DNA of 64,000 nucleotides, from the NCBI RefSeq assembly GCF_004365655.1, contig NZ_SOEO01000003.1, forward strand, positions 248,001 to 312,000. Direction: 5' to 3'. The notes under the pieces were generated by a model. It was not told the DNA's origin, ran no database searches, and worked only from the letters and a program-made list of their open reading frames with translations. This document shows positions 1 through 64,000 of this stretch, piece after piece. This DNA comes from Epilithonimonas xixisoli (GTDB lineage Bacteria; Bacteroidota; Bacteroidia; Flavobacteriales; Weeksellaceae). A program made the translations under genes and the position numbers. The stretch's first letter is position 1. The number at the start of each line of letters is the position of its first letter.

Positions 1-463
1 TAATATACGTAATTTTCACTTTTAATCCATCATAAAAAGTATTGGAATGATTTCCTCCAAAATGGTTGAATTCATATAAAGCATTGTCCAAATAATTAAA
101 TTGGATAGAATCAACATTAAATTTTTCGACAGTAGTTTTTCCACTTCTAGGATATGCGACTATTCTCTTAAAGTTTGAAATTTCTCCTTCAACTTTTTGA
201 ACTCTATCAGAATTAAGTAATTTAGTTAGTCTTTTCTCTGTATTGTCTTCTGAGAAAAACTTTAAATAAACGTAGCCTGAAAATGATATAATTACAAATG
301 GACTTACTATGAATAAATAAAACTTTTTTTCAAAATCTGATTTTTTAAATTTAAGAATTGATAAAAAAAGGAAAAATGAAATGATAAAAATAACTAGCGA
401 AACAGAACTAGAAGATGTGGAACTTGGAGAATCAAGTATTGACCAATAAGTGTAATATTTCAT
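1..463 (-). CDS. Hypothetical membrane protein, cut by the window's left edge
   Basis: Reading leftwards from the ATG at 463-461, the frame stays open for 154 codons to the window edge, so the C-terminus is missing. A Ser-rich N-terminus (SPSSTSSSSVS) is followed by two hydrophobic segments (about residues 20-35 and 47-65) and then a soluble part containing VEGEISNFKR and YEFNHFGGN. I do not recognise a named family; it resembles uncharacterised small flavobacterial membrane proteins. It begins 22 bp after the stop of the ABC exporter gene on the same strand, so the two may be cotranscribed. The edge cut explains its partial length; I see no sign of decay. Confidence 0.7.
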   Translation of the reverse strand, partial: MKYYTYWSILDSPSSTSSSSVSLVIFIISFFLFLSILKFKKSDFEKKFYLFIVSPFVIISFSGYVYLKFFSEDNTEKRLTKLLNSDRVQKVEGEISNFKRIVAYPRSGKTTVEKFNVDSIQFNYLDNALYEFNHFGGNHSNTFYDGLKVKITYI

Positions 464-485
464 CAAATAAAGTTAATTATTTTTT

Positions 486-2234
486 CTAAATCACCGCATC
501 TCCATCCGGCGAAACCACCTGAGCCCTGTAAAGCAAAGAGTAATACCCATTTTTCACAAGCAATTCCTGATGCGTTCCTTCTTCTACAATCAATCCGTGG
601 TCCATCACGATGATTTTGTCTGCTTTTTCAATGGTCGAAAGTCGGTGCGCGATGAGAATTGATGTTCTGTTTTTCGTGATTTTTTCTGTCGCTCTTTGGA
701 TTAATTTTTCACTTTCGTGGTCGATGGATGAGGTCGCTTCATCAAGAATTAAAATTTTCGGGTCAGAAAGATAAGCTCTCAAAAATGACAACAATTGTCT
801 CTGTCCAAGGGAAATGGAAGAGCCTCTTTCGCTCACCACATAATCATATCCGTTTGGTAAACTTTCAATAAATTCGTCAACGCCTATTTCTTTCGAAGCT
901 TTTTTTACTTGTTCCAAAGTAATGCTTTCGTCGCCCAAAGTCAGGTTTTCAAAAATACTGCCGTGGAAAAGAAAAACGTCCTGAAGAACAACGCCGATAT
1001 GACTTCGCAAATTATACAATTCATAATCCCGAATATCAACATCATCCAACATTATTTTTCCGGAATTAATATCATAAAGTCTGGTAATCAAACTGATAAT
1101 CGTAGATTTTCCTGCGCCGGTTGCTCCAACGATTGCTACAGTTTCTCCAGAATTCACTTTGAAATCAATGCCTTTCAAAACCAATTGTTTCTCGTCATAA
1201 GCAAAATGAACATTCTGGAATTCAATCTTTCCATCGAAATGGTCTCGTGCAATTGTTCCGTTATTTGGCATCGCTTGGTCTTCATCCATCACGCCGAGAA
1301 CCCTCTCCGCGCCTACAATTCCTCTCTGAATATTATTAAACCTATCCGCAATCTGTCTCAACGGACGAATCAGCATATTAATAAACTGAATAAAAGCAAT
1401 GATTACACCGGGCGTAGATTTAATAAAACCACCATAAAATAGAATAAATCCAATAAAAAGTGAAGAAATCAATTCAACCACCGGAAAGAATAACGAAAAG
1501 ATGAAAACCGTTCTCAACAAAGCTTTCTTCAATTCAATATTAATTTTATCAAACTTCGAAAACTCCGCTTCTTGTCGGTTGAAAACCTGAATCAAAGGCA
1601 TTCCTGCCAAACGTTCCTGCACAAAACTGTTCTGGGTGGAAGTCCAACTTCTTTCCTGTCCAAAAGCCGTTTTCAGTTTTTTCTGAAAAATCCTTGTGAT
1701 GACAACCATTATCGGAAGAATTGCCAAAGAAATCATACTCAGATGCGTGTCCACTTGGAACATCATAAAGAGGACAAAAGCGATTCTCAAAATGTCTCCA
1801 AAAACCATCAGAAATCCGTCTGTGTAAACTGTGGCAATCGTTTCTACATCGCCAACTGCTCTTGTTACGAGACTTCCAATCGGCGTTTTGTCAAAAAATG
1901 CAGTTCGGAAATAGATGAGTTTGTGATACAATCTTTCTCTAATGTCTCTAATCACATTCTGTGAAATGAAATTGGAGAAATAAACCAAGAAAAAGTTGAG
2001 AACCGTTTCCGAAACTACCAGCCCAATGAAGAGATAAATATGCTTCATCAAAGAACTTTTGTCGCGGAATTTGATGATGTCATTATCCACAATTTGCATC
2101 GAAAGATAGGGCCTGTAGGTGGAAATCATTGCCAAAACGATGGAGATAATCAATGTGAAAATAAACCAAGACCGGAATTTCATCCCAATCAGAAATAGTC
2201 GTTTTACAATGTCCCAGGTCGTTTGTTTCTTCAT
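486..2234 (-). CDS. ABC exporter, fused membrane and ATPase domains (MsbA/MDR-like)
   Basis: A 582-residue half-transporter expected to export lipids, drugs or peptides across the inner membrane as a dimer. The N-terminal 310 residues carry about six hydrophobic segments. The C-terminal ATPase has Walker A GATGAGKST (about residue 368), a signature motif ISLGQRQ (about 473, a variant of LSGGQ), Walker B ILILDEATSSID (about 490) and a switch-histidine motif IAHRLS. Variant signatures occur in functional exporters, so this alone does not imply a dead site. The substrate cannot be told from sequence. An exact -7 box lies about 45 bp upstream. The membrane protein at 1-463 follows on the same strand. 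Confidence 0.93.
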   Translation of the reverse strand: MKKQTTWDIVKRLFLIGMKFRSWFIFTLIISIVLAMISTYRPYLSMQIVDNDIIKFRDKSSLMKHIYLFIGLVVSETVLNFFLVYFSNFISQNVIRDIRERLYHKLIYFRTAFFDKTPIGSLVTRAVGDVETIATVYTDGFLMVFGDILRIAFVLFMMFQVDTHLSMISLAILPIMVVITRIFQKKLKTAFGQERSWTSTQNSFVQERLAGMPLIQVFNRQEAEFSKFDKINIELKKALLRTVFIFSLFFPVVELISSLFIGFILFYGGFIKSTPGVIIAFIQFINMLIRPLRQIADRFNNIQRGIVGAERVLGVMDEDQAMPNNGTIARDHFDGKIEFQNVHFAYDEKQLVLKGIDFKVNSGETVAIVGATGAGKSTIISLITRLYDINSGKIMLDDVDIRDYELYNLRSHIGVVLQDVFLFHGSIFENLTLGDESITLEQVKKASKEIGVDEFIESLPNGYDYVVSERGSSISLGQRQLLSFLRAYLSDPKILILDEATSSIDHESEKLIQRATEKITKNRTSILIAHRLSTIEKADKIIVMDHGLIVEEGTHQELLVKNGYYSLLYRAQVVSPDGDAVI

Positions 2235-2277
2235 TTTTTTAGATTCCGAAGATTTTCCAGTGTTGAAAAAATCTTTG

Positions 2278-2285
2278 CAAAAATA
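2278..2285 (-). promoter_or_regulatory. -7 box of the ABC exporter promoter
   Basis: Read on the minus strand this is TATTTTTG, an exact match to the Bacteroidota -7 consensus TAnnTTTG, about 45 bp before the ATG at 2234. I see no clear -33 TTTG at the right distance, so the call rests on the -7 box and its position. Confidence 0.5.
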
Positions 2286-2329
2286 AGGTTTTAAAAATTT
2301 AAATCTTAATTTGAAAACTTAAATATAAA

Positions 2330-3064
2330 TTAAAACTCATAGCCAACATCCACCAAAAAAAGACCTTGCGCAGGTGCAGAGACGCCCGCTGAATTTCGGT
2401 ATTTGTCTTCGATGATCTTTCGCAAGTCGTTTGGTTGTAATTTTTCAGTCCCGATTTCAACCATTGTTCCAACGATTGCTCTTACCATATTTCTCAGAAA
2501 TCGATCTGCCGAAATTGTGAATTTCAATTGATTTTCAAACTGTTCCCATTCTGCTGTGTAGATTTTGCAAATGTTGGTTTTGTTGTCGGTGTGGAGTTTG
2601 GCAAAACTTGTGAAGTCATCATATTCGAAAAGGATTTTGCAGGCTTCGTTCATAGCATCGATGTTCAATGGTTTTTGACGCCAATATTGCCAGGAAGAAT
2701 CTTTGGAAAATGGATCTTTTTCTAACGAAATATAATATTCATAGGTTCTGAAAGTCGCACTGAATCTCGCGTGCATATCGGCTGGAACTTCAAAAATTTG
2801 TTTGATGGAAATGTTTTCTGATAAAAAAGAATTGAGTTTATAGACCAAATTTTCATCCAGCTTTTGCTCAGTTTCAAAATGTGCAAACATCTTTTTGGCG
2901 TGCACGCCAGTGTCAGTTCTTCCTGCTCCCGTTGTTTTTATGGGCTCTCGCAGAATCATTGACAAGGCTTTTTCCAATTCCTCCTGCACAGAAATTTGGT
3001 TGGGCTGAATCTGATAACCAAAATATGCCGAACCGTTGTAAGAAAACTCTATAAAATATCTCAT
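2330..3064 (-). CDS. truA: tRNA pseudouridine(38-40) synthase TruA
   Basis: Converts uridines at positions 38-40 of the tRNA anticodon arm to pseudouridine. The 244-residue length is normal. The catalytic segment GAGRTDTGVHA near residue 50 contains the nucleophilic Asp, and RFLRNMVRAIVGTM near residue 190 is the typical C-terminal core motif. The start MRYFIEFSYNG matches the family's beginning. The gene is divergent from the small membrane protein at 3145. No oddity seen. Confidence 0.96.
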   Translation of the reverse strand: MRYFIEFSYNGSAYFGYQIQPNQISVQEELEKALSMILREPIKTTGAGRTDTGVHAKKMFAHFETEQKLDENLVYKLNSFLSENISIKQIFEVPADMHARFSATFRTYEYYISLEKDPFSKDSSWQYWRQKPLNIDAMNEACKILFEYDDFTSFAKLHTDNKTNICKIYTAEWEQFENQLKFTISADRFLRNMVRAIVGTMVEIGTEKLQPNDLRKIIEDKYRNSAGVSAPAQGLFLVDVGYEF

Positions 3065-3144
3065 TTCGGCTGTAAATTTCCTGATTTTTTTTTAATTATA
3101 AAGAAAATCTTAATTCGTAATTTCGCATTTCCAAAATCATTAAA

Positions 3145-3447
3145 ATGAAACGTCTGAACACCAACAAACTTTCCAATCCTGCAGAATTTATTAAGCTAAT
3201 GGTCATCATTTTTGTTTTGGTTTCAGTTTTTCTATTCAGTCAAGGATCATCGCAAACGCAGATTGTTGTCAACGTCGTGGTTTTGCTGATCCTTTTTATT
3301 ATTTTGCAATCGACATTTGTGATTTTGTACAAAAAGGGAATTAAGAGTTTGGCTTTTTGGCTTCTGATGATTTTATTATTAATGGGAATTTCGTTGGCTG
3401 TAGCAATCTGGTATTTTTCAAAATATGGAATTACTTTTCAGCTTTAA
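3145..3447 (+). CDS. Small three-helix membrane protein
   Basis: A 100-residue protein that I cannot assign to a named family. Hydrophobic segments at about residues 18-34, 40-62 and 69-92 predict three membrane helices, with a basic N-terminus (MKRLNTNK) that probably stays in the cytoplasm. It ends 19 bp before the metallophosphoesterase gene on the same strand, so cotranscription is likely. Its position between truA and the phosphoesterase gives no functional clue. Confidence 0.75.
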   Translation: MKRLNTNKLSNPAEFIKLMVIIFVLVSVFLFSQGSSQTQIVVNVVVLLILFIILQSTFVILYKKGIKSLAFWLLMILLLMGISLAVAIWYFSKYGITFQL

Positions 3448-3466
3448 TAATTAATCTAAATTCAAA

Positions 3467-3961
3467 ATGAAACGTATTCTCCTGCTGTCAGACACACATT
3501 CTTACATCGATGATCGAATTCTCGATTATGCAAAAGACGCCGATGAAGTTTGGCATTGCGGCGATTTTGGGAATATGAAGGTGATTGAAGAATTAGAAAA
3601 AATAAAACCAATCCGTGGTGTTTACGGAAATATCGATGAAGCTAAAATCAGAACCATTTTCCCAGAAGTTTTGAGTTTCAAATGTGAAGAAGTGGATGTT
3701 TTGATGATTCATATCGGTGGTTATCCGGAACGATATTCTGCTTTGGCAAAGGAAGAAATTGTGAAAAAGAAACCGAAATTATTTATTTCTGGACACTCAC
3801 ATATCCTGAAAGCAATGTATGACAAAAGAAACAATTTGTTACATCTCAATCCAGGCGCTTGCGGAAAAGTCGGCTGGCACAAAGTGAGAACGATGATGCG
3901 ATTCAACATTGATAAAGAAGAAATCAAAGATTTGGAAGTGATAGAATTGGGAAGCAAGTAG
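3467..3961 (+). CDS. YfcE/MJ0936-type metallophosphoesterase
   Basis: A 164-residue cytoplasmic calcineurin-like phosphoesterase of the short YfcE/MJ0936 class, whose known members hydrolyse phosphodiesters with divalent metals. All the metal-binding blocks are visible: SDTHS (residues 8-12), HCGDFGN (about 30-36), GNID (about 54-57), MIHIGG (about 80) and SGHSH (about 108-112), with NPGACG near the end. It follows the small membrane protein at 3145-3447. The natural substrate is unknown. Confidence 0.92.
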   Translation: MKRILLLSDTHSYIDDRILDYAKDADEVWHCGDFGNMKVIEELEKIKPIRGVYGNIDEAKIRTIFPEVLSFKCEEVDVLMIHIGGYPERYSALAKEEIVKKKPKLFISGHSHILKAMYDKRNNLLHLNPGACGKVGWHKVRTMMRFNIDKEEIKDLEVIELGSK

Positions 3962-3974
3962 AGTGGGAGATTTT

Positions 3975-4060
3975 GAGCATTATAGATTAAAACAGATTAT
4001 ATAGAAAGTCCCAAAGGGCCGACAGATATTTAAGCATAAGAATTTATTCCTATGAAGTTT
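3975..4060. repeat. Intergenic repeat-like segment containing a CCCAAAGGG palindrome
   Basis: Between the phosphoesterase and the Smr gene lies AAAGTCCCAAAGGGCCGACA (about 4006-4025) followed by AT-rich sequence. It resembles short household intergenic repeats seen in Bacteroidota genomes. This is the only copy I found in the window, so the call is tentative. Confidence 0.3.
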
Positions 4061-4109
4061 GAGAATTTTTAATCATTTATCAATCATCATTTATCAATTA
4101 TAATTAAGA

Positions 4110-4604
4110 ATGAAAATAGGAGACAAAGTTTCTGTCATAGATGACGATTTGAAAGGAATTATTTTGAAAATCATTGCCAATCAGGTGAAGATTGAGGACG
4201 AGCACGGTTTTACATATAATTTTTCAAAAGATCAATTAACAATTATTGATTCTGGTTTGTATGAGAATTCTCCTGTTATCAAAAAAAATGAAACCTCCAA
4301 AAACGTTTCCAAAAAGCACAACAAGAACCCATTAAAATTAGATCTTCATTTTCAATCTTTGGTTAGAAATCCGTCTGATTATGACGCATTCGAGAGATTA
4401 ATGATTCAAAAGGAAAAACTATTGGAAACGATAGATTTTTGTCGGAAAAATCACATCAAAAACCTCGAAATCATCCACGGAATCGGCGACGGTGTTTTGC
4501 AGAAAATGGTCTATGATGTTTTGGAAGGCTTCTCGAATATCGAATACGACGAGCACGGATTTTTCTATCACGAATCTGGTAAAGTAGAAGTCAAATTTAT
4601 TTAA
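4110..4604 (+). CDS. Smr-domain protein with an N-terminal DUF2027-like segment
   Basis: A 164-residue protein. Residues 1-45 form a small beta-rich domain (KIGDKVSVIDDD..), like the N-terminus of the Bacteroidota DUF2027 proteins. After a Lys/Asn-rich linker, residues 75-164 make an Smr domain with the LDLH motif and the HGIGDGVL loop. Smr domains are known from MutS2 and stand-alone nucleases that act on branched DNA or on RNA. Much shorter than MutS2, so this is not that protein. Whether it has nuclease activity cannot be told from sequence. Confidence 0.88.
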   Translation: MKIGDKVSVIDDDLKGIILKIIANQVKIEDEHGFTYNFSKDQLTIIDSGLYENSPVIKKNETSKNVSKKHNKNPLKLDLHFQSLVRNPSDYDAFERLMIQKEKLLETIDFCRKNHIKNLEIIHGIGDGVLQKMVYDVLEGFSNIEYDEHGFFYHESGKVEVKFI

Positions 4605-4663
4605 TTTTGCTTCGGCAGGAAACTTGACTCAAGATTATCAAATTAAAACAAAAAAAGCATAAA

Positions 4664-5053
4664 ATGTTTACACTACAACAAATTCAAGATGCGCATTCCA
4701 ACGTAGAAAGCGGAAAAGGATTTCCGCAATTTGCAAAAACAATCAGAGAATTGGGCGTTAGAAGTCTGGAAACTTTCGTGGAAGATGGTTCTACCAATTA
4801 TTTAGGAAAAGATGATTACAAAGTTTCTGCGCCACTGCAATATGCGCCATTATTGATTTACGGCATTCCAAATCCGGAAAAATTCTTATCCGATTTACGA
4901 ATTCATCAACAAGGCGGAACCGACTTCTTCCAGTTTTGTAAAGATTGCGCCGACAGCGGAATTTATAAATGGATAGTAGATCTCGATGCAAAAACCTGCA
5001 CCTACTACACAGAAGACGGAACCAATATTTTCGAAGAACAAATCCCAATCTAA
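4664..5053 (+). CDS. DUF1398 (YbcV-like) family protein
   Basis: A 129-residue soluble protein resembling the DUF1398 family (E. coli YbcV), whose function is unknown. The family's typical beginning (FTLQQIQDAHSNVESGKGFP) and end (WIVDLDAKTCTYYTEDG) are present. No signal peptide or membrane segment. It appears monocistronic: its stop codon lies within a strong terminator hairpin. Confidence 0.85.
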   Translation: MFTLQQIQDAHSNVESGKGFPQFAKTIRELGVRSLETFVEDGSTNYLGKDDYKVSAPLQYAPLLIYGIPNPEKFLSDLRIHQQGGTDFFQFCKDCADSGIYKWIVDLDAKTCTYYTEDGTNIFEEQIPI

Positions 5054-5070
5054 TTGGGATTTTTTATTTT
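5041..5070 (+). terminator. Terminator overlapping the stop codon of the DUF1398 gene
   Basis: AATCCCAAT at 5041-5049 pairs with ATTGGGATT at 5054-5062, with the TAA stop in the loop, followed by a T-rich tract (TTTTTTATTTT). This is an intrinsic terminator built into the last codons of the gene. Confidence 0.8.
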
Positions 5071-5116
5071 AAACATTTACAGAAAGTCTTTCATCTTTTT
5101 TCTATCATCTCCCAGT

Positions 5117-5665
5117 CTAATTGAGAGAAACATCCTCCGGCGCATTCGCCCAAAGCAGAAACTCGCCTCCCAGATTTTGCATAATATTTTTCCAAAGATT
5201 CTGGTCATTCGGAAGCGTGTAATCCAGATTATAGACATCCACAATCGTCCACAGTTTTCGTTGCAATTCACCTTCCAGTTGCAAGGCAGACCAGCCAGAA
5301 TAGCCAGAAAAAACCTTGAGATCCGCCACGCTTATTTCTTGATTTACAACTGCAGAAATCACAGAATCAATATCTTCCGTAAGATAGAATTCGTGGTTGA
5401 TTTCGATAAATTCTGGCGTTATTTTTTCGCCTTTTAGGATGAAGTAGATTCTTTCATTTTCCACTGGGCCACCCTCGTAGAGTTCCACCGGAAAGCCGAA
5501 AGCATTCATCAGTCGGGAGCTGATGTTTTGATTTTTTTTATTCAAGATGAGGCCAAAAGCGCCGTTCTCATTATGATCCACAATCAGAACAACCGAACGG
5601 GAAAATATATCGCCCGACACATCCGGCGTTGATATTAAAATTTTACCTTTGTAAGAGTAATTCAT
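5117..5665 (-). CDS. YqgE/AlgH family protein
   Basis: A 182-residue cytoplasmic protein of the YqgE/AlgH (UPF0301) family, once linked to alginate regulation in Pseudomonas but without a defined biochemical role. The conserved start (YKGKILISTPDVSGDIFSRS), the NENGAFGLILNK block and the GGPV motif are all visible, and the length is normal. The start codon is set by family conservation. A perfect -7 box lies only 4 nt before the ATG, suggesting a leaderless mRNA. Confidence 0.93.
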   Translation of the reverse strand: MNYSYKGKILISTPDVSGDIFSRSVVLIVDHNENGAFGLILNKKNQNISSRLMNAFGFPVELYEGGPVENERIYFILKGEKITPEFIEINHEFYLTEDIDSVISAVVNQEISVADLKVFSGYSGWSALQLEGELQRKLWTIVDVYNLDYTLPNDQNLWKNIMQNLGGEFLLWANAPEDVSLN

Positions 5666-5669
5666 CTAT

Positions 5670-5677
5670 CAAAGCTA
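5670..5677 (-). promoter_or_regulatory. -7 box directly at the yqgE start codon
   Basis: On the minus strand TAGCTTTG matches TAnnTTTG exactly and is followed by ATAG and then the ATG. Since Bacteroidota transcripts start a few nt after this box, the mRNA would begin at or very near the A of the start codon. No clear -33 element is visible. Confidence 0.55.
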
Positions 5678-5747
5678 AAAAAAATATTTTTTTTGAAAAA
5701 GAATTAAAGGAAAATTTAAGTTAAAATTACCAAAACTAAAACTATTT

Positions 5748-5819
5748 GGGCGCCTTTTTCCACCCACTGTTCCCTCCCGATTTCGCATCGGGATCCACTC
5801 AGGTCGAGGCGCGCTTCGC
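5748..5819 (+). repeat. Dispersed stem-loop repeat, copy A (short variant)
   Basis: Starts with GGGCGCC and ends with GGCGCGCTTCGC; GCGCC and GGCGC form the end stem. The inner part is a tight hairpin, TCCCGAT-TTCGC-ATCGGGA, in place of the longer AT-rich inner stem of other copies. It keeps the shared strings GTTCCC and CCACTCAGGTCG. It lies upstream of pdxH. Confidence 0.75.
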
Positions 5820-5878
5820 AAAAAAGAAATATTGTTTATCAAATCAACCTAAGTCATCATTTTAGAATTCAGAAACAA

Positions 5879-6532
5879 ATGAATCAGTCAGAAAACCTCC
5901 ACGATAAAAGAAAAATCTATGACAAGTCCCAACTCATAGAAACCGAAATCAAGGAAAATCCAATCGAGCAATTCCGGAACTGGTTTCTGGACGCCGAAGA
6001 AAATCCCCAAGTGTCCGAAGCCAACGCAATGGCAATCTCAACAGTTGAAGATGACGGCTGTCCCAGAACAAGAATGGTTTTGCTAAAATCCTATAATTGG
6101 GAAGGTTTTATTTTTTATACCAATTACGAAAGCCGAAAAGGAAAATCATTGGAGAAAACCCAGAAAGCTTGTCTGCATTTTTTCTGGCCAAGTCTGGAAC
6201 GCCAAATTATCATCAAAGCCAATGTGGAAAGGATTGCGGAAAATCTTAGCGATGGTTATTTCCACTCTCGACCGAAAGGAAGCCAGTTGGGTGCAATGGT
6301 TTCACCGCAAAGTCAGGAAATCCCCGATCGCAGTTTCCTCGAAAATAAACTGAAAGATTTGGAATCCGAATTCGAAAACAAAGAAATCCCAAGACCGAAA
6401 AATTGGGGTGGCTACATCGCAAAACCTTACGAAATCGAATTTTGGCAAGGCAGACCCAATCGTCTTCACGACAGAATTATTTACACTTTGACCGCGGATT
6501 TTGATTGGAAAATATCCAGATTGGCGCCGTAA
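5879..6532 (+). CDS. pdxH: Pyridoxamine 5'-phosphate oxidase PdxH
   Basis: FMN-dependent oxidation of pyridoxine/pyridoxamine 5'-phosphate to pyridoxal 5'-phosphate, the PLP cofactor used by enzymes such as the aminotransferase encoded nearby. 217 residues, normal length. FMN/substrate blocks RTRMVLLK and FYTNYESRKGKSL are visible near residues 60-90. The C-terminal signature FWQGRPNRLHDRI and the final RLAP are diagnostic. The start MNQSENLHDKRKIYD is plausible, though a start slightly downstream cannot be excluded. Copy A of the dispersed repeat lies upstream. Confidence 0.95.
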   Translation: MNQSENLHDKRKIYDKSQLIETEIKENPIEQFRNWFLDAEENPQVSEANAMAISTVEDDGCPRTRMVLLKSYNWEGFIFYTNYESRKGKSLEKTQKACLHFFWPSLERQIIIKANVERIAENLSDGYFHSRPKGSQLGAMVSPQSQEIPDRSFLENKLKDLESEFENKEIPRPKNWGGYIAKPYEIEFWQGRPNRLHDRIIYTLTADFDWKISRLAP

Positions 6533-6620
6533 GATTAACATTTTTTATAAAATCCTTAACTTATATTTTGGTTTGTTTTCTCGTTCTTTGTTTTATTAAC
6601 CATTATAAACAAAATTAATT

Positions 6621-7202
6621 ATGAAAAATCTACTTAAAATCGCAAGTGTTCTTTCGCTTGGTATTTTGCTGTCTTTCAGTTTTTTAAAAGAGAAAAAAGT
6701 TGTGGTCATAGACGCAGGTCACGGCGGAACAGATTTGGGAGCGAACCGACACGGGATTTATGAAAAAGAAATAGTCCTCAATATCGCCAAGAAAATCAAA
6801 GCATTAAACCAAAATAAAAATATCGAAATCATCCTGACAAGAGACGATGACAGTTACCCGTCATTGACGGATAGAACAGGTAAAATCAATGAATTGAAAC
6901 CGGACTATGCTATTTCTTTGCACGTTAACAATTCAATCAAAGAAACGGTAGAGAGAAGCGGAATGGAAGTTTACTCGCAAGAAAATGAGGCTTCGAAAAA
7001 ATTGGCAAGTAAATTTTCTGAAAAGTTCCAAAATACGGTGCAAAAAACAGCAAATCTGCATATTTTAAGAGAATCTAAAACGCCAACCATTTTGCTGGAT
7101 CTGGGATTCATCAACAATCCTAATGAGAGAAGCTATCTTGCCAGCGAAAAAGGACAAACTGAAACGGCTGAGAAAATCCTAAGTTTCATCAATGAAAACT
7201 AA
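6621..7202 (+). CDS. N-acetylmuramoyl-L-alanine amidase-like protein (Amidase_3)
   Basis: A 193-residue exported protein with a hydrophobic N-terminal signal (about residues 1-22) followed by a single Amidase_3 domain. In this family the enzyme cuts the peptide from MurNAc in peptidoglycan using zinc. Zinc-site segments IDAGHGG (His) and YEKEIVLN (Glu) are present, and LHVNNS stands where most members have an IHANA-type motif. At the usual catalytic Glu of the last motif (ELGFISN) the protein has LDLGFINN, an Asp. There are no cell-wall binding repeats. Activity is therefore uncertain. Confidence 0.87.
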   Translation: MKNLLKIASVLSLGILLSFSFLKEKKVVVIDAGHGGTDLGANRHGIYEKEIVLNIAKKIKALNQNKNIEIILTRDDDSYPSLTDRTGKINELKPDYAISLHVNNSIKETVERSGMEVYSQENEASKKLASKFSEKFQNTVQKTANLHILRESKTPTILLDLGFINNPNERSYLASEKGQTETAEKILSFINEN

Positions 7203-7226
7203 TTGAATTTTAAAGTTCAATCAATA

Positions 7227-7256
7227 AAAAATCCAGCATCTGCTGGATTTTGTTTT
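7227..7256. terminator. Bidirectional terminator between convergent genes
   Basis: AAAATCCAGCA (7227-7237 region) pairs with TGCTGGATTTT, with A- and T-runs on both sides (ending TTTTTT). It lies between the amidase gene and the convergent aminotransferase-fold gene and can serve both. Confidence 0.8.
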
Positions 7257-8072
7257 TTATAAAGAAGGATTGAAAGACTCACTCCATTTTTCTACCATTT
7301 CTGAAAAACGTGTATTTTCAAAAGTCTTATTTCTGATTTTGGAAACTGAATGGACACCTTTTTCGTCAGAAATTCTCAGGATTTCTTCTGCCTTTTGAGA
7401 TTCGAATGCGATGATTTCTGCTTCTTCTATTTCAGCCAGTTTGTTTTTATGGATGAAAGTGACAAAGTTTTCCATCAGTGGCGAGATGTACGCGCCTTCC
7501 GTCTGTTTCGGGATTTTGATCACGTTGTCTTGCAGGAACAAAAGATTTCCGAAGATACTTCTTGCAATCTTCTTGTTTGGATTGAGGAGAATCACATCGT
7601 CCAAATCATTTTCTCTCGCATAGATTTGCGCATAGATATTTTCCGGAGAATGCACGCGGATATTACTCAAAAGATTAGCATTCACATTGATTTCCTTAAT
7701 CAAATCCAGCTCCACATTTCCTTGGATTTTAAGAATATCTTCCATCTCATCCACTTCGAAAAAGAACGCTGTTTCGGATTTTGACAAAGCCTTCTCATCT
7801 TGGATTCTGTAAGTCATTAGTTGGATAATTCCGTTCAGAATACCTTGGTCCAAGACTTCTTTTTGAAACAAATCCTGGAAAAATTCTAAAGTATAAGTCA
7901 ACGGAATGTTTAATCTCATTTTCCTCATCGAAGCCATTAGGAAAAAATAAGATTCCTCAGCCATTATGATTTGACCGTTTCTTATAAAAAATGAAACCCA
8001 AACCGAATCTCCAAATAGGAATGAACGGTTCAGTAGTTGTAAATTGTCTTGTGTGTAAACTATCTTCTGCAT
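7257..8072 (-). CDS. Aminotransferase class IV-fold protein, apparently lacking catalytic residues
   Basis: A 271-residue protein whose pattern (NRSFLFGDSVWVSFFIRNG, EESYFFLMASMRKM, ARENDLDDVILLN, GNLLFLQDN) follows class IV PLP enzymes such as branched-chain aminotransferase or aminodeoxychorismate lyase. Aligned by eye, key residues are missing. The H..R phosphate motif reads S..F; the Schiff-base lysine position, 20 residues before DDVILLN, is Ile or Arg (SNIRVHS); and the Glu that contacts the pyridine nitrogen is Arg (KKIARSIFGN). It is therefore probably a non-enzymatic or repurposed member. The intact ORF argues against simple decay. Confidence 0.75.
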   Translation of the reverse strand: MQKIVYTQDNLQLLNRSFLFGDSVWVSFFIRNGQIIMAEESYFFLMASMRKMRLNIPLTYTLEFFQDLFQKEVLDQGILNGIIQLMTYRIQDEKALSKSETAFFFEVDEMEDILKIQGNVELDLIKEINVNANLLSNIRVHSPENIYAQIYARENDLDDVILLNPNKKIARSIFGNLLFLQDNVIKIPKQTEGAYISPLMENFVTFIHKNKLAEIEEAEIIAFESQKAEEILRISDEKGVHSVSKIRNKTFENTRFSEMVEKWSESFNPSL

Positions 8073-8084
8073 TGTGGTATTTAA

Positions 8085-8114
8085 AAAAATAATGAACGAT
8101 CAAAAATCGTTCAT
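8085..8114 (-). terminator. Terminator after the START-like gene
   Basis: ATGAACGAT (8092-8100) and ATCGTTCAT (8106-8114) form a perfect 9-bp stem with loop CAAAA. In the minus-strand direction it is followed by ATTATTTTTTTAAAT. It separates the START-like gene from the class IV-fold gene. Confidence 0.75.
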
Positions 8115-8123
8115 CCATTTGTT

Positions 8124-8510
8124 TTAAGCGGCGCCTAATTTTATCTGTAGATTTTCTATCAAGTTTTCCCAATAGAGTTGGTTTTCTTCTTCATCGCCAT
8201 CCTCGCAGAAGTCGGTGATGTTCAGAGAAAGGTCGTCTGTAATTTCATCAATCACGATAGAAAGTTCGAAGAAATATTTGGTTCCTTCGTCCTCTTCCCA
8301 ACGGAATCTTACAAAACTTTCCGGCTTATAACGTATCAGTGTAGCCCTTTCAGCAGGACCACCGCCCCAGCTAAAAAAGAAATCGTCACCACGCTCTACA
8401 ACGTCGTCTGCAAACCATTCTGATAATCCTTCTGCACTTGCCAAATACTCATACAAAATCTCCGAGAGACAATGCATATTGTATTCATACTGCACTTTCG
8501 TTTTCGCCAT
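8124..8510 (-). CDS. START-like (SRPBCC fold) domain protein
   Basis: A 128-residue soluble protein of the START/AHSA1-like fold found across Bacteroidota. Visible family marks are the N-terminal KVQYEYNMHCLSEILYEYLAS, the WFADDV turn, the FSWGGG block and a C-terminal amphipathic helix (LYWENLIENLQIKLG). The fold makes a hydrophobic cavity that binds small ligands in other members; no ligand is known here. It is separated from the downstream gene by a terminator, so it is likely monocistronic. Confidence 0.85.
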   Translation of the reverse strand: MAKTKVQYEYNMHCLSEILYEYLASAEGLSEWFADDVVERGDDFFFSWGGGPAERATLIRYKPESFVRFRWEEDEGTKYFFELSIVIDEITDDLSLNITDFCEDGDEEENQLYWENLIENLQIKLGAA

Positions 8511-8909
8511 ATTCTAATTCTAATTGTGGCGCAATATATAAATTAATTTCTTATTTCCAAATCAAAATGTCTATGGAAATACAAAATTTTTATAGAAATA
8601 ATGTATGATTTTTATTAGCCGATTTGATACAGATGATTAATACTAATTTTTAGAATAATTGCGATCGCTTTTGAAGCTGGGTTTTATTTTTTATGGCAGC
8701 TATTCCGTCTTCCGTTCCCAATCTTTTTGCCCACGCTTTTCCAGCCACAAAAAAGGATTTCCACTCAAGCCGGGCTGCAGATTCAATATAAAATAAGATT
8801 TGTCGTTTCAAAAAGCGGCGAAGCTGCGTAATGTTGGTAGGAAATTAAGCTAATCATCAAAGTAGGTGCGAAGCACTGAAATGCTGGTTTCTTAATCTTA
8901 TTCAAATAT
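8511..8909. other. Intergenic region of 399 bp with repeat elements
   Basis: No credible coding sequence. It contains AT-rich DNA upstream of the START-like gene, an isolated GCGATCGC palindrome (8661-8668), dispersed repeat copy B (8695-8779), and two short GCGAAGC-bearing phrases (8815-8890, with GTAGGTGCGAAGCACTG) that resemble the GTAGGTGC repeat units at 55.4 kb. It lies between two minus-strand genes. Confidence 0.6.
8695..8779 (+). repeat. Dispersed stem-loop repeat, copy B
   Basis: Begins GGCAGC and ends GGGCTGCA, so the end stem is GCAGC/GCTGC, a third version of the stem seen in the other copies. Shared strings are CCGTTCCCAATCTTTTTGCC, CCAGCCACAAAAAAGGATTT and CCACTCAAGCCGGG. The inner stem pairs AATCTTTTT with AAAAAAGGATT with one bulged G. 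Confidence 0.85.
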
Positions 8910-10088
8910 TTATTCCACTTCATTCAAAGCTTCTAAAATAATCGCGCAACCTTTCCGGATTTCATCTTCCGAGATGGTCAAAGGCGGGGAGATTCTCATA
9001 TATTCATTTCGATAAAGTTGCCAAAACACAATCAATCCTTTTTCCATACATCTGGAAGCGACTTTCAAAGTATATTCTGGATTTCCAAGATTTACAGCCA
9101 ACATCAAACCTTTTCCGTTCACATTTTTGATTTTTGGATGAACGAGCAATTCTCGGAAGAGTTTTTCTTTTTTATCAGTTTCCTCCATCAATCCACTTTC
9201 CAAAACTTCTTTCAACGTTGCAAGAGAAGCGGCAGCAATCAACGGATTTCCACCAAAAGTCGTAATGTGTCCCAACTTCGGCGAATGTGAAAGGCTGGTC
9301 ATAATTTCTCTGGAACTCATAAAAGCACCCACCGGAACGCCGCCGCCCATTCCTTTTCCCATTACAAGAATATCGGGAACAATCCCAAAATGTTCGAACG
9401 CAAATAATTTTCCTGTACGTCCAAAACCCGGCTGAATCTCATCAAGAATCAACAAAGCACCAACTTCCTCACAACGCTTTTTCAGCTGAATAAAGTAATT
9501 GTCTTTTGGCATGATAAATCCTGCCGCACCTTGGATGGTTTCTACAATCACACAAGCCGTTTTCTCTGTGATTTTATCAAAATCATTCTCGTTATTGAAC
9601 TCGATGAAATTGACCATTGGCAACAACGGACGGAATTCTCGTTTGTGAACTTCGTTTCCTGCAACCGAAAGTGCGCCGTGCGTGTTCCCGTGATAAGCTT
9701 CTTTGAACGCGATGATTTCTTCTCTTCCCGTGTAACGCTTTGCCAATTTCAAACTTCCGTCAATAGCTTCTGCACCGGAGTTTACGAGATAGGTCACTTC
9801 CAAAGGTTCTGGTGTGGATTGTGCCAAAAGTCTGCAAAGCTCAACCGGTTTTTCCTGTGCGTATTCGCCATAAACCATCACGTGAAGGTATTTGTCTGCT
9901 TGTTCTTTGATAGCGTTCACAACCTTGGGATGCGAATGTCCCAAAGTATTTGCAGAAACGCCGGCTACAAAGTCGAGATAAGCTTTTCCGTTTTTTCCGT
10001 AGATGTAGCTTCCTTCTGCTTTTTCTACTTCGAAACCTGCAGCGTACGGAGTTGTTTGGGCTTGGTATTGAAAGAAATCTTGTTTCAT
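8910..10088 (-). CDS. Class III PLP-dependent aminotransferase (ornithine/acetylornithine type)
   Basis: A 392-residue cytoplasmic enzyme of fold type I, expected to move an amino group between an omega-amino acid and a keto acid. PLP-site marks are NSGAEAIDGSLKLAK (about residue 108), YHGNTHGALS (about 140), the Asp in LILDEIQPGFGRTG (about 215) and the Schiff-base Lys in GKGMGGGVPVGAF (about 245). Length fits acetylornithine, ornithine or lysine aminotransferase-like groups. I cannot tell the substrate, and no arginine-pathway genes sit nearby. All catalytic residues look intact, in contrast to the class IV-fold protein at 7257. Confidence 0.92.
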   Translation of the reverse strand: MKQDFFQYQAQTTPYAAGFEVEKAEGSYIYGKNGKAYLDFVAGVSANTLGHSHPKVVNAIKEQADKYLHVMVYGEYAQEKPVELCRLLAQSTPEPLEVTYLVNSGAEAIDGSLKLAKRYTGREEIIAFKEAYHGNTHGALSVAGNEVHKREFRPLLPMVNFIEFNNENDFDKITEKTACVIVETIQGAAGFIMPKDNYFIQLKKRCEEVGALLILDEIQPGFGRTGKLFAFEHFGIVPDILVMGKGMGGGVPVGAFMSSREIMTSLSHSPKLGHITTFGGNPLIAAASLATLKEVLESGLMEETDKKEKLFRELLVHPKIKNVNGKGLMLAVNLGNPEYTLKVASRCMEKGLIVFWQLYRNEYMRISPPLTISEDEIRKGCAIILEALNEVE

Positions 10089-10089
10089 T

Positions 10090-10135
10090 TTTTTTAATAG
10101 ATGTTAGAAATTAGATTTTAGAAATGGGATTTTGC
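10090..10135. repeat. Short degenerate tandem repeat (TTAGAAATTAGATTTTAGAAAT type)
   Basis: Upstream of the aminotransferase the sequence TAGATGTTAGAAATTAGATT (from about 10098) consists of drifting copies of a 7-9 bp TTAGAnnT unit. Similar tracts lie at about 15066-15106 and 61567-61600. Confidence 0.45.
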
Positions 10136-10231
10136 ATCCATTGATTTTCAGTAAGAAATGCTCTTCTTAATTCATTACAAAGTTCCGAAATTTTGAAGTT
10201 ATGTTCTTTGAAATGACAAATGTTTCACCTC

Positions 10232-10327
10232 TGCGAAGCGCGCCCCGACTTGAACGTAGCTCATTTTTTTGTGGCTGGAAAAGCACAGGCAAAAAAATAG
10301 CGGGAGTGGAAGGCGGATGAGGCGCCC
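10232..10327 (-). repeat. Dispersed stem-loop repeat, copy C (reverse orientation)
   Basis: In its own orientation it starts GGGCGCC and ends GGGGCGCGCTTCGC. The inner part is the second variant: CCACTCCCGCTATTTTTT near the start and AAAAAAATGAGCTACGTTC near the end, still with CCAGCCAC and TCAAGTCGGG. GCTATTTTTT pairs with AAAAAAT-G-AGC. It lies just after the OstA-like gene (minus strand). Confidence 0.85.
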
Positions 10328-10335
10328 TAATAAAA

Positions 10336-12081
10336 TTACTTCTTCACGCGAGTTGGCGTTTTCGGCTTGTTCTTTTCTTCGAGCTTCTTGCGTTCAGCAT
10401 CGGCTCGTTCGAAGAGAGAATTATCTGATTCGTAAACGATTTCGGGATAGTTGGGTGTGTCGAGGAAAATATCGCCCCATTTCTGAGGCCGATCTTTGGT
10501 ATTCCAATTGAAATCCTTGAAAAAACGTTCGTCTTTTGAAACTTTACTCATCGGATAGATGTCGGAATTGGCTCCTACATTGCAATCGACCTGCTCCAAG
10601 CGGCGTTCTATGAAATGCGCTACAATCTCTCCGCAAGTGGAAAGCGCCACGCCAATTCTGGTGACTTCTTTCGTTTTTTCATTGGTGTCATCAGCATAAG
10701 TGATGGCTTGTGCATTGCCGACAGCTTTTGCAATGTCAATCGAATTATCCTTGAGATAAACAATCATATTCTTGCTTTTGATTTGATTGAATTCATCTTT
10801 CAAATTCAAAGAATCTGCTTTGCTGATTGCGAATGCGTTGCCCAAAACGCGGATGGAATCTGTAATCTCTTTTTCGGGATCGCTGTAGATTCGGATTTCG
10901 TCGCCAGTGATTTGTTTTGCACCCATCCAAAGCATTGGTTTGCGCATCAGGTGCATCTCGCCATCGGTCTCGTTGAAACTAAGAGAATCTGCGCGGCCTT
11001 GCATATTGGGTTTGAAAATTCTTACTTTTCTGAAAGCTCTCACGAAGCTTTTTTTCTTGAGTGCGTTTGCCGAATCTGGTTTTTGAAAACTCAGGAATTT
11101 GTCCGCCGACATATAGACGGAATCTTTGCTGAGAACCTTGACCAAATAAGGTTTGTCCGTCACCATTGCAGAATCTTTTTTCTCGTAGATTTCGCCGTAA
11201 CCACCTTTGATGTAGCGTTTTTCTTTTGGATCGTCTAAGGTCACATTTCCGGTTCCTTTTCCAAAGCCTGTATTTCTGTTGAAGTAAAGTTTGTCACCCG
11301 TCAGAACTTTTTCGTTGTAATGGATTCTGGAATTTTTGTTGAGGAAAGATTCGTTGGTTTTGGAATTATGCGTTCCTAATTCTGTGTAAACGTAATTTCT
11401 TGGATTGTCTTTGGCTCGAATGGTTGTTGGACCAAAGAAGTCTGAAACGCCGGTGTTTTGATTGGTTTTGATATTATCGCTGACAATGGTGTATTTATCA
11501 GTTTCGATATTGGAACGTCCAATGAAATCGATCATTTTAGTATTGAGATGATAGGTCGCTGTTTTGGTGTACATCACGCTTCCGTCATTGCTATAAATCG
11601 TTCCGCCGGTGTTGAAATAAGCGGTGTTTGGGATTTTGTCGTAATAAAGTGTTTCTGTTTTGATGGTTTGCTTTGGATCGGTAAGCACGACGTTTCTTTT
11701 GGCAATTCCACGTTCTGTGTTGCCATCGTATTCCATTTCTTCTGCAGTGATTTTGCTTCCGTCGGTCGTGGTGAGAACCACATTTCCGATAGCTTTCAGG
11801 AAGTTTTCTTTTTGATAAAAAACCACTTCGTCTGCTGTGAGAATAGAACCTTGCTGCTCGAACATCACATTTCCAGAAAAAACAGGATTGCCTTCGTATT
11901 TGTCCGCTTTGACTCCAAAATTATCAGAATGCTTGTGCTGAACTTTCTTCGAAGCTTCTTTCTTAGGATTTGGATTATTAAAAAAAGGATCTTTTACCAA
12001 ACCGGGATTTTGGGTAGGCGTTACCTGTCCAAATAGTTTGATAACAATGAAAAATAGAATTAGAAAAAAGGATTTCTTCAT
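10336..12081 (-). CDS. OstA-like (LptA/LptD N-terminal type) envelope protein
   Basis: A 581-residue exported protein with an N-terminal signal (MKKSFFLILFFIVIKLFGQ). From about residue 50 it consists of repeating beta-rich OstA-like units such as GNVMFEQQGSILTADEVVFY and SKITAEEMEYDG, like those that bind lipopolysaccharide in LptA and the LptD N-terminus. It probably helps carry LPS across the periplasm. The Lys/Arg-rich end (KKLEEKNKPKTPTRVKK) is unusual. Its ATG overlaps the stop of the upstream Fur-family gene by one base (TAATG), so the two are translationally coupled. It is larger than LptA and lacks the LptD barrel. Confidence 0.85.
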   Translation of the reverse strand: MKKSFFLILFFIVIKLFGQVTPTQNPGLVKDPFFNNPNPKKEASKKVQHKHSDNFGVKADKYEGNPVFSGNVMFEQQGSILTADEVVFYQKENFLKAIGNVVLTTTDGSKITAEEMEYDGNTERGIAKRNVVLTDPKQTIKTETLYYDKIPNTAYFNTGGTIYSNDGSVMYTKTATYHLNTKMIDFIGRSNIETDKYTIVSDNIKTNQNTGVSDFFGPTTIRAKDNPRNYVYTELGTHNSKTNESFLNKNSRIHYNEKVLTGDKLYFNRNTGFGKGTGNVTLDDPKEKRYIKGGYGEIYEKKDSAMVTDKPYLVKVLSKDSVYMSADKFLSFQKPDSANALKKKSFVRAFRKVRIFKPNMQGRADSLSFNETDGEMHLMRKPMLWMGAKQITGDEIRIYSDPEKEITDSIRVLGNAFAISKADSLNLKDEFNQIKSKNMIVYLKDNSIDIAKAVGNAQAITYADDTNEKTKEVTRIGVALSTCGEIVAHFIERRLEQVDCNVGANSDIYPMSKVSKDERFFKDFNWNTKDRPQKWGDIFLDTPNYPEIVYESDNSLFERADAERKKLEEKNKPKTPTRVKK

Positions 12082-12560
12082 TAATTTTCAGACTTCTTGT
12101 GTCCGTAAAAATACAGAGAGTGCGTATCAATACTCACGCCAAATGCCTTCTCGATAGAGTCTTTGATGCCTTGGATTCTTGGATCGCAAAACTCGATAAT
12201 CTCTTCGATTTCTTTGTCAGAATCTTGTTTGTAAATCACCAAATGATCGTGTTGCTTATCAAAATAAGATTTCTCGTAAGAAGATGTACTCAATGTTTTT
12301 TCTCCGAACTGGTGCTTTCTGATCAAGCCTGCATCCAGGAAAATCTCAATTGTGTTGTAGATTGTAGCCTTGCTCACGTGGTATTTTTTCTGCATCATCA
12401 GAAGATAGAGATCGTCCACGTTGAAGTGATGTTCCATATTGTAGATTTCTTCCAAAATGGTGTAGCGTTCCGGCGTGTTCCGGAAACCTTTATCCATAAG
12501 GTATTGTCTTAGAACATCTTTTATAGTTGCGATATTCAACTCTTTTTGTTTCGTATCCAT
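12081..12560 (-). CDS. Fur-family metal-dependent transcription regulator
   Basis: A 159-residue winged-helix regulator of the Fur/PerR/Zur family. The DNA-binding helix region KYHVSKATIYNTIEIFLDAGL (about residues 58-78) and metal-site segments HHFNVDD and HDH are visible. The CxxC pair that usually holds a structural zinc after the HDH segment is absent (HDHLVIYKQDSD), so it belongs to a CxxC-less subgroup. I cannot say whether it senses iron, peroxide or zinc. It sits 28 bp after kup and overlaps the OstA-like gene, so the three are probably one operon. Confidence 0.9.
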   Translation of the reverse strand: MDTKQKELNIATIKDVLRQYLMDKGFRNTPERYTILEEIYNMEHHFNVDDLYLLMMQKKYHVSKATIYNTIEIFLDAGLIRKHQFGEKTLSTSSYEKSYFDKQHDHLVIYKQDSDKEIEEIIEFCDPRIQGIKDSIEKAFGVSIDTHSLYFYGHKKSEN

Positions 12561-12588
12561 CTTACAAAATTAGCGATTTTTTTTCTGA

Positions 12589-14568
12589 TTAATCAAAATG
12601 CTTGCCTTCGAGTCTTTCTATCTTCTCAGTTTTGATTTTCTGATCGAGTAGTGGTGCAGATTCCACCACCACATTGTGGCTGGCAACACCGTATGCAGTG
12701 AAATCATTACTTCCTAATTTCTTCACAAAATTGTAGATATTAAGAATAATCTTATCTCGAATTGTCAATAAGAAATCATTGATATAAACATTATCAATAA
12801 TCACAAATTTAAGATCCGGCGGAATATTGTGAGCACGCAAAGACGGATGGGAACTTCTGGCTGGGATGGTGCCTTCTTCCATCATATCTGTCAATACTTG
12901 CTGGAAATAATCATTGATTCTTCTGTCTCGTTTAAATCCTAAAAGAAAACTGATTTTGTAAATCGTTCCAGGCAAAACTTCTTCTACATTGTATTTGAAA
13001 CTATAAGGATCTTCTTGATTGACGATATTTAAAATGAAATAATGATCCGCTCTTTTAGGCTGAGCTCTGATAATTGAATAAATAATCTTCGATTCCACTT
13101 CGTCTTCTCTTTTTGCACGGCTGATGAAGGCAAGATTGGTCGCGTATTTTGGAATCGTCTCATCCAGTTTCATATCCTTGATGGTCGAAATATATTTCTC
13201 AAGTTTTACAAATTTGATAAATGTTGTCTTGATGATTCTACCATTGTACCAAGCGTACATACAGATTCCGATGAAGCCGGCAAGAAGAACAGACATCCAA
13301 CCGCCATCCATAAATTTGATGATATTGGCACTGAAAAATCCTCCTTCGATACTAATATAAATAACGGCGAAAATTCCGATAAAGACTTTTTTAGTTCGTG
13401 ATTTTAGGAACCAGAAAATCAAAAGAATCGTTGTCATCAGCATCGTTACAGTGATGGAAAGTCCGTAAGCGGCCTCCATTTTACTTGATTCTTTGAAGAA
13501 TAAAACCACTACAAAACAAAGTAACAATAATCCCCAGTTGATTTTAGGAATATACATTTGACCTTTGATTCCCGATGGATATTCGATTTCCTGATTTGGC
13601 CAAAAGTTGAGTGACATTGCTTCGGAAAACATCGTAAAAGCGCCTGTAATTACCGCTTGACTGGCGATGATTGCTGCCATTGTTGCGAGAACCACGGCTG
13701 GGATAATAAACCATTCAGGCATAATTCCGAAGAAAGGATTCTTTCCTTGGAACACTTCATTGTAATTATTAAGAAGCCAAGCGCCTTGTCCTAAGTAGTT
13801 CAGAATCAGCATTATTTTTACGAAAATCCAACTCACTCGGATATTCTTGATGCCGCAATGTCCAAGATCAGAATATAAGGCTTCTGCACCAGTCGTACAA
13901 AGAAAAACGGCGCCCAAAATCACAATCGCACTTGGAGAATTGTAGATTAATTTGACTGCGTAATAAGGATTGAAAGCCTTCAAGACCATCGGGTGATCTA
14001 TCAAATGAACCAATCCGAAACCTCCTAAAACCAAAAACCAAATGACCATAATTGGTCCGAAAAATTTACCAATGAAACTGGTTCCAAACTGCTGAACGAA
14101 AAAGATGATGACCAAAATAACCAATGTTATCGGGACAATCGGCGGTTTATGCATTACGAGTTCCAGACCTTCTATGGCAGAAATCACAGTCATAGATGGG
14201 GTGATGATGCTGTCTGCCACGAGAGTTGCCGCACCAATGATTGCAATAATGTAGAGCCACTTTTTCTTAAATCGTTTGACGAGAGAGTACAGAGAAAGTA
14301 TGCCGCCTTCGCCTTTGTTATCAGCTTTAAGCGCGATGATAACATATTTGATAGTCGTCTGCAAAGTCAGGGTCCAAATGATGCAAGACAATGCACCTTC
14401 AATATATTCTTCGGAGATAATGCCGCCAGCTTTTCCAGCGTTGATGATGGCTTTCATTACGTACAACGGCGATGTTCCGATGTCTCCGAAAACGATTCCT
14501 AATGAAACTAAAACGCCAACTGCGGAAAGTTTTTTCAGGTCAAAATGACCACTACTATCTTGCGACAT
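12589..14568 (-). CDS. kup: KUP-family potassium uptake transporter
   Basis: A 659-residue inner-membrane protein importing K+, probably with protons. The N-terminal signature GIVFGDIGTSPLYV (about residues 23-36) is diagnostic and is followed by about twelve membrane helices (to about residue 450). A cytoplasmic C-terminal domain of about 200 residues completes the usual layout. An exact -7 box lies 28 bp upstream. It appears to be the first gene of a kup - Fur - OstA-like operon, an unusual combination of K+ uptake, metal regulation and LPS transport. Confidence 0.94.
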   Translation of the reverse strand: MSQDSSGHFDLKKLSAVGVLVSLGIVFGDIGTSPLYVMKAIINAGKAGGIISEEYIEGALSCIIWTLTLQTTIKYVIIALKADNKGEGGILSLYSLVKRFKKKWLYIIAIIGAATLVADSIITPSMTVISAIEGLELVMHKPPIVPITLVILVIIFFVQQFGTSFIGKFFGPIMVIWFLVLGGFGLVHLIDHPMVLKAFNPYYAVKLIYNSPSAIVILGAVFLCTTGAEALYSDLGHCGIKNIRVSWIFVKIMLILNYLGQGAWLLNNYNEVFQGKNPFFGIMPEWFIIPAVVLATMAAIIASQAVITGAFTMFSEAMSLNFWPNQEIEYPSGIKGQMYIPKINWGLLLLCFVVVLFFKESSKMEAAYGLSITVTMLMTTILLIFWFLKSRTKKVFIGIFAVIYISIEGGFFSANIIKFMDGGWMSVLLAGFIGICMYAWYNGRIIKTTFIKFVKLEKYISTIKDMKLDETIPKYATNLAFISRAKREDEVESKIIYSIIRAQPKRADHYFILNIVNQEDPYSFKYNVEEVLPGTIYKISFLLGFKRDRRINDYFQQVLTDMMEEGTIPARSSHPSLRAHNIPPDLKFVIIDNVYINDFLLTIRDKIILNIYNFVKKLGSNDFTAYGVASHNVVVESAPLLDQKIKTEKIERLEGKHFD

Positions 14569-14595
14569 AATTAATTATTCTAAAAAATAATTTTG

Positions 14596-14603
14596 CAAAT
14601 TTA
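14596..14603 (-). promoter_or_regulatory. -7 box of the kup promoter
   Basis: On the minus strand TAAATTTG matches TAnnTTTG exactly, 27 bp before the ATG at 14568. No convincing -33 TTTG is seen at 19-21 bp. Confidence 0.55.
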
Positions 14604-14736
14604 GATTATTTTACAATCTGAAAATTTTTTTTAATGAAAATGTAATATAGGAAGCTGAAATATTTTGGGTTTTAAAATTATTGAATTGATAATCAGTTGG
14701 TTAATTTGTTTCTGAAAGTCTGATTAACTTTAAATT

Positions 14737-15066
14737 TTACAAATATTTGATGAAACTCCAGAATTTTCTTTTTTTGAGATAGTTTAAGTTTTGGTCATTG
14801 TCATAAGCTTCTCTTTCAAAGCTGATATTGCGGTAAGCGCGTTCTGGATTTTTGTATTTTAAATATTTGATATAATATTCTGACAAGTACCAAATGTAAA
14901 ATGGAATGATGAGCAATTCCAATTGCTGACGAATGTGGATTTTTTCGTGATTGATGAGAATCTTGTTTTGTCTGTATTCTTTTTTCTTCAGCAAAATAAA
15001 CGGGAAAAGTGTAATCCCCGAAATTTTAGTATTTTTGAGTAATCTTTGACAGACGATGATAATCAT
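14737..15066 (-). CDS. Small HExxH-containing protein
   Basis: A 109-residue protein with the motif HEKIH at residues 40-44 (INHEKIHIRQQLE), the zinc-binding pattern of metallopeptidases such as the BlaR1/M56 family. A hydrophobic stretch (LLIIPFYIWYLSEYYI, about residues 50-65) follows, and the N-terminal IIIVC strand is also hydrophobic. It is far shorter than full M56 peptidases but resembles small conserved flavobacterial proteins. A role in proteolysis is a guess. It is flanked by a degenerate tandem repeat and dispersed repeat copy D upstream. Confidence 0.7.
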   Translation of the reverse strand: MIIIVCQRLLKNTKISGITLFPFILLKKKEYRQNKILINHEKIHIRQQLELLIIPFYIWYLSEYYIKYLKYKNPERAYRNISFEREAYDNDQNLNYLKKRKFWSFIKYL

Positions 15067-15145
15067 TGTTTAGATGTGAGATATTTAGAAGTTAGATTTT
15101 AAATGTTCATTTGTTGTTTTAAAATGATATTTGGAACAGCGAATC

Positions 15146-15235
15146 TGCAACCCGACTTGAACGGAGCTCATTTTTTTGTGGCTGGAATTTAGCGATGGCA
15201 AAAAATAGCGGGAGTGGAAGGCGGAAATAGTTGCC
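15146..15235 (-). repeat. Dispersed stem-loop repeat, copy D (reverse orientation)
   Basis: In its own orientation it starts GGCAAC and ends GGGTTGC (end stem GCAAC/GTTGC). The inner part is the same variant as copy C: CCACTCCCGCTATTTTTTGC and AAAAAAATGAGCTCCGTTC, with CCAGCCAC and TCAAGTCGGG. Confidence 0.85.
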
Positions 15236-15294
15236 ATAAAAATTTAACTTATTAATCTATCAAAGATAAATATTTTGGTACAGTTTTTTAACTT

Positions 15295-15471
15295 ATGAAA
15301 CTAAATGACATCAAAGAAAATGAGGACTTTTATTATAACGAGCAAGGTTATAAGGTTTTCACAGAAAAATTCCACCTGAAACGTGGCTATTGCTGTAAAA
15401 GTGGATGCAGACATTGCCCGTATGGCTATGATAAAAAGACGGATACATTTATTAAAAAATCAAAAAATTAA
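15295..15471 (+). CDS. DUF5522 small cysteine-rich protein
   Basis: A 58-residue protein found by reading the frame directly. ATG at 15295, stop TAA at 15469-15471. The core RGYCCKSGCRHCPYGY (Cys pattern CC-x3-C-x2-C) is the hallmark of the DUF5522 family, widespread in Bacteroidota and of unknown function. Four clustered cysteines plus a His suggest metal binding. It ends 5 bp before the DUF4136 lipoprotein gene, so the two are likely cotranscribed. Confidence 0.85.
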   Translation: MKLNDIKENEDFYYNEQGYKVFTEKFHLKRGYCCKSGCRHCPYGYDKKTDTFIKKSKN

Positions 15472-15476
15472 ATAAA

Positions 15477-16016
15477 ATGAAAAAATATTTCTTCATATTA
15501 CTAGCAGCGGTTTCTTTGGGAGTGACTTCTTGTAGCCCTTTCCAAGTGAAATCAGATTATTCTGCCACGGCAAATTTTGCGAATTATAAAACTTATTTGC
15601 TGAGAACAGACGATTTGAAACTGAATGACCTCGACAAAGACAGAGTTTTGAATGAATTGTCTAAACAATTGCAATCCAAAGCTTTAACTTCTGGTCAAAA
15701 TCCGGATTTGATTGTGAATGTAAAAGCATCGCACAAAAAAGTTCAAGACATTACGACTTCTATGGGAGGCGGAATGGGCTGGGGTTGGGGACGACCTTGG
15801 GGCTGGGGCGGTGGCTTCGGAATGGGAAATACCTGGACGAACAATTACAACAGCGGAACCATAGTGATTGACATCGTGGATGCGAAAACACAAAAGTTGG
15901 TTTGGCAGGGAATCGGAAGCGGACTTTCTGTAGATTCTCCAAAGTCTAAACAAAAACAAATCCCGCAAGTTGTGGCTGAGATAATGGCGAATTATCCGCC
16001 CCAGAAAGGGAAATAG
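15477..16016 (+). CDS. DUF4136 lipoprotein
   Basis: A 179-residue secreted lipoprotein. The N-terminal signal ends in the lipobox LGVTSC (Cys at residue 19). The rest fits DUF4136: FQVKSDYSATANFANYKTY, the VNVKASHKK block, and a conserved C-terminal VIDIVDAKTQKLVWQG. A Gly/Trp-rich stretch (about residues 97-118, e.g. GWGWGRPWGWGGG) interrupts the domain, as often seen in this family. It is probably anchored in the envelope; function unknown. It follows DUF5522 closely. Confidence 0.9.
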   Translation: MKKYFFILLAAVSLGVTSCSPFQVKSDYSATANFANYKTYLLRTDDLKLNDLDKDRVLNELSKQLQSKALTSGQNPDLIVNVKASHKKVQDITTSMGGGMGWGWGRPWGWGGGFGMGNTWTNNYNSGTIVIDIVDAKTQKLVWQGIGSGLSVDSPKSKQKQIPQVVAEIMANYPPQKGK

Positions 16017-16021
16017 TTTTA

Positions 16022-16103
16022 AATATATCTCGCAGATTTTACAGATTTCGCAGATGAATATTTCAAAAATCTGCCTAATTTACAAAATCTGCGAGAAGCA
16101 TAG
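16022..16103. repeat. Inverted repeat of the CTGCGAGA type
   Basis: CTCGCAGATTTT (16029-16040) and AAAATCTGCGAG (about 16084-16095) are a perfect 12-bp inverted repeat. The middle has further AGATTTCGCAGAT/ATCTGCC phrases. A related ATCTGCGAGAA phrase lies at about 30985. It follows the DUF4136 gene. Confidence 0.6.
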
Positions 16104-16131
16104 AAACCGCTATCATTAGCGGTTTTTTTAT
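16103..16131. terminator. Terminator between convergent genes at 16.1 kb
   Basis: AAACCGCTA-TCAT-TAGCGGTTT with a following T-run (TTTTTTTA). It lies between the DUF4136 gene and the convergent ATP-cone gene and partly overlaps the latter's 3' end. Confidence 0.8.
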
Positions 16132-16967
16132 TCTGATATTTTTGTAATCATCAGTTCTTTTGCTTCTTTCAAGACTTCTGATTTTTTATTTTGATTAAGA
16201 TTCAAAACGTCTAGCAAATTTTGGTTATTGAATAATTCCTTTACCAGAACACATTTTTTCTCCAATAATTTCTGCTTTTGTTTTCCATCCAAAGTCGTGA
16301 GGCAAGTGATTGGATAAAGCGCATTTTGGTCAACTAGATTTTTAATCGACTTGTTTTTCGGGAAATCCCAGGACAGCAATCTCAGTCCATAATATTCTGA
16401 AAAAGCCACAGAATCCTTGGTGAAATAAGTATTCGTAATCAGCCAACCGTCGGTAAATTTGGTTTGAGTTTCAAATAAATTATAATCGATTCCAGAGATG
16501 TCTTTGATTCTCGACAAAACGTACATCGGCGTTGTGACGGATATTTTTGTGTCTTCCGCATTTCGGAATTTGCATTCTACCCAATAAGTTTTCTCATCTT
16601 TTTTAGCGATGACATCTGCTTCGTGCGTTACCGAATGTCCTTTTATCAATTGTCCGGTTTCCGTTTTGTAACCAATATTTTGAAACACTCTCGAAATCCA
16701 TTGCTCAAAATAAAATCCTGCAGGTCCCAATTCCAGCAACGCTTTTTTCAAACTGTACCGCGCCGCGACAGAATTCGATATTTTCTTCAATTCCTCAAAA
16801 GCCATTCTGTACAATTCGCCGGTTGTGATGCCTTCAAAACATTTCGGCAAAACCGTTTCCAAGACTTTTCTCACAGACTGTTCGTCCGCTCCCGAATTCC
16901 TAAGTGAGTTTTCCAGTTTCGAGATTTCAAATTCTACCGTTTCGCCAGCGTTGTTTTTGATTTTCAT
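16128..16967 (-). CDS. ATP-cone domain fused to a PD-(D/E)xK (Mrr-like) nuclease domain
   Basis: A 279-residue protein. Residues 1-85 resemble an ATP-cone, the nucleotide-sensing domain of ribonucleotide reductase and NrdR (KIKNNAGETVEFEISKLENS..AARYSLKKALLELGP). Residues 86-210 resemble an Mrr-type restriction endonuclease: Glu89 in FEQWI, Asp118 in HEADVI and Glu131-Cys-Lys133 in VECKFRN make the metal-binding core, with a following helix of conserved spacing. The last 70 residues are unassigned. It stands alone, without a methylase or helicase, and may be a nucleotide-gated nuclease. This role is inferred. An ordinary -7 promoter was not found. Confidence 0.82.
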   Translation of the reverse strand: MKIKNNAGETVEFEISKLENSLRNSGADEQSVRKVLETVLPKCFEGITTGELYRMAFEELKKISNSVAARYSLKKALLELGPAGFYFEQWISRVFQNIGYKTETGQLIKGHSVTHEADVIAKKDEKTYWVECKFRNAEDTKISVTTPMYVLSRIKDISGIDYNLFETQTKFTDGWLITNTYFTKDSVAFSEYYGLRLLSWDFPKNKSIKNLVDQNALYPITCLTTLDGKQKQKLLEKKCVLVKELFNNQNLLDVLNLNQNKKSEVLKEAKELMITKISE

Positions 16968-17013
16968 AATTGTGCTTTTATGTCTTTATTCTTTACTCTT
17001 TTTTCTTGTGTCT

Positions 17014-18336
17014 TTATTGCTCTACAAACCAGATTTCAAATCTACTTCCTTTTTCCAAAGGTTTATAATTAAGATAACCTTTATGCGCCTCAATAATGCT
17101 TTTGCTCAAAGTTAAACCAATTCCGGAACCGCTGATTCTTGTAGTGAAGAATGGAAGGAAAATTTTGTCCTTAATTTCATTTGAGATTCCAATTCCGTTG
17201 TCTTCTACGCTTAAAAGAATTCGTTTGTTAAAGGTTTTAATTTCAGTTTTAATAATTCTTTCTGAATAATTGTCTGCAACTGCGTAAATCGCGTTCAGAT
17301 AAAGATTAATCAGACATCTTTCAATCATTTTCTGGTCAGCAAAGATTACTTGGTTTTCTAACGAATTGATAATTTTAATTTGATTTTTATCGAATTCCGG
17401 TTTGAGGAAATTAAGCGCAGATTCCACGATATTTGTTAGAGAAATAGTTTTGAAAACCGGCTTTGGAAGTTCGGCAACTTGGCGATAATCATCCACGAAA
17501 TTCAGTAATTGTTTCGATTTTGAATTGATAATCATCAAACTTTCCTTCATTTCTTCTTGGTCTTCTTTTTCAACAATTTCCTGATTGGCAATATATTCAA
17601 GATTTTGAATTAAGCTATTGACCGGCGTTAAAGTATTCAGAAGTTCGTGAGAAATGACTTTCATCAAATTATTCCAAGCCAGTTTTTCTTTTTGTTCAAT
17701 GATTTTCTGAACGGATTCCAAACTGATGATGCAGAAACGATTTTTCACATTCTGTACTTTTTTTGTTCGAAGAGAAAAGGATTGTTTCAAATTTTCATTA
17801 ATCGAAATATCGAAAAATTCCTGCGAGTTTTCGTAATTGGTTTGCTCAATGATTTTATAAAATTCTGATGTTTTAGCTTCGTATAAATCCCAAGAATTAT
17901 ATTTTGGAATCTGAAGAATTTCCAAGAAAATTGGATTCACATAAAAAACTTCCCATTGATTATTTTTTTCTGACAGAATCATCAATCCGATTTCTAATTG
18001 ATTCAAGATTTCCTCATACAAAAGTTTGTACGAAGACAACGAAAGATGCTCTTCTTTGCTTTGATAATAGAGTTTTACAGCATTATCGACCAAGCTGTTT
18101 TCTTCGGTTTTCGGAAACAATGAAAAATCTTTTTTCTGAATCGCCAAAAGTAATTTTTCCGTTTTTTGAATATAAGATAAAGCGGAAGTCTGCGCCAAAA
18201 TGATGCATCCAATCGTTATCATCGTGAACAAAGCGAAATTAATCCACTTGTTCTGAGAATAAAAATCAAATGCAAAAATCCCACAGACGATTGCCAGCAG
18301 AATAAATATAATCCAGAATATTTTTTGTTTATTCAT
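17014..18336 (-). CDS. Membrane sensor histidine kinase of the export operon
   Basis: A 440-residue kinase. Two N-terminal membrane helices (about residues 7-25 and 33-50) with almost no periplasmic loop suggest it senses within the membrane. A PAS-like region follows (about 105-185, FYVNPIFLEI). The H-box is SHELLNTLTPVN (His about 229). The ATP-binding part has N-box LINLYLNAIYAV, G1 VEDNGIGIS, FFTT and GSGIGLTLS. It is downstream of the sigma-54 response regulator on the same strand and is most likely its partner. Confidence 0.93.
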   Translation of the reverse strand: MNKQKIFWIIFILLAIVCGIFAFDFYSQNKWINFALFTMITIGCIILAQTSALSYIQKTEKLLLAIQKKDFSLFPKTEENSLVDNAVKLYYQSKEEHLSLSSYKLLYEEILNQLEIGLMILSEKNNQWEVFYVNPIFLEILQIPKYNSWDLYEAKTSEFYKIIEQTNYENSQEFFDISINENLKQSFSLRTKKVQNVKNRFCIISLESVQKIIEQKEKLAWNNLMKVISHELLNTLTPVNSLIQNLEYIANQEIVEKEDQEEMKESLMIINSKSKQLLNFVDDYRQVAELPKPVFKTISLTNIVESALNFLKPEFDKNQIKIINSLENQVIFADQKMIERCLINLYLNAIYAVADNYSERIIKTEIKTFNKRILLSVEDNGIGISNEIKDKIFLPFFTTRISGSGIGLTLSKSIIEAHKGYLNYKPLEKGSRFEIWFVEQ

Positions 18337-18339
18337 TTT

Positions 18340-18438
18340 ATTTTTGTTGGATGCTGGATGAAGGATGTTTGATGTCTTGCAATTCGGAAATTATTTTAAA
18401 ATATAATATAAAAAACATCCATCATCAAACACCCAGCT
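18340..18438. repeat. Intercistronic imperfect hairpin between regulator and kinase
   Basis: GGATGCTGGATGAAGGATGT followed by TTGATG on the left, and CATCCATCATCAAACACCCAGC parts on the right, can fold into an imperfect stem; GTTTGATG pairs with CATCAAAC. It belongs to the CTGGATG/CATCCAG family also found between the export genes. Confidence 0.6.
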
Positions 18439-19782
18439 TTATAAACTAAATTTTTCCATTCTTCTGTAAAGCGCTGCTCGAGATAATCCCAAATCTTCCG
18501 CCGCTAAAGAAATATTTCCACGGTGTTTTTTCAAAGCTTTTTTGATGAGGATTTCTTCCATTTCTTCAATGTTCAAATTGACAATTGTTTTCTCGGATTC
18601 TTCATCTTGAGGCATCAGCAATTTAAGATTTTTTTCGTTGGAAAGAATCACGCTTCTTTCGATGCAATGGTCTAGCTCGCGGATATTTCCCGGCCAGGAA
18701 TAATGCGTTAATTCCGAAATTAAATTTTCATTTAAAATCAAGTCAGGTTTATGATATTTCTGTTTGTATTTATCCAAAAAATAATCAGCTAAATTTGAAA
18801 TATCTTCCAAACGTTCTCTCAGACTCGGAATATTTAATTCAACGGTATTGATTCTATAATATAAATCTTTTCGGAAACGATTTTCGGAAACACCTTTTTT
18901 AAGATTTTCATTGGTCGCAAAAATAAATCTCACATCCAACAATCTTTCTTTGCTTTCCCCGATTCTAGACAATTTTCTATTTTGAATCAAACTCAATAAT
19001 TTGGTCTGAAGATGAAGTGGAAGATTCCCTATTTCATCAAGGAAAACAGTTCCGTTTTCTGCATTTTCGATTTTTCCTGCGTAATCTTGATGCGCATCTG
19101 TGAATGCTCCTTTCTTGTAACCGAACAATTCGGATTCAAAAAGATTTTCAGAAAGACTTCCTAAGTCGATATGAACAAATGGCTGATTTTTCCTTTCTGA
19201 CAATTCGTGAATATGTTCCGCTAAAACATATTTTCCAGTTCCGTTTTCTCCCAAAAGCAAGACATTTGCATCAGTCGGGGCAACTCGTTCAATTTGACCC
19301 ATTACTTCCTGCATCGCGGGAGATTTTGTTTCTAATTGATATTGATTGGTTTTGATGCTGATATTTTCCCACTGATTCAGTTTTTTGTTTTTTCGGGAAA
19401 TATCGACGGCGAGATTCACAGAAGCGTATAATTTTTCGTTATTCCAAGGTTTCAGAATAAAATCTGACGCGCCGTTTTTTAAAGCTTCAACCGCCAATTC
19501 TACTTCGCCGTAAGCGGTCATCAGGATAATTGGAAGCTGTGGTTCCAACGTTTTGATTTCATTCATCCAATACAATCCGTCTTGCCCGCTCTCAAAACCT
19601 TTCCGAAAATTCATATCGAGAAGAACCGTATCAACTTGTTGCTCCGCTAAAAACTTCAGAATATTCTTCGGCTGGCTGAGACAGCTGACTTCTGTAAAAA
19701 ATTTCTTAAGCCAAACTCTCGCCGAAAATAAAATATCCTCGTCGTCATCTACAATTAAAATATGAGCTTCTTTTTTTCGCAT
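18439..19782 (-). CDS. Sigma-54-dependent response regulator (NtrC-like)
   Basis: A 447-residue activator. The receiver domain (1-125) has VDDDED and the phosphorylated Asp56 in VLLDMNF, with Lys111 in LKPW. The AAA+ domain (about 150-385) has Walker A GENGTGKY (178-185), the sigma-54 contact loop GAFTDA (225-230; GAFTGA in most relatives) and Walker B GTVFLDEIG. A Fis-type DNA-binding helix pair ends the protein (ISLAAEDLGLSRAALYRRM). GAFTDA is a common functional variant. It reads away from the export operon, whose upstream region holds the likely binding sites. Confidence 0.95.
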   Translation of the reverse strand: MRKKEAHILIVDDDEDILFSARVWLKKFFTEVSCLSQPKNILKFLAEQQVDTVLLDMNFRKGFESGQDGLYWMNEIKTLEPQLPIILMTAYGEVELAVEALKNGASDFILKPWNNEKLYASVNLAVDISRKNKKLNQWENISIKTNQYQLETKSPAMQEVMGQIERVAPTDANVLLLGENGTGKYVLAEHIHELSERKNQPFVHIDLGSLSENLFESELFGYKKGAFTDAHQDYAGKIENAENGTVFLDEIGNLPLHLQTKLLSLIQNRKLSRIGESKERLLDVRFIFATNENLKKGVSENRFRKDLYYRINTVELNIPSLRERLEDISNLADYFLDKYKQKYHKPDLILNENLISELTHYSWPGNIRELDHCIERSVILSNEKNLKLLMPQDEESEKTIVNLNIEEMEEILIKKALKKHRGNISLAAEDLGLSRAALYRRMEKFSL

Positions 19783-19801
19783 TTTTGAATTTAAAATTAA
19801 G

Positions 19802-19826
19802 GCTTCGACTCCGCTCAGCCTGACAA
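19802..19826. repeat. REP-like fragment (CTTCGACTCCGCTCAG)
   Basis: CTTCGACTCCGCTCAGCCTGACA is a half-copy of the repeat that forms a full inverted element at 35094-35198. It sits between the response-regulator start and the activator sites. Confidence 0.6.
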
Positions 19827-19847
19827 CTATTAACTATCAACTAAAAT

Positions 19848-19884
19848 TGTCCGTTTCCGCACAAAAAGTGTTCGATAATGAACA
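19848..19884. promoter_or_regulatory. Tandem palindromic activator sites upstream of the export operon
   Basis: TGTCCGTTTCCGCACA (19848-19863) and TGTTCGATAATGAACA (19869-19884) both fit TGTYCG-N4-YGMACA. Their centres are 21 bp apart, two helical turns, and they lie about 80-100 bp before the sigma-54-like promoter. This is the usual arrangement of enhancer sites for an NtrC-like dimer pair; the neighbouring response regulator is the obvious binder. Confidence 0.6.
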
Positions 19885-19947
19885 GTTTTAAAATTAATAA
19901 ATTGAAGTTTAATCACATTTTCAGAGCGTTACAGAATTATAAATCTC

Positions 19948-19963
19948 TGGCATTTGCATTGTG
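19948..19963 (+). promoter_or_regulatory. Candidate sigma-54 (-24/-12) promoter
   Basis: TGGCATTTGCATTGTG: TGGCA at -24 and TTGT at -12, with the required 10 nt between GG and the -12 GT. The -24 half is good; the -12 half differs from TTGC at one position. Transcription would start near 19974, about 23 bp before the ATG at 19997. Confidence 0.5.
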
Positions 19964-19996
19964 TAATTATCTGTAAGCAAATTAGTTATCTAAAAT

Positions 19997-21238
19997 ATGG
20001 ATACGAAAATAGTAAAAAAGAAATCTAAACTAAAATTAATATCAATTATCATTGTTTCTGCATTGGCAGTTTCTGTTTTTGGATGGTATTTCCTGAATCA
20101 GAAAAAAACTTATAATGTAAAGTCGGAAGATATCACGATTGATGAAGTGACCAATGGGAAATTCGAAGATATGTTGATGGTAACTGCGCAGACGCAATCT
20201 CTTAATTCTTCTCTTGTGAATGTTTTGGAAGGTGGTGCTGTGAAAGAAATTTTTGCGGAAGACGGACAAATATTGACGAAAGGACAACCAATCGCAAGAG
20301 TTTACAATCCGAATACGGAATTCAATTATCTGAATCAGGAAACGGGAATTATGCAACAAATCAGCCAGATGAGAAGTTCACTTTTAGAACTGAAAAATCA
20401 GGAATTCAATCTGGATAAGGAATTGCTTCAGTCTCAAAATGATTACAATACTGCGTTGCAGACTTTTAATCTTCAAAAAAGACTGTACGATGCGGAAATC
20501 GGAAAGAAAACTGATTATGATATTGCACTTCAGAATTTGAATTATCAAAAAGACAGAAAACAAATTGTAGAAAAAGGAGCTTCGAATGAGAAACTTTCTA
20601 GAAATTCTCAGTTTTCAGCAATCAATAATTCCATTAATCAAATGGAAAAAAGCTTGAATATTCTTCGTTCCAACAAAAATAATTTCCTGATAATGTCGCC
20701 GGCCTCGGGAAGATTGTCGTCATTCAATATTTCTCTCGGACAAAATTTGACAAGCGGAGAAAGCATCGGGAAAATCGATTTGATGGACGGTTACAAGTTG
20801 GTTGCAAAAGTCGATGAATATTACATTAATAAATTAACCAACGGAATCAAAGGAACGCTTGACAACAACGGAAAAGAATATGAAGTCATCATCACGAAAA
20901 TTCTTCCTGAAGTGAAAGACGGACAGTTTTCTGTGGAACTGAATTTCATTGATGCGAAAATCGAAAACCTGAAAATTGGGATGACTTTCGGAGTGAAACT
21001 GAAATTGTCTGCCGATACGCAAAGTATGATGATTCCGAAAGGTAATTTCTACAAAGACACGAACGGAAAATGGATTTTTGTAGTGAAAAATAACAAAGCT
21101 GAAAAACGAAACATCAGTTTGGGAAGAGAAAATCCTCTTTATTATGAAGTGACTTCTGGACTGAAACAAGGCGAATCTGTGATTACTTCAGATTATTCTG
21201 AATTGAAAAAATACGAAATGCTTGAAATTCAAAAATAA
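19997..21238 (+). CDS. Periplasmic adaptor (HlyD/MacA type) of the export operon
   Basis: A 413-residue membrane-fusion protein that bridges an inner-membrane transporter and a TolC channel. One N-terminal membrane helix (about residues 13-32) anchors it. A lipoyl half-motif follows (VKEIFAEDGQILTKGQPIARV, about 76-97), then a long coiled-coil hairpin (about 100-225), the second lipoyl half (SPASGRLSSFNISLGQNLTSGE) and beta-barrel domains. It is the first gene of a run on one strand: adaptor, GIN protein, metallopeptidase, ATPase, two permeases, TolC. A candidate sigma-54 promoter and activator sites lie upstream. Confidence 0.93.
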   Translation: MDTKIVKKKSKLKLISIIIVSALAVSVFGWYFLNQKKTYNVKSEDITIDEVTNGKFEDMLMVTAQTQSLNSSLVNVLEGGAVKEIFAEDGQILTKGQPIARVYNPNTEFNYLNQETGIMQQISQMRSSLLELKNQEFNLDKELLQSQNDYNTALQTFNLQKRLYDAEIGKKTDYDIALQNLNYQKDRKQIVEKGASNEKLSRNSQFSAINNSINQMEKSLNILRSNKNNFLIMSPASGRLSSFNISLGQNLTSGESIGKIDLMDGYKLVAKVDEYYINKLTNGIKGTLDNNGKEYEVIITKILPEVKDGQFSVELNFIDAKIENLKIGMTFGVKLKLSADTQSMMIPKGNFYKDTNGKWIFVVKNNKAEKRNISLGRENPLYYEVTSGLKQGESVITSDYSELKKYEMLEIQK

Positions 21239-21282
21239 CAGCCAGAGATTGATTATTAAATAAAACTAAAAAAAATATAACA

Positions 21283-22060
21283 ATGCAAAAACTATTATTA
21301 CTATTAATAACAATGATTGTCGGCCTTTTTGTGACTTCAACAACGTTGAAAGGAAATGATTTTTCGAATGTGATTCAGAAATCAGAAACTAAAACTTTTA
21401 ATTTGAGTTCTTTTCAATGCTGTGAAAACTTCTCAGGCGATTGAAGTGGAAATTGTAAAGTCAGACGAAGAAAAAGCGGTTGCGACAAGTACGCATTTGT
21501 CAGAACTTAAAATCGAAGTGAAAAATAAAACTCTTTATGTGCAATATAAACCGAATGTTTCTCTTCAGAATGCCGATACAAAAGTGGTTGTGTACGCAAA
21601 AGACCTTATAAAAGCAGAAGCTGGAAACGCATCTTTTATAAAATTGAAAAGTGTTTTTGAAAATGCTGAACAAACTTTTGAAAGTAACGGAAGCGGGAAA
21701 ATTTATGCAGATTCAAAAGCTTCGGCTGTTAATATTAATACAAATAGTGCAGGCGGATTTTCAGGAAAAATCAATACAAAAAACCTGAAGGTGAATGCTA
21801 ATTCTGCTAGTGTTGTGAAAATGAGTGGTTCTGCTGATAATGCGGAAATCAATGTAGACAGCGCAAGTTCTTTGGATGCAAAAAATATGAATATTCAAAC
21901 CGCAAAAGCAACTGCAAGAGCAACATCATCAATTATTTTAAGTATTTCCAAAGAGTTGACAGCTTCTGCAAGTTCATTAGGTGAAATCAGATATAAAACT
22001 TTATCTGGAATCAGGTTTTCTGCTAGCAGAAGTTCCGGTGGAACAATCGATTCAATTTAA
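21283..22060 (+). pseudogene. GIN-domain (DUF2807) protein with a frameshift
   Basis: Two frames together make one protein of about 258 residues. The N-terminal frame starts at ATG 21283 with a signal-like sequence (MQKLLLLLITMIVGLFVTS) and reads to SSFQCCENFSGD, stopping at TGA near 21448. Removing one T from the TTTT run at 21411-21414 gives SSFNAVKTSQAIEVEIVKSD and joins it to the second frame, which runs to 22060. The second part has the repeated beta-helix pattern of GIN/DUF2807 domains (KLKSVFENAEQTFESNGSGK, INVDSASSLDAKNM). It is probably an exported envelope protein; it is either a recent mutation or a sequence error. Confidence 0.8.
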
Positions 22061-22095
22061 AATAAAACTATTCTTTCAAAAAACTCAGATTTTAA

Positions 22096-23553
22096 ATGAT
22101 GACCTTGAAGATGATTTATAAAAGCGTATTGACCCTGTTGATGTTTTTATTTGCTGTGAATCTGAAATCTCAATCAAAAGTTGATGTGGAATTCAGTCCT
22201 AATATTTCGACTTATTCCATTGTTGAATATTTGGTTGCAAAAGAGCAGGGAAGACTTTTCTATATTGATGGAAAAACAGACATTAGTTATCTTCCGTTAG
22301 CAGATTTGGCCAATAAGGAAATGGAGAAATATGATAATTCTAAAATCATAAAAGCGATGCAGGATTATCTGAAAATTGCAGGTCAACAACAGGATTTGTC
22401 TTATCAGGCTTTATTGAAACATAATATTTTTCCCGCAACAGGATTCGCTTTCCCAATTGAAGAAAATGATATTGCCAAGAAAGAAGCTGGGGAGAAATTT
22501 GCAGAACAGTTGAGGGAATTTTACATCGAAAGAAATTTAGGGAAATTCTTCAAAGACCAAAGCTATTTTATAGAAGGAGCAAAGAACGAGGTCAGAAAAA
22601 ATATTCCTGCTTCTTATATGTCGAAAATGGAAAAATATTATGGAGCGAAGTTTTTGGCGTACAGATTTTACGTTAATCCATTTGATGTTTTGCCTTACAG
22701 CGAGGTTTTCTGGCACGGCAACGGACCGATGTTCAAGTCTGACAAAGGACAAATCGCGAATATGATTAGCAGTGCGTATGTTCCGTTGAAAAAGAAAAAT
22801 AATCTCAAAGATTACACAGAATTTGGATTCAATCATCCTGAGACGACCAATTTTTTAATTACGCACGAATTTGGACATTCCTTCGTCAATCAATATTTAG
22901 GTCAATACGAATCTAAAATTAATCAAAGTAATAACCTGATGTCTGAAGCTTTTATTGGGAAAATGGACGGACAAGGTTACTCTTATTGGCCGTCTTGTGT
23001 GGGCGAACATATCGTAAGAACGGGAGAAATCAGAATTGCTTTGACTAATGGAAATCCTCAGTTGGCTGAAAAATTAAGAAAACAACACATCCAAGAAAAT
23101 TCTTTTGTTCTCATTCCAGACTTCGAAAAGAAAATGGAAGAGTATGAAAACAACAGAAAAAAATATAAAACATTTAAAGAATTTGTTCCTGAGTTGTTAA
23201 CTGTTTTAGATGAGACAAGTGTAGAAAAAGTAAGAGAAAAATTGGGTTTGCCTAATGAAAAATACCAGATTACTTTGACGCTTACTGTTCCTGAAAATAG
23301 TGGAGATGTTTATATCACAGGAAATCAATCTGCCATCGGTTCTTGGAATCCTCAGAAAATTAAACTCTATAAAACCAACGAAACTACCAGACAAATTACT
23401 TTCGATACTTATCCTGATTTGAGATTTAAATTAACTAAAGGAAGTTGGCAGACAGAAGGAATTATTGACGGAATCGAAGAAGGTAAAGATGTAGCCTTAT
23501 CAATTGATAAAAACACGAGTCTGAATTACACCATTAAAAACTGGAAACAATAA
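22096..23553 (+). CDS. Secreted DUF4932 metallopeptidase with a C-terminal CBM20-like domain
   Basis: A 485-residue exported protein with a signal peptide (residues 1-27, ending VNLKSQ). Residues 30-385 match DUF4932, a putative zinc-metallopeptidase family, with HEFGH at 257-261 (TNFLITHEFGHSFVNQYLG). The C-terminal 95 residues, from about 391, resemble a starch-binding CBM20 domain (ITLTLTVPENSGDVYITGN, SAIGSWNP). No starch enzyme is near, so the domain may bind another glycan or act as a beta-sandwich. It sits between the GIN protein and the ATPase in the export operon. Confidence 0.85.
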   Translation: MMTLKMIYKSVLTLLMFLFAVNLKSQSKVDVEFSPNISTYSIVEYLVAKEQGRLFYIDGKTDISYLPLADLANKEMEKYDNSKIIKAMQDYLKIAGQQQDLSYQALLKHNIFPATGFAFPIEENDIAKKEAGEKFAEQLREFYIERNLGKFFKDQSYFIEGAKNEVRKNIPASYMSKMEKYYGAKFLAYRFYVNPFDVLPYSEVFWHGNGPMFKSDKGQIANMISSAYVPLKKKNNLKDYTEFGFNHPETTNFLITHEFGHSFVNQYLGQYESKINQSNNLMSEAFIGKMDGQGYSYWPSCVGEHIVRTGEIRIALTNGNPQLAEKLRKQHIQENSFVLIPDFEKKMEEYENNRKKYKTFKEFVPELLTVLDETSVEKVREKLGLPNEKYQITLTLTVPENSGDVYITGNQSAIGSWNPQKIKLYKTNETTRQITFDTYPDLRFKLTKGSWQTEGIIDGIEEGKDVALSIDKNTSLNYTIKNWKQ

Positions 23554-23579
23554 TTAACAAATCTAAAAAATATACAACA

Positions 23580-24302
23580 ATGATAAACATTCAAAACCTT
23601 TCAAAAATCTATAAAACTGAAGATGTTCAAACCAACGCTTTGAACAATGTAAGCCTCAACATCAAAGATGGCGAATTTGTAGCGATAATGGGGCCTTCAG
23701 GTTGTGGGAAATCGACTTTTCTTAATATTCTTGGTTTGCTGGACAGCGCTTCTTCAGGTTCTTATCAGTTTGAATCAACGGAAACCATCGGAACTTCTGA
23801 GAAGAAAAAATCAGACATCAGAAAGAAAAATATCGGTTTCATTTTCCAGAATTTTAATTTGATTGATGAACTTACGGTTTATGAAAACATCGAATTGCCA
23901 TTGATTTACAACGGTGTTTCTTCCTCAGAAAGAAAAAGACGAGTGGAGGAAATTATGGAGAAAATCAACATTGCGCACAGAGCAAAACATTATCCACAGC
24001 AACTTTCCGGAGGTCAACAGCAGAGAGCGGCGGTTGCAAGAGCGTTGGTCACGAGACCAAAACTAATTCTTGCTGATGAGCCAACTGGAAATCTTGATAG
24101 TTCCAACGGAAATGAGGTGATGAATCTCTTGGCAGAACTGCACAGAGAAGGTTCTACAATCGCAATGGTAACGCACTCTTCTTACGATGCAGGTTACGCT
24201 TCCAGAATCGTGAATATGAAAGATGGCGAGATTTTTAGTGAAGAACATTCTTCTCAAAGAAAAGATGTTTTCGAAAAAGCAGACGCAAAAAATTTCGAAT
24301 AA
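23580..24302 (+). CDS. ABC transporter ATPase (MacB/LolD type) of the export operon
   Basis: A 240-residue cytoplasmic ATPase powering the two FtsX-type permeases that follow. It has Walker A GPSGCGKS, Q-loop FIFQNFNLIDELT, signature LSGGQQQRAAVARAL, Walker B LILADEPTGNLD and H-loop MVTHS, all canonical. The MacB/LolD subfamily releases lipoproteins or exports peptides, macrolides and toxins by periplasmic pumping. It starts 26 bp after the metallopeptidase gene; a hairpin separates it from the first permease. Confidence 0.96.
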   Translation: MINIQNLSKIYKTEDVQTNALNNVSLNIKDGEFVAIMGPSGCGKSTFLNILGLLDSASSGSYQFESTETIGTSEKKKSDIRKKNIGFIFQNFNLIDELTVYENIELPLIYNGVSSSERKRRVEEIMEKINIAHRAKHYPQQLSGGQQQRAAVARALVTRPKLILADEPTGNLDSSNGNEVMNLLAELHREGSTIAMVTHSSYDAGYASRIVNMKDGEIFSEEHSSQRKDVFEKADAKNFE

Positions 24303-24307
24303 TTGTT

Positions 24308-24375
24308 AAATAAAGGATGTCTGATGATTGGATGTGGGATGAATAATTTCCGACATCCAGCATCCTTCCTGCAAC
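24308..24375. repeat. Intercistronic hairpin before the first permease
   Basis: GGATGTC on the left pairs with GACATCC on the right (24351-24357), and GGATG/CATCC pairs are repeated. It belongs to the CTGGATG/CATCCAG family and lies between the ATPase stop and the permease start. Confidence 0.6.
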
Positions 24376-24388
24376 AAAAAAATAAATT

Positions 24389-26803
24389 ATGCTAAACAAC
24401 TGGCTCAAAATTGCCTTCATCAATTATAAAAAGAATTGGCTTTCCACAATCATCAATCTGTTTGGATTGACAATCGGATTGACAGGATTTATGCTCATCC
24501 TGATGCATTGGAATGACGAAGAATCTTACGAAAAATGGAATCCAAAGAAGGAAAATATCTACGCTTTCCAAACTCATAACAAAGCAGAAAATACTTATGG
24601 AAATAATATTTCTGTTCCAATGGCGGAGCGCGCTGTGAAAGTGATTCCGGAGGTTAAGGATTTCGTTTTGTTCAATGGTTCCGGAATGGGATATAAAATG
24701 ACCACAAAAACCAAAACTGTTTATCAGGGAGATGGAATGTCTGTTTCTGAAAGTTTCTTCAATTTCTTCCCATTCAAATTGGTTTCCGGAAGTTATAAAG
24801 ATGCTTTGAAAGGCGATAAAGTTATTGCTCTTTCCACAAAAGCGGCCAAAAACCTTTTTGGAAAAACCAATGTTGCGGGAGAAACTGTGAAATTCGATAA
24901 TGGAAGTTTTGTAGTAACCGCGGTTTATGAATTGCCAAAAGAAAACAGCCAGATAAAACCGGAGTTTATCATTTCGCCATTTGAGCAGATGAAAAATGAC
25001 AAAGAACAATGGGGAAATTTCAATTACGGATGTTTCTTTTTGCTTAAACCGGGAACAGATGTGGAAGCTTTGCAACAGAAATTCTACGACAATATCTTTT
25101 TATACAGAGCAAAAATAAATGCGCAAGGAGCAGGAGTAACTCCAGTGAAATATTTGGAATTGTACGGACCGACAGGAAGTTTGTTCACACCAATTGATGA
25201 GATAAAATTGCACGCCAAAGCATCGTGGTTTGGAACTGGAGATTTCAAAACGATGATGATTCTATTCACACTTTCGGTTTTGATTGTTGTTTTGTCAGCC
25301 ATTAATTTTATTAATTTAAAGACAGCTCAGGCCTCTCAAAGAGCTAAAGAAATAGGTGTCAGAAAAGCGATTGGAAGCACAAAATCAAATTTAGTTCTTC
25401 AGTTTTTGTTGGAAACTTTTGTGATTTGTTTTGCATCGTATCTTTTGTCTTTAGCTTTAACAGAATTGCTTTTGCCAAGCTTCAACAAGTTTTACGACAA
25501 AGAAATAGTGATGAATGATTGGCATATTTACTATTATTCATTTGCAATGGTTTTGGCTGTTACATTGATTTCGGGATTGATTCCGGCAACTTATTTAGCC
25601 AACTTCAAAGCGATAGAAACCTTGAAAGGAAATTTCGCCATAAGTAAACACGGAATATGGCTGAGAAATGGAATTTTGACCTTGCAATTGATTATTTCAT
25701 CCTTCTTCATTATTGGTGGATTGATTGTTAACAGTCAAGTAAAGCATATGATGGACAAAGACCTTGGCTTTAGTGGAAAGCAAGTTTTGTTGATTAATTT
25801 CAGTGAGAATGATGCAAAACCTTGGTTGAAGTACGAACGCATCAAAAACGAGATGAAAAAAATCGAAGGTGTTGCCGATGTTTCTTATGGAGAAGCGGCT
25901 CCCGGAAGTAATAGATACAGTAATTCTAATATGGATTATATGGACAAAAGTATCTTCGCTCAGCACGGTTCTATGGATTACAACTACCTCCAGTTTATGG
26001 ATGTCAAACTGAAAAAAGGACGCTGGTTAAATCCAAATCTCGCTTCTGATACTATCGCTAATGTTTTGGTCAATGAGGCTTTTGTTAGAAAATTTGGATG
26101 GACAGATGACCAGGCTTTTAAAAATGAAGTTCGTCCTGGATTTGATAATAAACCTTACCATATTGTAGGAATTGTAAAGGATTTCAATGTTTTCAATCCT
26201 CGTATAGATGTAGACCCAATCATATTTTTCCATTACAGAGAAACCGAATGGAAACGATACAATGTTTACAATATTCAGCTAAAATTAAAAGCAGATGATA
26301 TCGATGGAACGGTAAAAAGAATCAAAAAATATTGGCAAAACAATGTAGAACCAGGTTATCCTTTTGATTATTATTTTGTGGATAAAAAATTTGCCGAGAG
26401 TTTTGTCAAATATCAAAAACAGCAGACACTTTTCACAATCCTGAATGCAATGGTTTTGATGGTAGCATTACTCGGATTATTCGCTTTGTCATCATTGATG
26501 ATTGAGCAGAAACTGAAAGATGTTGCCATCAGAAAAACATTGGGCGCATCCGACAAAACTTTGATTGTTGGTTTGACAAAACAATTCCTCTGGATTACTT
26601 TGATAGCAGTTTTAATCAGTATTCCAATCAGTTATTATCTAATGAATGAATGGCTGAAAGATTTCGCTTACCGAATTGATATGCCGGTTTTCCCGTTCGT
26701 CCTCAGTCTGATTTTATTATTGATTTTAACATTCGCAGTGGTGAGCATCAAAGCCTACCAAGCCACAAAAGTGAATCTTGTGAAATATCTAAAATACGAG
26801 TAA
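24389..26803 (+). CDS. ABC permease with two FtsX/MacB domain sets, first paralogue
   Basis: An 804-residue inner-membrane permease. A first membrane helix near residues 20-42 (INLFGLTIGLTGFMLIL) and a large periplasmic domain are followed by three FtsX helices (about 285-400; LKTAQASQRAKEIGVRKAIGST). The pattern repeats in the second half: a helix near 425-445, a periplasmic domain and three C-terminal helices. The double layout suits a monomer that replaces a MacB dimer. It is similar along its whole length to the next gene, so the pair arose by duplication. It works with the ATPase at 23580. Confidence 0.93.
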   Translation: MLNNWLKIAFINYKKNWLSTIINLFGLTIGLTGFMLILMHWNDEESYEKWNPKKENIYAFQTHNKAENTYGNNISVPMAERAVKVIPEVKDFVLFNGSGMGYKMTTKTKTVYQGDGMSVSESFFNFFPFKLVSGSYKDALKGDKVIALSTKAAKNLFGKTNVAGETVKFDNGSFVVTAVYELPKENSQIKPEFIISPFEQMKNDKEQWGNFNYGCFFLLKPGTDVEALQQKFYDNIFLYRAKINAQGAGVTPVKYLELYGPTGSLFTPIDEIKLHAKASWFGTGDFKTMMILFTLSVLIVVLSAINFINLKTAQASQRAKEIGVRKAIGSTKSNLVLQFLLETFVICFASYLLSLALTELLLPSFNKFYDKEIVMNDWHIYYYSFAMVLAVTLISGLIPATYLANFKAIETLKGNFAISKHGIWLRNGILTLQLIISSFFIIGGLIVNSQVKHMMDKDLGFSGKQVLLINFSENDAKPWLKYERIKNEMKKIEGVADVSYGEAAPGSNRYSNSNMDYMDKSIFAQHGSMDYNYLQFMDVKLKKGRWLNPNLASDTIANVLVNEAFVRKFGWTDDQAFKNEVRPGFDNKPYHIVGIVKDFNVFNPRIDVDPIIFFHYRETEWKRYNVYNIQLKLKADDIDGTVKRIKKYWQNNVEPGYPFDYYFVDKKFAESFVKYQKQQTLFTILNAMVLMVALLGLFALSSLMIEQKLKDVAIRKTLGASDKTLIVGLTKQFLWITLIAVLISIPISYYLMNEWLKDFAYRIDMPVFPFVLSLILLLILTFAVVSIKAYQATKVNLVKYLKYE

Positions 26804-26809
26804 AACGGG

Positions 26810-26895
26810 GAGGTTTGAAGAAGGGTGCTGGATGTTTTTTAACTCAGAAATTAAACTTCCATCTTCCCTCACCCAACTTCCCACCCAAAATCATT
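26810..26895. repeat. Intercistronic hairpin between the two permeases
   Basis: GGGGAGGTTTGAAGAAGGGT and the facing CTTCCATCTTCCCTCACCCA part can pair imperfectly, with a loop containing TTTTTTAACTCAG. This is another member of the purine-rich/pyrimidine-rich intercistronic hairpin family. Confidence 0.55.
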
Positions 26896-26917
26896 TATCA
26901 ACTATCATTCATCAATT

Positions 26918-29344
26918 ATGTTAAAAAACTGGCTCAAAATAGCATTCATCAACTACAGAAAAAACTGGCTTTCTACCATTATCAATATCTTGGGATTGAG
27001 CGTTGGTCTGTGCGTTTTTTTGTTGATATTCATCCATTGGCAAGATGAAAAATCTTATGAAGATTGGGTTCCGAATAAGGAGAATATATATTTGGTCGAG
27101 AATCATATTGATAGTTTTGGAGATATGTCGCAGTCCAGTTATCCTCAATTGTATGCTTCCAAAGAGAAGTTTCCAGAGATTGAAGATTATACGATTGCTA
27201 ATATTTGGGATTGGTATAAAACAAGATTGATTGCAGGCGATAATTCTAGCTACTCTTCGATAGGACAAGTTTCTAGTCAGTTTTTTAAATTTTTCCCTTT
27301 TGAAACTGTTGCTGGTGATATTAATAATGCGATGAAAGATAAATCTCAAATTGCATTATCGGAAAAAACGGCGATACAATTATTCGGGGACGATTATAAA
27401 AATAGCATTGGGAAAACGGTAAAAAAAGACCAAAATGGTAATATTTACACAGTTTCTTTGATTTATAAATTGCCAGAGAAAAATTCGGTTTTCAAAGCAG
27501 ATTATCTCATATTGGAAACTCAGCCCAAAGATAATGACCAATGGTTAAGCTATAGTTTTTTTGGTTTGTTTAAATTGAAGCCAGGAACAGATGTTCAGAA
27601 ATTGGAAGCAAAATTGTCCAAACAACAAGCGGAACAAGAAGAGATTCTATCCAAAAAATGGGGTGCTCCATTTGATAAAAACAAACCTGCAAAAGTTTAC
27701 CTGACTCCAATCACAAAAATAAAATTGGATGCAAAAGGCGATGGGATCTTAAAAGGAGATAAGAAATCTTTGAAGATATTATTGGGTTTATCAATTCTGA
27801 TCCTGATGTTGACAGGCATCAATTTAATAAATCTGAAGACTGCACAATCTGCCCAAAGAGCAAAAGAAGTTGGCGTAAGAAAAGTGGTTGGTAGCTCCAA
27901 AACAAATTTAATTTTCCAGTTTTTAATAGAGACTTTTATCATTTGTTTGGTGGCTTATCTAGTTGCATTGGCTTTATTAGAATTGCTTTTACCATCTTAT
28001 AACCAATATTTAGGCAAACAAATTAAACTTAACGACCCTGATGTTTTTATAGGTTCCGGTCTATTATTGATTGTATTTGCATTATTTGCAGGGATCATTC
28101 CATCTGTTTATTTATCGAATTTCAAACCTATCAATACTTTGAAAGGTAATTTCTCCCGAAGCAAACAAGGCGTTTGGCTGAGGAATTTTATTCTGACATT
28201 ACAGCTTGTGATTTCATCATTTTTCATTATTTGCTCATTGATTATCCATTTGCAGGTAAAATTTATGATGAAGAAAGAGTTGGGTTTCAAAGGGAATCAA
28301 GTGATTCAAATCGATTTCAAAAAAACAAATTATAATGAGAAAGATTATGATGTCAAAAAGTACGAACTGCTTAGAAATGAAGTCAGAAAAATCCCAGGCG
28401 TTGTAGCAACTACAGGTTCTGTACAATCTCTGGGAATGGGATTACGTAATGCTTCCAGTGCAAAAAATGCTGCCGATACAACCAAAGTTGTGAACAATGT
28501 TGCATTGGGCGGAATGGAAGAAAATTATTTCAAATTCTATGATATGAAAATCGTTGCAGGACGTAACCTAGATTGGAGAAAAGCCTCAGATACTATTAAT
28601 GGAACCGTCATTAATGAAACTTTTGCAAAGAAAATGGGATGGAGCAATCAGCAGGCAATTGGTAAAGAAATTCTGCCAGGTTGGGAAGATAAGAAGAAGT
28701 ACAAAATTCTGGGCGTTGTAAAGGATTTCTATTATGGCGGAGTTGATAAACCAATAGAATCGGCTTCTTTTTATAACTACCAGAGAAACTGGTCAAAAAA
28801 TAGTATGACCAATCTGCAAATAAAAATAGATGCAAACGATATCAACGGAACCTTGGAAAGAATCAAAGAATTCTGGACAACCAAAGCAGAACCGGGTTAT
28901 CCTTATGATTACAATTTTGTAGATAAACAATTTGCTAAAACATTTGAGAAATTCCAGAAACAACAAACATTGTTCACAACTTTAAATATCGTGGTTTTGG
29001 TCATTGCATTGTTAGGATTATTTGCATTATCATCATTATTAATTGAACAAAAATTGAAAGACGTAGCCATCAAAAAAACTTTGGGAGCAGACGAAAGGAC
29101 GATTGTCTGGGATTTGACCAAAAGATTTTTACTGATTTGTGTAATTGCGGTTTTCATCAGTATTCCATTTGGTTATTATGCGATGAACGAATGGCTGAAA
29201 GATTTCGCTTATAGGATTGATATGCCCGTTTGGCCTTACGTTTTGAGTATGATTTTGTTACTGATTTTAACATTCGCAGTCGTGAGTTTCAAAGCTTACC
29301 GAGCTACAAAAATTAACCTTGTCAAATATCTGAAATACGAGTAA
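26918..29344 (+). CDS. ABC permease with two FtsX/MacB domain sets, second paralogue
   Basis: An 808-residue permease paralogous to the previous gene. The ends are nearly identical: start NWLKIAFINYRKNWLSTIIN, end VKYLKYE. The membrane parts align well (LLIEQKLKDVAIKKTLGAD, ILTFAVVSFKAYRATK). The periplasmic domains differ most, so the pair may form a heterodimer or have two specificities; this is inferred. The same helix layout as its paralogue is seen. It is followed by a strong hairpin and then the TolC gene. Confidence 0.93.
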   Translation: MLKNWLKIAFINYRKNWLSTIINILGLSVGLCVFLLIFIHWQDEKSYEDWVPNKENIYLVENHIDSFGDMSQSSYPQLYASKEKFPEIEDYTIANIWDWYKTRLIAGDNSSYSSIGQVSSQFFKFFPFETVAGDINNAMKDKSQIALSEKTAIQLFGDDYKNSIGKTVKKDQNGNIYTVSLIYKLPEKNSVFKADYLILETQPKDNDQWLSYSFFGLFKLKPGTDVQKLEAKLSKQQAEQEEILSKKWGAPFDKNKPAKVYLTPITKIKLDAKGDGILKGDKKSLKILLGLSILILMLTGINLINLKTAQSAQRAKEVGVRKVVGSSKTNLIFQFLIETFIICLVAYLVALALLELLLPSYNQYLGKQIKLNDPDVFIGSGLLLIVFALFAGIIPSVYLSNFKPINTLKGNFSRSKQGVWLRNFILTLQLVISSFFIICSLIIHLQVKFMMKKELGFKGNQVIQIDFKKTNYNEKDYDVKKYELLRNEVRKIPGVVATTGSVQSLGMGLRNASSAKNAADTTKVVNNVALGGMEENYFKFYDMKIVAGRNLDWRKASDTINGTVINETFAKKMGWSNQQAIGKEILPGWEDKKKYKILGVVKDFYYGGVDKPIESASFYNYQRNWSKNSMTNLQIKIDANDINGTLERIKEFWTTKAEPGYPYDYNFVDKQFAKTFEKFQKQQTLFTTLNIVVLVIALLGLFALSSLLIEQKLKDVAIKKTLGADERTIVWDLTKRFLLICVIAVFISIPFGYYAMNEWLKDFAYRIDMPVWPYVLSMILLLILTFAVVSFKAYRATKINLVKYLKYE

Positions 29345-29425
29345 AGCAGGAAGTTTGATGATGGAAGCTGGAGGTTTTTTTATATCATATTTAAAACATC
29401 CAGCTTCCATCATCCATCTTCCAAC
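29345..29425. repeat. Strong intercistronic hairpin before tolC
   Basis: GATGATGGAAGCTGGA (29357-29372) pairs perfectly over 16 bp with TCCAGCTTCCATCATC (29399-29414). Outside, GGAAG and CTTCC add five more pairs after a 3-nt internal loop. The loop is AT-rich and there is no T-run after the stem, so it is not a standard terminator. Confidence 0.75.
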
Positions 29426-29438
29426 CAAAATTTCCACA

Positions 29439-30725
29439 ATGAAAAAACTATTCTTCATATTCATCATCAATTTTTTCCCAGCGCAAGAAAGTTGGACGCT
29501 GAAACAATGTCTGGATTATGCGTCTGCCAATCATCCTTTGGTGAAGCAATCTGCCATCAACATTCAAAAAAATGACCGATTGATTTCTGCGTCCAAAGGA
29601 ATGTTACTTCCGTCTGTGGATGCTGGGGTCAATCACAATTACAATTTTGGAAACGGGATTAATCCGCAGAATAACCAGCGCGAGGCCATCAACACGCAAA
29701 CCGACAATCTCTACGCTCAAGCGAATTGGGAACTTTTGAATTGGCGAAATTATCTCAATATTTCTCTGTCCAAAATCAACAAAGAAACTTCTACGTTCCG
29801 AATGAAGCAAACGCAGAATGAGATTAAACTAAATGTCATTCAGATGTTTTTCACTTACCAAAACAGCAAAAGTTGGCTCGAGGTTTTGCAAACGCAATTA
29901 GCCGGAATTGAAGATCAAATCAAACGGACAGAAAAAGAAGTTGAAATTGGGAATCGGCCGAAAAGCGATATTTATGACATCAAAGCCAATCTCGGAACAA
30001 TGCAGGAACAATGGGTTTCTGCGAAGAATCAAAGAGATCTTTCGAAGATTAATTTGCTTAATGCTTTAGCGATTACAAATGATACTTTAGATTTTACAAT
30101 GACCGAAGAAAACCTTGCCATTTCAAATTTTAACGATGCTAATTTCATCCAAAATCTTCTCGAGAAAAATCCCGCTTATCAAACGACTTTGGCGGAAATC
30201 AAAGCGCAACAAAAAAGTGTGGATGTTGCAAAATCTGGTTATTTGCCAACCTTGAACGGTTCCTACACTTGGTCCAGTTTTTACAACAGGGTTTTGGGAG
30301 AACCAGCAATTAATTTTTCGGAACAAATTAAAATGAACAAAAATCAGCAATTAGGTTTCGGGCTCAATATTCCTATTTTCAATAAGTTACAAGTCAAAAA
30401 CAATGTCGAGATTGCGAAATTGAACGTCATCAATTCCAATTACGACAAAGATATTGTGATTAATAATCTCACTCAAAGTATCAATTCCATCAAAACCCAA
30501 TTTTTGAATGCGCAGGAAAAATACAATCTTCTGGAAGCCAACTTCGAAAACCAAAAACTATCTTTCCAAAAATCCGAAGAAAAATACAAGGAAGGCTTGA
30601 TGGACGCGTACACATTCTTTGTTGTAAGAAATGGTTGGTTACAAGCAAATTACAATCTAATCAATAGTAAAAATGACGTTATCCAACAAACCGAATTACT
30701 AAAAGTTTTCGAAGCTGGATTTTAA
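29439..30725 (+). CDS. TolC-family outer membrane channel of the export operon
   Basis: A 428-residue outer-membrane efflux protein with an N-terminal signal (MKKLFFIFIINFFPAQ). It has the two-repeat pattern of TolC: WTLKQCLDYASANHPLVK at the start of the first repeat and a long coiled-coil of alternating heptads. I chose the ATG at 29439, not the open frame from 29355, because it begins at the signal peptide and the upstream stretch is the hairpin. It completes the adaptor-ATPase-permease set and ends at a terminator. Confidence 0.92.
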   Translation: MKKLFFIFIINFFPAQESWTLKQCLDYASANHPLVKQSAINIQKNDRLISASKGMLLPSVDAGVNHNYNFGNGINPQNNQREAINTQTDNLYAQANWELLNWRNYLNISLSKINKETSTFRMKQTQNEIKLNVIQMFFTYQNSKSWLEVLQTQLAGIEDQIKRTEKEVEIGNRPKSDIYDIKANLGTMQEQWVSAKNQRDLSKINLLNALAITNDTLDFTMTEENLAISNFNDANFIQNLLEKNPAYQTTLAEIKAQQKSVDVAKSGYLPTLNGSYTWSSFYNRVLGEPAINFSEQIKMNKNQQLGFGLNIPIFNKLQVKNNVEIAKLNVINSNYDKDIVINNLTQSINSIKTQFLNAQEKYNLLEANFENQKLSFQKSEEKYKEGLMDAYTFFVVRNGWLQANYNLINSKNDVIQQTELLKVFEAGF

Positions 30726-30759
30726 AAAAAATACATTCACATTCCATATTATTTTCTCA

Positions 30760-30797
30760 AATCCTTCTGATGGCTCACACTTCGGAGGGATTTTTGT
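30760..30797 (+). terminator. Terminator of the export operon
   Basis: AAATCCTTC pairs with GAGGGATTT across a 16-nt loop (one G-U pair), followed by TTTTTGTTTG. It lies 35 bp after tolC. Confidence 0.7.
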
Positions 30798-30809
30798 TTG
30801 AATAAATTT

Positions 30810-30922
30810 GGGCGCCTTTATCCGCCTTCCGTTCCCAATCTTTTTTGCTCACGATTTCTCAATAATTTAGAACCAAAGTCAAAGCAAAAAAGGATTTCCA
30901 CTCAAGTCGGGGCGCGCTTCGC
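30810..30922 (+). repeat. Dispersed stem-loop repeat, copy E
   Basis: Starts GGGCGCC, ends GGGGCGCGCTTCGC. Shared strings are CCGCCTTCCGTTCCCAATCT and AAAAAAGGATTTCCACTCAA with GTCGGG. The middle (ATTTAGAACCAAAGTC) is longer and unlike the other copies. It lies after the export operon. Confidence 0.85.
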
Positions 30923-31012
30923 AAATTTGAAGATTTGTCTTTCAATCCAACGTTTCTCGTCCAATTCAAATCTGCAAAATCAGCTATATCTGCGAGAAAA
31001 ATAAAATCTTTG

Positions 31013-31190
31013 ATGAGCGAAGCGTCTTTGCGAATCTTAAAATATTTTCAATAATTTCAAAAAAACCTTTGCGCACTTTGCGTTTAAAACAACAATTCCA
31101 AAATTAAATCTCTAATAAGCGAAGCGCTTCGTAAACCTAAATTATTTTCTATAAATTCAAAAAACTTTGTGAACTTTGTGTTCAAGATCC
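31013..31190. repeat. Two diverged copies of an approximately 80-bp AT-rich intergenic unit
   Basis: GCGTCTTTGCGAATCTTAAA ... TCAATAATTTC ... CTTTGCGCACTTTGCG is followed by a related copy with GCGCTTCGTAAACC ... CTATAAATTC ... ACTTTGTG. A third copy is at 50150-50235. It looks like a household repeat and I found no ORF. Confidence 0.6.
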
Positions 31191-31247
31191 CTCGTTTTTT
31201 CAATTTAAAAATCGCATTTTTGCAAGCCTTATTTCAAGCCAAGTCAG

Positions 31248-33347
31248 ATGAAACTTTGTATAGCCGAAAAACCCAGCGTTGCCCGTGATATTGCCAAAGT
31301 TTTGGGTGCTACAACTCCCAAAAACGGTTATATGGAAGGAAACGGCTATTGCGTCACTTGGACTTTCGGACATCTTTGCACATTGAAAGAACCGCAGGAT
31401 TACGCACCACATTTCAAATCCTGGGATTTAATTTTCTTGCCCATTATTCCAAAAAACTTCGGAATAAAATTGATTGATAACAATGGCGTCGAAAAACAAT
31501 TCAACACGATAGCGAAATTGGTGGAGGAATGCGATGAAGTTATCAATTGTGGTGATGCTGGGCAAGAGGGAGAACTCATCCAGCGTTGGGTGTTGCAAAA
31601 GGCGAAATGCGACAAACCAATGAAACGCTTGTGGATTTCGTCTTTGACAGAAGATTCCATCAAAGAAGGTTTTGAAAATTTGAAACCTGCGGAAGATTAC
31701 AAAAACTTGTATCAGGCTGGAAATGCAAGAGCAATCGGCGATTGGCTTTTGGGAATCAATGCCACGAGATTATTCACGAAAAAATTTGGAGGAAACAAAG
31801 CGGTTTTGTCAATCGGACGGGTTCAAACGCCGACTTTGGCAATGCTCGTTCAGCGTCAAAAAGAGATCGATGCGTTTTCTCAGGAAGAATATTGGGAACT
31901 TAAAACCAAGTATCGAGACGTCCTTTTTAGTGCATCAATCGACCGATTAAAAACTTTAGAAAAAGCAGAAAAAGGTTTAGAATATCTCAAGAAAAATCAA
32001 TTCGAAATTGTCTCTTTTGAAATCAAAGAAGGAAAAGAAAAGAACCCAAGATTATTCGATTTGACGGGACTTCAGGTGGAAGCAAATAAGAAATTTGGAT
32101 TCTCTGCGGAACATACACTTAATTATATCCAAAGTCTTTACGAGAAAAAACACACGACTTATCCAAGAGTAGATACGACTTACTTATCAGAAAATCTCTA
32201 TCCAAAAATCGGTGGAATTCTGAAAAGTATGACGATTTATTCAGACTTGATTTCGCCTTTACTTTCTCAACCAATCCCGAAAACAAAAGCGGTTTTTGAT
32301 GATACGAAAGTAACAGACCACCACGCGATTATTCCAACAGAAATTCCGCCTTCATCAAATTTGAGTCGTGAGGAGAAACTGATTTATGACCTTGTTGCCA
32401 AAAGATTCATCGCCGTTTTCTACCCCGAATGTAAGATTTCAAACACTTTGGTAGAAGGACAAGTTGGAACGATTCCGTTCAAAGCGTCGGGAAAACAAAT
32501 CCTGGAACCAGGCTGGCGAGCGGTTTATGCCAAAGACAAAAAGGACGAATCTGAAAAAGAAAATAAAGACGAGGAACAAACAATCCCGGAATTTGTAGCC
32601 GGCGAAAAAGGCGACCACGCACCATTGATTCATCAGGGGAAAACTTCGCCACCAAAACCTTACACAGAAGCGACTTTGCTGAGAGCAATGGAAACCGCAG
32701 GGAAACAAGTGGAAGATGAGGAACTTCGCGAAATGCTCAAAAATAACGGAATCGGAAGACCATCAACCCGCGCCAACATCATCGAAACCTTATTCCGAAG
32801 AAAATACATCGAACGTAAAAAGAAAAACCTGGTTGCAACTTCTATTGGGATTGATTTGATTGACACCATCGAAGATGAAGTTCTCAAAAGTCCCGAACTC
32901 ACGGGAGAATGGGAATCAAAACTTAGAAGAATCGAAAAAGGCGAGTACGAAGCCAACCAATTCAAAGACGAATTGATAGAAATGGTAACGGAATTGACAA
33001 GAAAAGTCATAAGCTCCAAAGGGAAAGTGATTAATTTTGAGGAAGAAAAACCGGCTCCACCAAAAGAAAAAGTACCAAGAGTAAAAACCGAAATCATCTG
33101 GACAGAAACCCAATGTCCAAAGTGCAAAGCCAACAATTTGATGAAAGGAAAAACCGCCATCGGATGTTCGGATTTCAAAGCTTGTGGTTTCAAAGTTTCA
33201 TTCGAAATATTCGGAAAAAAACTGTCAGAAAAGCAACTTCAAGATTTGATTCTTAAAAGCAAAACTTCCAAACTGAAAGGTTTTACAGGAGGTCAGGAAG
33301 AAGGAATTTTGTTGATGAACGAAGATTTTTCAATCTCATTAAAATAG
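31248..33347 (+). CDS. topB: Type IA DNA topoisomerase III (TopB)
   Basis: A 699-residue enzyme that relaxes negatively supercoiled DNA and decatenates it with a transient 5' phosphotyrosine. The TOPRIM domain starts with LCIAEKPSVARDIAKVLG; DAGQEGE is the metal motif. The active-site Tyr lies in HTTYPRVDTTYLS (about residue 302-314). An RPSTRA motif (about 503) and a C-terminal zinc-finger-like segment (CPKCKANNL..GCSDFKACGF) complete it. A Lys/Glu-rich insertion at about 425-450 is less typical. It stands alone between repeats and a terminator. Confidence 0.95.
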   Translation: MKLCIAEKPSVARDIAKVLGATTPKNGYMEGNGYCVTWTFGHLCTLKEPQDYAPHFKSWDLIFLPIIPKNFGIKLIDNNGVEKQFNTIAKLVEECDEVINCGDAGQEGELIQRWVLQKAKCDKPMKRLWISSLTEDSIKEGFENLKPAEDYKNLYQAGNARAIGDWLLGINATRLFTKKFGGNKAVLSIGRVQTPTLAMLVQRQKEIDAFSQEEYWELKTKYRDVLFSASIDRLKTLEKAEKGLEYLKKNQFEIVSFEIKEGKEKNPRLFDLTGLQVEANKKFGFSAEHTLNYIQSLYEKKHTTYPRVDTTYLSENLYPKIGGILKSMTIYSDLISPLLSQPIPKTKAVFDDTKVTDHHAIIPTEIPPSSNLSREEKLIYDLVAKRFIAVFYPECKISNTLVEGQVGTIPFKASGKQILEPGWRAVYAKDKKDESEKENKDEEQTIPEFVAGEKGDHAPLIHQGKTSPPKPYTEATLLRAMETAGKQVEDEELREMLKNNGIGRPSTRANIIETLFRRKYIERKKKNLVATSIGIDLIDTIEDEVLKSPELTGEWESKLRRIEKGEYEANQFKDELIEMVTELTRKVISSKGKVINFEEEKPAPPKEKVPRVKTEIIWTETQCPKCKANNLMKGKTAIGCSDFKACGFKVSFEIFGKKLSEKQLQDLILKSKTSKLKGFTGGQEEGILLMNEDFSISLK

Positions 33348-33349
33348 AA

Positions 33350-33383
33350 AAAACCCTTTCAGCTTCAATCTGAAAGGGTTTTG
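33350..33383. terminator. Terminator between convergent topB and GH28 genes
   Basis: AAACCCTTTCAG-CTTCAAT-CTGAAAGGGTTTT. Perfect 12-bp stem with A- and T-runs at both ends, so usable in both directions. Confidence 0.85.
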
Positions 33384-33412
33384 AAAATAACACCTTTAAT
33401 AATTGTAAAAAA

Positions 33413-34900
33413 TTATTTCACAACAATTGCTTTCTTCAGATTACTATCGATTTTATAATCTGTACTGTTATTGATTTTAACATTTTCGAAAACGATATTG
33501 TTGGCATTTTTCCCAACAATTCCTTTTTTACTCGTGATATTTACGTTTTTAAAGAATAGATTCTCAATCAGTTTCTCAGGAAGTCCACTGAAACTGAAAG
33601 CCGTTTCTGCCGAAGAACAATTGATATTGCTCACAAAAAAATCGTGGAAATAAGGCACTTTGTCTCCAGAATGTTGCGCCTCTTCGCTTTCTTTCGTGCT
33701 TCCAACCGGCGCGTCTGCGTAGAAAGTGTCAAAGAAAATGGCAGATTTCACAATGTTTTTCATTTCGATATTATCAATAAAAATCTGACTCACATCGCCA
33801 CCTCTTCCAGAGTTGCTTTTTACACGGATTCCGATGTCCGTTCCGTCGAAAGTACAATTGGAAACAAATATATTTTTCATTCCGCCATCCGTATTACTTC
33901 CGATTACGAAACCTCCGTGACCCTCACCAACAGTACATTCTGCGATGATGACATTTTGCAAATTTGCTTCACCGTTTTTAGGTGTTCCGCTGGATTTCAT
34001 ACAAATCCCGTCGTCGCCGGCGTTCACTTTTGTGTTGTAAATAATCACATTTTTCGAAGCACTGATATCAATTCCGTCTCCATTTTGAGCCCATTTTGGA
34101 TTATAAACAGTTGTGTTTCTGATGACAAGATTTGTAATTTGTTTCGGATTGATGACAAATTTCGGAGAGTTTCGGAACGTTGGTCCATCAATCAAAAGAT
34201 TGGTCACTTTTGATAATGTGAACATCATAGGTCTCAAGAAATGGTGCAACTGCTGGTACATATCAATCGTCGCATTGGGCGTTTTTGTAATCACTTTTGC
34301 CAGTTGCTCACCATTTTTTGCCGACTCGCTTGGCCACCAGATTTTCCCATCGTCGCTCAGCGTGCTTCCTTTTTTCGCCAGCAATTCTTTCCATTGCGCA
34401 TCCGTCGTTTTGAATTTCTTCACAGGACGCCAAGCTTCTCCGGCGCCGTCGAAAATCCCTTTTCCGGTGAAGGAAACGTCTTTCAAATTATTTCCCCAAA
34501 TCGGAGCCGTCACTTCAAATTTCCCAGACGACGTTTCTCTCATTGGAAATTGCTTTACATCACTGCTGAATTGCACGATTGCGCCTTCCTCCACGTGAAA
34601 ATCGATTTTACTTTTAAGCTCGATTGGACCCGTTAACCAAGTTCCAGCTGGGACAATCAATCTTCCGCCACCATTCGCGGAGATTGTTGTGATTGCTTTT
34701 TCGAAGACTCTTGTGTTCAAGGTTTTTCCATCAGCAACACCTCCAAAATCTTTGAAGTTGTAATCCTTTTCTGGAATATTAGGCAAAACCATTTGTCCAA
34801 ATTTGAATGGCGCTTTGTCAATGTAATATTGGATGTCATTTTTCTGCGCAGAAATGAGTGTTGCAACAGAAAACGCAAGACCTATTAATAGTTTTTTCAT
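33413..34900 (-). CDS. Glycoside hydrolase family 28 (polygalacturonase-like)
   Basis: A 495-residue exported enzyme with a signal peptide (MKKLLIGLAFSVATLISAQ). After PEKDYNFKDFGGVADGKTLN the right-handed beta-helix of GH28 follows. Catalytic motifs: NGDGIDISAS (about 269-278), GDDGICMKS (about 292-300), GHGGFVIGS and RVKSNSGRGG, all in the order expected for this family. Typical substrates are polygalacturonan, rhamnogalacturonan or related pectic chains. No other polysaccharide-utilisation gene is next to it, so it seems isolated. Substrate not determinable here. Confidence 0.95.
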   Translation of the reverse strand: MKKLLIGLAFSVATLISAQKNDIQYYIDKAPFKFGQMVLPNIPEKDYNFKDFGGVADGKTLNTRVFEKAITTISANGGGRLIVPAGTWLTGPIELKSKIDFHVEEGAIVQFSSDVKQFPMRETSSGKFEVTAPIWGNNLKDVSFTGKGIFDGAGEAWRPVKKFKTTDAQWKELLAKKGSTLSDDGKIWWPSESAKNGEQLAKVITKTPNATIDMYQQLHHFLRPMMFTLSKVTNLLIDGPTFRNSPKFVINPKQITNLVIRNTTVYNPKWAQNGDGIDISASKNVIIYNTKVNAGDDGICMKSSGTPKNGEANLQNVIIAECTVGEGHGGFVIGSNTDGGMKNIFVSNCTFDGTDIGIRVKSNSGRGGDVSQIFIDNIEMKNIVKSAIFFDTFYADAPVGSTKESEEAQHSGDKVPYFHDFFVSNINCSSAETAFSFSGLPEKLIENLFFKNVNITSKKGIVGKNANNIVFENVKINNSTDYKIDSNLKKAIVVK

Positions 34901-34970
34901 TGTTTATTGATATGAATTCTTTTGATTAATTATAAATGTTTTAGTTAAGTCAGTTCATTAATTATAATTT

Positions 34971-35054
34971 GGGCAACTTTTCCGCCTTCCGTTCCCAATC
35001 TTTTTGCCTAACCTTTCCAGCCACAAAAAAGGATTTCCACTCAAGTCGGGTTGC
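34971..35054 (+). repeat. Dispersed stem-loop repeat, copy F
   Basis: Starts GGGCAAC and ends GGGTTGC (end stem GCAAC/GTTGC). Shared strings CCGCCTTCCGTTCCCAATCT, CCAGCCACAAAAAAGGATTT and CCACTCAAGTCGGG. Nearly the same as copies B and G in the core. Confidence 0.85.
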
Positions 35055-35093
35055 GTTAGATTCGCTGTTTCAATTTTATTTTAAATTAAAAGT

Positions 35094-35198
35094 CTTCGAC
35101 TCCGCTCAGACTGACAATGTATAAATAAAACAATTGGTATTCGAATTGTCACACTGAGCATTTCGGCTTCGCTCAATATAAACTCTGTCGAAGTGCTT
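35094..35198. repeat. REP-like inverted element (CTTCGACTCCGCTCAG...GTCGAAG)
   Basis: GTCTTCGAC pairs with GTCGAAGTGC at the ends (GTCTTCGAC/GTCGAAG core). Inside, GCTCAGACTGACAAT pairs with ATTGTCACACTGAGC with two mismatches. The middle includes GGCTTCGCTCAATA. A half-copy is at 19802. It resembles REP elements of Bacteroidota genomes. Confidence 0.7.
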
Positions 35199-35403
35199 TC
35201 CGCAATAATAAGAGCAACTGCTTGCTGGTAAAATTAAAAAAAATAACAACTTGCGCAATCGATTGCATAAAATAAAGATTTACATATTCGTAAAGTCTGA
35301 TTAATGCTAATCAAATTAAAATTGAATAAGTTCTTTTTAAACAAAAAATTCCGATTATTTGCTCAAATTTCTTTAATTTGCAATGCTAAAAATAATTTCA
35401 ACA

Positions 35404-36606
35404 ATGATTATTCAACCAAGAACAAGAGGATTTATATGTTTGACGGCACATCCAGATGGCGCACTTCAGGCAGTTAAAAATCAAATAGAATATGTAAAGT
35501 CCAAAGGTGCCATCAAAAACGGACCAAAAAAAGTTTTGGTAATCGGTGCTTCTACAGGTTTTGGACTTTCTTCCAGAATCACGGCGGCTTTCGGTTCCGA
35601 TGCGGCAACAGTTGGTGTTTTCTTCGAGAAACCAGCTTCTGAAGGTAAAATGGGAACTGCAGGCTGGTACAATTCTGCCGCTTTCGAAAAAGAAGCGCAC
35701 GAAGCTGGACTTTATGCCAAAAGTATCAATGGCGATGCATTCTCAGACGACATCAAAAAACAAACAATTGAATTAATTAAAAAAGACTTAGGTCAGGTTG
35801 ATTTGGTAGTTTACAGTTTGGCTTCTCCAAGAAGAACGCATCCAAAAACGGGCGTTGCACATTCATCAGTTCTTAAACCAATTGGGCAAGCTTACACCAA
35901 CAAAACTGTTGATTTCCACACAGGCGTAGTTTCTGATGTGACGATTGCTCCAGTTGAAAACGAAGAAGATATTCCAAACACGGTTGCCGTAATGGGTGGC
36001 GAAGATTGGAAATTCTGGATGGAAGATTTGAAAGCGGCTGGTGTTTTAGCTGACGGTGTTCAAACGGTTGCCTATTCTTACATCGGCCCTGAACTGACTT
36101 TCCCAATCTACAGAAACGGAACCATCGGACAAGCGAAAAACGACCTTGAAGCGACTGTGACTGTTTTAAATGATTTATTGAAAGACCTTAACGGAAAATC
36201 TTATGTTTCTGTAAACAAGGCGTTGGTAACTCAGTCTAGTTCTGCGATTCCTGTAGTGCCATTGTATATTTCTTTACTGTATAAAGTGATGAAAGCGAAA
36301 GGAACGCACGAAGGAACAATCGAGCAAATTCAAAGACTTTTTGCTGACAGACTTTACACGGAAAATGGCGAAGTTCCTTTGGATGAAGCTGGTAGAATCC
36401 GTGTTGACGATTGGGAAATGGCGGATGATGTTCAGGCTGAAGTTGACAAGTTGTGGAAAGAAACTACTACTGAAAACCTTTCTGAAATCAGTGATATTGC
36501 TGGTTACAGAAAAGAATTCTTCAATCTTTTCGGTTTCGAAGTTGACGGAATCGATTATGAGAAAGATGCTAATGAGAATGTTCAAGTTCCAAGTATTGAA
36601 GCTTAA
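35404..36606 (+). CDS. fabV: FabV-type trans-2-enoyl reductase
   Basis: A 400-residue NADH-dependent enoyl-ACP/enoyl-CoA reductase that completes each round of fatty-acid elongation. The start MIIQPRTRGFICLTAHP is the FabV N-terminus; the first in-frame ATG (35383) adds seven non-family residues, so I chose 35404. GASTGFGLSSRITAAFG is the NADH-binding motif, and YSYIGPELTFPIYRNG...GQAK holds the Tyr-x8-Lys active pair. FabV enzymes are naturally insensitive to triclosan. No other fatty-acid gene is adjacent. Confidence 0.96.
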   Translation: MIIQPRTRGFICLTAHPDGALQAVKNQIEYVKSKGAIKNGPKKVLVIGASTGFGLSSRITAAFGSDAATVGVFFEKPASEGKMGTAGWYNSAAFEKEAHEAGLYAKSINGDAFSDDIKKQTIELIKKDLGQVDLVVYSLASPRRTHPKTGVAHSSVLKPIGQAYTNKTVDFHTGVVSDVTIAPVENEEDIPNTVAVMGGEDWKFWMEDLKAAGVLADGVQTVAYSYIGPELTFPIYRNGTIGQAKNDLEATVTVLNDLLKDLNGKSYVSVNKALVTQSSSAIPVVPLYISLLYKVMKAKGTHEGTIEQIQRLFADRLYTENGEVPLDEAGRIRVDDWEMADDVQAEVDKLWKETTTENLSEISDIAGYRKEFFNLFGFEVDGIDYEKDANENVQVPSIEA

Positions 36607-36651
36607 TTAAGACTAAGAGATAATAGACTTATTAGGTTCTTAAAATAAAAC

Positions 36652-36684
36652 AAAAACGGCTACTTTTTCAGTAGCCGTTTTTTT
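36652..36684. terminator. Terminator between fabV and the acyltransferase gene
   Basis: AAAACGGCTAC-TTTTTCA-GTAGCCGTTTT, an 11-bp stem with TTTTTTTATTG on the right. It lies between convergent genes and its minus-strand reading is also A/T flanked. Confidence 0.85.
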
Positions 36685-37480
36685 ATTGTTGAGACTGGGA
36701 TTTTATTTCTTTTTGTTTTGCGTCGTACTCGTGAAGCAAGTTATGTTCTGGCGTTTGCTCGATGGCATGCATTATTTTGTCTAGGATTTGAGTGGCGGAC
36801 TCATTATCATAATCAATGTCTAAAGCTTGTTTGAACTCCAACGTTGGCTTTACTCCAGTCACTTTTATCTTTAATCCTTTCTTGTCAAATGCTCTTCTGA
36901 AACCATTAATTTTAATGGGGATCACTATTGGTCTTTGGTTTTTAATCAGCTTTGCAGTTCCTTTTCGGCCTTGTGCGTAAGCGGAAGTTGTTCCTTGCGG
37001 AAATGTGATGACCCAACCATTATCAAGCGCTTTCATAATGTTTTCGACCTCGGTGAGATCTACCATTCTGTTCACGTTTTGACCTTCGGCTCTCCAAGTT
37101 CTTTTTACAGTAACGGCACCAGCAATTTTGAAAATCCTTGCAAGAAGTCCTTTGTTCATCGTTTCTTCTGCTGCGACATAATAGAAATCTACTTTTGGAT
37201 TGAGAAGGTAAACTGGATTCTTGATCGTATTATGAAAACCATTATTCACCGAGCAAAAAGTATGATACATCGCGGCGACATCGGCAAAATAAGTCTGATG
37301 ATTGGAAACAAACAGCACGTTGCTGTCCGGAAGATCAGCCAGATTTTCTGTCCCTGAAATTTTGAGCTTATTGAAGCCATTGAATCTCCGGTAAGAAACC
37401 AATCCAAGAATAAAAATAATAAACCTTTTCAAAACATAGATGTTTCCAAAAGAATCGGTAAAAATATTTTTTTTTGCCAT
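36683..37480 (-). CDS. 1-acyl-glycerol-3-phosphate acyltransferase (PlsC-like)
   Basis: A 265-residue membrane-associated enzyme, expected to acylate lysophosphatidate or another lysolipid in phospholipid synthesis. The HX4D catalytic motif is NHQTYFAD (about 60-67). The FPEGT-type binding block appears as FPQGTTSAYAQGRKG, with Gln in place of Glu. A hydrophobic N-terminal segment (FIIFILGLVSYRR) may anchor it. It has its own exact -7 box, overlapping the end of the preceding NUDIX gene. Acceptor specificity not clear. Confidence 0.9.
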   Translation of the reverse strand: MAKKNIFTDSFGNIYVLKRFIIFILGLVSYRRFNGFNKLKISGTENLADLPDSNVLFVSNHQTYFADVAAMYHTFCSVNNGFHNTIKNPVYLLNPKVDFYYVAAEETMNKGLLARIFKIAGAVTVKRTWRAEGQNVNRMVDLTEVENIMKALDNGWVITFPQGTTSAYAQGRKGTAKLIKNQRPIVIPIKINGFRRAFDKKGLKIKVTGVKPTLEFKQALDIDYDNESATQILDKIMHAIEQTPEHNLLHEYDAKQKEIKSQSQQ

Positions 37481-37518
37481 TGATAATTAATTATAATTTC
37501 TAAGGTCAGAAATTACTG

Positions 37519-37526
37519 CAAAATTA
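37519..37526 (-). promoter_or_regulatory. -7 box of the acyltransferase promoter
   Basis: TAATTTTG on the minus strand, an exact TAnnTTTG match about 38 bp before the ATG at 37480. It lies at the stop of the upstream NUDIX gene, so the acyltransferase can be transcribed on its own. Confidence 0.5.
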
Positions 37527-38153
37527 GACAATTTTTAACAAGTTGCTAAACTCGCTGAGAATCATTGAAGTAGCGCCCCAAATGATGTAGCCATTAAAAT
37601 CTATCACGGGAACTTCTGCACCGTTTGTAGATGGCAAAACCATATTTTTTGGCTGGTCGGGAAGACTTAATAAAGATGAAATTGGAAACTCTATCAATTC
37701 CACGGCTTCGCTTTCCTGAAGGAAAAATTCTGGATTCTTTTTGGTGTAAGAAACAAAGGAATGAACATAGAAATTACTTGGCGGAATGTAAATCGGCGAC
37801 ATTTCGCGGATGATTCTGACGTAATGTTCATCAATTCCCAATTCCTCTGAAGTTTCACGTTTTGCGGTGTGGGCAAAGTCCAAATCTTCTTTTTCTCTTT
37901 TTCCACCAGGCAAGGATATTTGTCCGCTGTGTCTGTCTCTTTCGTTTTGAGAACGAACAATCAATGGAAAATGCCACTCGTTATTCTTAAGATAAAGCAG
38001 AATGTTGACGGCTGCAAACTTTGGATTCCTTGTCAAAATATCTTCGTAACTGAACACAGGACGATAGGGCGGAGAATAGATTTTGTGCGCATTTTCGCCC
38101 AATAATTCCGCTTGTTTGATGTCTCTAAGTAAGTCTTTTCCAAAAATCTGCAT
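37524..38153 (-). CDS. NUDIX hydrolase, CoA pyrophosphatase type
   Basis: A 209-residue hydrolase, similar to YeaB/NudL, which cleaves coenzyme A or its derivatives to phosphopantetheine and 3',5'-ADP. The Nudix box reads GGKREKEDLDFAHTAKRETSE + ELGI (about residues 81-105). The spacing is the form with two extra residues known for this subgroup, and the LPGG- and R-rich N-terminal part (RPVFSYEDILTRN, PLIVRSQNERDRHSG) fits. A perfect -7 box sits 4 nt before the ATG, suggesting a leaderless mRNA. Confidence 0.9.
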   Translation of the reverse strand: MQIFGKDLLRDIKQAELLGENAHKIYSPPYRPVFSYEDILTRNPKFAAVNILLYLKNNEWHFPLIVRSQNERDRHSGQISLPGGKREKEDLDFAHTAKRETSEELGIDEHYVRIIREMSPIYIPPSNFYVHSFVSYTKKNPEFFLQESEAVELIEFPISSLLSLPDQPKNMVLPSTNGAEVPVIDFNGYIIWGATSMILSEFSNLLKIV

Positions 38154-38157
38154 ATCT

Positions 38158-38165
38158 CAAAGATA
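38158..38165 (-). promoter_or_regulatory. -7 box directly at the NUDIX start codon
   Basis: TATCTTTG on the minus strand followed by AGAT and the ATG; exact TAnnTTTG match. The 4-nt gap is the same as at yqgE (5670-5677), so transcription would start on or next to the A of the start codon. Confidence 0.6.
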
Positions 38166-38203
38166 AGGAAATTTGAAGTATTGAAGATGCTAATTCCACA
38201 TAA

Positions 38204-38236
38204 AAAAAGTCGCAAAGATTGACTTTGCGACTTTTG
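38204..38236 (-). terminator. Terminator downstream of tolC2
   Basis: AAAAGTCGCAAAG-ATTGA-CTTTGCGACTTTT, a 13-bp stem; in the minus-strand direction it runs into TTTTTTTATG. It lies between the TolC gene and the NUDIX gene. Confidence 0.85.
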
Positions 38237-38258
38237 AATTTTATTAATTGAAAATATT

Positions 38259-39605
38259 TTAAAGCGTAATCCCACGTCCAGCGTAGAAATCCAGAACTTT
38301 GATACTGAACAGATAATTGTACTTTGCTTGAGCCACAGAACCTTGCGCATTAGCAAAATTGTTTCTCGCAATCGTCACATCATAAATAGTTGAACGTCCA
38401 GCTTCATAACTTTTCTCTGCAAAATCTAAGGCTAATCTCGTGCTTTTTTCAGCTTCTATCGCGGCAACATAGATTTCATAATTAGAATCAGCATTGAACT
38501 GAGCTTGCTGAATATCCTGCTTCAACTGAAACTTTTGTTGTTCCAAATTATTCTTCGCAATCACTTCATTGATTTTCGTTTGCTCCACCTGCAGTTTTGT
38601 AATTCCTTTGTTGAAAATCGGAATGTTTGCAGACAAACTTAGTTGCTGTCCAAAGTTTTCTCTGTATTGATCCGCAAAACTATGTTCCTTGATGTAAAGC
38701 TGTGGTGTTCCGCTGATGTTGTTGGTATTCAGTCGGTTGTTGTAGAAACTTCCAATTCCAGCCGTGGCAGAAATCGTGGGGTAAAAATTGGTTTTTACGA
38801 CTTCGGTTTGAGCTTCTGCCGCTTTTATTCTTATTTCTGCCGCTTTCACGATTGGTTGAGAAGTGTAAGCAATATTAAGAACTTCTTCCACAGATTCGGT
38901 TTGAGGCGTCAATTCATCTGGGACAGGAATATCTACCACATCAAAAGTTTTATAATCCTGAAGCTGAAGAAGCTGAGCCATTGCAAACAATGCTTTATCA
39001 ACATTGATTTGAGCTGTTTTCACATTCTGTTTTTCTCTTGCCAATGACGCTGTTGCTTCTGCTAAAACGGTTTGTGCAGTTGTGCCCACATCTGTCGTTA
39101 TTTTGGCTCGGTCGTATAACCTTTGTGCATTTTCCATCGCACTTTCAGAGATTTTTTTGATTTCTCTGTTTAGCATCACGTTGAGATATTGCTGAGCAAT
39201 TTGGAGCGAAATATTATTTTTTATGGTTTCAATATCCTGCAAACTTGCATCTAAATCGAAACCTGTTTTACGAATCGTTTTCTCTAATCTTCCATTGTTG
39301 TAAACCAAAATATTGGCGCCAACATTCGCATTATTATTGAAGTTATCATTTCTAATACTCGTATTCACAAACTGCGAATTTCCAAAACTAGCTGAGTTAG
39401 AAATCGTTCCGGAAACACCAGGCAAATATTCTCTCTTTGCCATTTCAAGATTTTTTGTCTGTACATCTTTGTTGTAAGCCTGTGCTTGGATTTGCAAGTT
39501 GTTTTTAATGGCATAATCCACACATTCCTGAATCGTCCATTTTTTCTGAGAAAATACCAAAACTCCGATAGACAAAAGCGAAATACAAAAAACTTTTTTA
39601 AGCAT
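38259..39605 (-). CDS. TolC-family outer membrane channel (second exporter)
   Basis: A 448-residue outer-membrane efflux protein with a signal peptide (MLKKVFCISLLSIGVLVFSQ). TolC repeats start with WTIQECVDYAIKNNLQIQ, and the second starts near LNIAYTSQPIVKAAEIRI. It probably serves the MacAB-like set encoded divergently at 40.6-45.2 kb, although a toxin-antitoxin pair lies between. It is similar to but clearly distinct from the TolC at 29439. Ends at its own terminator. Confidence 0.92.
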   Translation of the reverse strand: MLKKVFCISLLSIGVLVFSQKKWTIQECVDYAIKNNLQIQAQAYNKDVQTKNLEMAKREYLPGVSGTISNSASFGNSQFVNTSIRNDNFNNNANVGANILVYNNGRLEKTIRKTGFDLDASLQDIETIKNNISLQIAQQYLNVMLNREIKKISESAMENAQRLYDRAKITTDVGTTAQTVLAEATASLAREKQNVKTAQINVDKALFAMAQLLQLQDYKTFDVVDIPVPDELTPQTESVEEVLNIAYTSQPIVKAAEIRIKAAEAQTEVVKTNFYPTISATAGIGSFYNNRLNTNNISGTPQLYIKEHSFADQYRENFGQQLSLSANIPIFNKGITKLQVEQTKINEVIAKNNLEQQKFQLKQDIQQAQFNADSNYEIYVAAIEAEKSTRLALDFAEKSYEAGRSTIYDVTIARNNFANAQGSVAQAKYNYLFSIKVLDFYAGRGITL

Positions 39606-39749
39606 AAAAGAAAAATTATATACAATAAGACTTCAAAACATCCAAAATGTTACAACATAGTTTAAAAAATCACCATACTGTAATTTATGAAAAATTGTAA
39701 AATGGAAATTTTATTTTCGTTACCTTTATTGTTTAAATTTTCCTTTTTT

Positions 39750-39789
39750 TGACTAATTTTGAATTGTTTCTTTTTGATGGAATTAGTCA
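39750..39789. promoter_or_regulatory. Operator and promoter of the toxin-antitoxin pair
   Basis: TGACTAATT (39750-39758) and AATTAGTCA (39781-39789) form a perfect 9-bp inverted repeat. Its left arm overlaps the exact -7 box TAATTTTG (39754-39761), with a TTG at 39729-39731 as possible -33. Toxin-antitoxin systems usually repress themselves at such sites. Confidence 0.6.
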
Positions 39790-39830
39790 CTAAAAGAAAT
39801 TTTCACATTATAATTTAAAACTTTAAGACA

Positions 39831-40076
39831 ATGAACCTACAATATATACACGATAACAAAGGAAATGCAACTGCTGTTATTATCCCGATTGAAGAGTGGC
39901 AGTCTTTAAAGGAAAAATATGAAGGTCTGCAGGATGAAGAATTTCAAAATTTTGATATTCCAGATTGGCATAAAAAAATATTGGATGAGCGTTTGGAAGA
40001 TTATCGCAAAAATCCGAACAGTAATATGGATTTTGATGTAATGATGAAAAGTATTAGAGAGAAATATAGTTTATGA
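39831..40076 (+). CDS. Antitoxin of a RelE/ParE-type toxin-antitoxin pair
   Basis: An 81-residue acidic protein. Its N-terminal half (LQYIHDNKGNATAVIIPIEEWQS) resembles the Phd/YefM-like DNA-binding fold of antitoxins, and the C-terminal half is a charged helix that would wrap the toxin (DERLEDYRKNPNSNMDFD). Its TGA stop overlaps the toxin's ATG (ATGA), a typical coupled arrangement. The specific antitoxin family is not clear from sequence. Confidence 0.8.
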   Translation: MNLQYIHDNKGNATAVIIPIEEWQSLKEKYEGLQDEEFQNFDIPDWHKKILDERLEDYRKNPNSNMDFDVMMKSIREKYSL

Positions 40077-40366
40077 GTTTTGTCTTCGAAAATAGACCTA
40101 GAGTCTATGATGATATTATAGAAGCTGTAGATTATTATTTCACAATAAATCCCAGTTTGGCGGTAGATTTTTTGGACAGAATAGAAGAAGCTAAGACCAA
40201 AATACTTAATACGCCCGAAGGTTTTGAAGTAAAACGTCCTCACATAAGAACCGTCCTTTTGAAACAATTTGATTATCATATTTATTATACGATAGATGGA
40301 TTTCAAATTATTATTCTCGCAATTTTGCACGCGCAAAGCGGACAAGAGAAAATTGATGAAATTTAA
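40073..40366 (+). CDS. RelE/ParE-family toxin
   Basis: A 97-residue toxin of the RelE/ParE fold. RelE members cleave mRNA on the ribosome, and ParE members poison DNA gyrase. Family marks are the N-terminal helix (RPRVYDDIIEAVDYYFTIN), the LDRIEEAKTKILNTPEGF block, and the C-terminal strand with VLLKQFDYHIYYTIDG and ILAILHAQ. It is translationally coupled to the antitoxin and followed by a terminator. I cannot tell RelE from ParE activity by eye. Confidence 0.88.
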   Translation: MSFVFENRPRVYDDIIEAVDYYFTINPSLAVDFLDRIEEAKTKILNTPEGFEVKRPHIRTVLLKQFDYHIYYTIDGFQIIILAILHAQSGQEKIDEI

Positions 40367-40404
40367 AGATTTTATTAAAAAAATTATTACAACATTTAAA
40401 AACA

Positions 40405-40437
40405 ATAAAGCTATTCACTGAGTAGCTTTTGTTATTT
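40405..40437 (+). terminator. Terminator of the toxin-antitoxin pair
   Basis: AAAGCTAT pairs with GTAGCTTT (one G-U pair) at 40407-40430 region, flanked by AACAA/TTGTT and followed by TTATTTT. Confidence 0.6.
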
Positions 40438-40560
40438 TATAATCTTAAATGGAAAATCGGAGCTAAAATATGATACTCAATCATTCAACCTTTTCAATAA
40501 TATTTCTTAATTAATGTAACAAATTGGTATTCGGATTTACTTATATGTAAAATCCAGACA

Positions 40561-41262
40561 ATGTCTCATCCGATTCTGAAAATAGAAGATGTCAACAAAT
40601 CTTACGATACAGGTAAGAGCAAACTTCACGTGCTGAAAGGTATTAATCTTAATATCAATCAAGGTGAGTTTGTTTCTATTATGGGAAGTTCCGGTTCCGG
40701 AAAATCGACTTTGCTTAATATCATCGGAATCTTGGATGAAGCTGATAACGGAATCTATGAGCTTGATGGATTTCCTATCAAACATCTTACAGAAGTAAAA
40801 GCGGCGGAATACAGAAGCCGTTTCATTGGATTTATTTTTCAGTCATTTAATTTGATTAATTATAAAACGGCGCTGGAAAATGTGGCGCTTCCACTATATT
40901 ATCAAAATGTTTCCCGAAAAGAAAGAACCCAAAAAGCTCTCGAATATTTGGAAAAAGTAGGTTTGAGAGAATGGGCAGAACATCTTCCAAGCGAGCTTTC
41001 CGGAGGACAAAAACAAAGAGTTGCGATTGCAAGAGCATTAATCTCCGAACCAAAATTAATCCTTGCTGATGAACCAACCGGAGCGCTGGATTCCAAAACG
41101 ACGCACGATATTATGAAGTTGCTTCAGGAAATTAATAACGAGGGAAAAACAATTGTTGTTGTAACTCACGAAAATGATGTTGCAGCGCAAACCAAAAGAA
41201 ATGTTGTCCTGAAAGACGGCAGAATAGAAAGTGATGAATTCATTAAGCAAATAGTACTTTAA
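40561..41262 (+). CDS. ABC transporter ATPase (MacB-like, second exporter)
   Basis: A 233-residue ATPase with Walker A GSSGSGKST, Q-loop FIFQSFNLINYKT, signature LSGGQKQRVAIARAL, Walker B LILADEPTGALD and H-loop VVTHE, all intact. It powers the two permeases that follow. In E. coli MacB the ATPase and the permease are one chain; here they are separate genes. The start is likely the ATG at 40561, MSHPILKIEDVNKSY. Confidence 0.96.
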   Translation: MSHPILKIEDVNKSYDTGKSKLHVLKGINLNINQGEFVSIMGSSGSGKSTLLNIIGILDEADNGIYELDGFPIKHLTEVKAAEYRSRFIGFIFQSFNLINYKTALENVALPLYYQNVSRKERTQKALEYLEKVGLREWAEHLPSELSGGQKQRVAIARALISEPKLILADEPTGALDSKTTHDIMKLLQEINNEGKTIVVVTHENDVAAQTKRNVVLKDGRIESDEFIKQIVL

Positions 41263-41265
41263 AAC

Positions 41266-41372
41266 TGGATGATGGAAGTTTAAAAATTGAAAATTTAGAG
41301 ATTACGAAATAAAAAATAATGCGACAAGCGGGCAACTTCTAACTTCCTGCTTCTAGCTTCCAACCTAAAAAA
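41266..41372. repeat. Intercistronic hairpin-type repeat in the MacAB-like operon
   Basis: GGATGATGGAAGTTTAAAAA on the left, and CAACTTCTAACTTCCTGCTTC and AGCTTCCAACC on the right, can pair imperfectly through GGAAGTT/AACTTCC. It is like the family in the export operon at 24-29 kb and lies between ATPase and first permease. Confidence 0.6.
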
Positions 41373-41374
41373 AT

Positions 41375-42604
41375 ATGTTTGATTTAGACCGCTGGCAAGA
41401 GATATTTAGTTCCATTCGCAGTAATGTATTGCGGACGGTGCTTTCTGGTTTTACAGTTGCGCTGGGGCTTTTTATTTTCATTGTTTTATTTGGAATTGGA
41501 AATGGTCTTAACAACTCATTTGCGAAAGCTTTCACGAGAGATGCTACCAATCTGATTATGATCTGGGCTGGCAAAACCACAGTTCCTTACGCAGGATTAC
41601 AATCGGACAGAACCATTACTTTTAACAATGATGATTTCGATGCCATTGTCAAAGAAAGTGAAGGGAAATTAGAGTACGCGTCACCAAGATATCAAACCAG
41701 TCTTACCGTAAAATATGGTAAGGAAAGCGGAGGATACCAAATCAATGGTGTTTTGGGAGATGAGAAATTTCTTGAAAACAGAACGATGATTGATGGTAGA
41801 TACATCAATGAACGAGATAACGAACTGAAGCAAAATGTAGCCTCCATCGGAAGAATGGTTTGGAGAGATTTGATTCGAGATGGAAATCCGATTGGGAAAG
41901 ATTTGGAAATCAATGGAACGATGTTCAAAGTGGTTGGCGTTTTTTCTGACCCAGGCGGTGATTGGGACGAGCGGCATATTTCTGTTCCGCTTTCCACACT
42001 TCAGCAGATGAAAAAAAGTTCTGATACAATTAGCACCGTGATGCTTTCTTATAATCCCAATATGACACCGGAAGAAGGTGTAAAATACGGCGATCAACTA
42101 GAAAAAAACATCAGAGCAAGACACCAAATTTCTCCGGAAGATCAGCAAGGAATCAGGATTAATAATAATGCGAAAAACACGCAGGATTCATTTGCTTTCT
42201 TGTTTGTGATTACCATCGTTGTAGGATTTATCGGGCTTGGAACGTTGTTGGCGGGAATCATTGGAATCAGTAATATAATGGTTTATATCATTAAAGAAAG
42301 AACTAAGGAAATTGGTGTTCGGAAAGCAATTGGTGCAAAACCAGCCGGGATTGTCGCCCTGATTTTACAGGAAAGTATTGTGATTACAGTAATTTCCGGA
42401 ATTATAGGCGTGGGATTGGGCGTTTTGACTTTAAAATTAATTGGAAATAATCTGGAAGAATACTTCATCACAGAACCGTCCGTAGGTTGGGGATTGATTG
42501 CGGCAGCATTTTTCTGTCTTGTGCTTTCTGGCGCAATTGCAGGATTTGTTCCGGCTTACAAAGCTTCGAAAATTAAACCGATTGAAGCATTAAGAACAGA
42601 CTAA
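41375..42604 (+). CDS. MacB-type ABC permease, first subunit
   Basis: A 409-residue permease with an N-terminal helix (about residues 20-45, FTVALGLFIFIVLFG), a MacB periplasmic core domain (about 50-270) and three C-terminal FtsX helices (about 280-400; IKERTKEIGVRKAIGAKPAG). Normal length for a stand-alone MacB-like permease. Likely pairs with the next permease as a heterodimer, driven by the ATPase at 40561, with the adaptor at 43988. Confidence 0.95.
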   Translation: MFDLDRWQEIFSSIRSNVLRTVLSGFTVALGLFIFIVLFGIGNGLNNSFAKAFTRDATNLIMIWAGKTTVPYAGLQSDRTITFNNDDFDAIVKESEGKLEYASPRYQTSLTVKYGKESGGYQINGVLGDEKFLENRTMIDGRYINERDNELKQNVASIGRMVWRDLIRDGNPIGKDLEINGTMFKVVGVFSDPGGDWDERHISVPLSTLQQMKKSSDTISTVMLSYNPNMTPEEGVKYGDQLEKNIRARHQISPEDQQGIRINNNAKNTQDSFAFLFVITIVVGFIGLGTLLAGIIGISNIMVYIIKERTKEIGVRKAIGAKPAGIVALILQESIVITVISGIIGVGLGVLTLKLIGNNLEEYFITEPSVGWGLIAAAFFCLVLSGAIAGFVPAYKASKIKPIEALRTD

Positions 42605-42678
42605 AGAAACAATAGTAGAGAACAAATAATCAAGACAATAGATTCCAAAACTTTCAACTAAGAATCATCAACTAAAAA

Positions 42679-43947
42679 ATGAATATACTTTTCAAAAGAG
42701 ATACTTGGCAGGAGATTTATTATTCCCTTCGGAACAATAAGCTCAGAACGTTTCTTACGATGATAGGCGTGGGTTGGGGTATGTTTTTGTATGTGAGTCT
42801 GCTGGGTGCGGCAAAAGGAATGGAAAATGGATTCAACAAGTTGTTTTCCGGCTTTGCAACCAACTCGATTTTCCTTTGGCCACAGAATACCAATATTCCT
42901 TACGAAGGTTTTGCGAAAGGCAGAAAAATGGACCTTCATCTAAAAGATATCGAATACATCACGAAGAAAATACCGGAAGTTGATTATATATCGCCGCAGA
43001 GTGTGAGGGGAAATTTTGGAACGCCAGGCGAGCAGATTTCCCGAAACGGAAAGAAAAATACTTATATGATTACGGGGGATTTTCCGGTTGGTAATCAGAT
43101 TTCTAAGAAAAAATTATTATTCGGAAGGTATATTAATGATGCCGATATTCAGTCCAAAAAAAATGTGATTGTAATAGGAGAGGAGATTTATAAAAATCTT
43201 TTCGATGCTAAGAAAAACGAAAATCCAATTGGAAAATCGGTCAATTTGAAAGGCATATTTTTCAATGTCATAGGCGTTTTTCGAGTGCCAAGAGGTGGCG
43301 GAATGGAAAATGACCAATCGGCTTATATTCCGTTTTCAACTTATTCTGGGATGTATAATGAAGGTGATAAAGTTGGTTTCTTTGCGATTGTTGGAAAACC
43401 CAATGCAGAAGCTTCCATTGTAGAAACCAAAGTGAAAGATGAACTTAAAAAAATCAATCACGTTTCGCCAGAAGATACCAATGCATTTGGAAGTTTCAAT
43501 CTTGCAAAAGAATTTAAAAAATTGACGGGATTCCTTACAGGGATGCAGTTACTGACCATTACTGTGGGAACGTTGACGATTTTAGCAGGCGTTATTGCGA
43601 TCTCAAATATTCTATTGATTACAGTAAAAGAAAGAACCAAAGAAATTGGAATCAGACGTGCTTTGGGTGCAAAACCAGCTGAGGTGAGAAATCAGATTTT
43701 GCTGGAAAGTGTTGTGATTACTTTGTCATCCGGATTGCTTGGATTTCTATCGGGAATTTTCCTTTTGATCATTCTGAATATTGCGACAATGAACAACGAT
43801 GCTTTTCCTTTCAGCAATCCAACGGTTGACTATGGTAATGTATTTTCTGCAATGGGAATTATGATTTTCCTTGGACTGATTATCGGCTTGATTCCAGCAC
43901 AAAGAGCGGTAAAAATCAAACCAATTGAAGCTTTGAGAAGCGAATAA
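42679..43947 (+). CDS. MacB-type ABC permease, second subunit
   Basis: A 422-residue paralogue of the first permease, with the same layout (RKLR-type start TWQEIYYSLRNNKLRTFLTM, a helix near 25-45, a periplasmic domain, three C-terminal helices with VKERTKEIGIRRALGAKPAE). It differs mainly in the periplasmic domain, which suggests a heterodimeric transporter. It starts 74 bp after the first permease and is followed by the adaptor gene 40 bp on. Confidence 0.95.
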   Translation: MNILFKRDTWQEIYYSLRNNKLRTFLTMIGVGWGMFLYVSLLGAAKGMENGFNKLFSGFATNSIFLWPQNTNIPYEGFAKGRKMDLHLKDIEYITKKIPEVDYISPQSVRGNFGTPGEQISRNGKKNTYMITGDFPVGNQISKKKLLFGRYINDADIQSKKNVIVIGEEIYKNLFDAKKNENPIGKSVNLKGIFFNVIGVFRVPRGGGMENDQSAYIPFSTYSGMYNEGDKVGFFAIVGKPNAEASIVETKVKDELKKINHVSPEDTNAFGSFNLAKEFKKLTGFLTGMQLLTITVGTLTILAGVIAISNILLITVKERTKEIGIRRALGAKPAEVRNQILLESVVITLSSGLLGFLSGIFLLIILNIATMNNDAFPFSNPTVDYGNVFSAMGIMIFLGLIIGLIPAQRAVKIKPIEALRSE

Positions 43948-43987
43948 CGAATAATAAAAAATTAATAATAAACTATATTTCTATATA

Positions 43988-45184
43988 ATGGAAAAAGAAA
44001 AGAAGAAATTTACATTCAAAAAAGCAATTTCCATATTTCTGGGATTACTTTTTGCAGTTGCTGTGATCGGTGGAATCGGTTATCTTATCAAATCCAATTC
44101 GGCTGAGAACGAAGTGTTTCTTACCAGAAAACCAAGCATCAAAAATCTGGATGACAAGGTAATGGCAACCGGAAAAATCGAACCTCGCGAAGAGATTGAA
44201 ATCAAACCAAACATCGCCGGAATCATCCAAACAATCAATGTGGACGAAGGCGACAAAGTACAAGCCGGACAGTTGATTGCAACCATCAGAATCGTTCCGA
44301 ATATCACGGAAGTGAATAATGCGACAATGCAGGTCAGCAATTCTCAAATCCAATTGACCAACGCGAAAGTGAATGTTCAAAATCAACAGAAACAATACGA
44401 AATGCAGGCGAAGTTGTACAAGCAAGGTGTGATTTCTAAACAGGAATACATCACGGCGCAACAGCAATTGGAGACAACAATTCAACAACAAAAATTGGCT
44501 GCCCAACAACTTAATGCTTCGCAAAAACAATTGCAAATCGTAAGAACGGGAGCAACGCCAGAACTTCAAAGTATGGCAACCACTCAGATTCGTGCAAAAG
44601 CTGCCGGAACGGTTTTGGAAATTCCTGTGAAAGTCGGAAGTCAGGTGATCGAAGCTAACTCTTTCAACGCTGGAACTACGATTTGTTCTATCGCAGATCT
44701 TAATTCATTGATTTTTAAAGGTAATATCGATGAAGCACAAGCTGGAAAATTGAAACAAGGAATGGATATGAGCGTTGTAATTGGAGCTTTGCAAAACAAA
44801 TCTTTCCCGGGTAAATTAACATTGATTGCACCAAAAGGAACGGAAGAAAGCGGAACGATTAAATTTGCTGTGGAAGGCGATGTTTATAATAAAACAGGCG
44901 AATACATCCGAGCTGGATTCAGTGCGAATGGAGAAATCTTATTGAGTTCTAAGAAAAATGCACTACTTTTAGATGAGTCATTGATTCAATATGAAAAGGG
45001 CAACAACAAATCCTTTGTAGAAGTGAAACAACCGAATGGCGGTTTCAAAAAAGTGTATGTTAAGTTAGGCTCAAGTGACGGGATCAATGTTCAGATTCTT
45101 TCCGGAATCGATAAGAATGCGGAAGTGAAAGTTTGGAATCCATCAGACAAAGACAAAGAAGAACTGAAGGAACAAAAGAAATAG
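43988..45184 (+). CDS. Periplasmic adaptor (MacA-like, second exporter)
   Basis: A 398-residue membrane-fusion protein with one N-terminal helix (about 15-33, ISIFLGLLFAVAVIGGIGY). The first lipoyl half (IQTINVDEGDKVQAGQLIATI, about 78-98), a Gln-rich coiled-coil (about 105-190, e.g. QQQLETTIQQQKLAAQ), the second lipoyl half (RAKAAGTVLEIPVKVGSQV) and barrel domains follow. It completes ATPase, two permeases and adaptor. Followed by a strong terminator. Confidence 0.95.
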   Translation: MEKEKKKFTFKKAISIFLGLLFAVAVIGGIGYLIKSNSAENEVFLTRKPSIKNLDDKVMATGKIEPREEIEIKPNIAGIIQTINVDEGDKVQAGQLIATIRIVPNITEVNNATMQVSNSQIQLTNAKVNVQNQQKQYEMQAKLYKQGVISKQEYITAQQQLETTIQQQKLAAQQLNASQKQLQIVRTGATPELQSMATTQIRAKAAGTVLEIPVKVGSQVIEANSFNAGTTICSIADLNSLIFKGNIDEAQAGKLKQGMDMSVVIGALQNKSFPGKLTLIAPKGTEESGTIKFAVEGDVYNKTGEYIRAGFSANGEILLSSKKNALLLDESLIQYEKGNNKSFVEVKQPNGGFKKVYVKLGSSDGINVQILSGIDKNAEVKVWNPSDKDKEELKEQKK

Positions 45185-45213
45185 ATAGACCTTTAAATTA
45201 TAATTGTTAAAAA

Positions 45214-45250
45214 GATCCGTCTCGTTTTTATAGCGAGACGGATTTTTTGT
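45214..45250 (+). terminator. Terminator of the MacAB-like operon
   Basis: ATCCGTCTCG-TTTTTATAG-CGAGACGGAT, 10-bp perfect stem, followed by TTTTTTG. Confidence 0.9.
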
Positions 45251-45265
45251 TTTTATAATTAATGC

Positions 45266-45300
45266 AAAAAATCCTGCAAAATAATTTGCAGGATTTTTAA
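45266..45300 (-). terminator. Terminator of the outer-membrane receptor gene
   Basis: AAAATCCTGCAAA-ATAA-TTTGCAGGATTTT, 13-bp stem, downstream of the minus-strand receptor gene. A-run on the left gives a T-run on that strand. Confidence 0.85.
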
Positions 45301-45322
45301 TTTTATGATAGAGATCCAATTA

Positions 45323-47917
45323 TTATATTGGTCCTTGCTCATCACCGCCAGTTGCATTGGAGTTGATGTCTTTTTTACGCTTAGGTTGATCTACTTTTTC
45401 CCCTTGTTTGAATCTATACGTCAAAGAAACCGTGAACTGTCTTGGTTGCCATTGCATATACGTATCTCTTGTACTGTTGGCTGTGTAAGTAGTTGCCTGC
45501 ATCGCTCTTGTGTTGAAAACATCCTGAATGTTGAAGGCAATAGTTCCATTTCCGCTCCAGATAGTTTTGGAAGCACCAAAATTGATGGCATACATTTCTT
45601 TTCTATGTTGGAATTCCGTTTTCGTAGCACCTCTAAAGAAACCTTGAACTTGGAAATTTAATGTTTTATCAAGTTTAAAAGTACTTGTCAATCGACTTCT
45701 TGTGGAAACTCCGGTTCCGTTAAAATTGGCTGTACGAACAATATCATTTAAATCTTGATCCAATGTATCATACAAAGTACTTCCTTTGATATTATATCCA
45801 AAGACATCCACATTTCCCATAAACTTCAACCAACTGGTCGCATCCCAATTGAAATTAAGATCCAAACCATAAGTTTCTTCTGATCCAAGGTTGATTGGTC
45901 TTGTGTGGAATTCTATCCTTTTTCCCGTTTGTTCGATTCCTGCATCATCCAGATATTTATATTCAATCGCTTTATTGTAAACCAACATTTTGGTGTCATC
46001 AGTTTTACGCTTATAATATAAAGTCGGATTGATCGTGAATTTTTTCTTAGAAATACTGTATCCAACTTCGAAAGAGTCAACATAAGCAGGATTAAGGTCG
46101 ATGTTTCCATCAAAAATATTCTGATTATCGCTGTAGCTCGGATTTGGAATCAAGAAAAATCCTCTTGGTCTGTCAATTCTTCTGGAGTAATTTACCAATA
46201 ATTGATTGTCCTTAGCAAACTCATAGCTCAAGAAGATGCTTGGGAAAAGATTGTTATAAGTTTTCTTATCGTTTACAATGGGTGGTGTGTAACCTGCAGA
46301 TCCAGGAGTTAAAAGATTTTGATAATCAATTGTTACATTGGAAAGTTCATTTCTAAGTCCCACTTGATAACCTATTTTTCCAATTTTACTTTTAAATTGT
46401 AAGTAGAAAGCATTGAATAGCTCTTTATAATTAGCATCATAAGTATACAAAGGTAACAATGCTAAATTTTGAGCAGATGTACCTTCCAAAACATTATTGT
46501 CATAGCTATTATCATTGGAATCCAAACGGTAGCCAGCCTCTAATTTTGAAATTTCACCAATTGGCAATTCATAATCAAGTTTTGCAACGATGTTTTGATT
46601 CTTAGTTTTTTGATTGATAATGTTTTCAAGGGAAGTTGCAGGATTGAAATTCTCGTATTCCAAGATGTTTGTATCATTGTTGGAACGGTTTCTCTGTAAA
46701 CTTAATGATAATGATAAGTTCTGTCCTTTGTCATCAAATTTATGATCCAAACCAAAATCTCCTTGGAAAGCCAAGTTGTTATTAGTCCCAATATTTCTTC
46801 TCAAAGTATAAGTGCTTGGCGCATTCAGTAGTGAGAAATTATAATCAATATTTCCAACATTGTCGCTTTCAAACGTTCTTACAGTTCCGGAAGCATTTAC
46901 CGAAGTTTTATCATTGATGTCATAAACAATCCCAGCCGTCGCATTGTAGTTGCTGTTTTTGTTTGTGATTTCAGAATTTTGACGAGATTCTAATTGATTT
47001 CCAACTATCGTTACGTCGTTATAGATATTGGTGTTTCTGTTGGTATTTTTAGATTCTCTGTATCCGCCTCCGCCATTTAGAAACCAAGAGAATTTTCCTT
47101 TTCTCCAGCTAAGACTTGTATTAAGATTGGTTTGAGGAAGATAACCAAGCGTTCCGATCACACTTCCGTTGAAACCTGTTTTTTTGTTTTTCTTAAGGAT
47201 GATATTCAAAATACCAGCTGTACCGCTCGCTTCAAATTTCGAAGAAGGATTCGTAATCACTTCAATTTTTTCAATTTGATCTGCCGGAATACTTTGCAAC
47301 GCATTTGCACCATCATCGATTCCAAGTAGGGCAGAAGGTTTTCCATTGATCAAAAATCTCACATTGGAGCTTCCTCTCATAGAAACTGTTCCGTCCGTAT
47401 CCACAGAAACTGAAGGTACATTTTGCAAAACATCCTGTAAACTTCCACCTTTGCTCACCAAATCCTGAGAAGGGTCGTAAGTTTTTTTATCGAGTTCTAC
47501 TTTGTAAGGTTTTGTAGTTGCTGCGGTAATTACAACACCTTGGATATTGGTAGTGTTATTAAGATTGGCTTTCCCATCAGATGTGATCACAAATGGCGCA
47601 ATGGCTCCTGCTTTTTCAACCCGGATGGTTTGAGTGAATTTTTTGTAATCTACCGCTTCTATGCTTACGTCATAATTTCCTGGCGCCAAGTCCAGCTTGT
47701 AATTCCCATCCACATCTGCCAAAACAGCATCGCTTAACTGTGAATTTTGAGTATTCTTAAAAGTGACAGATGAATAGCCAACACCACCATTAGCGTCTTT
47801 TACATTTCCCGAAATATTCACTTTCTGCTGCGCCATCACAAAGCTAGCTGCACCTATTGTCAAAGCTAAACCAAAAGCTCTCTTTTGAAATATACTTACA
47901 ATTTCCGTTCGTTTCAT
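45323..47917 (-). CDS. TonB-dependent-like outer membrane beta-barrel receptor
   Basis: An 864-residue outer-membrane protein. A signal (RAFGLALTIGAASFVMAQ) follows a basic N-terminus. A carboxypeptidase-regulatory-like domain (about 32-115; VNISGNVKDANGGVGYSSV) and a plug (GGSLQDVLQNVPSVSVDTDG, RFLINGKPSALLG) precede the C-terminal barrel of the outer-membrane beta-barrel family that imports substrates with TonB. Ligand unknown. The gene starts 33 bp after mltG on the same strand, so dapF, mltG and this gene may be transcribed together. Its C-terminus ends in a charged tail after the final aromatic-rich strand, which is unusual. Confidence 0.9.
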   Translation of the reverse strand: MKRTEIVSIFQKRAFGLALTIGAASFVMAQQKVNISGNVKDANGGVGYSSVTFKNTQNSQLSDAVLADVDGNYKLDLAPGNYDVSIEAVDYKKFTQTIRVEKAGAIAPFVITSDGKANLNNTTNIQGVVITAATTKPYKVELDKKTYDPSQDLVSKGGSLQDVLQNVPSVSVDTDGTVSMRGSSNVRFLINGKPSALLGIDDGANALQSIPADQIEKIEVITNPSSKFEASGTAGILNIILKKNKKTGFNGSVIGTLGYLPQTNLNTSLSWRKGKFSWFLNGGGGYRESKNTNRNTNIYNDVTIVGNQLESRQNSEITNKNSNYNATAGIVYDINDKTSVNASGTVRTFESDNVGNIDYNFSLLNAPSTYTLRRNIGTNNNLAFQGDFGLDHKFDDKGQNLSLSLSLQRNRSNNDTNILEYENFNPATSLENIINQKTKNQNIVAKLDYELPIGEISKLEAGYRLDSNDNSYDNNVLEGTSAQNLALLPLYTYDANYKELFNAFYLQFKSKIGKIGYQVGLRNELSNVTIDYQNLLTPGSAGYTPPIVNDKKTYNNLFPSIFLSYEFAKDNQLLVNYSRRIDRPRGFFLIPNPSYSDNQNIFDGNIDLNPAYVDSFEVGYSISKKKFTINPTLYYKRKTDDTKMLVYNKAIEYKYLDDAGIEQTGKRIEFHTRPINLGSEETYGLDLNFNWDATSWLKFMGNVDVFGYNIKGSTLYDTLDQDLNDIVRTANFNGTGVSTRSRLTSTFKLDKTLNFQVQGFFRGATKTEFQHRKEMYAINFGASKTIWSGNGTIAFNIQDVFNTRAMQATTYTANSTRDTYMQWQPRQFTVSLTYRFKQGEKVDQPKRKKDINSNATGGDEQGPI

Positions 47918-47950
47918 TCTTTTATTTTTTACTGAGTCTATACTCTTTAT

Positions 47951-48976
47951 TTATTTTATTTGTCTGCTGTTCAGCCAGTCTTGATAAGCTTTCGCATTTT
48001 TCGCGTGTTCAACATCGCTGTGCGTGAATTTATGATAACCAAATCTCTCAGGATCGGCGCACATAAAAATGTAATTATTATTTTCCGCATCCAGAACCGC
48101 ATTCAAAGAATTTTTGTCCACAATACAAATTGGTCCTGGCGGAATTCCAACATTGGCGTATGTGTTATATGGCGAAGGTTCTTTCAAATGTTTGTAATAA
48201 ACACGTTTTATCTTTTGCGTAAAATTATTTGCTTTGTTGATGGCGTAGATTACCGTCGGGTCACTTTGCAGCTTCATTCCTTTTTTATAACGATTCAAAT
48301 ACAATCCGGCGATTGTTTTCTGCTCATCGGGTTTTCCGCCAGATTCTTTGTAAACGATAGAAGCCAAAGCATAGATTTGCTCTCTCGAAAGTCCTGATTG
48401 CTTTTCTTTCTCAATTCTTTCCGCAGTCCAAAATGCTTTGTATTCATTATCGAATTTCTCGAAAAATTCTTTTGGCGTCACAGTCCAGAAGAAATCATAA
48501 GTATTATTAAAGAAATATTTCTTCAAATCTTCTGCATTCTTATAACCTTTATTGATAGCTATTTTATCCAACTCATTCGCGAATTTTGCAGAATCGATTT
48601 CTGTCTTCTTAGAAACTCGTCCGATCATTTGATAAACGTCATCAAAGTCTTTGATTCTGAATGAATTCGGGGTTTGATTTCCTGCGAGAATCATATTTAC
48701 GATTTCGCGGTTGTTCATTCCGGATTTCAATTCGTAGCGTCCAGCTTTGTAATTTTCAGCGAGGTTTTTATCTTTTGCAACACTGGTGAAGTAATCTTTA
48801 TTTTTGATGAGAGGCGCAATCGAGTCAAAAATCTGCTGAGGTTTTGCATTGTGCGGAATCAAGACAAATCCATCTTTTTCCACATTGTTCCCAGCATATT
48901 TATTGTAAAATCTAATTCCAAAAAATCCCAGAATTACGATGACGACAACAAAAATTATTAGAATTATTTTTTTCAT
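47951..48976 (-). CDS. mltG: Endolytic transglycosylase MltG
   Basis: A 341-residue inner-membrane enzyme that cuts nascent peptidoglycan glycan strands and ends their elongation. It has an N-terminal helix (about 3-22, IILIIFVVVIVILGFFGI), a LysM-like/YceG region, and the catalytic core ALASIVYKESGGKPDEQKTI with a Glu in the KES motif, followed by SDPTVIYA and the NVGIPPGPI motif. Normal length. It lies between dapF and the outer-membrane receptor on the same strand. Confidence 0.95.
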   Translation of the reverse strand: MKKIILIIFVVVIVILGFFGIRFYNKYAGNNVEKDGFVLIPHNAKPQQIFDSIAPLIKNKDYFTSVAKDKNLAENYKAGRYELKSGMNNREIVNMILAGNQTPNSFRIKDFDDVYQMIGRVSKKTEIDSAKFANELDKIAINKGYKNAEDLKKYFFNNTYDFFWTVTPKEFFEKFDNEYKAFWTAERIEKEKQSGLSREQIYALASIVYKESGGKPDEQKTIAGLYLNRYKKGMKLQSDPTVIYAINKANNFTQKIKRVYYKHLKEPSPYNTYANVGIPPGPICIVDKNSLNAVLDAENNNYIFMCADPERFGYHKFTHSDVEHAKNAKAYQDWLNSRQIK

Positions 48977-49040
48977 AGTTTAAAAAAGTAAAAGAGATTC
49001 AGAATTTTAAAAATCTTTTAATTGCATTCTATTATTTTTA

Positions 49041-49868
49041 TTAAATAGAAATTGTTCCGCTAAAAACCTGACTTGCTGGTCCTTCCAGCCAAATGTTATT
49101 AAATCCCGCTCCATTTTTCTCAGCATAAACTTTCAATTTCCCGCCCAAAACCTTGACTGCAACGGAAGTTTGATTGTTTTTATCCATAAAAGTTAAAGCC
49201 GAAGCCGTAACGCCAGTTCCGCAACTGTAGGTTTCATCCTCCACGCCACGCTCGTAAGTTCTCACGAAAATCTCTTTATCAGACAAGGCTTCCACAAAGT
49301 TCACATTGATTCCTTCTGCTTTGTAAGTCGGAGAATTGCGGATTTCGTTACCGTTTTTGAAAACATTATAATTATTTAACATTTCCACGTATTTCACATA
49401 ATGTGGCGAGCCGGTGTTCATCACAAAATCTTCTCCGTCATTATTAATATCAATAACATCAATCATTTTAAGCTTCACAATTCCATTTTTAATTTCCGCT
49501 CTATGAAGTCCATCGATGGCGTCAAAAGTCGTTTGGTCTTCGAAGATATCCAAGAAATGGGCAAATGCTACGATGCATCTTCCGCCGTTTCCGCACATTG
49601 TACTTTCGTTTCCGTCAGAATTAAAATACACCATTTTGAAATCCGATTTTTCATCTCCCTTTAGGGTTGGGGCAAAATCATCTGCATTTTGTCTCGGAGA
49701 ATCATCATTTTCAAGAAGAATCAAGCCGTCTCCGCCAATTCCGAAACGGCGGTCGCAAAGTTTTTCGATGAGTTCCGTGCTTTGTGGAAATTCGAGGTCG
49801 CGGTTATCGATCATTACGAAATCATTTCCGGTGCCTTGGTATTTATAAAATTTGATTTGTTTGTTCAT
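49041..49868 (-). CDS. dapF: Diaminopimelate epimerase DapF
   Basis: A 275-residue cytoplasmic enzyme that converts LL- to meso-diaminopimelate for lysine and peptidoglycan. The two catalytic Cys are in MCGNGGRC (about 90) and SCGTGVTA (about 218). FYKYQGTGNDFVMIDNRD is the typical N-terminus, so I take the ATG at 49868. An in-frame ATG at 49937 would add 23 residues of non-family sequence. A peptidoglycan theme links it to mltG next door. Confidence 0.96.
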   Translation of the reverse strand: MNKQIKFYKYQGTGNDFVMIDNRDLEFPQSTELIEKLCDRRFGIGGDGLILLENDDSPRQNADDFAPTLKGDEKSDFKMVYFNSDGNESTMCGNGGRCIVAFAHFLDIFEDQTTFDAIDGLHRAEIKNGIVKLKMIDVIDINNDGEDFVMNTGSPHYVKYVEMLNNYNVFKNGNEIRNSPTYKAEGINVNFVEALSDKEIFVRTYERGVEDETYSCGTGVTASALTFMDKNNQTSVAVKVLGGKLKVYAEKNGAGFNNIWLEGPASQVFSGTISI

Positions 49869-50149
49869 AGTTGTTTCATTTTCAGACAGAACGCGAGTTG
49901 CAATTCGGTTTCGTTTAATTTTCTGAATATTAGTCAATTAATAAATTTTCTCTTGCAAAAATCAAGCCCGTAAAAATAACCTTTTTAAAGACAATTCAAT
50001 CTTGATATTTGTTATTTAAATTAAATCTAAAATGCTAATCTTTTCACAATCTCGGCACATAGATAAATATGCTTTTTTACGAGTGAAAGTGAAAATAGAA
50101 ATGCAAAATTTTATCTTTCCGCAATTACAAATATCTGATAGAATTGTTT

Positions 50150-50235
50150 TTCTTTGATGAGTTTACGTCTTTGCGAGTCTTAAAATGTTTTCAATAATGT
50201 TAAAAAAAACTTAGCGTGCTTTGCGTTATTTTTTT
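50150..50235. repeat. Third copy of the AT-rich household repeat
   Basis: GTCTTTGCGAGTCTTAAAAT, then TTTTCAATAATGTTAAAAA, then GCGTGCTTTGCG, as in the copies at 31013-31190. Confidence 0.6.
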
Positions 50236-50316
50236 TCTAAATTCAAATTGTTGATAGTGTCTGTTTAATAGAATTTTTCAATCTTTTAATTGTCTTATCT
50301 TTTAATTTATATGCCT

Positions 50317-50324
50317 TATCTTTG
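50317..50324 (+). promoter_or_regulatory. -7 box of the sigma-factor/lipA promoter
   Basis: TATCTTTG matches TAnnTTTG exactly, 12 bp before the ATG at 50337, giving a very short leader. A possible -33 TTG is at 50290-50292. Confidence 0.6.
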
Positions 50325-50336
50325 TTCGTCGAAAAA

Positions 50337-50894
50337 ATGAAAGAAGATCAGTTGCTCACACTCATCCTAAAAGCCAGAGACAAAGATCAAAAGGCTCAGA
50401 CACAACTCATTAATTCTTTTTGGGTGGATGTCTTTTCTTTTGTGATGAACAAAGTGAAGGATGAAAATGATGCAGATGAGATCACAGTTTCGGTATTTTC
50501 GAAGGTGCTGAATAAGTTAGATCTTTTCGATCCCAGCTTTCAGTTCAAGACTTGGATTCTTACGATTGCACAAAATACAATCATCGATTTCTGGAGAAAG
50601 AAAAGCCGAGAAAACGAAGATCCAAACGCCAACTTGCAGGATTTGAAAAACGAATTTGCAAGATCACCGGAAGAATTATTGATTTCTGAAGAAGATCAGC
50701 AAAAAATTATTCAAATCATCGAAACGATGGATGCGAAAAATCAAGACATCATTCGACTCAGGTTTTTCGAGGAAAAAAGCATCAAAGAAATTGCAGAAGA
50801 ACTCAATCTTTCTGTTGCCAATACAAAAGTGAGAATAATGCGCGCCAAAAAGATCTTGGCCGAATTGTTAAAAGAAGACGAAACCGATTTTTAA
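50337..50894 (+). CDS. RNA polymerase sigma factor, sigma-70 family (ECF-like)
   Basis: A 185-residue sigma factor of the small ECF-like class with region 2 ([20 protein letters not shown] and [20 protein letters not shown]) and region 4 ([21 protein letters not shown]). I chose the ATG at 50337 ([16 protein letters not shown]) because the upstream TTG-start extension lies inside the promoter. There is no anti-sigma gene beside it. lipA follows 13 bp later, so they share a transcript. Confidence 0.9.
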
Positions 50895-50907
50895 ATTTAA
50901 GATCAAA

Positions 50908-51777
50908 ATGGAGGATTTAATTCAACAAGATACAGCCATTCAAAAACCAAAATGGATCCGCGTAAAATTGCCAACTGGTAAAAATTACCGCGAGCTCAGA
51001 CATTTGGTAGATAAATATAAGCTGAACACCATTTGCCAAAGTGGAAGTTGTCCAAATATGGGCGAATGTTGGGGCGAAGGAACGGCAACTTTTATGATCC
51101 TCGGAAACATCTGTACCAGAAGTTGTGGATTTTGTGGTGTGAAAACCGGAAAACCTTTGGATGTAAATTGGGACGAACCAGAAAAAGTAGCGCGTTCTAT
51201 CAAATTAATGAAAATCAAACACGCTGTTTTGACTTCGGTTGACCGTGATGATTTGAAAGATATGGGCTCGATTCTGTGGGGCGAAACGGTGAACGCTGTT
51301 CGTAGAATTTCCCCAGGAACTACGATGGAAACTTTAATTCCAGATTTTCAAGGCATTACAAAACATCTGGACAGAATGGTAGAAGTTGCTCCAGAAGTGA
51401 TCTCTCACAATATGGAAACCGTAAAACGTTTGACCAGAGAAGTAAGAATACAAGCAAAATACGAGCGCAGTCTCGAAGTTCTGAGATATTTGAAAGAAGC
51501 TGGACAAAATCGTACAAAAACTGGAGTAATGTTAGGTCTTGGAGAAACAAGAGACGAAGTTTTCCAAACGATTGAAGACATTAGAAACGCAAATGTGGAT
51601 GTGATTACAATGGGTCAATATCTTCAGCCGACCAAAAAACACCTTCCTGTAAAAAGCTTCATCACGCCAGAACAGTTCGACGAGTATGGCGACTTTGCAA
51701 GAAGTTTAGGTTTCCGTCACGTAGAAAGTTCGCCTTTGGTGAGAAGTTCTTATCACGCAGAGAAGCATATTCACTAA
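50908..51777 (+). CDS. lipA: Lipoyl synthase LipA
   Basis: A 289-residue radical SAM enzyme that inserts two sulfurs into protein-bound octanoyl groups of 2-oxoacid dehydrogenases. The auxiliary iron-sulfur cluster Cys are in [13 protein letters not shown] (about 43-55), and the SAM cluster is CTRSCGFC (about 69-76). [15 protein letters not shown] and the C-terminal [11 protein letters not shown] (R-S-S-Y) are typical. It is cotranscribed with the sigma-factor gene and ends near a terminator. Confidence 0.97.
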
Positions 51778-51798
51778 GATTTTTATCAGATTTAAAAT

Positions 51799-51828
51799 AA
51801 AAAAAGACTCCTATATGGAGTCTTTTAC
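51799..51828. terminator. Terminator between lipA and the convergent small gene
   Basis: AAAAGACTCC-TATAT-GGAGTCTTTT, with A-run before and T-run after. It overlaps the end of the small membrane protein gene (stop at 51811). Confidence 0.8.
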
Positions 51829-51999
51829 TGTTTGTTCTACTGGTTCTATGTTTTCGGTTTTGTTCATTTGTTCAATCTGTTTTGGGATGAACATCATATA
51901 ACCGAAATAGCCTAAAAGAAATAACACGATGATAACAATGATGGCAATCATCGGGCCTTTGTTGGTTTGGCTGTCTGATTTTGGAATATCTGATCGCAT
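51811..51999 (-). CDS. Small single-helix membrane protein
   Basis: A 62-residue protein. After a charged N-terminus (MRSDIPKSDSQTNKG) a strong hydrophobic helix lies at about residues 18-38 (AIIVIIVLFLLGYFGYMMF). The rest is a polar, acidic tail. I know no named family. Its reverse-strand 3' end is shared with the bidirectional terminator. Function unknown. Confidence 0.65.
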   Translation of the reverse strand: MRSDIPKSDSQTNKGPMIAIIVIIVLFLLGYFGYMMFIPKQIEQMNKTENIEPVEQTVKDSI

Positions 52000-52124
52000 A
52001 GCTTGATTTTTTTAATCTATTGCAAAACTAATGCCTGATTGTTATTTGAATAATTTTAATGCGATTAATTTATTTTCTGTAAAAATTATGAGGGTTTAGT
52101 TTTTAAAATATATGTTTTTTGAAA

Positions 52125-52150
52125 TTAACCCCATATATTTGCAGGGTTAA
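52125..52150. promoter_or_regulatory. amtB promoter with flanking inverted repeat
   Basis: An exact -7 box TATATTTG (52134-52141) lies between TTAACCC (52125-52131) and GGGTTAA (52144-52150), a perfect 7-bp inverted repeat. The ATG follows at 52168. A protein binding this palindrome would cover the promoter, so it is a candidate operator for nitrogen control. Confidence 0.5.
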
Positions 52151-52167
52151 AAATTAAAATCATTAAA

Positions 52168-53511
52168 ATGAAAATCGAGAAGCGCTGGATTATTTCTTTT
52201 ATCATCATCAGTCTTGTTTCAATCACGGCTTTATTCTGGCCAGAGCAAACATCGCTTCCAAAGCCAGGAACATTCTTGGGCGAAGAAGATATTGTAGGTT
52301 CGGATGTCGCTTGGATTTTGGCATCTTCCGGTTTGGTTTTGTTGATGACACCTGGGCTTTCCTTTTTCTACGGTGGAATGGTGGGGAAAAAGAATATGAT
52401 TTCTACGATGTTGCAAAGTTTCATTGCCTTGGGCGTGATTAGTATTTTGTGGGTAGTTGTCGGTTTCAGTTTGTCTTTTGGCGAATCTATTGGGATCACA
52501 ATTAATGGTCAACATTACGGATTGATAGGAAATCCAACCACCTATTCGTTTTTCAACAATGTTGGTGTTTTGCCTCACAGCCAATTGGCTTCTACGGTTC
52601 CCTTCGTTTTGTTTGCGATGTTTCAGATGAAATTTGCTGTCATCACACCCGCTTTGATCACGGGTTCTTTTGCGGAACGTGTTCGATTTATTTCCTATTT
52701 GTTATTTATGGTGTTGTTTAGTTTGATCATTTACACACCGCTTTGTCATATGGTTTGGCATCCAGAAGGTTTGTTGAACAAATATTTTGGAGTGAAGGAT
52801 TTTGCTGGAGGAACAGTTGTGCATATGAGCGCAGGATTCGCAGCTTTGGCAGGCGCGATGATGATTGGAAAAAGAAAAAATCCACACCACGAACCTTCGA
52901 ATATTCCATTTGTCATCTTAGGAACAGGAATGCTTTGGTTTGGATGGTTTGGTTTTAATGCAGGTTCAGCTTTGGCAGCCAATGCAACAGCAGCGATGGC
53001 TTTTGGAACAACGACGGTCGCTTCTGCTACAGCAATGTTATCTTGGATTTTCTTTGATAGGGTAAACGGGCGCAAAGTTTCCGCTTTGGGCGCTTGTATC
53101 GGAGCAGTTGTCGGATTGGTTGCGATTACGCCTGCTGCAGGTTTTGTGACGATTCCACACGCTATTTTCATTGGATTTATTTCAGCTATCATTTCTAATT
53201 TGATGTGCAACTGGAAACGTTTGAAAAAAGTGGATGACACTTTGGATGTTTTCGCTTGTCACGGCGTTGGTGGAATTATGGGAATGATTCTAACAGCGAT
53301 TCTGGCACAAGGAGAGAATGCAAGTCTTCTGCACGGCGGTTTCGAAGTTTTTGCGCATCATATGATGGCTCTCGTCTTAGTTTCCGCATTTACGTTTTTA
53401 GGCTCGTTGATTTTATACAAATTTACAGATGTGATTATTCCGTTAAGAGTGGCGGAAGATTCTGAAAATATTGGGCTTGATTTGTCGCAGCACGATGAAA
53501 GCTGTATCTAA
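52168..53511 (+). CDS. amtB: Ammonium transporter AmtB
   Basis: A 447-residue inner-membrane channel that imports ammonium. About 11-12 helices from residue 45 onwards: SSGLVLLMTPGLSFFYGG is a family motif, HMSAGFAALAGAMMIGKRK the central one, and DVFACHGVGGIMGMILTAIL the conserved His-bearing helix. An N-terminal helix (about 10-25) serves as signal/anchor. No glnK (PII) gene follows, unlike in most amtB operons; instead there is a terminator. Confidence 0.95.
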   Translation: MKIEKRWIISFIIISLVSITALFWPEQTSLPKPGTFLGEEDIVGSDVAWILASSGLVLLMTPGLSFFYGGMVGKKNMISTMLQSFIALGVISILWVVVGFSLSFGESIGITINGQHYGLIGNPTTYSFFNNVGVLPHSQLASTVPFVLFAMFQMKFAVITPALITGSFAERVRFISYLLFMVLFSLIIYTPLCHMVWHPEGLLNKYFGVKDFAGGTVVHMSAGFAALAGAMMIGKRKNPHHEPSNIPFVILGTGMLWFGWFGFNAGSALAANATAAMAFGTTTVASATAMLSWIFFDRVNGRKVSALGACIGAVVGLVAITPAAGFVTIPHAIFIGFISAIISNLMCNWKRLKKVDDTLDVFACHGVGGIMGMILTAILAQGENASLLHGGFEVFAHHMMALVLVSAFTFLGSLILYKFTDVIIPLRVAEDSENIGLDLSQHDESCI

Positions 53512-53534
53512 AAATTAAAGATTTTATTTTGTTT

Positions 53535-53569
53535 GCCTCGTTTGTTTTTTAACAGCGAGGTTTTTTGTT
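53535..53569 (+). terminator. Terminator of amtB
   Basis: CCTCG pairs with CGAGG, with TGTT/AACA as an inner stem; followed by TTTTTTGTTT. Confidence 0.6.
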
Positions 53570-53605
53570 TAAAATTTTTAAATTTGGAGGAAAAAGATTG
53601 AAGCT

Positions 53606-53941
53606 ATGATAGATCTTGGAAAACTTTACATACCTACTTTATTAGATTATAATCCTGAAACACAAATAATTTGTTTTGCTAAACCAGAATTTGGCTCAGA
53701 CGATTATATTTATAATTTAGAATGTTCTTTAACATTTAGTTTTTCAGGGACTGATGTTTTTATTGATTATTATTGTGATAATGATACATATTTATCGGAA
53801 AATTTAGGTTGTCATAATGGATGTATAATAGTAGGGGATCTGGAGATTGAAAATTTTGAAAGTATTCAAAGAAAGGCTCTAGTCTTTCTAAGTAAATTTA
53901 TGAATAGTCCTGATTCTGAAATACTCAATGATTATATTTAA
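53606..53941 (+). CDS. Hypothetical acidic orphan protein
   Basis: A 111-residue protein I do not recognise. It is acidic and aromatic-rich (DVFIDYYCDNDTYLSENLG) and has four Cys. No signal or membrane segment is visible. Codons are more AT-rich than those of neighbours. The size and acidity resemble small immunity-type proteins, but nothing proves this. It stands alone on the plus strand between amtB and HMG-CoA synthase. Confidence 0.55.
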   Translation: MIDLGKLYIPTLLDYNPETQIICFAKPEFGSDDYIYNLECSLTFSFSGTDVFIDYYCDNDTYLSENLGCHNGCIIVGDLEIENFESIQRKALVFLSKFMNSPDSEILNDYI

Positions 53942-54035
53942 TCAAAAATTTGTAATTAACTAATTACTTAATTTTCTCACCAAAACACACCCAAAATCAT
54001 CAAAAAAATCTCTAAATTCGTGTCTAAATTTTTTT

Positions 54036-55370
54036 ATGATGACGAAATTCGGAGTGGATGCGGCCAGTTTTTATGTGCCTTCTTTATATTTAGAAATCAA
54101 AGACCTTGCAGAGAAAAGAGGAATCGAACCAGCAAAACTGGAAAAAGGTTTAGGTTTACATAAAATGGCTTTGCCCGATGTTCACGAAGATGCAGCAACG
54201 TTTGCTGCTGAAGCTTTGCTCAAATTAATTCAAGATTACAATCTCAATCCTAAAGAAATCTCCAAAGTTTACCTCGGAACAGAAAGTGCTGTGGATGCAG
54301 CAAAACCAACAGCAACTTACGCGGTTCAAATGGTGGAAGAATTCTTAACCGAAGAATTTGGTGAAAGAGTTTTCAAACATTGTGACGTTGTCGATATGAC
54401 GTTCGCCTGCATTGGAGCTGTGGATGCTTTGCATAACGCTTTGGATTTCGTAAGAGCAAATCCAACCAAGAAAGCTGTTGTCATTGCCAGCGATTATGCA
54501 AAATACGAGTTGGCTTCGTCAGGCGAATATACGCAAGGAGGTGGCGCAGTAGCCTTATTGGTTTCCGCCAATCCGAAATTAATCGAGATTGACAACAATT
54601 GGGGCGTTGCGACAGAAAGCGTTTTCGATTTCTTCAAACCGAGACGTCATTTTTCCAAAGATGATTTTCCAACTGCTCCAGAAAATTTCCCTGATAAAAT
54701 TGAAGTGTTTACAGATGAACCTGTTTTCGATGGACAATATTCAAATGTTTGTTATCAGGACAGAATCCGTGAAGCCTATGAGCATTACAAAGAGCAAACT
54801 TTTACAGTTAGACCTTATGAGAATTGGCGATATTTGATTTTCCATTTACCGTATGCATTCCACGGAAAAAGAGTCTTCACCGAAATTTATAGTTTAGAAA
54901 ATCATCTGGATTATTCTGATGCGGAAAAACAAAAAGCCATCGCAAAATCCGAAGATTATATCAATTTCATTAATGAAAAAATAGAAAAATCTCAACGCGC
55001 TTCTTCCGAGATTGGAAATATGTACACAGCTTCAATCTTTATGGCGTTGTTGTCAGCTCTGCAAACTTCGTTTAATGAAAATGAAGATTTATCAGAAAAA
55101 GAAATTGGATTTCTTGCTTATGGAAGTGGTTCTAAATCAAAGGTTTTCGTCGGAAAGGTTTCTCCAGAATGGAAATCAGTTGTAGAAAAATGGAATCTTT
55201 TTGAAGAACTGAAAAACAGATTGCCAATCGATTTTGAGACTTATGAGAAACTACATCGTAAACAACTAGATTTTTCGGTTAACCAAAAATACAAAGGATT
55301 TGGATTGACGAGAATTGAAAAAGAAAGTCCAGTTCTGAAAGGTGCGAGATATTATGGTTATAATAAATAA
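54036..55370 (+). CDS. Hydroxymethylglutaryl-CoA synthase
   Basis: A 444-residue enzyme that condenses acetyl-CoA and acetoacetyl-CoA to HMG-CoA in the mevalonate route to isoprenoids. FGVDAASFYVPSLYLE is the family start. The catalytic Cys is in DMTFACIGAVDALHNALDF (about residue 127). FHLPYAFHGKR (catalytic His region) and the GSGSKSKVF motif are also present. Flavobacteria make isoprenoids by the mevalonate pathway, which fits. A -7-like TAAATTCG lies upstream. Confidence 0.93.
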   Translation: MMTKFGVDAASFYVPSLYLEIKDLAEKRGIEPAKLEKGLGLHKMALPDVHEDAATFAAEALLKLIQDYNLNPKEISKVYLGTESAVDAAKPTATYAVQMVEEFLTEEFGERVFKHCDVVDMTFACIGAVDALHNALDFVRANPTKKAVVIASDYAKYELASSGEYTQGGGAVALLVSANPKLIEIDNNWGVATESVFDFFKPRRHFSKDDFPTAPENFPDKIEVFTDEPVFDGQYSNVCYQDRIREAYEHYKEQTFTVRPYENWRYLIFHLPYAFHGKRVFTEIYSLENHLDYSDAEKQKAIAKSEDYINFINEKIEKSQRASSEIGNMYTASIFMALLSALQTSFNENEDLSEKEIGFLAYGSGSKSKVFVGKVSPEWKSVVEKWNLFEELKNRLPIDFETYEKLHRKQLDFSVNQKYKGFGLTRIEKESPVLKGARYYGYNK

Positions 55371-55440
55371 TAGCGCCGTAGGTGCTGCCTGTTAATAGAA
55401 AAAAATGATGCGAGAGAATACAAGCTCCGTAGGTGCGACC
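55371..55440. repeat. Two direct copies of a GTAGGTGC unit
   Basis: GCGCCGTAGGTGCTGCCTGTTAAT and, 50 bp on, GCTCCGTAGGTGCGACCTGATAAT. They are 24-bp near-identical direct repeats separated by AT-rich DNA. Related to common intergenic repeats of Bacteroidota; a related phrase lies at 8815-8890. Confidence 0.6.
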
Positions 55441-55482
55441 TGATAATCTTATATTATTAAATCACTAATCATATAATCATAA

Positions 55483-55519
55483 TCGAAAACGAGCAGAAAA
55501 TTTCTGCTCGTTTTCTTTT
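55483..55519. terminator. Terminator between HMG-CoA synthase and the AraC regulator
   Basis: GAAAACGAGCAGAAA-A-TTTCTGCTCGTTTTC: about 15-bp perfect stem with T-run, serving two convergent genes. Confidence 0.85.
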
Positions 55520-55548
55520 GAAAATCTATAACTAACTACTAACTTAAT

Positions 55549-56466
55549 TCAAATTAATTTTTTATTCTGAAATATTTTTGGCGTCACACCTTCCACTTGT
55601 TTGAAAACCCGAATGAAATAATTAGTATCCGAAAATCCAGTGCTAAAAGCTACTTCACTTACAGAACTCCGTGAAATCAACAATTCTTTAGCTTTCTTAA
55701 TTCTTTCTTTAATAATAAACTCATTCGGAGAAAGTCCTAATTCCTGTTTGAACATCTTAAAGAAATTCGATTTGCTGACATAAGCCATTTTCGCAATCAC
55801 ATCAATCGATAATTTCTGATGAAGATTCTTCTTGATAAAATCTGCTACAAAACCAATTCTCGATTGAGTTTTCAAAGTATTTTTTTCTACCAGATTTCTC
55901 GCTTGAGTTTGCATCAATCTTATTAATAATTCTTTCAAAGCAAAATCTGCAATCACGTCTTTGTGGGAATTATCGTCCATCGCGATTCTCATAATGTTGT
56001 TCGTCGCTGAAGCAAGAGATTTACTATTGAGCAAATAAAACTCATCAAGCGAAATATTCCATTGCGAAGAATCATCGATTTTTGTGGTAGTGAAATTTAA
56101 GTTCTCCAAAGATTCTTTCACAAATTCAGGATTCAAAGTCAAAGAAACACATTGTGCTGGCTGAACATCAGCTTCCGGAAAATCAATCACCATTGTTTCT
56201 CCAGGCGCAACCAAAACACTTTCTCCCGGAAGATATTCGAAGTAATTGCTCTTATCCTGAAGCTTCATCCATTTCTTTCCTCGCAACATTCCAGTGAACG
56301 CCAGATGCTCAAAATGCAGTTTCACATCGTAAGCCGTCTTGTGCGTTTCATAGACACTGAGTTCACAATTATTTAAACTGAACTTGGTTTGATTTTCTAC
56401 AAACGTATTCAATTTGTTTTCGTGCGTCAGGCTTGGTTTGTTGAGTTGAAAATGATTTGGATTCAT
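55549..56466 (-). CDS. AraC-family transcription regulator
   Basis: A 305-residue regulator. The N-terminal part (about 1-195) is the ligand-sensing half. The C-terminal AraC domain (about 205-305) has two HTH units: LSIDVIAKMAYVSKSNFFKMFK and VSEVAFSTGFSDTNYFIRVFK. It is divergent from the aldehyde dehydrogenase gene and is its likely regulator. An exact -7 box is upstream. Confidence 0.93.
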   Translation of the reverse strand: MNPNHFQLNKPSLTHENKLNTFVENQTKFSLNNCELSVYETHKTAYDVKLHFEHLAFTGMLRGKKWMKLQDKSNYFEYLPGESVLVAPGETMVIDFPEADVQPAQCVSLTLNPEFVKESLENLNFTTTKIDDSSQWNISLDEFYLLNSKSLASATNNIMRIAMDDNSHKDVIADFALKELLIRLMQTQARNLVEKNTLKTQSRIGFVADFIKKNLHQKLSIDVIAKMAYVSKSNFFKMFKQELGLSPNEFIIKERIKKAKELLISRSSVSEVAFSTGFSDTNYFIRVFKQVEGVTPKIFQNKKLI

Positions 56467-56495
56467 AATTTCAAGTTTTGTAACATCCTGTTTTT

Positions 56496-56503
56496 CAAAT
56501 ATA
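56496..56503 (-). promoter_or_regulatory. -7 box of the AraC-regulator promoter
   Basis: TATATTTG on the minus strand, an exact TAnnTTTG match about 29 bp before the ATG at 56466. It lies in the 206-bp region shared with the divergent aldehyde dehydrogenase gene. Confidence 0.5.
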
Positions 56504-56672
56504 AGATTTATTTATGACTTCAGCTCTTAAATTTTGTTAAGGACTTATAAACTATTATAAATGTAGGATTTTACTGTTTATTTGGAGGATTGTGCTATAA
56601 TTCTTGTTGGGTTAATAATTAATTTAGCTTTAATCAAATATTAATTCAGTATTAATAAAACCAAATATTATT

Positions 56673-58202
56673 ATGAGTACTACAGCAGAACAAACACAAA
56701 ATTCAACCACTTTGTCTTGGCCAGAATTCAAACCAAAATATGATAATTACATCGGCGGAAAATTTGTGCCTTCAGCAGGCGGGCAATATTTCGATGTCAT
56801 TTCTCCAATCAATGGTCAGGTTTTCACGCAAGCCGTACATTCCAACAAAGAAGATTTGGAAAACGCCGTCAACGCAGCAGCAGAAGCTTTCAAAACGTGG
56901 AAAGATACTTCCGCAACAGAACGAAGCATCATTCTAAATAAAATCGCTGACAGAATAGAAGAGAATTTGGAATATATCGCGACAGTCGAAACGATTGACA
57001 ATGGTAAAGCCGTGAGAGAAACGTTGGCCGCCGATATTCCTTTGGCGATTGACCATTTTAGATATTTTGCTTCCGTAATTAGAGCAGAAGAAGGTTCTCA
57101 CAACGAGTTGGACAAAGATACCGTTTCGTTGATTGTTCACGAGCCACTTGGTGTGATTGCACAAATTATTCCTTGGAATTTCCCAATCTTAATGGCAGTA
57201 TGGAAACTCGCTCCCGCTTTGGCCGCAGGAAATTGCGTGGTGTTGAAACCAGCAGAAAGCACGCCGGTTTCTATTATGGTTTTGATGGAATTGATTGGCG
57301 ACTTGCTTCCTGCAGGCGTCGTGAATATCGTCAATGGTTTCGGAGCAGAACTTGGTAGAGCATTGGTTACGAATCCAAAAGTTAACAAGGCAGCCTTCAC
57401 AGGTTCTACGGTGACGGGGCGAATGGTAATGCAATATGCGACAGAAAATATTATCCCAGTTACTTTAGAGTTAGGTGGAAAATCACCAAATATTTTCTTC
57501 AATTCCGTGATGGATGAGGACGATGAATTCCTTGATAAAGCCGTTGAAGGTGCAGTGATGTTTGCTCTTAATCAGGGGGAAATTTGTACTTGTCCATCAA
57601 GATTGTTGGTTCAGGAAGATATTGCAGATGCTTTCATTGCAAAAGTAATCGAAAGAACCGAAGCTATCAAAATCGGAAATCCATTGGATAAAACGGTAAT
57701 GATGGGAGCGCAGGCTTCGAAAATCCAGAAAGATAAAATTATGGGTTATTTGAAACTCGGTAAGGAAGAAGGTGCAGAAGTCCTTACTGGTGGCGACGTG
57801 AATACTGTTGAAGGTTTGGAAGAAGGTTACTACATCAAACCAACCATCTTCAAAGGGAACAACAGAATGAGAATTTTCCAAGAGGAGATCTTCGGTCCAG
57901 TTGTAGCTTTCACGACTTTCAAAGATGAGGCGGAAGCTTTGGAAATTGCGAATGATACGATTTATGGCTTAGGAGCCGGTGTTTGGACGCGTGATGCACA
58001 TCAATTGTATAATATCCCGAGACACGTGGAAGCGGGTAGAGTTTGGGTAAATCAATACCACGCTTATCCTGCTGGTGCGCCTTTTGGAGGTTACAAACAG
58101 TCCGGAATTGGTAGAGAAAATCACAAAATGATGCTTGACCACTACCGTCAAACCAAAAATATGTTGATTTCTTACAATAAAAATAAATTAGGGTTCTTCT
58201 AA
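56673..58202 (+). CDS. NAD-dependent aldehyde dehydrogenase (AcoD/ExaC type)
   Basis: A 509-residue cytoplasmic enzyme oxidising aldehydes to acids. The motif VTLELGGKSPN holds the general-base Glu (about 268), and NQGEICTCPSRLLV (about 298-311) holds the catalytic Cys. NAD-binding GSTVTG and PWNFPILMAVWKLAPALAAG are present. DUF779 follows with a repeat and a terminator between. The DUF779 partner and the divergent AraC gene fit the acetaldehyde dehydrogenase II set. Confidence 0.95.
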   Translation: MSTTAEQTQNSTTLSWPEFKPKYDNYIGGKFVPSAGGQYFDVISPINGQVFTQAVHSNKEDLENAVNAAAEAFKTWKDTSATERSIILNKIADRIEENLEYIATVETIDNGKAVRETLAADIPLAIDHFRYFASVIRAEEGSHNELDKDTVSLIVHEPLGVIAQIIPWNFPILMAVWKLAPALAAGNCVVLKPAESTPVSIMVLMELIGDLLPAGVVNIVNGFGAELGRALVTNPKVNKAAFTGSTVTGRMVMQYATENIIPVTLELGGKSPNIFFNSVMDEDDEFLDKAVEGAVMFALNQGEICTCPSRLLVQEDIADAFIAKVIERTEAIKIGNPLDKTVMMGAQASKIQKDKIMGYLKLGKEEGAEVLTGGDVNTVEGLEEGYYIKPTIFKGNNRMRIFQEEIFGPVVAFTTFKDEAEALEIANDTIYGLGAGVWTRDAHQLYNIPRHVEAGRVWVNQYHAYPAGAPFGGYKQSGIGRENHKMMLDHYRQTKNMLISYNKNKLGFF

Positions 58203-58220
58203 TCTGTTAATAATGATTAT

Positions 58221-58324
58221 GGCAACTTATCCGCCCTCCGTTCCCAATCTTTTTTTGCAGATGTTTGTCTATCAAAATAACGTTTGTAGAAGCAAAAAAA
58301 GGATTTCCACTCAGGTCGGGTTGC
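58221..58324 (+). repeat. Dispersed stem-loop repeat, copy G
   Basis: Starts GGCAAC and ends GGGTTGC (end stem GCAAC/GTTGC). Shared strings CCGCCCTCCGTTCCCAATCT, AAAAAAAGGATTTCCACTCA and GTCGGG. Its middle (ATGTTTGTCTATCAAAATAA) is unique to this copy. It lies between aldehyde dehydrogenase and DUF779. Confidence 0.85.
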
Positions 58325-58383
58325 GGATTTCAAATCCAAATGACGCGAGTCGATAAGTTGTAAAAACCTAAAATTCAAAATTA

Positions 58384-58414
58384 AGACCCGACAGAATTTT
58401 TTGTCGGGTTTTTG
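58384..58414 (+). terminator. Terminator between aldehyde dehydrogenase and DUF779
   Basis: ACCCGACA-GAATTTT-TTGTCGGGT followed by TTTTGTTT. This would separate two genes usually cotranscribed, though read-through is possible. Confidence 0.75.
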
Positions 58415-58435
58415 TTTAACTTTAAAATAAAAAAG

Positions 58436-58825
58436 ATGGAAACTAAAGATAAAATCTCCAGACTTTCCGTGACCGACGAGGCGATGGAAGTCATCTGGGA
58501 ACTCGAAAAAAAACACGGTGAACTGATGTTTTACCAAGCTGGTGGCTGTTGCGAAGGCACGCAACCACAATGTTTCGAGAAAGGTGGATATTTTCCGAGG
58601 ATGAATGACGCTATGATTGGAACCATCAACGGCTTCGAATTCTGGATAGACCGCGACCTTTTTGAATACTGGAAATATTCGCATTTTACGTTGGATGTTC
58701 TGGAAGGATGGGGACCAGGAGGGTTTTCTCTGGAAACGCCTTTGGGCAAAACTTTCAAAGTTCATTACAGACTTTTTACGGCGGAAGAATTGGAAAATCT
58801 GGAGCCTGTGAAAAGAAGTGAATAG
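58436..58825 (+). CDS. DUF779 protein (partner of aldehyde dehydrogenase)
   Basis: A 129-residue DUF779 protein, a small family often encoded beside acetaldehyde dehydrogenase II; its function is unknown. A conserved Cys/Gly-rich block (AGGCCEGTQPQC, about 42-53) and the motif GPGGFSLETPLG are present. I chose the ATG at 58436 (METKDKIS). The TTG at 58412 would add eight non-conserved residues and lies in the terminator's tail. Confidence 0.9.
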   Translation: METKDKISRLSVTDEAMEVIWELEKKHGELMFYQAGGCCEGTQPQCFEKGGYFPRMNDAMIGTINGFEFWIDRDLFEYWKYSHFTLDVLEGWGPGGFSLETPLGKTFKVHYRLFTAEELENLEPVKRSE

Positions 58826-58839
58826 AAAATAGAATCGTG

Positions 58840-58890
58840 ACATAGCCCCGATAGGAAAGGCATCTCCCGAAGCTTCGGGAATTAAGTAAA
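58840..58890. repeat. Short household repeat (CCCCGATAGG)
   Basis: ATAGCCCCGATAGGAAAGGC followed by CCCGAAGCTTCGGG, a palindrome. The phrase is widespread in Bacteroidota intergenic DNA. It lies between convergent DUF779 and the symporter gene. Confidence 0.45.
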
Positions 58891-58915
58891 TAGTGGAAAA
58901 TAGCTCCTAAAAAAT

Positions 58916-60130
58916 TCAGACGGTTTCTACTTTCACGAATTTCGAGACAATCATCGACGCCAAAATGTTTCCGACGGAATTGAGGACAGTTGCCAACGGG
59001 TCCACCAAAGTTCCGATGATAATGACCGCTGGAACGACGTCGGGCGGAATTTTGTAAACTGAAATCATCAGCATTTCTCCGATGTAACCTCCATTAGGAA
59101 TTCCGCCAGCGACGGCACTTACGAAAACTGTAATTCCAAGAGCCATTATAAGATTCATTGGTTCAAAGAAATTCCAGCCGAGTAACTGAAAAGCCACATA
59201 GATTTTGATAATAGATGAGATGGAAGAACCGTTTTTGTGAATCGTAGTCCCAATCGGAATCACGACGTTGGCGATGGATGCTGGAACGCCCATTCTTTTT
59301 GCGGATTCGATGGCGACTGGCATTGTTGCCAAACTACTACAAGTACTGATGGCTGTTGCGGTCGGCAAAAGGCTTTCTTTCCAGAATGCTTTCACGCCTT
59401 TTCCACCCTTCCAAACGAAGGAATAAAGGTTGAAAAATACGATGAAATAAATGGTTCCGGCAATGTAATAAAGTCCCAATGGCTTGGCGTAAAATCCGAA
59501 TAATTGAGGTCCAATTGTACCCACTTGGTACGCAAAATAAGCGCCTAATCCGACGGGCGCAACTTTCATAATTAATAACAAAAGCTGTTTCATCACTTCG
59601 TTGCCGGAAAAGATGAAGTTTTGAAAAGGTTTCCCTTTTTCTCCTGATTTTCTAATGGAGATTCCAACTAAAAATGAGAAGACTAACAATGCGAGCATAT
59701 TTTGTCTCGAAAACAAATGATAGAACTCACTGACAGTAAAGAATCCTACGATTTGGTCATTGATATTAGAATTATTTTGAAGATTTTCTGATATGGTTTC
59801 GCTGATATTTTTCGGCGTTTCGGTTGGGAAAAAGTAAACCATTATGATGCAAAACGTTGCCGAAATCAATATGAAACTTAAGAAAGTCAACACCATTGTT
59901 CCGATGATTTTTCCCAATTGATTTTGTTGTTCGATGCCGGAAATGGCTGAAACAATTGCAAAAAAGACGAGTGGAATGACTGTGACGAATAAGAGATTAA
60001 GGAAAATATCACCAATCGGTTTCAGGTAAACGACAAAATCCGGTGCAAAAATTCCCACGAGACTTCCGATGAAAATCCCGATGAGAAGCAGGATGATGTT
60101 GCTGTAGTTTTTCCAGAAATATGATTTCAT
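58916..60130 (-). CDS. Dicarboxylate/amino-acid:cation symporter (DAACS, GltP/DctA type)
   Basis: A 404-residue inner-membrane protein importing glutamate, aspartate or C4-dicarboxylates with Na+ or H+. Eight helices and the hairpins fit the family. The signature segments TATAISTCSSLATMPVAIES (hairpin 1) and the C-terminal DPLATVLNSVGN (NxxG) are visible, as is GIPNGGYIGEM. It has its own promoter; a long inverted repeat lies just upstream. Exact substrate cannot be told. Confidence 0.94.
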   Translation of the reverse strand: MKSYFWKNYSNIILLLIGIFIGSLVGIFAPDFVVYLKPIGDIFLNLLFVTVIPLVFFAIVSAISGIEQQNQLGKIIGTMVLTFLSFILISATFCIIMVYFFPTETPKNISETISENLQNNSNINDQIVGFFTVSEFYHLFSRQNMLALLVFSFLVGISIRKSGEKGKPFQNFIFSGNEVMKQLLLLIMKVAPVGLGAYFAYQVGTIGPQLFGFYAKPLGLYYIAGTIYFIVFFNLYSFVWKGGKGVKAFWKESLLPTATAISTCSSLATMPVAIESAKRMGVPASIANVVIPIGTTIHKNGSSISSIIKIYVAFQLLGWNFFEPMNLIMALGITVFVSAVAGGIPNGGYIGEMLMISVYKIPPDVVPAVIIIGTLVDPLATVLNSVGNILASMIVSKFVKVETV

Positions 60131-60144
60131 TCCTCAATTTTAAT

Positions 60145-60152
60145 CAAAGATA
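60145..60152 (-). promoter_or_regulatory. -7 box of the symporter promoter
   Basis: TATCTTTG on the minus strand, an exact match 14 bp before the ATG at 60130. Confidence 0.55.
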
Positions 60153-60158
60153 AAATAA

Positions 60159-60256
60159 AACCACATAGACACATAGAGATAAATCAAATTTTAGAAGAAA
60201 AAAGAGTTGAGCAATTTCTCTATTTAATCTAAAAAAAACTATGTGTCTATGTGGTT
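60159..60256. repeat. Long inverted repeat between symporter and cinA
   Basis: AACCACATAGACACATAG (60159-60176) and CTATGTGTCTATGTGGTT (60239-60256) form a perfect 18-bp inverted repeat around a 62-nt AT-rich centre. It lies in the shared promoter region of divergent genes. No transposase is nearby. Confidence 0.75.
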
Positions 60257-60288
60257 GAGAATATAAATTATTCCCGAAATTTGTTCTT

Positions 60289-61539
60289 ATGAAAACAGCA
60301 GTTCTGATTACCATTGGCGACGAGATTCTCTCAGGAAACACAGTTGATACCAATTCCAATTTCATTGCCACACAACTCAAAGAAATTGGTGTGAAAGTGA
60401 CTTCCATCTTCACAATTCCCGATGACGAAAATGCGATTGTTTCGACTTTGGGAAAAGCATTTGAAGTGGCTGATGTGGTTTTCACAACTGGCGGATTGGG
60501 GCCAACGAAAGATGATATTACCAAGAAAGCTTACGCTGAATTCTTCGAAGACGAATTGATTTTTTCCGATAAAGTTTACGAACATTTGAGAGCTTATCTC
60601 GAAAAGCGAAACCGACTTTGGATTTTGGAACATAATAAAGACCAAGCGATGGTTCTATTTAAAGCGAAGGTTTTTATGAATCATTTTGGGACTGCACCTT
60701 GTTTGATGGTGGAAAAAAACGGAACGTTTTGTTTCAGTTTGCCAGGCGTTCCTTTCGAGGTGAAACCTTTGGTGAAAGACCAAATCATTCCATTTCTGAA
60801 AGAGAAATTATCATTAGAGCACATCGTGACGAGAATCGTTTCCGTTGTGGATGTTCCCGAAAGTATTCTGTCAGAAAATATTGAAGGTTGGGAACTGGCT
60901 TTGCCGAAACATATTGCGCTATCTTATTTGCCAATCGGAACGAGAGTTAAATTGAGATTAACCGCTTCGGGAAGTTCTCAGGAAATATTAGAAAAGGAGT
61001 TGGAAACTGAAATCCAGAAATTAATTCCAATCATCGGCGAAAATATCATCGCCACACAGGAAGATAAAATCGAAAAAATCCTTGGCGAATTGTTGAATGA
61101 CAGAAAGTTGACAATTTCGGTTTCTGAAAGTTGTACTGGTGGAGAATTATCGCGATTAATTACATCAATAACAGGAAGTTCAAAATATTTTATCGGTGGA
61201 ATTGTGAGTTACGCGACCGAGAAGAAAATCGATATTCTGAAAGTTAATCCGAAAAAAATCGAGGAATTCACGGTAGTGAGTGAGCAAGTTGCTTCCGAGA
61301 TGGCGAAAGGTTGTCAGGAATTATTCAAAACTGATATTGCGGTTTCTACCACTGGCGTTGCTGGTCCTGGAAAAGGCGAGGACGGGAAAGATGTTGGAAT
61401 GGTTTATTACACGATTAGAATTGGAAACGATGAAACAACTTCCAAACTGTTTCTGCCACATTTGGAAAGGATTGATTTTATGCATTTTGTTTCTCAGAAA
61501 GTATTGCAGGATATCATTTCATTACTTATCAAAAAATAA
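60289..61539 (+). CDS. cinA: CinA family protein (competence/damage-inducible; nicotinamide-nucleotide amidase)
   Basis: A 416-residue two-domain protein. The N-terminal MoaB-like domain (residues 1-175; TIGDEILSGNTVDTNSNF, TTGGLGPTKDD) is followed by a C-terminal PncC domain (about 265-416; SVSESCTGGELSRLITS, STTGVAGPGKGEDGK). PncC deamidates nicotinamide mononucleotide to recycle NAD; CinA also acts as ADP-ribose pyrophosphatase. Length is normal. It is divergent from the symporter gene. Confidence 0.94.
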   Translation: MKTAVLITIGDEILSGNTVDTNSNFIATQLKEIGVKVTSIFTIPDDENAIVSTLGKAFEVADVVFTTGGLGPTKDDITKKAYAEFFEDELIFSDKVYEHLRAYLEKRNRLWILEHNKDQAMVLFKAKVFMNHFGTAPCLMVEKNGTFCFSLPGVPFEVKPLVKDQIIPFLKEKLSLEHIVTRIVSVVDVPESILSENIEGWELALPKHIALSYLPIGTRVKLRLTASGSSQEILEKELETEIQKLIPIIGENIIATQEDKIEKILGELLNDRKLTISVSESCTGGELSRLITSITGSSKYFIGGIVSYATEKKIDILKVNPKKIEEFTVVSEQVASEMAKGCQELFKTDIAVSTTGVAGPGKGEDGKDVGMVYYTIRIGNDETTSKLFLPHLERIDFMHFVSQKVLQDIISLLIKK

Positions 61540-61541
61540 AA

Positions 61542-61572
61542 AAAGACAGCTGTAATGGCTGTCTTTCTAACT
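61542..61572 (+). terminator. Terminator after cinA
   Basis: AAAGACAGC-TGTAATG-GCTGTCTTT, a 9-bp stem with a short T-run, between convergent cinA and the dienelactone hydrolase gene. Confidence 0.7.
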
Positions 61573-61600
61573 TCTAATATCTAAAGTCTAACTTCTATTT
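61567..61600. repeat. Degenerate TCTAACTTCTA tandem repeat
   Basis: CTAACTTCTAATATCTAAAG followed by TCTAACTTCTA, drifting copies of an approximately 7-bp unit. It is the same type as at 10.1 and 15.1 kb. Confidence 0.45.
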
Positions 61601-62338
61601 CAATATTTCTTTAAGGAAAGTCAAGGTGTGATTCCACGCTCGTTTCGCCATTACTTCATTGTAATCTGGAGATTCGGGACTGGTGAAAGTATGTTTGGAA
61701 TTGGCATAAGTGATGATTTGAAAATCGGTTTTTCCCGTTTTTAATTCAGCAATCAGGTTGGTCATATCTTCCGGTTTTACGCTTTCGTCGTCGGCTGGAT
61801 TTTCCACGAGAACTTTAGTTTTGATGGGAACATTCAGTCGGTCATTGCCTTTCGCCAAACCACCGTGAATAGAGACAACGCCAACAACTGGAAGTCCAGC
61901 TCTTGCGGTTTCCAAAGCGCCAGTTCCACCGAAACAATAACCGATAACCGCAATTTTATCTGAATTCGCACCTTGTTTTTTCAGTTCTTCCAAAGCCAGA
62001 GCAATTCTTTTTTGATACGCTTTGTAATCTTGCTTGTAAGTTCCTGCAATCTTTGAAGCTGAAGCATTGTCAGTCGGAATATTTCCTTCGCCATAAATAT
62101 CAGCGATGAAAGCGATGTAACCTTGCTTTTCTAATTCTATTGCCGAATTTTTCGCTTCGTCGTCGATGCCTTTCCAAGCTGGAAGAATCAAAACGCCGGG
62201 AAGTTTTTTTCCTGCGTTGGAAGTGACTAAACCATTCAATTTTTGAGAGCCGTCTTGGTAAGCGACTGGTTTTAATTTTTGTGCTAATGTGAGTTGCATT
62301 CCGAGGTACACAGCGAATAATGTGAGTGAGAGTTTCAT
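61595..62338 (-). CDS. Dienelactone hydrolase family protein, exported
   Basis: A 247-residue alpha/beta-hydrolase with an N-terminal signal (MKLSLTLFAVYLGMQLTLAQ). The nucleophile is a Cys in VIGYCFGGTGALE (about 127-139), with Asp in ADDESVKPED and His in SKHTFTSPE, the DLH triad order. Family members hydrolyse lactones or esters, but the substrate here is unknown. It is the last gene of an operon with the MFS and aldo/keto reductase genes (gaps of 2-3 bp). Confidence 0.9.
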   Translation of the reverse strand: MKLSLTLFAVYLGMQLTLAQKLKPVAYQDGSQKLNGLVTSNAGKKLPGVLILPAWKGIDDEAKNSAIELEKQGYIAFIADIYGEGNIPTDNASASKIAGTYKQDYKAYQKRIALALEELKKQGANSDKIAVIGYCFGGTGALETARAGLPVVGVVSIHGGLAKGNDRLNVPIKTKVLVENPADDESVKPEDMTNLIAELKTGKTDFQIITYANSKHTFTSPESPDYNEVMAKRAWNHTLTFLKEILK

Positions 62339-62340
62339 AT

Positions 62341-63534
62341 TTAAGATTTTGTTTGATTAATTTTCTTCTGCTTAATGACGTTCATTAGATTCATTAAAAG
62401 TACAACTAAACTGAATACCACGAGCTGAATTCCAACATAATGCCAACCGCCAAGTTCCCAGCATTTGAGACCGATGAAAGTTCCCAAAGCGCCACCAACA
62501 AAATATGAAGTCATATAAATCGTGTTGATTCTGCTGTTCGCTTTTTCATCAAGTCTATAAATCAATGCAACATTCGTGAATTGAATAGACTGAACGCCAA
62601 CATCAATGAAAATCACGGCGAGAATAATTGAAATTAAATAACTTGGAAAAAGAAAAATAACGACCGAACCTGCCAACAGAATCACACTTGCAATCAATTG
62701 TGTGTATCTGGAATCACCTTTGTCAGAAGCTTTTCCAATCAATGGCGCAACCAAAGCACCTGCAATTCCCAATATTCCGAAAAGTCCAATTGTGTCTGAA
62801 CTGTAGTTGTAAGGTTTTTCAACCAACAAAAATGTCAAAGTTGTCCAAAACGAGCAAAACACCGCAAATGCAATTCCGCCAAGCAAAGCCATAAACCGCA
62901 ATTGTGGAAATCTCTTTAACTGATAAAATGACGATGAAATCAATTTAAAATAAGATTGTTTGAACGTCGGTTTTACACTCGGCAATTTGAAATAGACAAA
63001 AGCCAAAGAGAAAACCGTGAATCCAGCCGAAAGATAATACACTATTTTCCAACTGCTCCATTCCGAAATATATCCGCTGAAAACCCTTGCCATTAGTATT
63101 CCGACAAGAATTCCGGTAAAAATAATTCCAACATTTTTTCCTTTTTCATTCCCTGATAATTCCGCTGCCATTGGTAAAATAACCTGAGCCGCGACCGCCG
63201 TCAATCCCAATAATAAACTGAATAAAAAGATAAAATAATAATTGGAAACCAACCCAATCGCTATCAAGACAAGGAATAAAGTTCCCAGTAAAGTCAGAAT
63301 CAATTTCTTGCGGTCAACTTTGTCACCTAACGGAACTAATGTCAAAAGTCCAGCGCCATAACCGACTTGTCCGAGTCCGACCATAATTCCCATTTTACTT
63401 TCAGGAACTCGGAAACTTTCGGCAATTTGATGGAGAATTGGCTGCGCAAAATAAATATTCGAAACACTGATTCCTGCGACAACAGCCATTCCCAAAACCT
63501 GACCTTTGCTCAGTTGTGATTGTACTTCTGACAT
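62341..63534 (-). CDS. MFS transporter
   Basis: A 397-residue inner-membrane protein with twelve hydrophobic helices in two sets of six. The loop after helix 2 has the MFS motif variant GDKVDRKKLIL, and its counterpart in the second half is GKASDKGDSR. It resembles drug/metabolite exporters of the major facilitator superfamily. It is within 2-3 bp of genes on both sides on the same strand, so it is in an operon with aldo/keto reductase and the DLH-like hydrolase. Substrate unknown. Confidence 0.92.
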   Translation of the reverse strand: MSEVQSQLSKGQVLGMAVVAGISVSNIYFAQPILHQIAESFRVPESKMGIMVGLGQVGYGAGLLTLVPLGDKVDRKKLILTLLGTLFLVLIAIGLVSNYYFIFLFSLLLGLTAVAAQVILPMAAELSGNEKGKNVGIIFTGILVGILMARVFSGYISEWSSWKIVYYLSAGFTVFSLAFVYFKLPSVKPTFKQSYFKLISSSFYQLKRFPQLRFMALLGGIAFAVFCSFWTTLTFLLVEKPYNYSSDTIGLFGILGIAGALVAPLIGKASDKGDSRYTQLIASVILLAGSVVIFLFPSYLISIILAVIFIDVGVQSIQFTNVALIYRLDEKANSRINTIYMTSYFVGGALGTFIGLKCWELGGWHYVGIQLVVFSLVVLLMNLMNVIKQKKINQTKS

Positions 63535-63537
63535 CGC

Positions 63538-64000
63538 TTATTTCGAAGCTTGATTAAGGATTTCCAAATCTTCAGAATCCAAGTTTAATTTCGGCGCATC
63601 AAATATCGTTTGTAATTGTCTTTCGCTCGTCGCACTTACGATTGGCGCTGTGATTAATGGATTTGCCAACAACCAAGCCAACGCAACAGTTGCAGGTTGG
63701 GATTGGTGTTTTTCTGAAACTTTGTCAAGTGCACTCAAAACTGCTTTCCCTTTATTATCAAAATATTTCTTGATGCCGGCGCCTCGGGTTGTTTTTTCAA
63801 AATCTGCTTCTGTTCTGTACTTTCCGGTTAAAAATCCCGCTGCTAAAGACCAATATGGGAAAGCGCTCAATCCGTATTTTTCAACTAATGATGCATATTC
63901 TGTCTCGAATTTTTCTCTTTCCACCAAATTATAATGAGGCTGAAGCGCAACATATTTTGGCAAATTATTTTTCTCAGCGACTTCAAAAGATTCAATCAAT
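63538..64000 (-). CDS. Aldo/keto reductase, C-terminal part (cut by the window's right edge)
   Basis: The last 153 residues of an NADPH-dependent aldo/keto reductase; the N-terminus lies beyond the window. Visible features: LQPHYNLVEREKFETEYAS, then YWSLAAGFLTGKYR, then ALAWLLANPLITAPIVSATSE (NADP-binding C-terminal block). It resembles the YajO/Tas-like oxidoreductases. It is the upstream gene of the MFS-DLH operon (3 bp gap). Substrate unknown. Confidence 0.9.
   Translation of the reverse strand, partial: LIESFEVAEKNNLPKYVALQPHYNLVEREKFETEYASLVEKYGLSAFPYWSLAAGFLTGKYRTEADFEKTTRGAGIKKYFDNKGKAVLSALDKVSEKHQSQPATVALAWLLANPLITAPIVSATSERQLQTIFDAPKLNLDSEDLEILNQASK

Follow-up and report, generated by a model that had tools for sequence, protein, structure and literature searches.

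A predicted sigma-54 enhancer-promoter unit with a dedicated two-component activator upstream of a MacAB/Dar-like exporter in Epilithonimonas xixisoli and its relatives

Two described systems come closest to the control region reported here (papers given by PMC number are cited from excerpts). In Desulfovibrio vulgaris, the orp promoters are served by DVU2106, a divergently encoded activator that carries GAFTDA in its activator loop and recognises palindromic sites (PMC3897727, PMC4641369). IHF sites lie between the activator sites and the -24/-12 element, at orp2 with IHF at -43 and the activator at -88, and DVU2106 works with sigma-54 and IHF when the system is reconstituted in E. coli (PMC3897727). 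The need for IHF at orp comes from that reconstitution, and deletion of one IHF-alpha gene in D. vulgaris left orp expression unchanged. In Enterobacterales, the two-component NtrC-type regulator QseF/GlrR acts at glmY, where several putative upstream sites with TGTC...GACA arms, IHF sites and a sigma-54 promoter are found and the target is a small RNA (PMC8745638).

On the side of the target genes, sigma-54 promoters were recently predicted on COG0577/FtsX antimicrobial-peptide ABC permeases in Bacteroidia and called first evidence (PMC12316311, 2025). The same target-gene class, sigma factor and organism class are concerned here, so that the regulatory axis itself had been predicted earlier; that study combined promoter matrices with COG enrichment, and to it the present analysis adds predicted enhancer sites, a putative dedicated regulator, a spacing and a predicted bend site. 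The coupling of a two-component system to a MacB-type transporter is known from BceRS-BceAB, whose kinase has no extracellular sensor domain (PMC5985334). MacAB-TolC and the darobactin exporter DarBCD are the closest models for the exporter, with which it shares adaptor, ATPase, permease and TolC-type parts.

The window analysed here is a stretch of 64,000 nucleotides from Epilithonimonas xixisoli (contig NZ_SOEO01000003.1, positions 248,001 to 312,000). Its relevant features are the following.

17014 to 18336, reverse strand: histidine kinase with two predicted transmembrane helices, a very short loop, a predicted PAS-like fold (117-208) and a kinase core.
18439 to 19782, reverse strand: NtrC-type response regulator with a receiver, an AAA+ sigma-54 activation domain carrying GAFTDA and a Fis-type helix-turn-helix; predicted binder of the palindromes.
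19848 to 19863, forward strand: palindrome 1, TGTCCGTTTCCGCACA, predicted enhancer (UAS) site of the response regulator, centre at about -118.
19869 to 19884, forward strand: palindrome 2, TGTTCGATAATGAACA, second predicted UAS site, centre at about -97.
19919 to 19931, forward strand: IHF-like site, TTTCAGAGCGTTA, one mismatch to WATCARNNNNTTR, at about -55 to -43; predicted DNA-bend site.
19948 to 19963, forward strand: sigma-54-type -24/-12 element, TGGCATTTGCATTGTG, with a predicted start at 19974.
19997 to 21238, forward strand: periplasmic adaptor (HlyD/MacA/DarC-like), first gene of the exporter series.
21422 to 22060, forward strand: DUF2807 (head-GIN) protein, optional cargo gene.
22096 to 23553, forward strand: DUF4932 protein, optional cargo gene.
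23580 to 24302, forward strand: ABC ATPase (MacB/LolD/DarD-like).
24389 to 26803, forward strand: MacB/FtsX-type duplicated permease 1.
26918 to 29344, forward strand: MacB/FtsX-type duplicated permease 2.
29355 to 30725, forward strand: TolC-type outer-membrane channel, listed from a TTG codon that is followed by an in-frame ATG.

The four regulatory elements are contained in a 214-bp gap with the divergent regulator gene on one side and the adaptor gene on the other. A preliminary description had reported two 16-mers fitting TGTYCG-N4-YGMACA, with centres 21 bp apart, followed by an element with -24/-12 spacing. Both 16-mers match the pattern, the coordinates bear out the distance between them, and the -24/-12-spaced element is present, with its -24 G at 19950 and hence a predicted start at 19974, in agreement with that description. 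The IHF-like site is a third element that was absent from that description.

This is a machine of a known kind, for which DVU2106-orp and QseF-glmY are the nearest described examples. The locus stands out by its unusually clear geometry and by the recognition series described below, which merits testing; a search of open-licence PMC full text, which leaves most subscription journals outside, found no description of these enhancer sites, of the bend site or of the dedicated regulator. Several differences separate the locus from its models. DVU2106 is listed as a single-component regulator, of septum-related operons, in contrast to the two-component regulator and exporter of the window, and the two palindromes lying two helical turns apart are unlike the orp promoters; compared with orp, the identity of the IHF-like site rests here on a sequence-based prediction. 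The QseF/GlrR consensus TGTC-N10-GACA spans 18 bp against 16 bp for the palindromes (PMC8745638), and the regulator of the window scores 296 bits against a GlrR cut-off of 763.

In the 3.39 Mb genome of E. xixisoli, the strict palindrome TGTYCGNNNNYGMACA occurs three times, two of them at 19848-19884, and the reversed-pattern control once. A looser form with one mismatch is found at 159 forward places versus 104 for its reversed control, so that single weak sites are uninformative and the pair is what counts. Three of the remaining exact single matches to the strict or looser form were examined and all fall within long open reading frames (L151 by its coordinates); C1:814497 was outside the examined set. 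No second tandem pair was found in this genome by a pattern with a 4-7-bp gap or by a looser one with a 5-bp gap. Across 295 Bacteroidia genomes, the tandem pair with a 4-7 bp gap occurs at 13 distinct places in 10 genomes (14 rows, one place being counted on both strands), while the reversed control gives 0. Eight of these places, that of the window included, have a regulator homolog on one side and an exporter adaptor on the other; in G156 the pair and the regulator are in addition separated by a channel gene.

The other five places are confined to two large genomes, G353 and G401, where extra pairs ahead of further genes point to a wider regulon. At L050 (6309-9335) the pair is followed by a PadR-type regulator, identified by Pfam, and then by a MacB permease, and the same order was read by eye at L052 (near 6230-9243); this arrangement suggests that the site has spread to further exporters. 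The pair of L051 precedes small genes ahead of MacB. Those of L053 (6236-6272) and L054 (5562-5598), both in G401, precede genes for small secreted or DUF4097 proteins. DUF4097 resembles the DUF2807 of the window's exporter series, so the regulon may include such envelope proteins.

Conservation of the pair in relatives having the same gene pair was the check that the preliminary description had set for itself. With a gap of exactly 5 bp, the looser pair is present once each in 21 of 23 genomes of the genus (reversed control 0), and these same 21 encode an ortholog of the adaptor. The two genomes lacking the pair, G002 and G014, yielded no adaptor match at E <= 1e-30 and no regulator match better than 2.3e-84, which is paralog level. 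A match to the adaptor at E <= 1e-30 was obtained in 34 genomes among 118 relatives, and all of these except G058 also have a regulator match better than 1e-110 (33/34). Twenty-nine of 30 first-round regulator orthologs showed the pair with at most two mismatches per palindrome; in the thirtieth (L029) the site falls outside the flank that was fetched and was located by a whole-genome scan of G011, which brings the count to 30/30. A further sample of 70 loci, of which 67 were used, comprised 17 already-used sequences and 50 held-out loci, mostly from Chryseobacterium with Kaistella, Elizabethkingia and a few Weeksellaceae or Flavobacteriaceae. The pair was recovered in 67/67 of this sample and thus in 50/50 held-out loci; loci and regulators, here and below, are related by descent and their counts are not independent. 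The predicted conservation was thereby borne out.

In all 50 held-out loci, the palindromes are spaced by 21 bp and palindrome 1 lies 144-151 bp from the ATG of the adaptor gene, whereas the distance from pair to regulator gene varies from 3 to 1184 bp; in G011, from the first round, it reaches about 2.4 kb. Since the distance to the adaptor is constant and that to the regulator variable, the pair belongs to the exporter. Across 17 members of the genus, columns upstream of palindrome 1 have a mean identity of 0.61, and those of the stretch running from palindrome 1 through to the ATG one of 0.89 to 0.996, palindrome 2 itself being at 0.996; the first 60 coding bases reach 0.91, so that the promoter block is about equally conserved as, and not more conserved than, the coding sequence. 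Seven loci of the genus (L010, L015, L019, L020, L021, L023 and L025) carry about 1-1.4 kb of other sequence between the regulator gene and the palindromes, with an unchanged distance from promoter to adaptor.

The regulator belongs to the NtrC class by its domains (receiver, PF00158 AAA+ domain and Fis-type helix-turn-helix). Its activator loop reads GAFTDA and not GAFTGA, the exact GAFTGA being found in 1 of 66 regulators read. GAFTDA is among the variants expected to keep activity (PMC4641369), and a GAFTDA protein in another study pulled down no RpoN (PMC10714721).

Upstream of regulator genes of other families, a pair with a score of at least 20 was found at 28 of 66 loci, and none of 40 control regions upstream of paralogous activator genes had one (best 7.9); the pairs of L139 and L143 reach this score with TGTGCG-type letters. 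At 38 of the 66 loci no pair attains a score of 20, the causes including changed letters, a site outside 1 kb (L060) and no visible site (L099 and L100). By this score and the rule applied for divergent exporters, 25 loci have such an exporter without the pair, 13 have neither and four have the pair without a divergent exporter. The regulators of L099 (G157) and L100 (G229) are 51 and 48% identical to that of the window, and no exporter homolog nearby and no recognisable sites were found there.

The presence of a site follows the recognition helix of the regulator. A single site scoring at least 14 is found beside 15/18 AALYRR, 6/7 ASLYRR and 5/5 SSLYRR regulators, and beside 8/10 in the remaining LYRR-ending or unparsed classes (TALYRR apart). 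Of the TALYRR/K regulators, 9/10 are accompanied by sites of TGTATC type and 1/10 by the canonical one; as an exception, TGTATC-type sites also occur beside 4/18 AALYRR regulators. Neither type was seen beside any of the 16 LYNK and other LYRK regulators, and de novo sites for the LYNK group were too few to claim. In the 40 control regions, a canonical single site was found once and a TGTATC-type site never. Three of five TTLYRK loci (L066, L067 and L122) show tandem palindromes of TGTTTC/TGTACC type 23 bp apart, which is suggestive only, and a hand count tentatively places TGGCA near 75 bp in these three; both FALYRK loci have, again tentatively, palindromes of TGTGCG type. As read from the sequences, recognition helix and palindrome letters change together, as co-variation along a tree rather than as independent events.

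Sites of sigma-54 activators lie roughly 80-150 bp upstream, in phase with the promoter. With centres at about -97 and -118, the two palindromes fall in this range and keep the phase. The -24 half of the element has the expected GG (TGGCA at 19948), at a distance conserved across loci. Its -12 half is TTGTG against the consensus TTGCW, so that the strict GC is missing, and GT in place of GC is shared by the window and 13 of 14 close loci. Of the 27 distant loci, 25 retain the first T of TTG, 18 the G and 8 the C (absent in 19). As the strict -12 letter fails, the promoter claim rests on the -24 half, the spacing and the neighbours. RpoN is encoded in the genome of E. xixisoli (G000, PF04552 at 1.3e-51), and rpoN was found in 56 of 59 genomes, this one included.

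In 14 close loci (identical stretches removed), the centre of palindrome 2 is 73 bp from the element in every case. Geometry was further compared at 33 pair-bearing loci outside the genus, some from further genera within the family and some from different families. Measured from the centre of palindrome 2, the top-scoring -24/-12 element falls at 61-65 bp in 10 loci and at 71-76 bp in 18, so that 28/33 fit and 5/33 do not; shuffled spacers placed a mean of 6.0 and a maximum of 11 of 33 in these windows. The two classes correspond to about 6 and 7 helical turns of 10.5 bp, and the spacing between palindromes, 20-23 bp across loci, to about two turns. A third class at 84-86 bp (L033, L034 and L106) was dropped, since the TGGC letters there probably belong to the -12 half (TTGGC) of an element situated 12 bp further upstream. 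Scoring both halves removes this class for L034 and L106; L033 stays at 84 bp and was counted as a miss.

The IHF consensus used, WATCARNNNNTTR, is given in PMC3897727. Of the 33 distant loci, 15 have an IHF-like site with at most one mismatch to it that begins at an offset of 41-43 bp from the palindrome 2 centre, against a maximum of 3 in 300 shuffles, and 35 of 50 held-out loci have one at the same offset. The site at 19919-19931 is thus a probable DNA-bend site, judging from its letters and position. Three PF00216 (HU/IHF-type) places were found in the E. xixisoli genome. Two of the proteins were scanned, and neither reaches an IHF cut-off; the one that comes nearest to IHF has a best score of 72.8 bits against 111.

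The exporter is related to, and not identified with, the Dar system: NCBIfam matches to DarC, DarD and DarB were obtained, every one of them below its curated cut-off (DarC 174.8 of 450, DarD 283.9 of 375, DarB 120.1 and 123.9 of 700 bits). In L197 and L200 the ATPase gene directly follows that of the adaptor, which marks DUF2807 and DUF4932 as optional cargo. By eye, the DUF2807 gene of the window (21283-22060) looks split, its signal-peptide part starting at about 21283 in a different frame, and intact-looking copies are present in two relatives (L198 and L199).

The kinase shares two transmembrane helices and a short loop with Bce-type kinases; the loop measures 7 amino acids by hydropathy and 3 residues in the structure model (pLDDT 82.7, pTM 0.49). 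Counts from a lenient hydropathy scan were discarded, a stretch near residue 113 that it called transmembrane being a PAS strand in the model. The best PDB matches of the model are LOV/PAS kinases, and Pfam PAS matches in relatives are below cut-off only. No periplasmic sensor domain was seen in the kinase; with two transmembrane helices and a PAS-like fold, the signal would thus probably come from the membrane or the cytoplasm. Our guess, from the type of exporter, is that the inducing signal is envelope or peptide stress. A Bce-type module is defined by a kinase without a cytoplasmic sensor domain, from which the predicted PAS fold sets this kinase apart. Unlike in Bce systems, the regulator here is a sigma-54 activator and any sensing through the transporter is conjectural. 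That sensing, by an intramembrane kinase, was lowered in our assessment by the PAS fold, and again by finding the same two-helix start in kinases beside regulators without a nearby exporter (L111, L112, L114 and L117).

Taken as a whole, these observations make it highly likely, on sequence grounds, that the MacAB/Dar-like exporter is expressed from a sigma-54 promoter under a two-component activator dedicated to it, with bending of the DNA at the IHF-like site; the control region, the 150 bp ahead of the adaptor gene, very probably switches on the neighbouring export pump. The kinase would phosphorylate the neighbouring NtrC-type regulator, as its domains suggest. Lying in phase, with centres at about -118 and -97, the palindromes would offer a tandem platform for the AAA+ hexamer of the regulator, a role to which the co-variation points. 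An IHF/HU-type protein may bend the DNA at about -49, as the sequence and position of the site indicate. The resulting loop would deliver the hexamer to the sigma-54 polymerase at -24/-12, where ATP hydrolysis opens the promoter, a step established for the class, and the output would be the MacAB/Dar-like adaptor, ATPase, permease and TolC-type exporter. The preliminary description had already read palindromes, promoter and adjacent activator gene as one enhancer-promoter unit; that reading, with binding as its predicted part, gains support from conservation, the tie to the exporter, the RpoN gene, the fixed distances and the co-variation of helix and site.

Other readings were weighed. The palindromes could serve mainly as an operator for autorepression of the divergently transcribed regulator gene, with control of the exporter as a secondary role. 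In L062, L065, L064, L055 and L063 they lie 3-13 bp from the regulator start codon, where binding should block transcription. We nevertheless judge this improbable, given the adaptor distance fixed at 144-151 bp against a regulator distance of 3 bp to about 2.4 kb, and the orientation of the -24 and IHF-like elements toward the exporter. Both roles coexist for DVU2106 (PMC3897727) and by analogy may coexist here. That another DNA-binding protein occupies the palindromes is very doubtful: their recognition by the neighbouring regulator is a prediction from sequence, but regulator, pair and adaptor co-occur genome by genome in the genus, the site letters follow the recognition helix of the neighbouring regulator, and none of the 40 paralogous-activator regions has the pair.

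The primary sigma factor of Bacteroidota recognises the -7 motif TAnnTTTG. If it transcribed the exporter, TGGCA would be conserved for some other reason, and the weak -12 half in the genus as well as the GAFTDA loop would be consistent with this. We hold this to be quite unlikely, as TAnnTTTG is absent from both strands of the window's intergenic region, TGGCA stands at helical-turn distances in distant loci, and a GAFTDA activator, DVU2106, works with sigma-54 (PMC4641369, PMC3897727). The frequency of one-mismatch single palindromes, 159 against 104 in the control, might suggest that chance matches were mistaken for a unit, a reading of negligible probability in view of the exact pair at 13 places in 295 genomes (control 0) and refuted by its presence in 21/23 genus genomes and 50/50 held-out loci.

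Returning to the dedicated-activator reading, a bolder extension can be imagined, which we regard as speculative and on balance unlikely. The unit would be the promoter end of a class-wide exporter-sensing module of Bacteroidia, in which the kinase, having no periplasmic sensor, senses the state of a MacB-type exporter and a sigma-54 activator dedicated to it responds by way of a loop of fixed geometry, with two turns between sites, six or seven to the -24 half and a bend site between. Helix and letters changing together at fixed geometry would then amount to a natural DNA-recognition code for Fis-type activator domains.

In the open-licence literature, little was found about the activators that work with sigma-54 in Bacteroidota or about their binding sites. 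The present locus offers a precisely delimited enhancer-promoter unit that can be tested and that has one target in Epilithonimonas and related bacteria; forms of it can still be recognised elsewhere in the class, in other families. Its two spacing classes allow direct tests of helical phasing and of whether a bend site is required, and the helix series AALYRR, TALYRR and, tentatively, TTLYRK and FALYRK, with their half-sites, forms a set for decoding how Fis-type domains read DNA. The unit also puts a name to the predicted control of a family of pumps with kinship to exporters of peptides and drugs.
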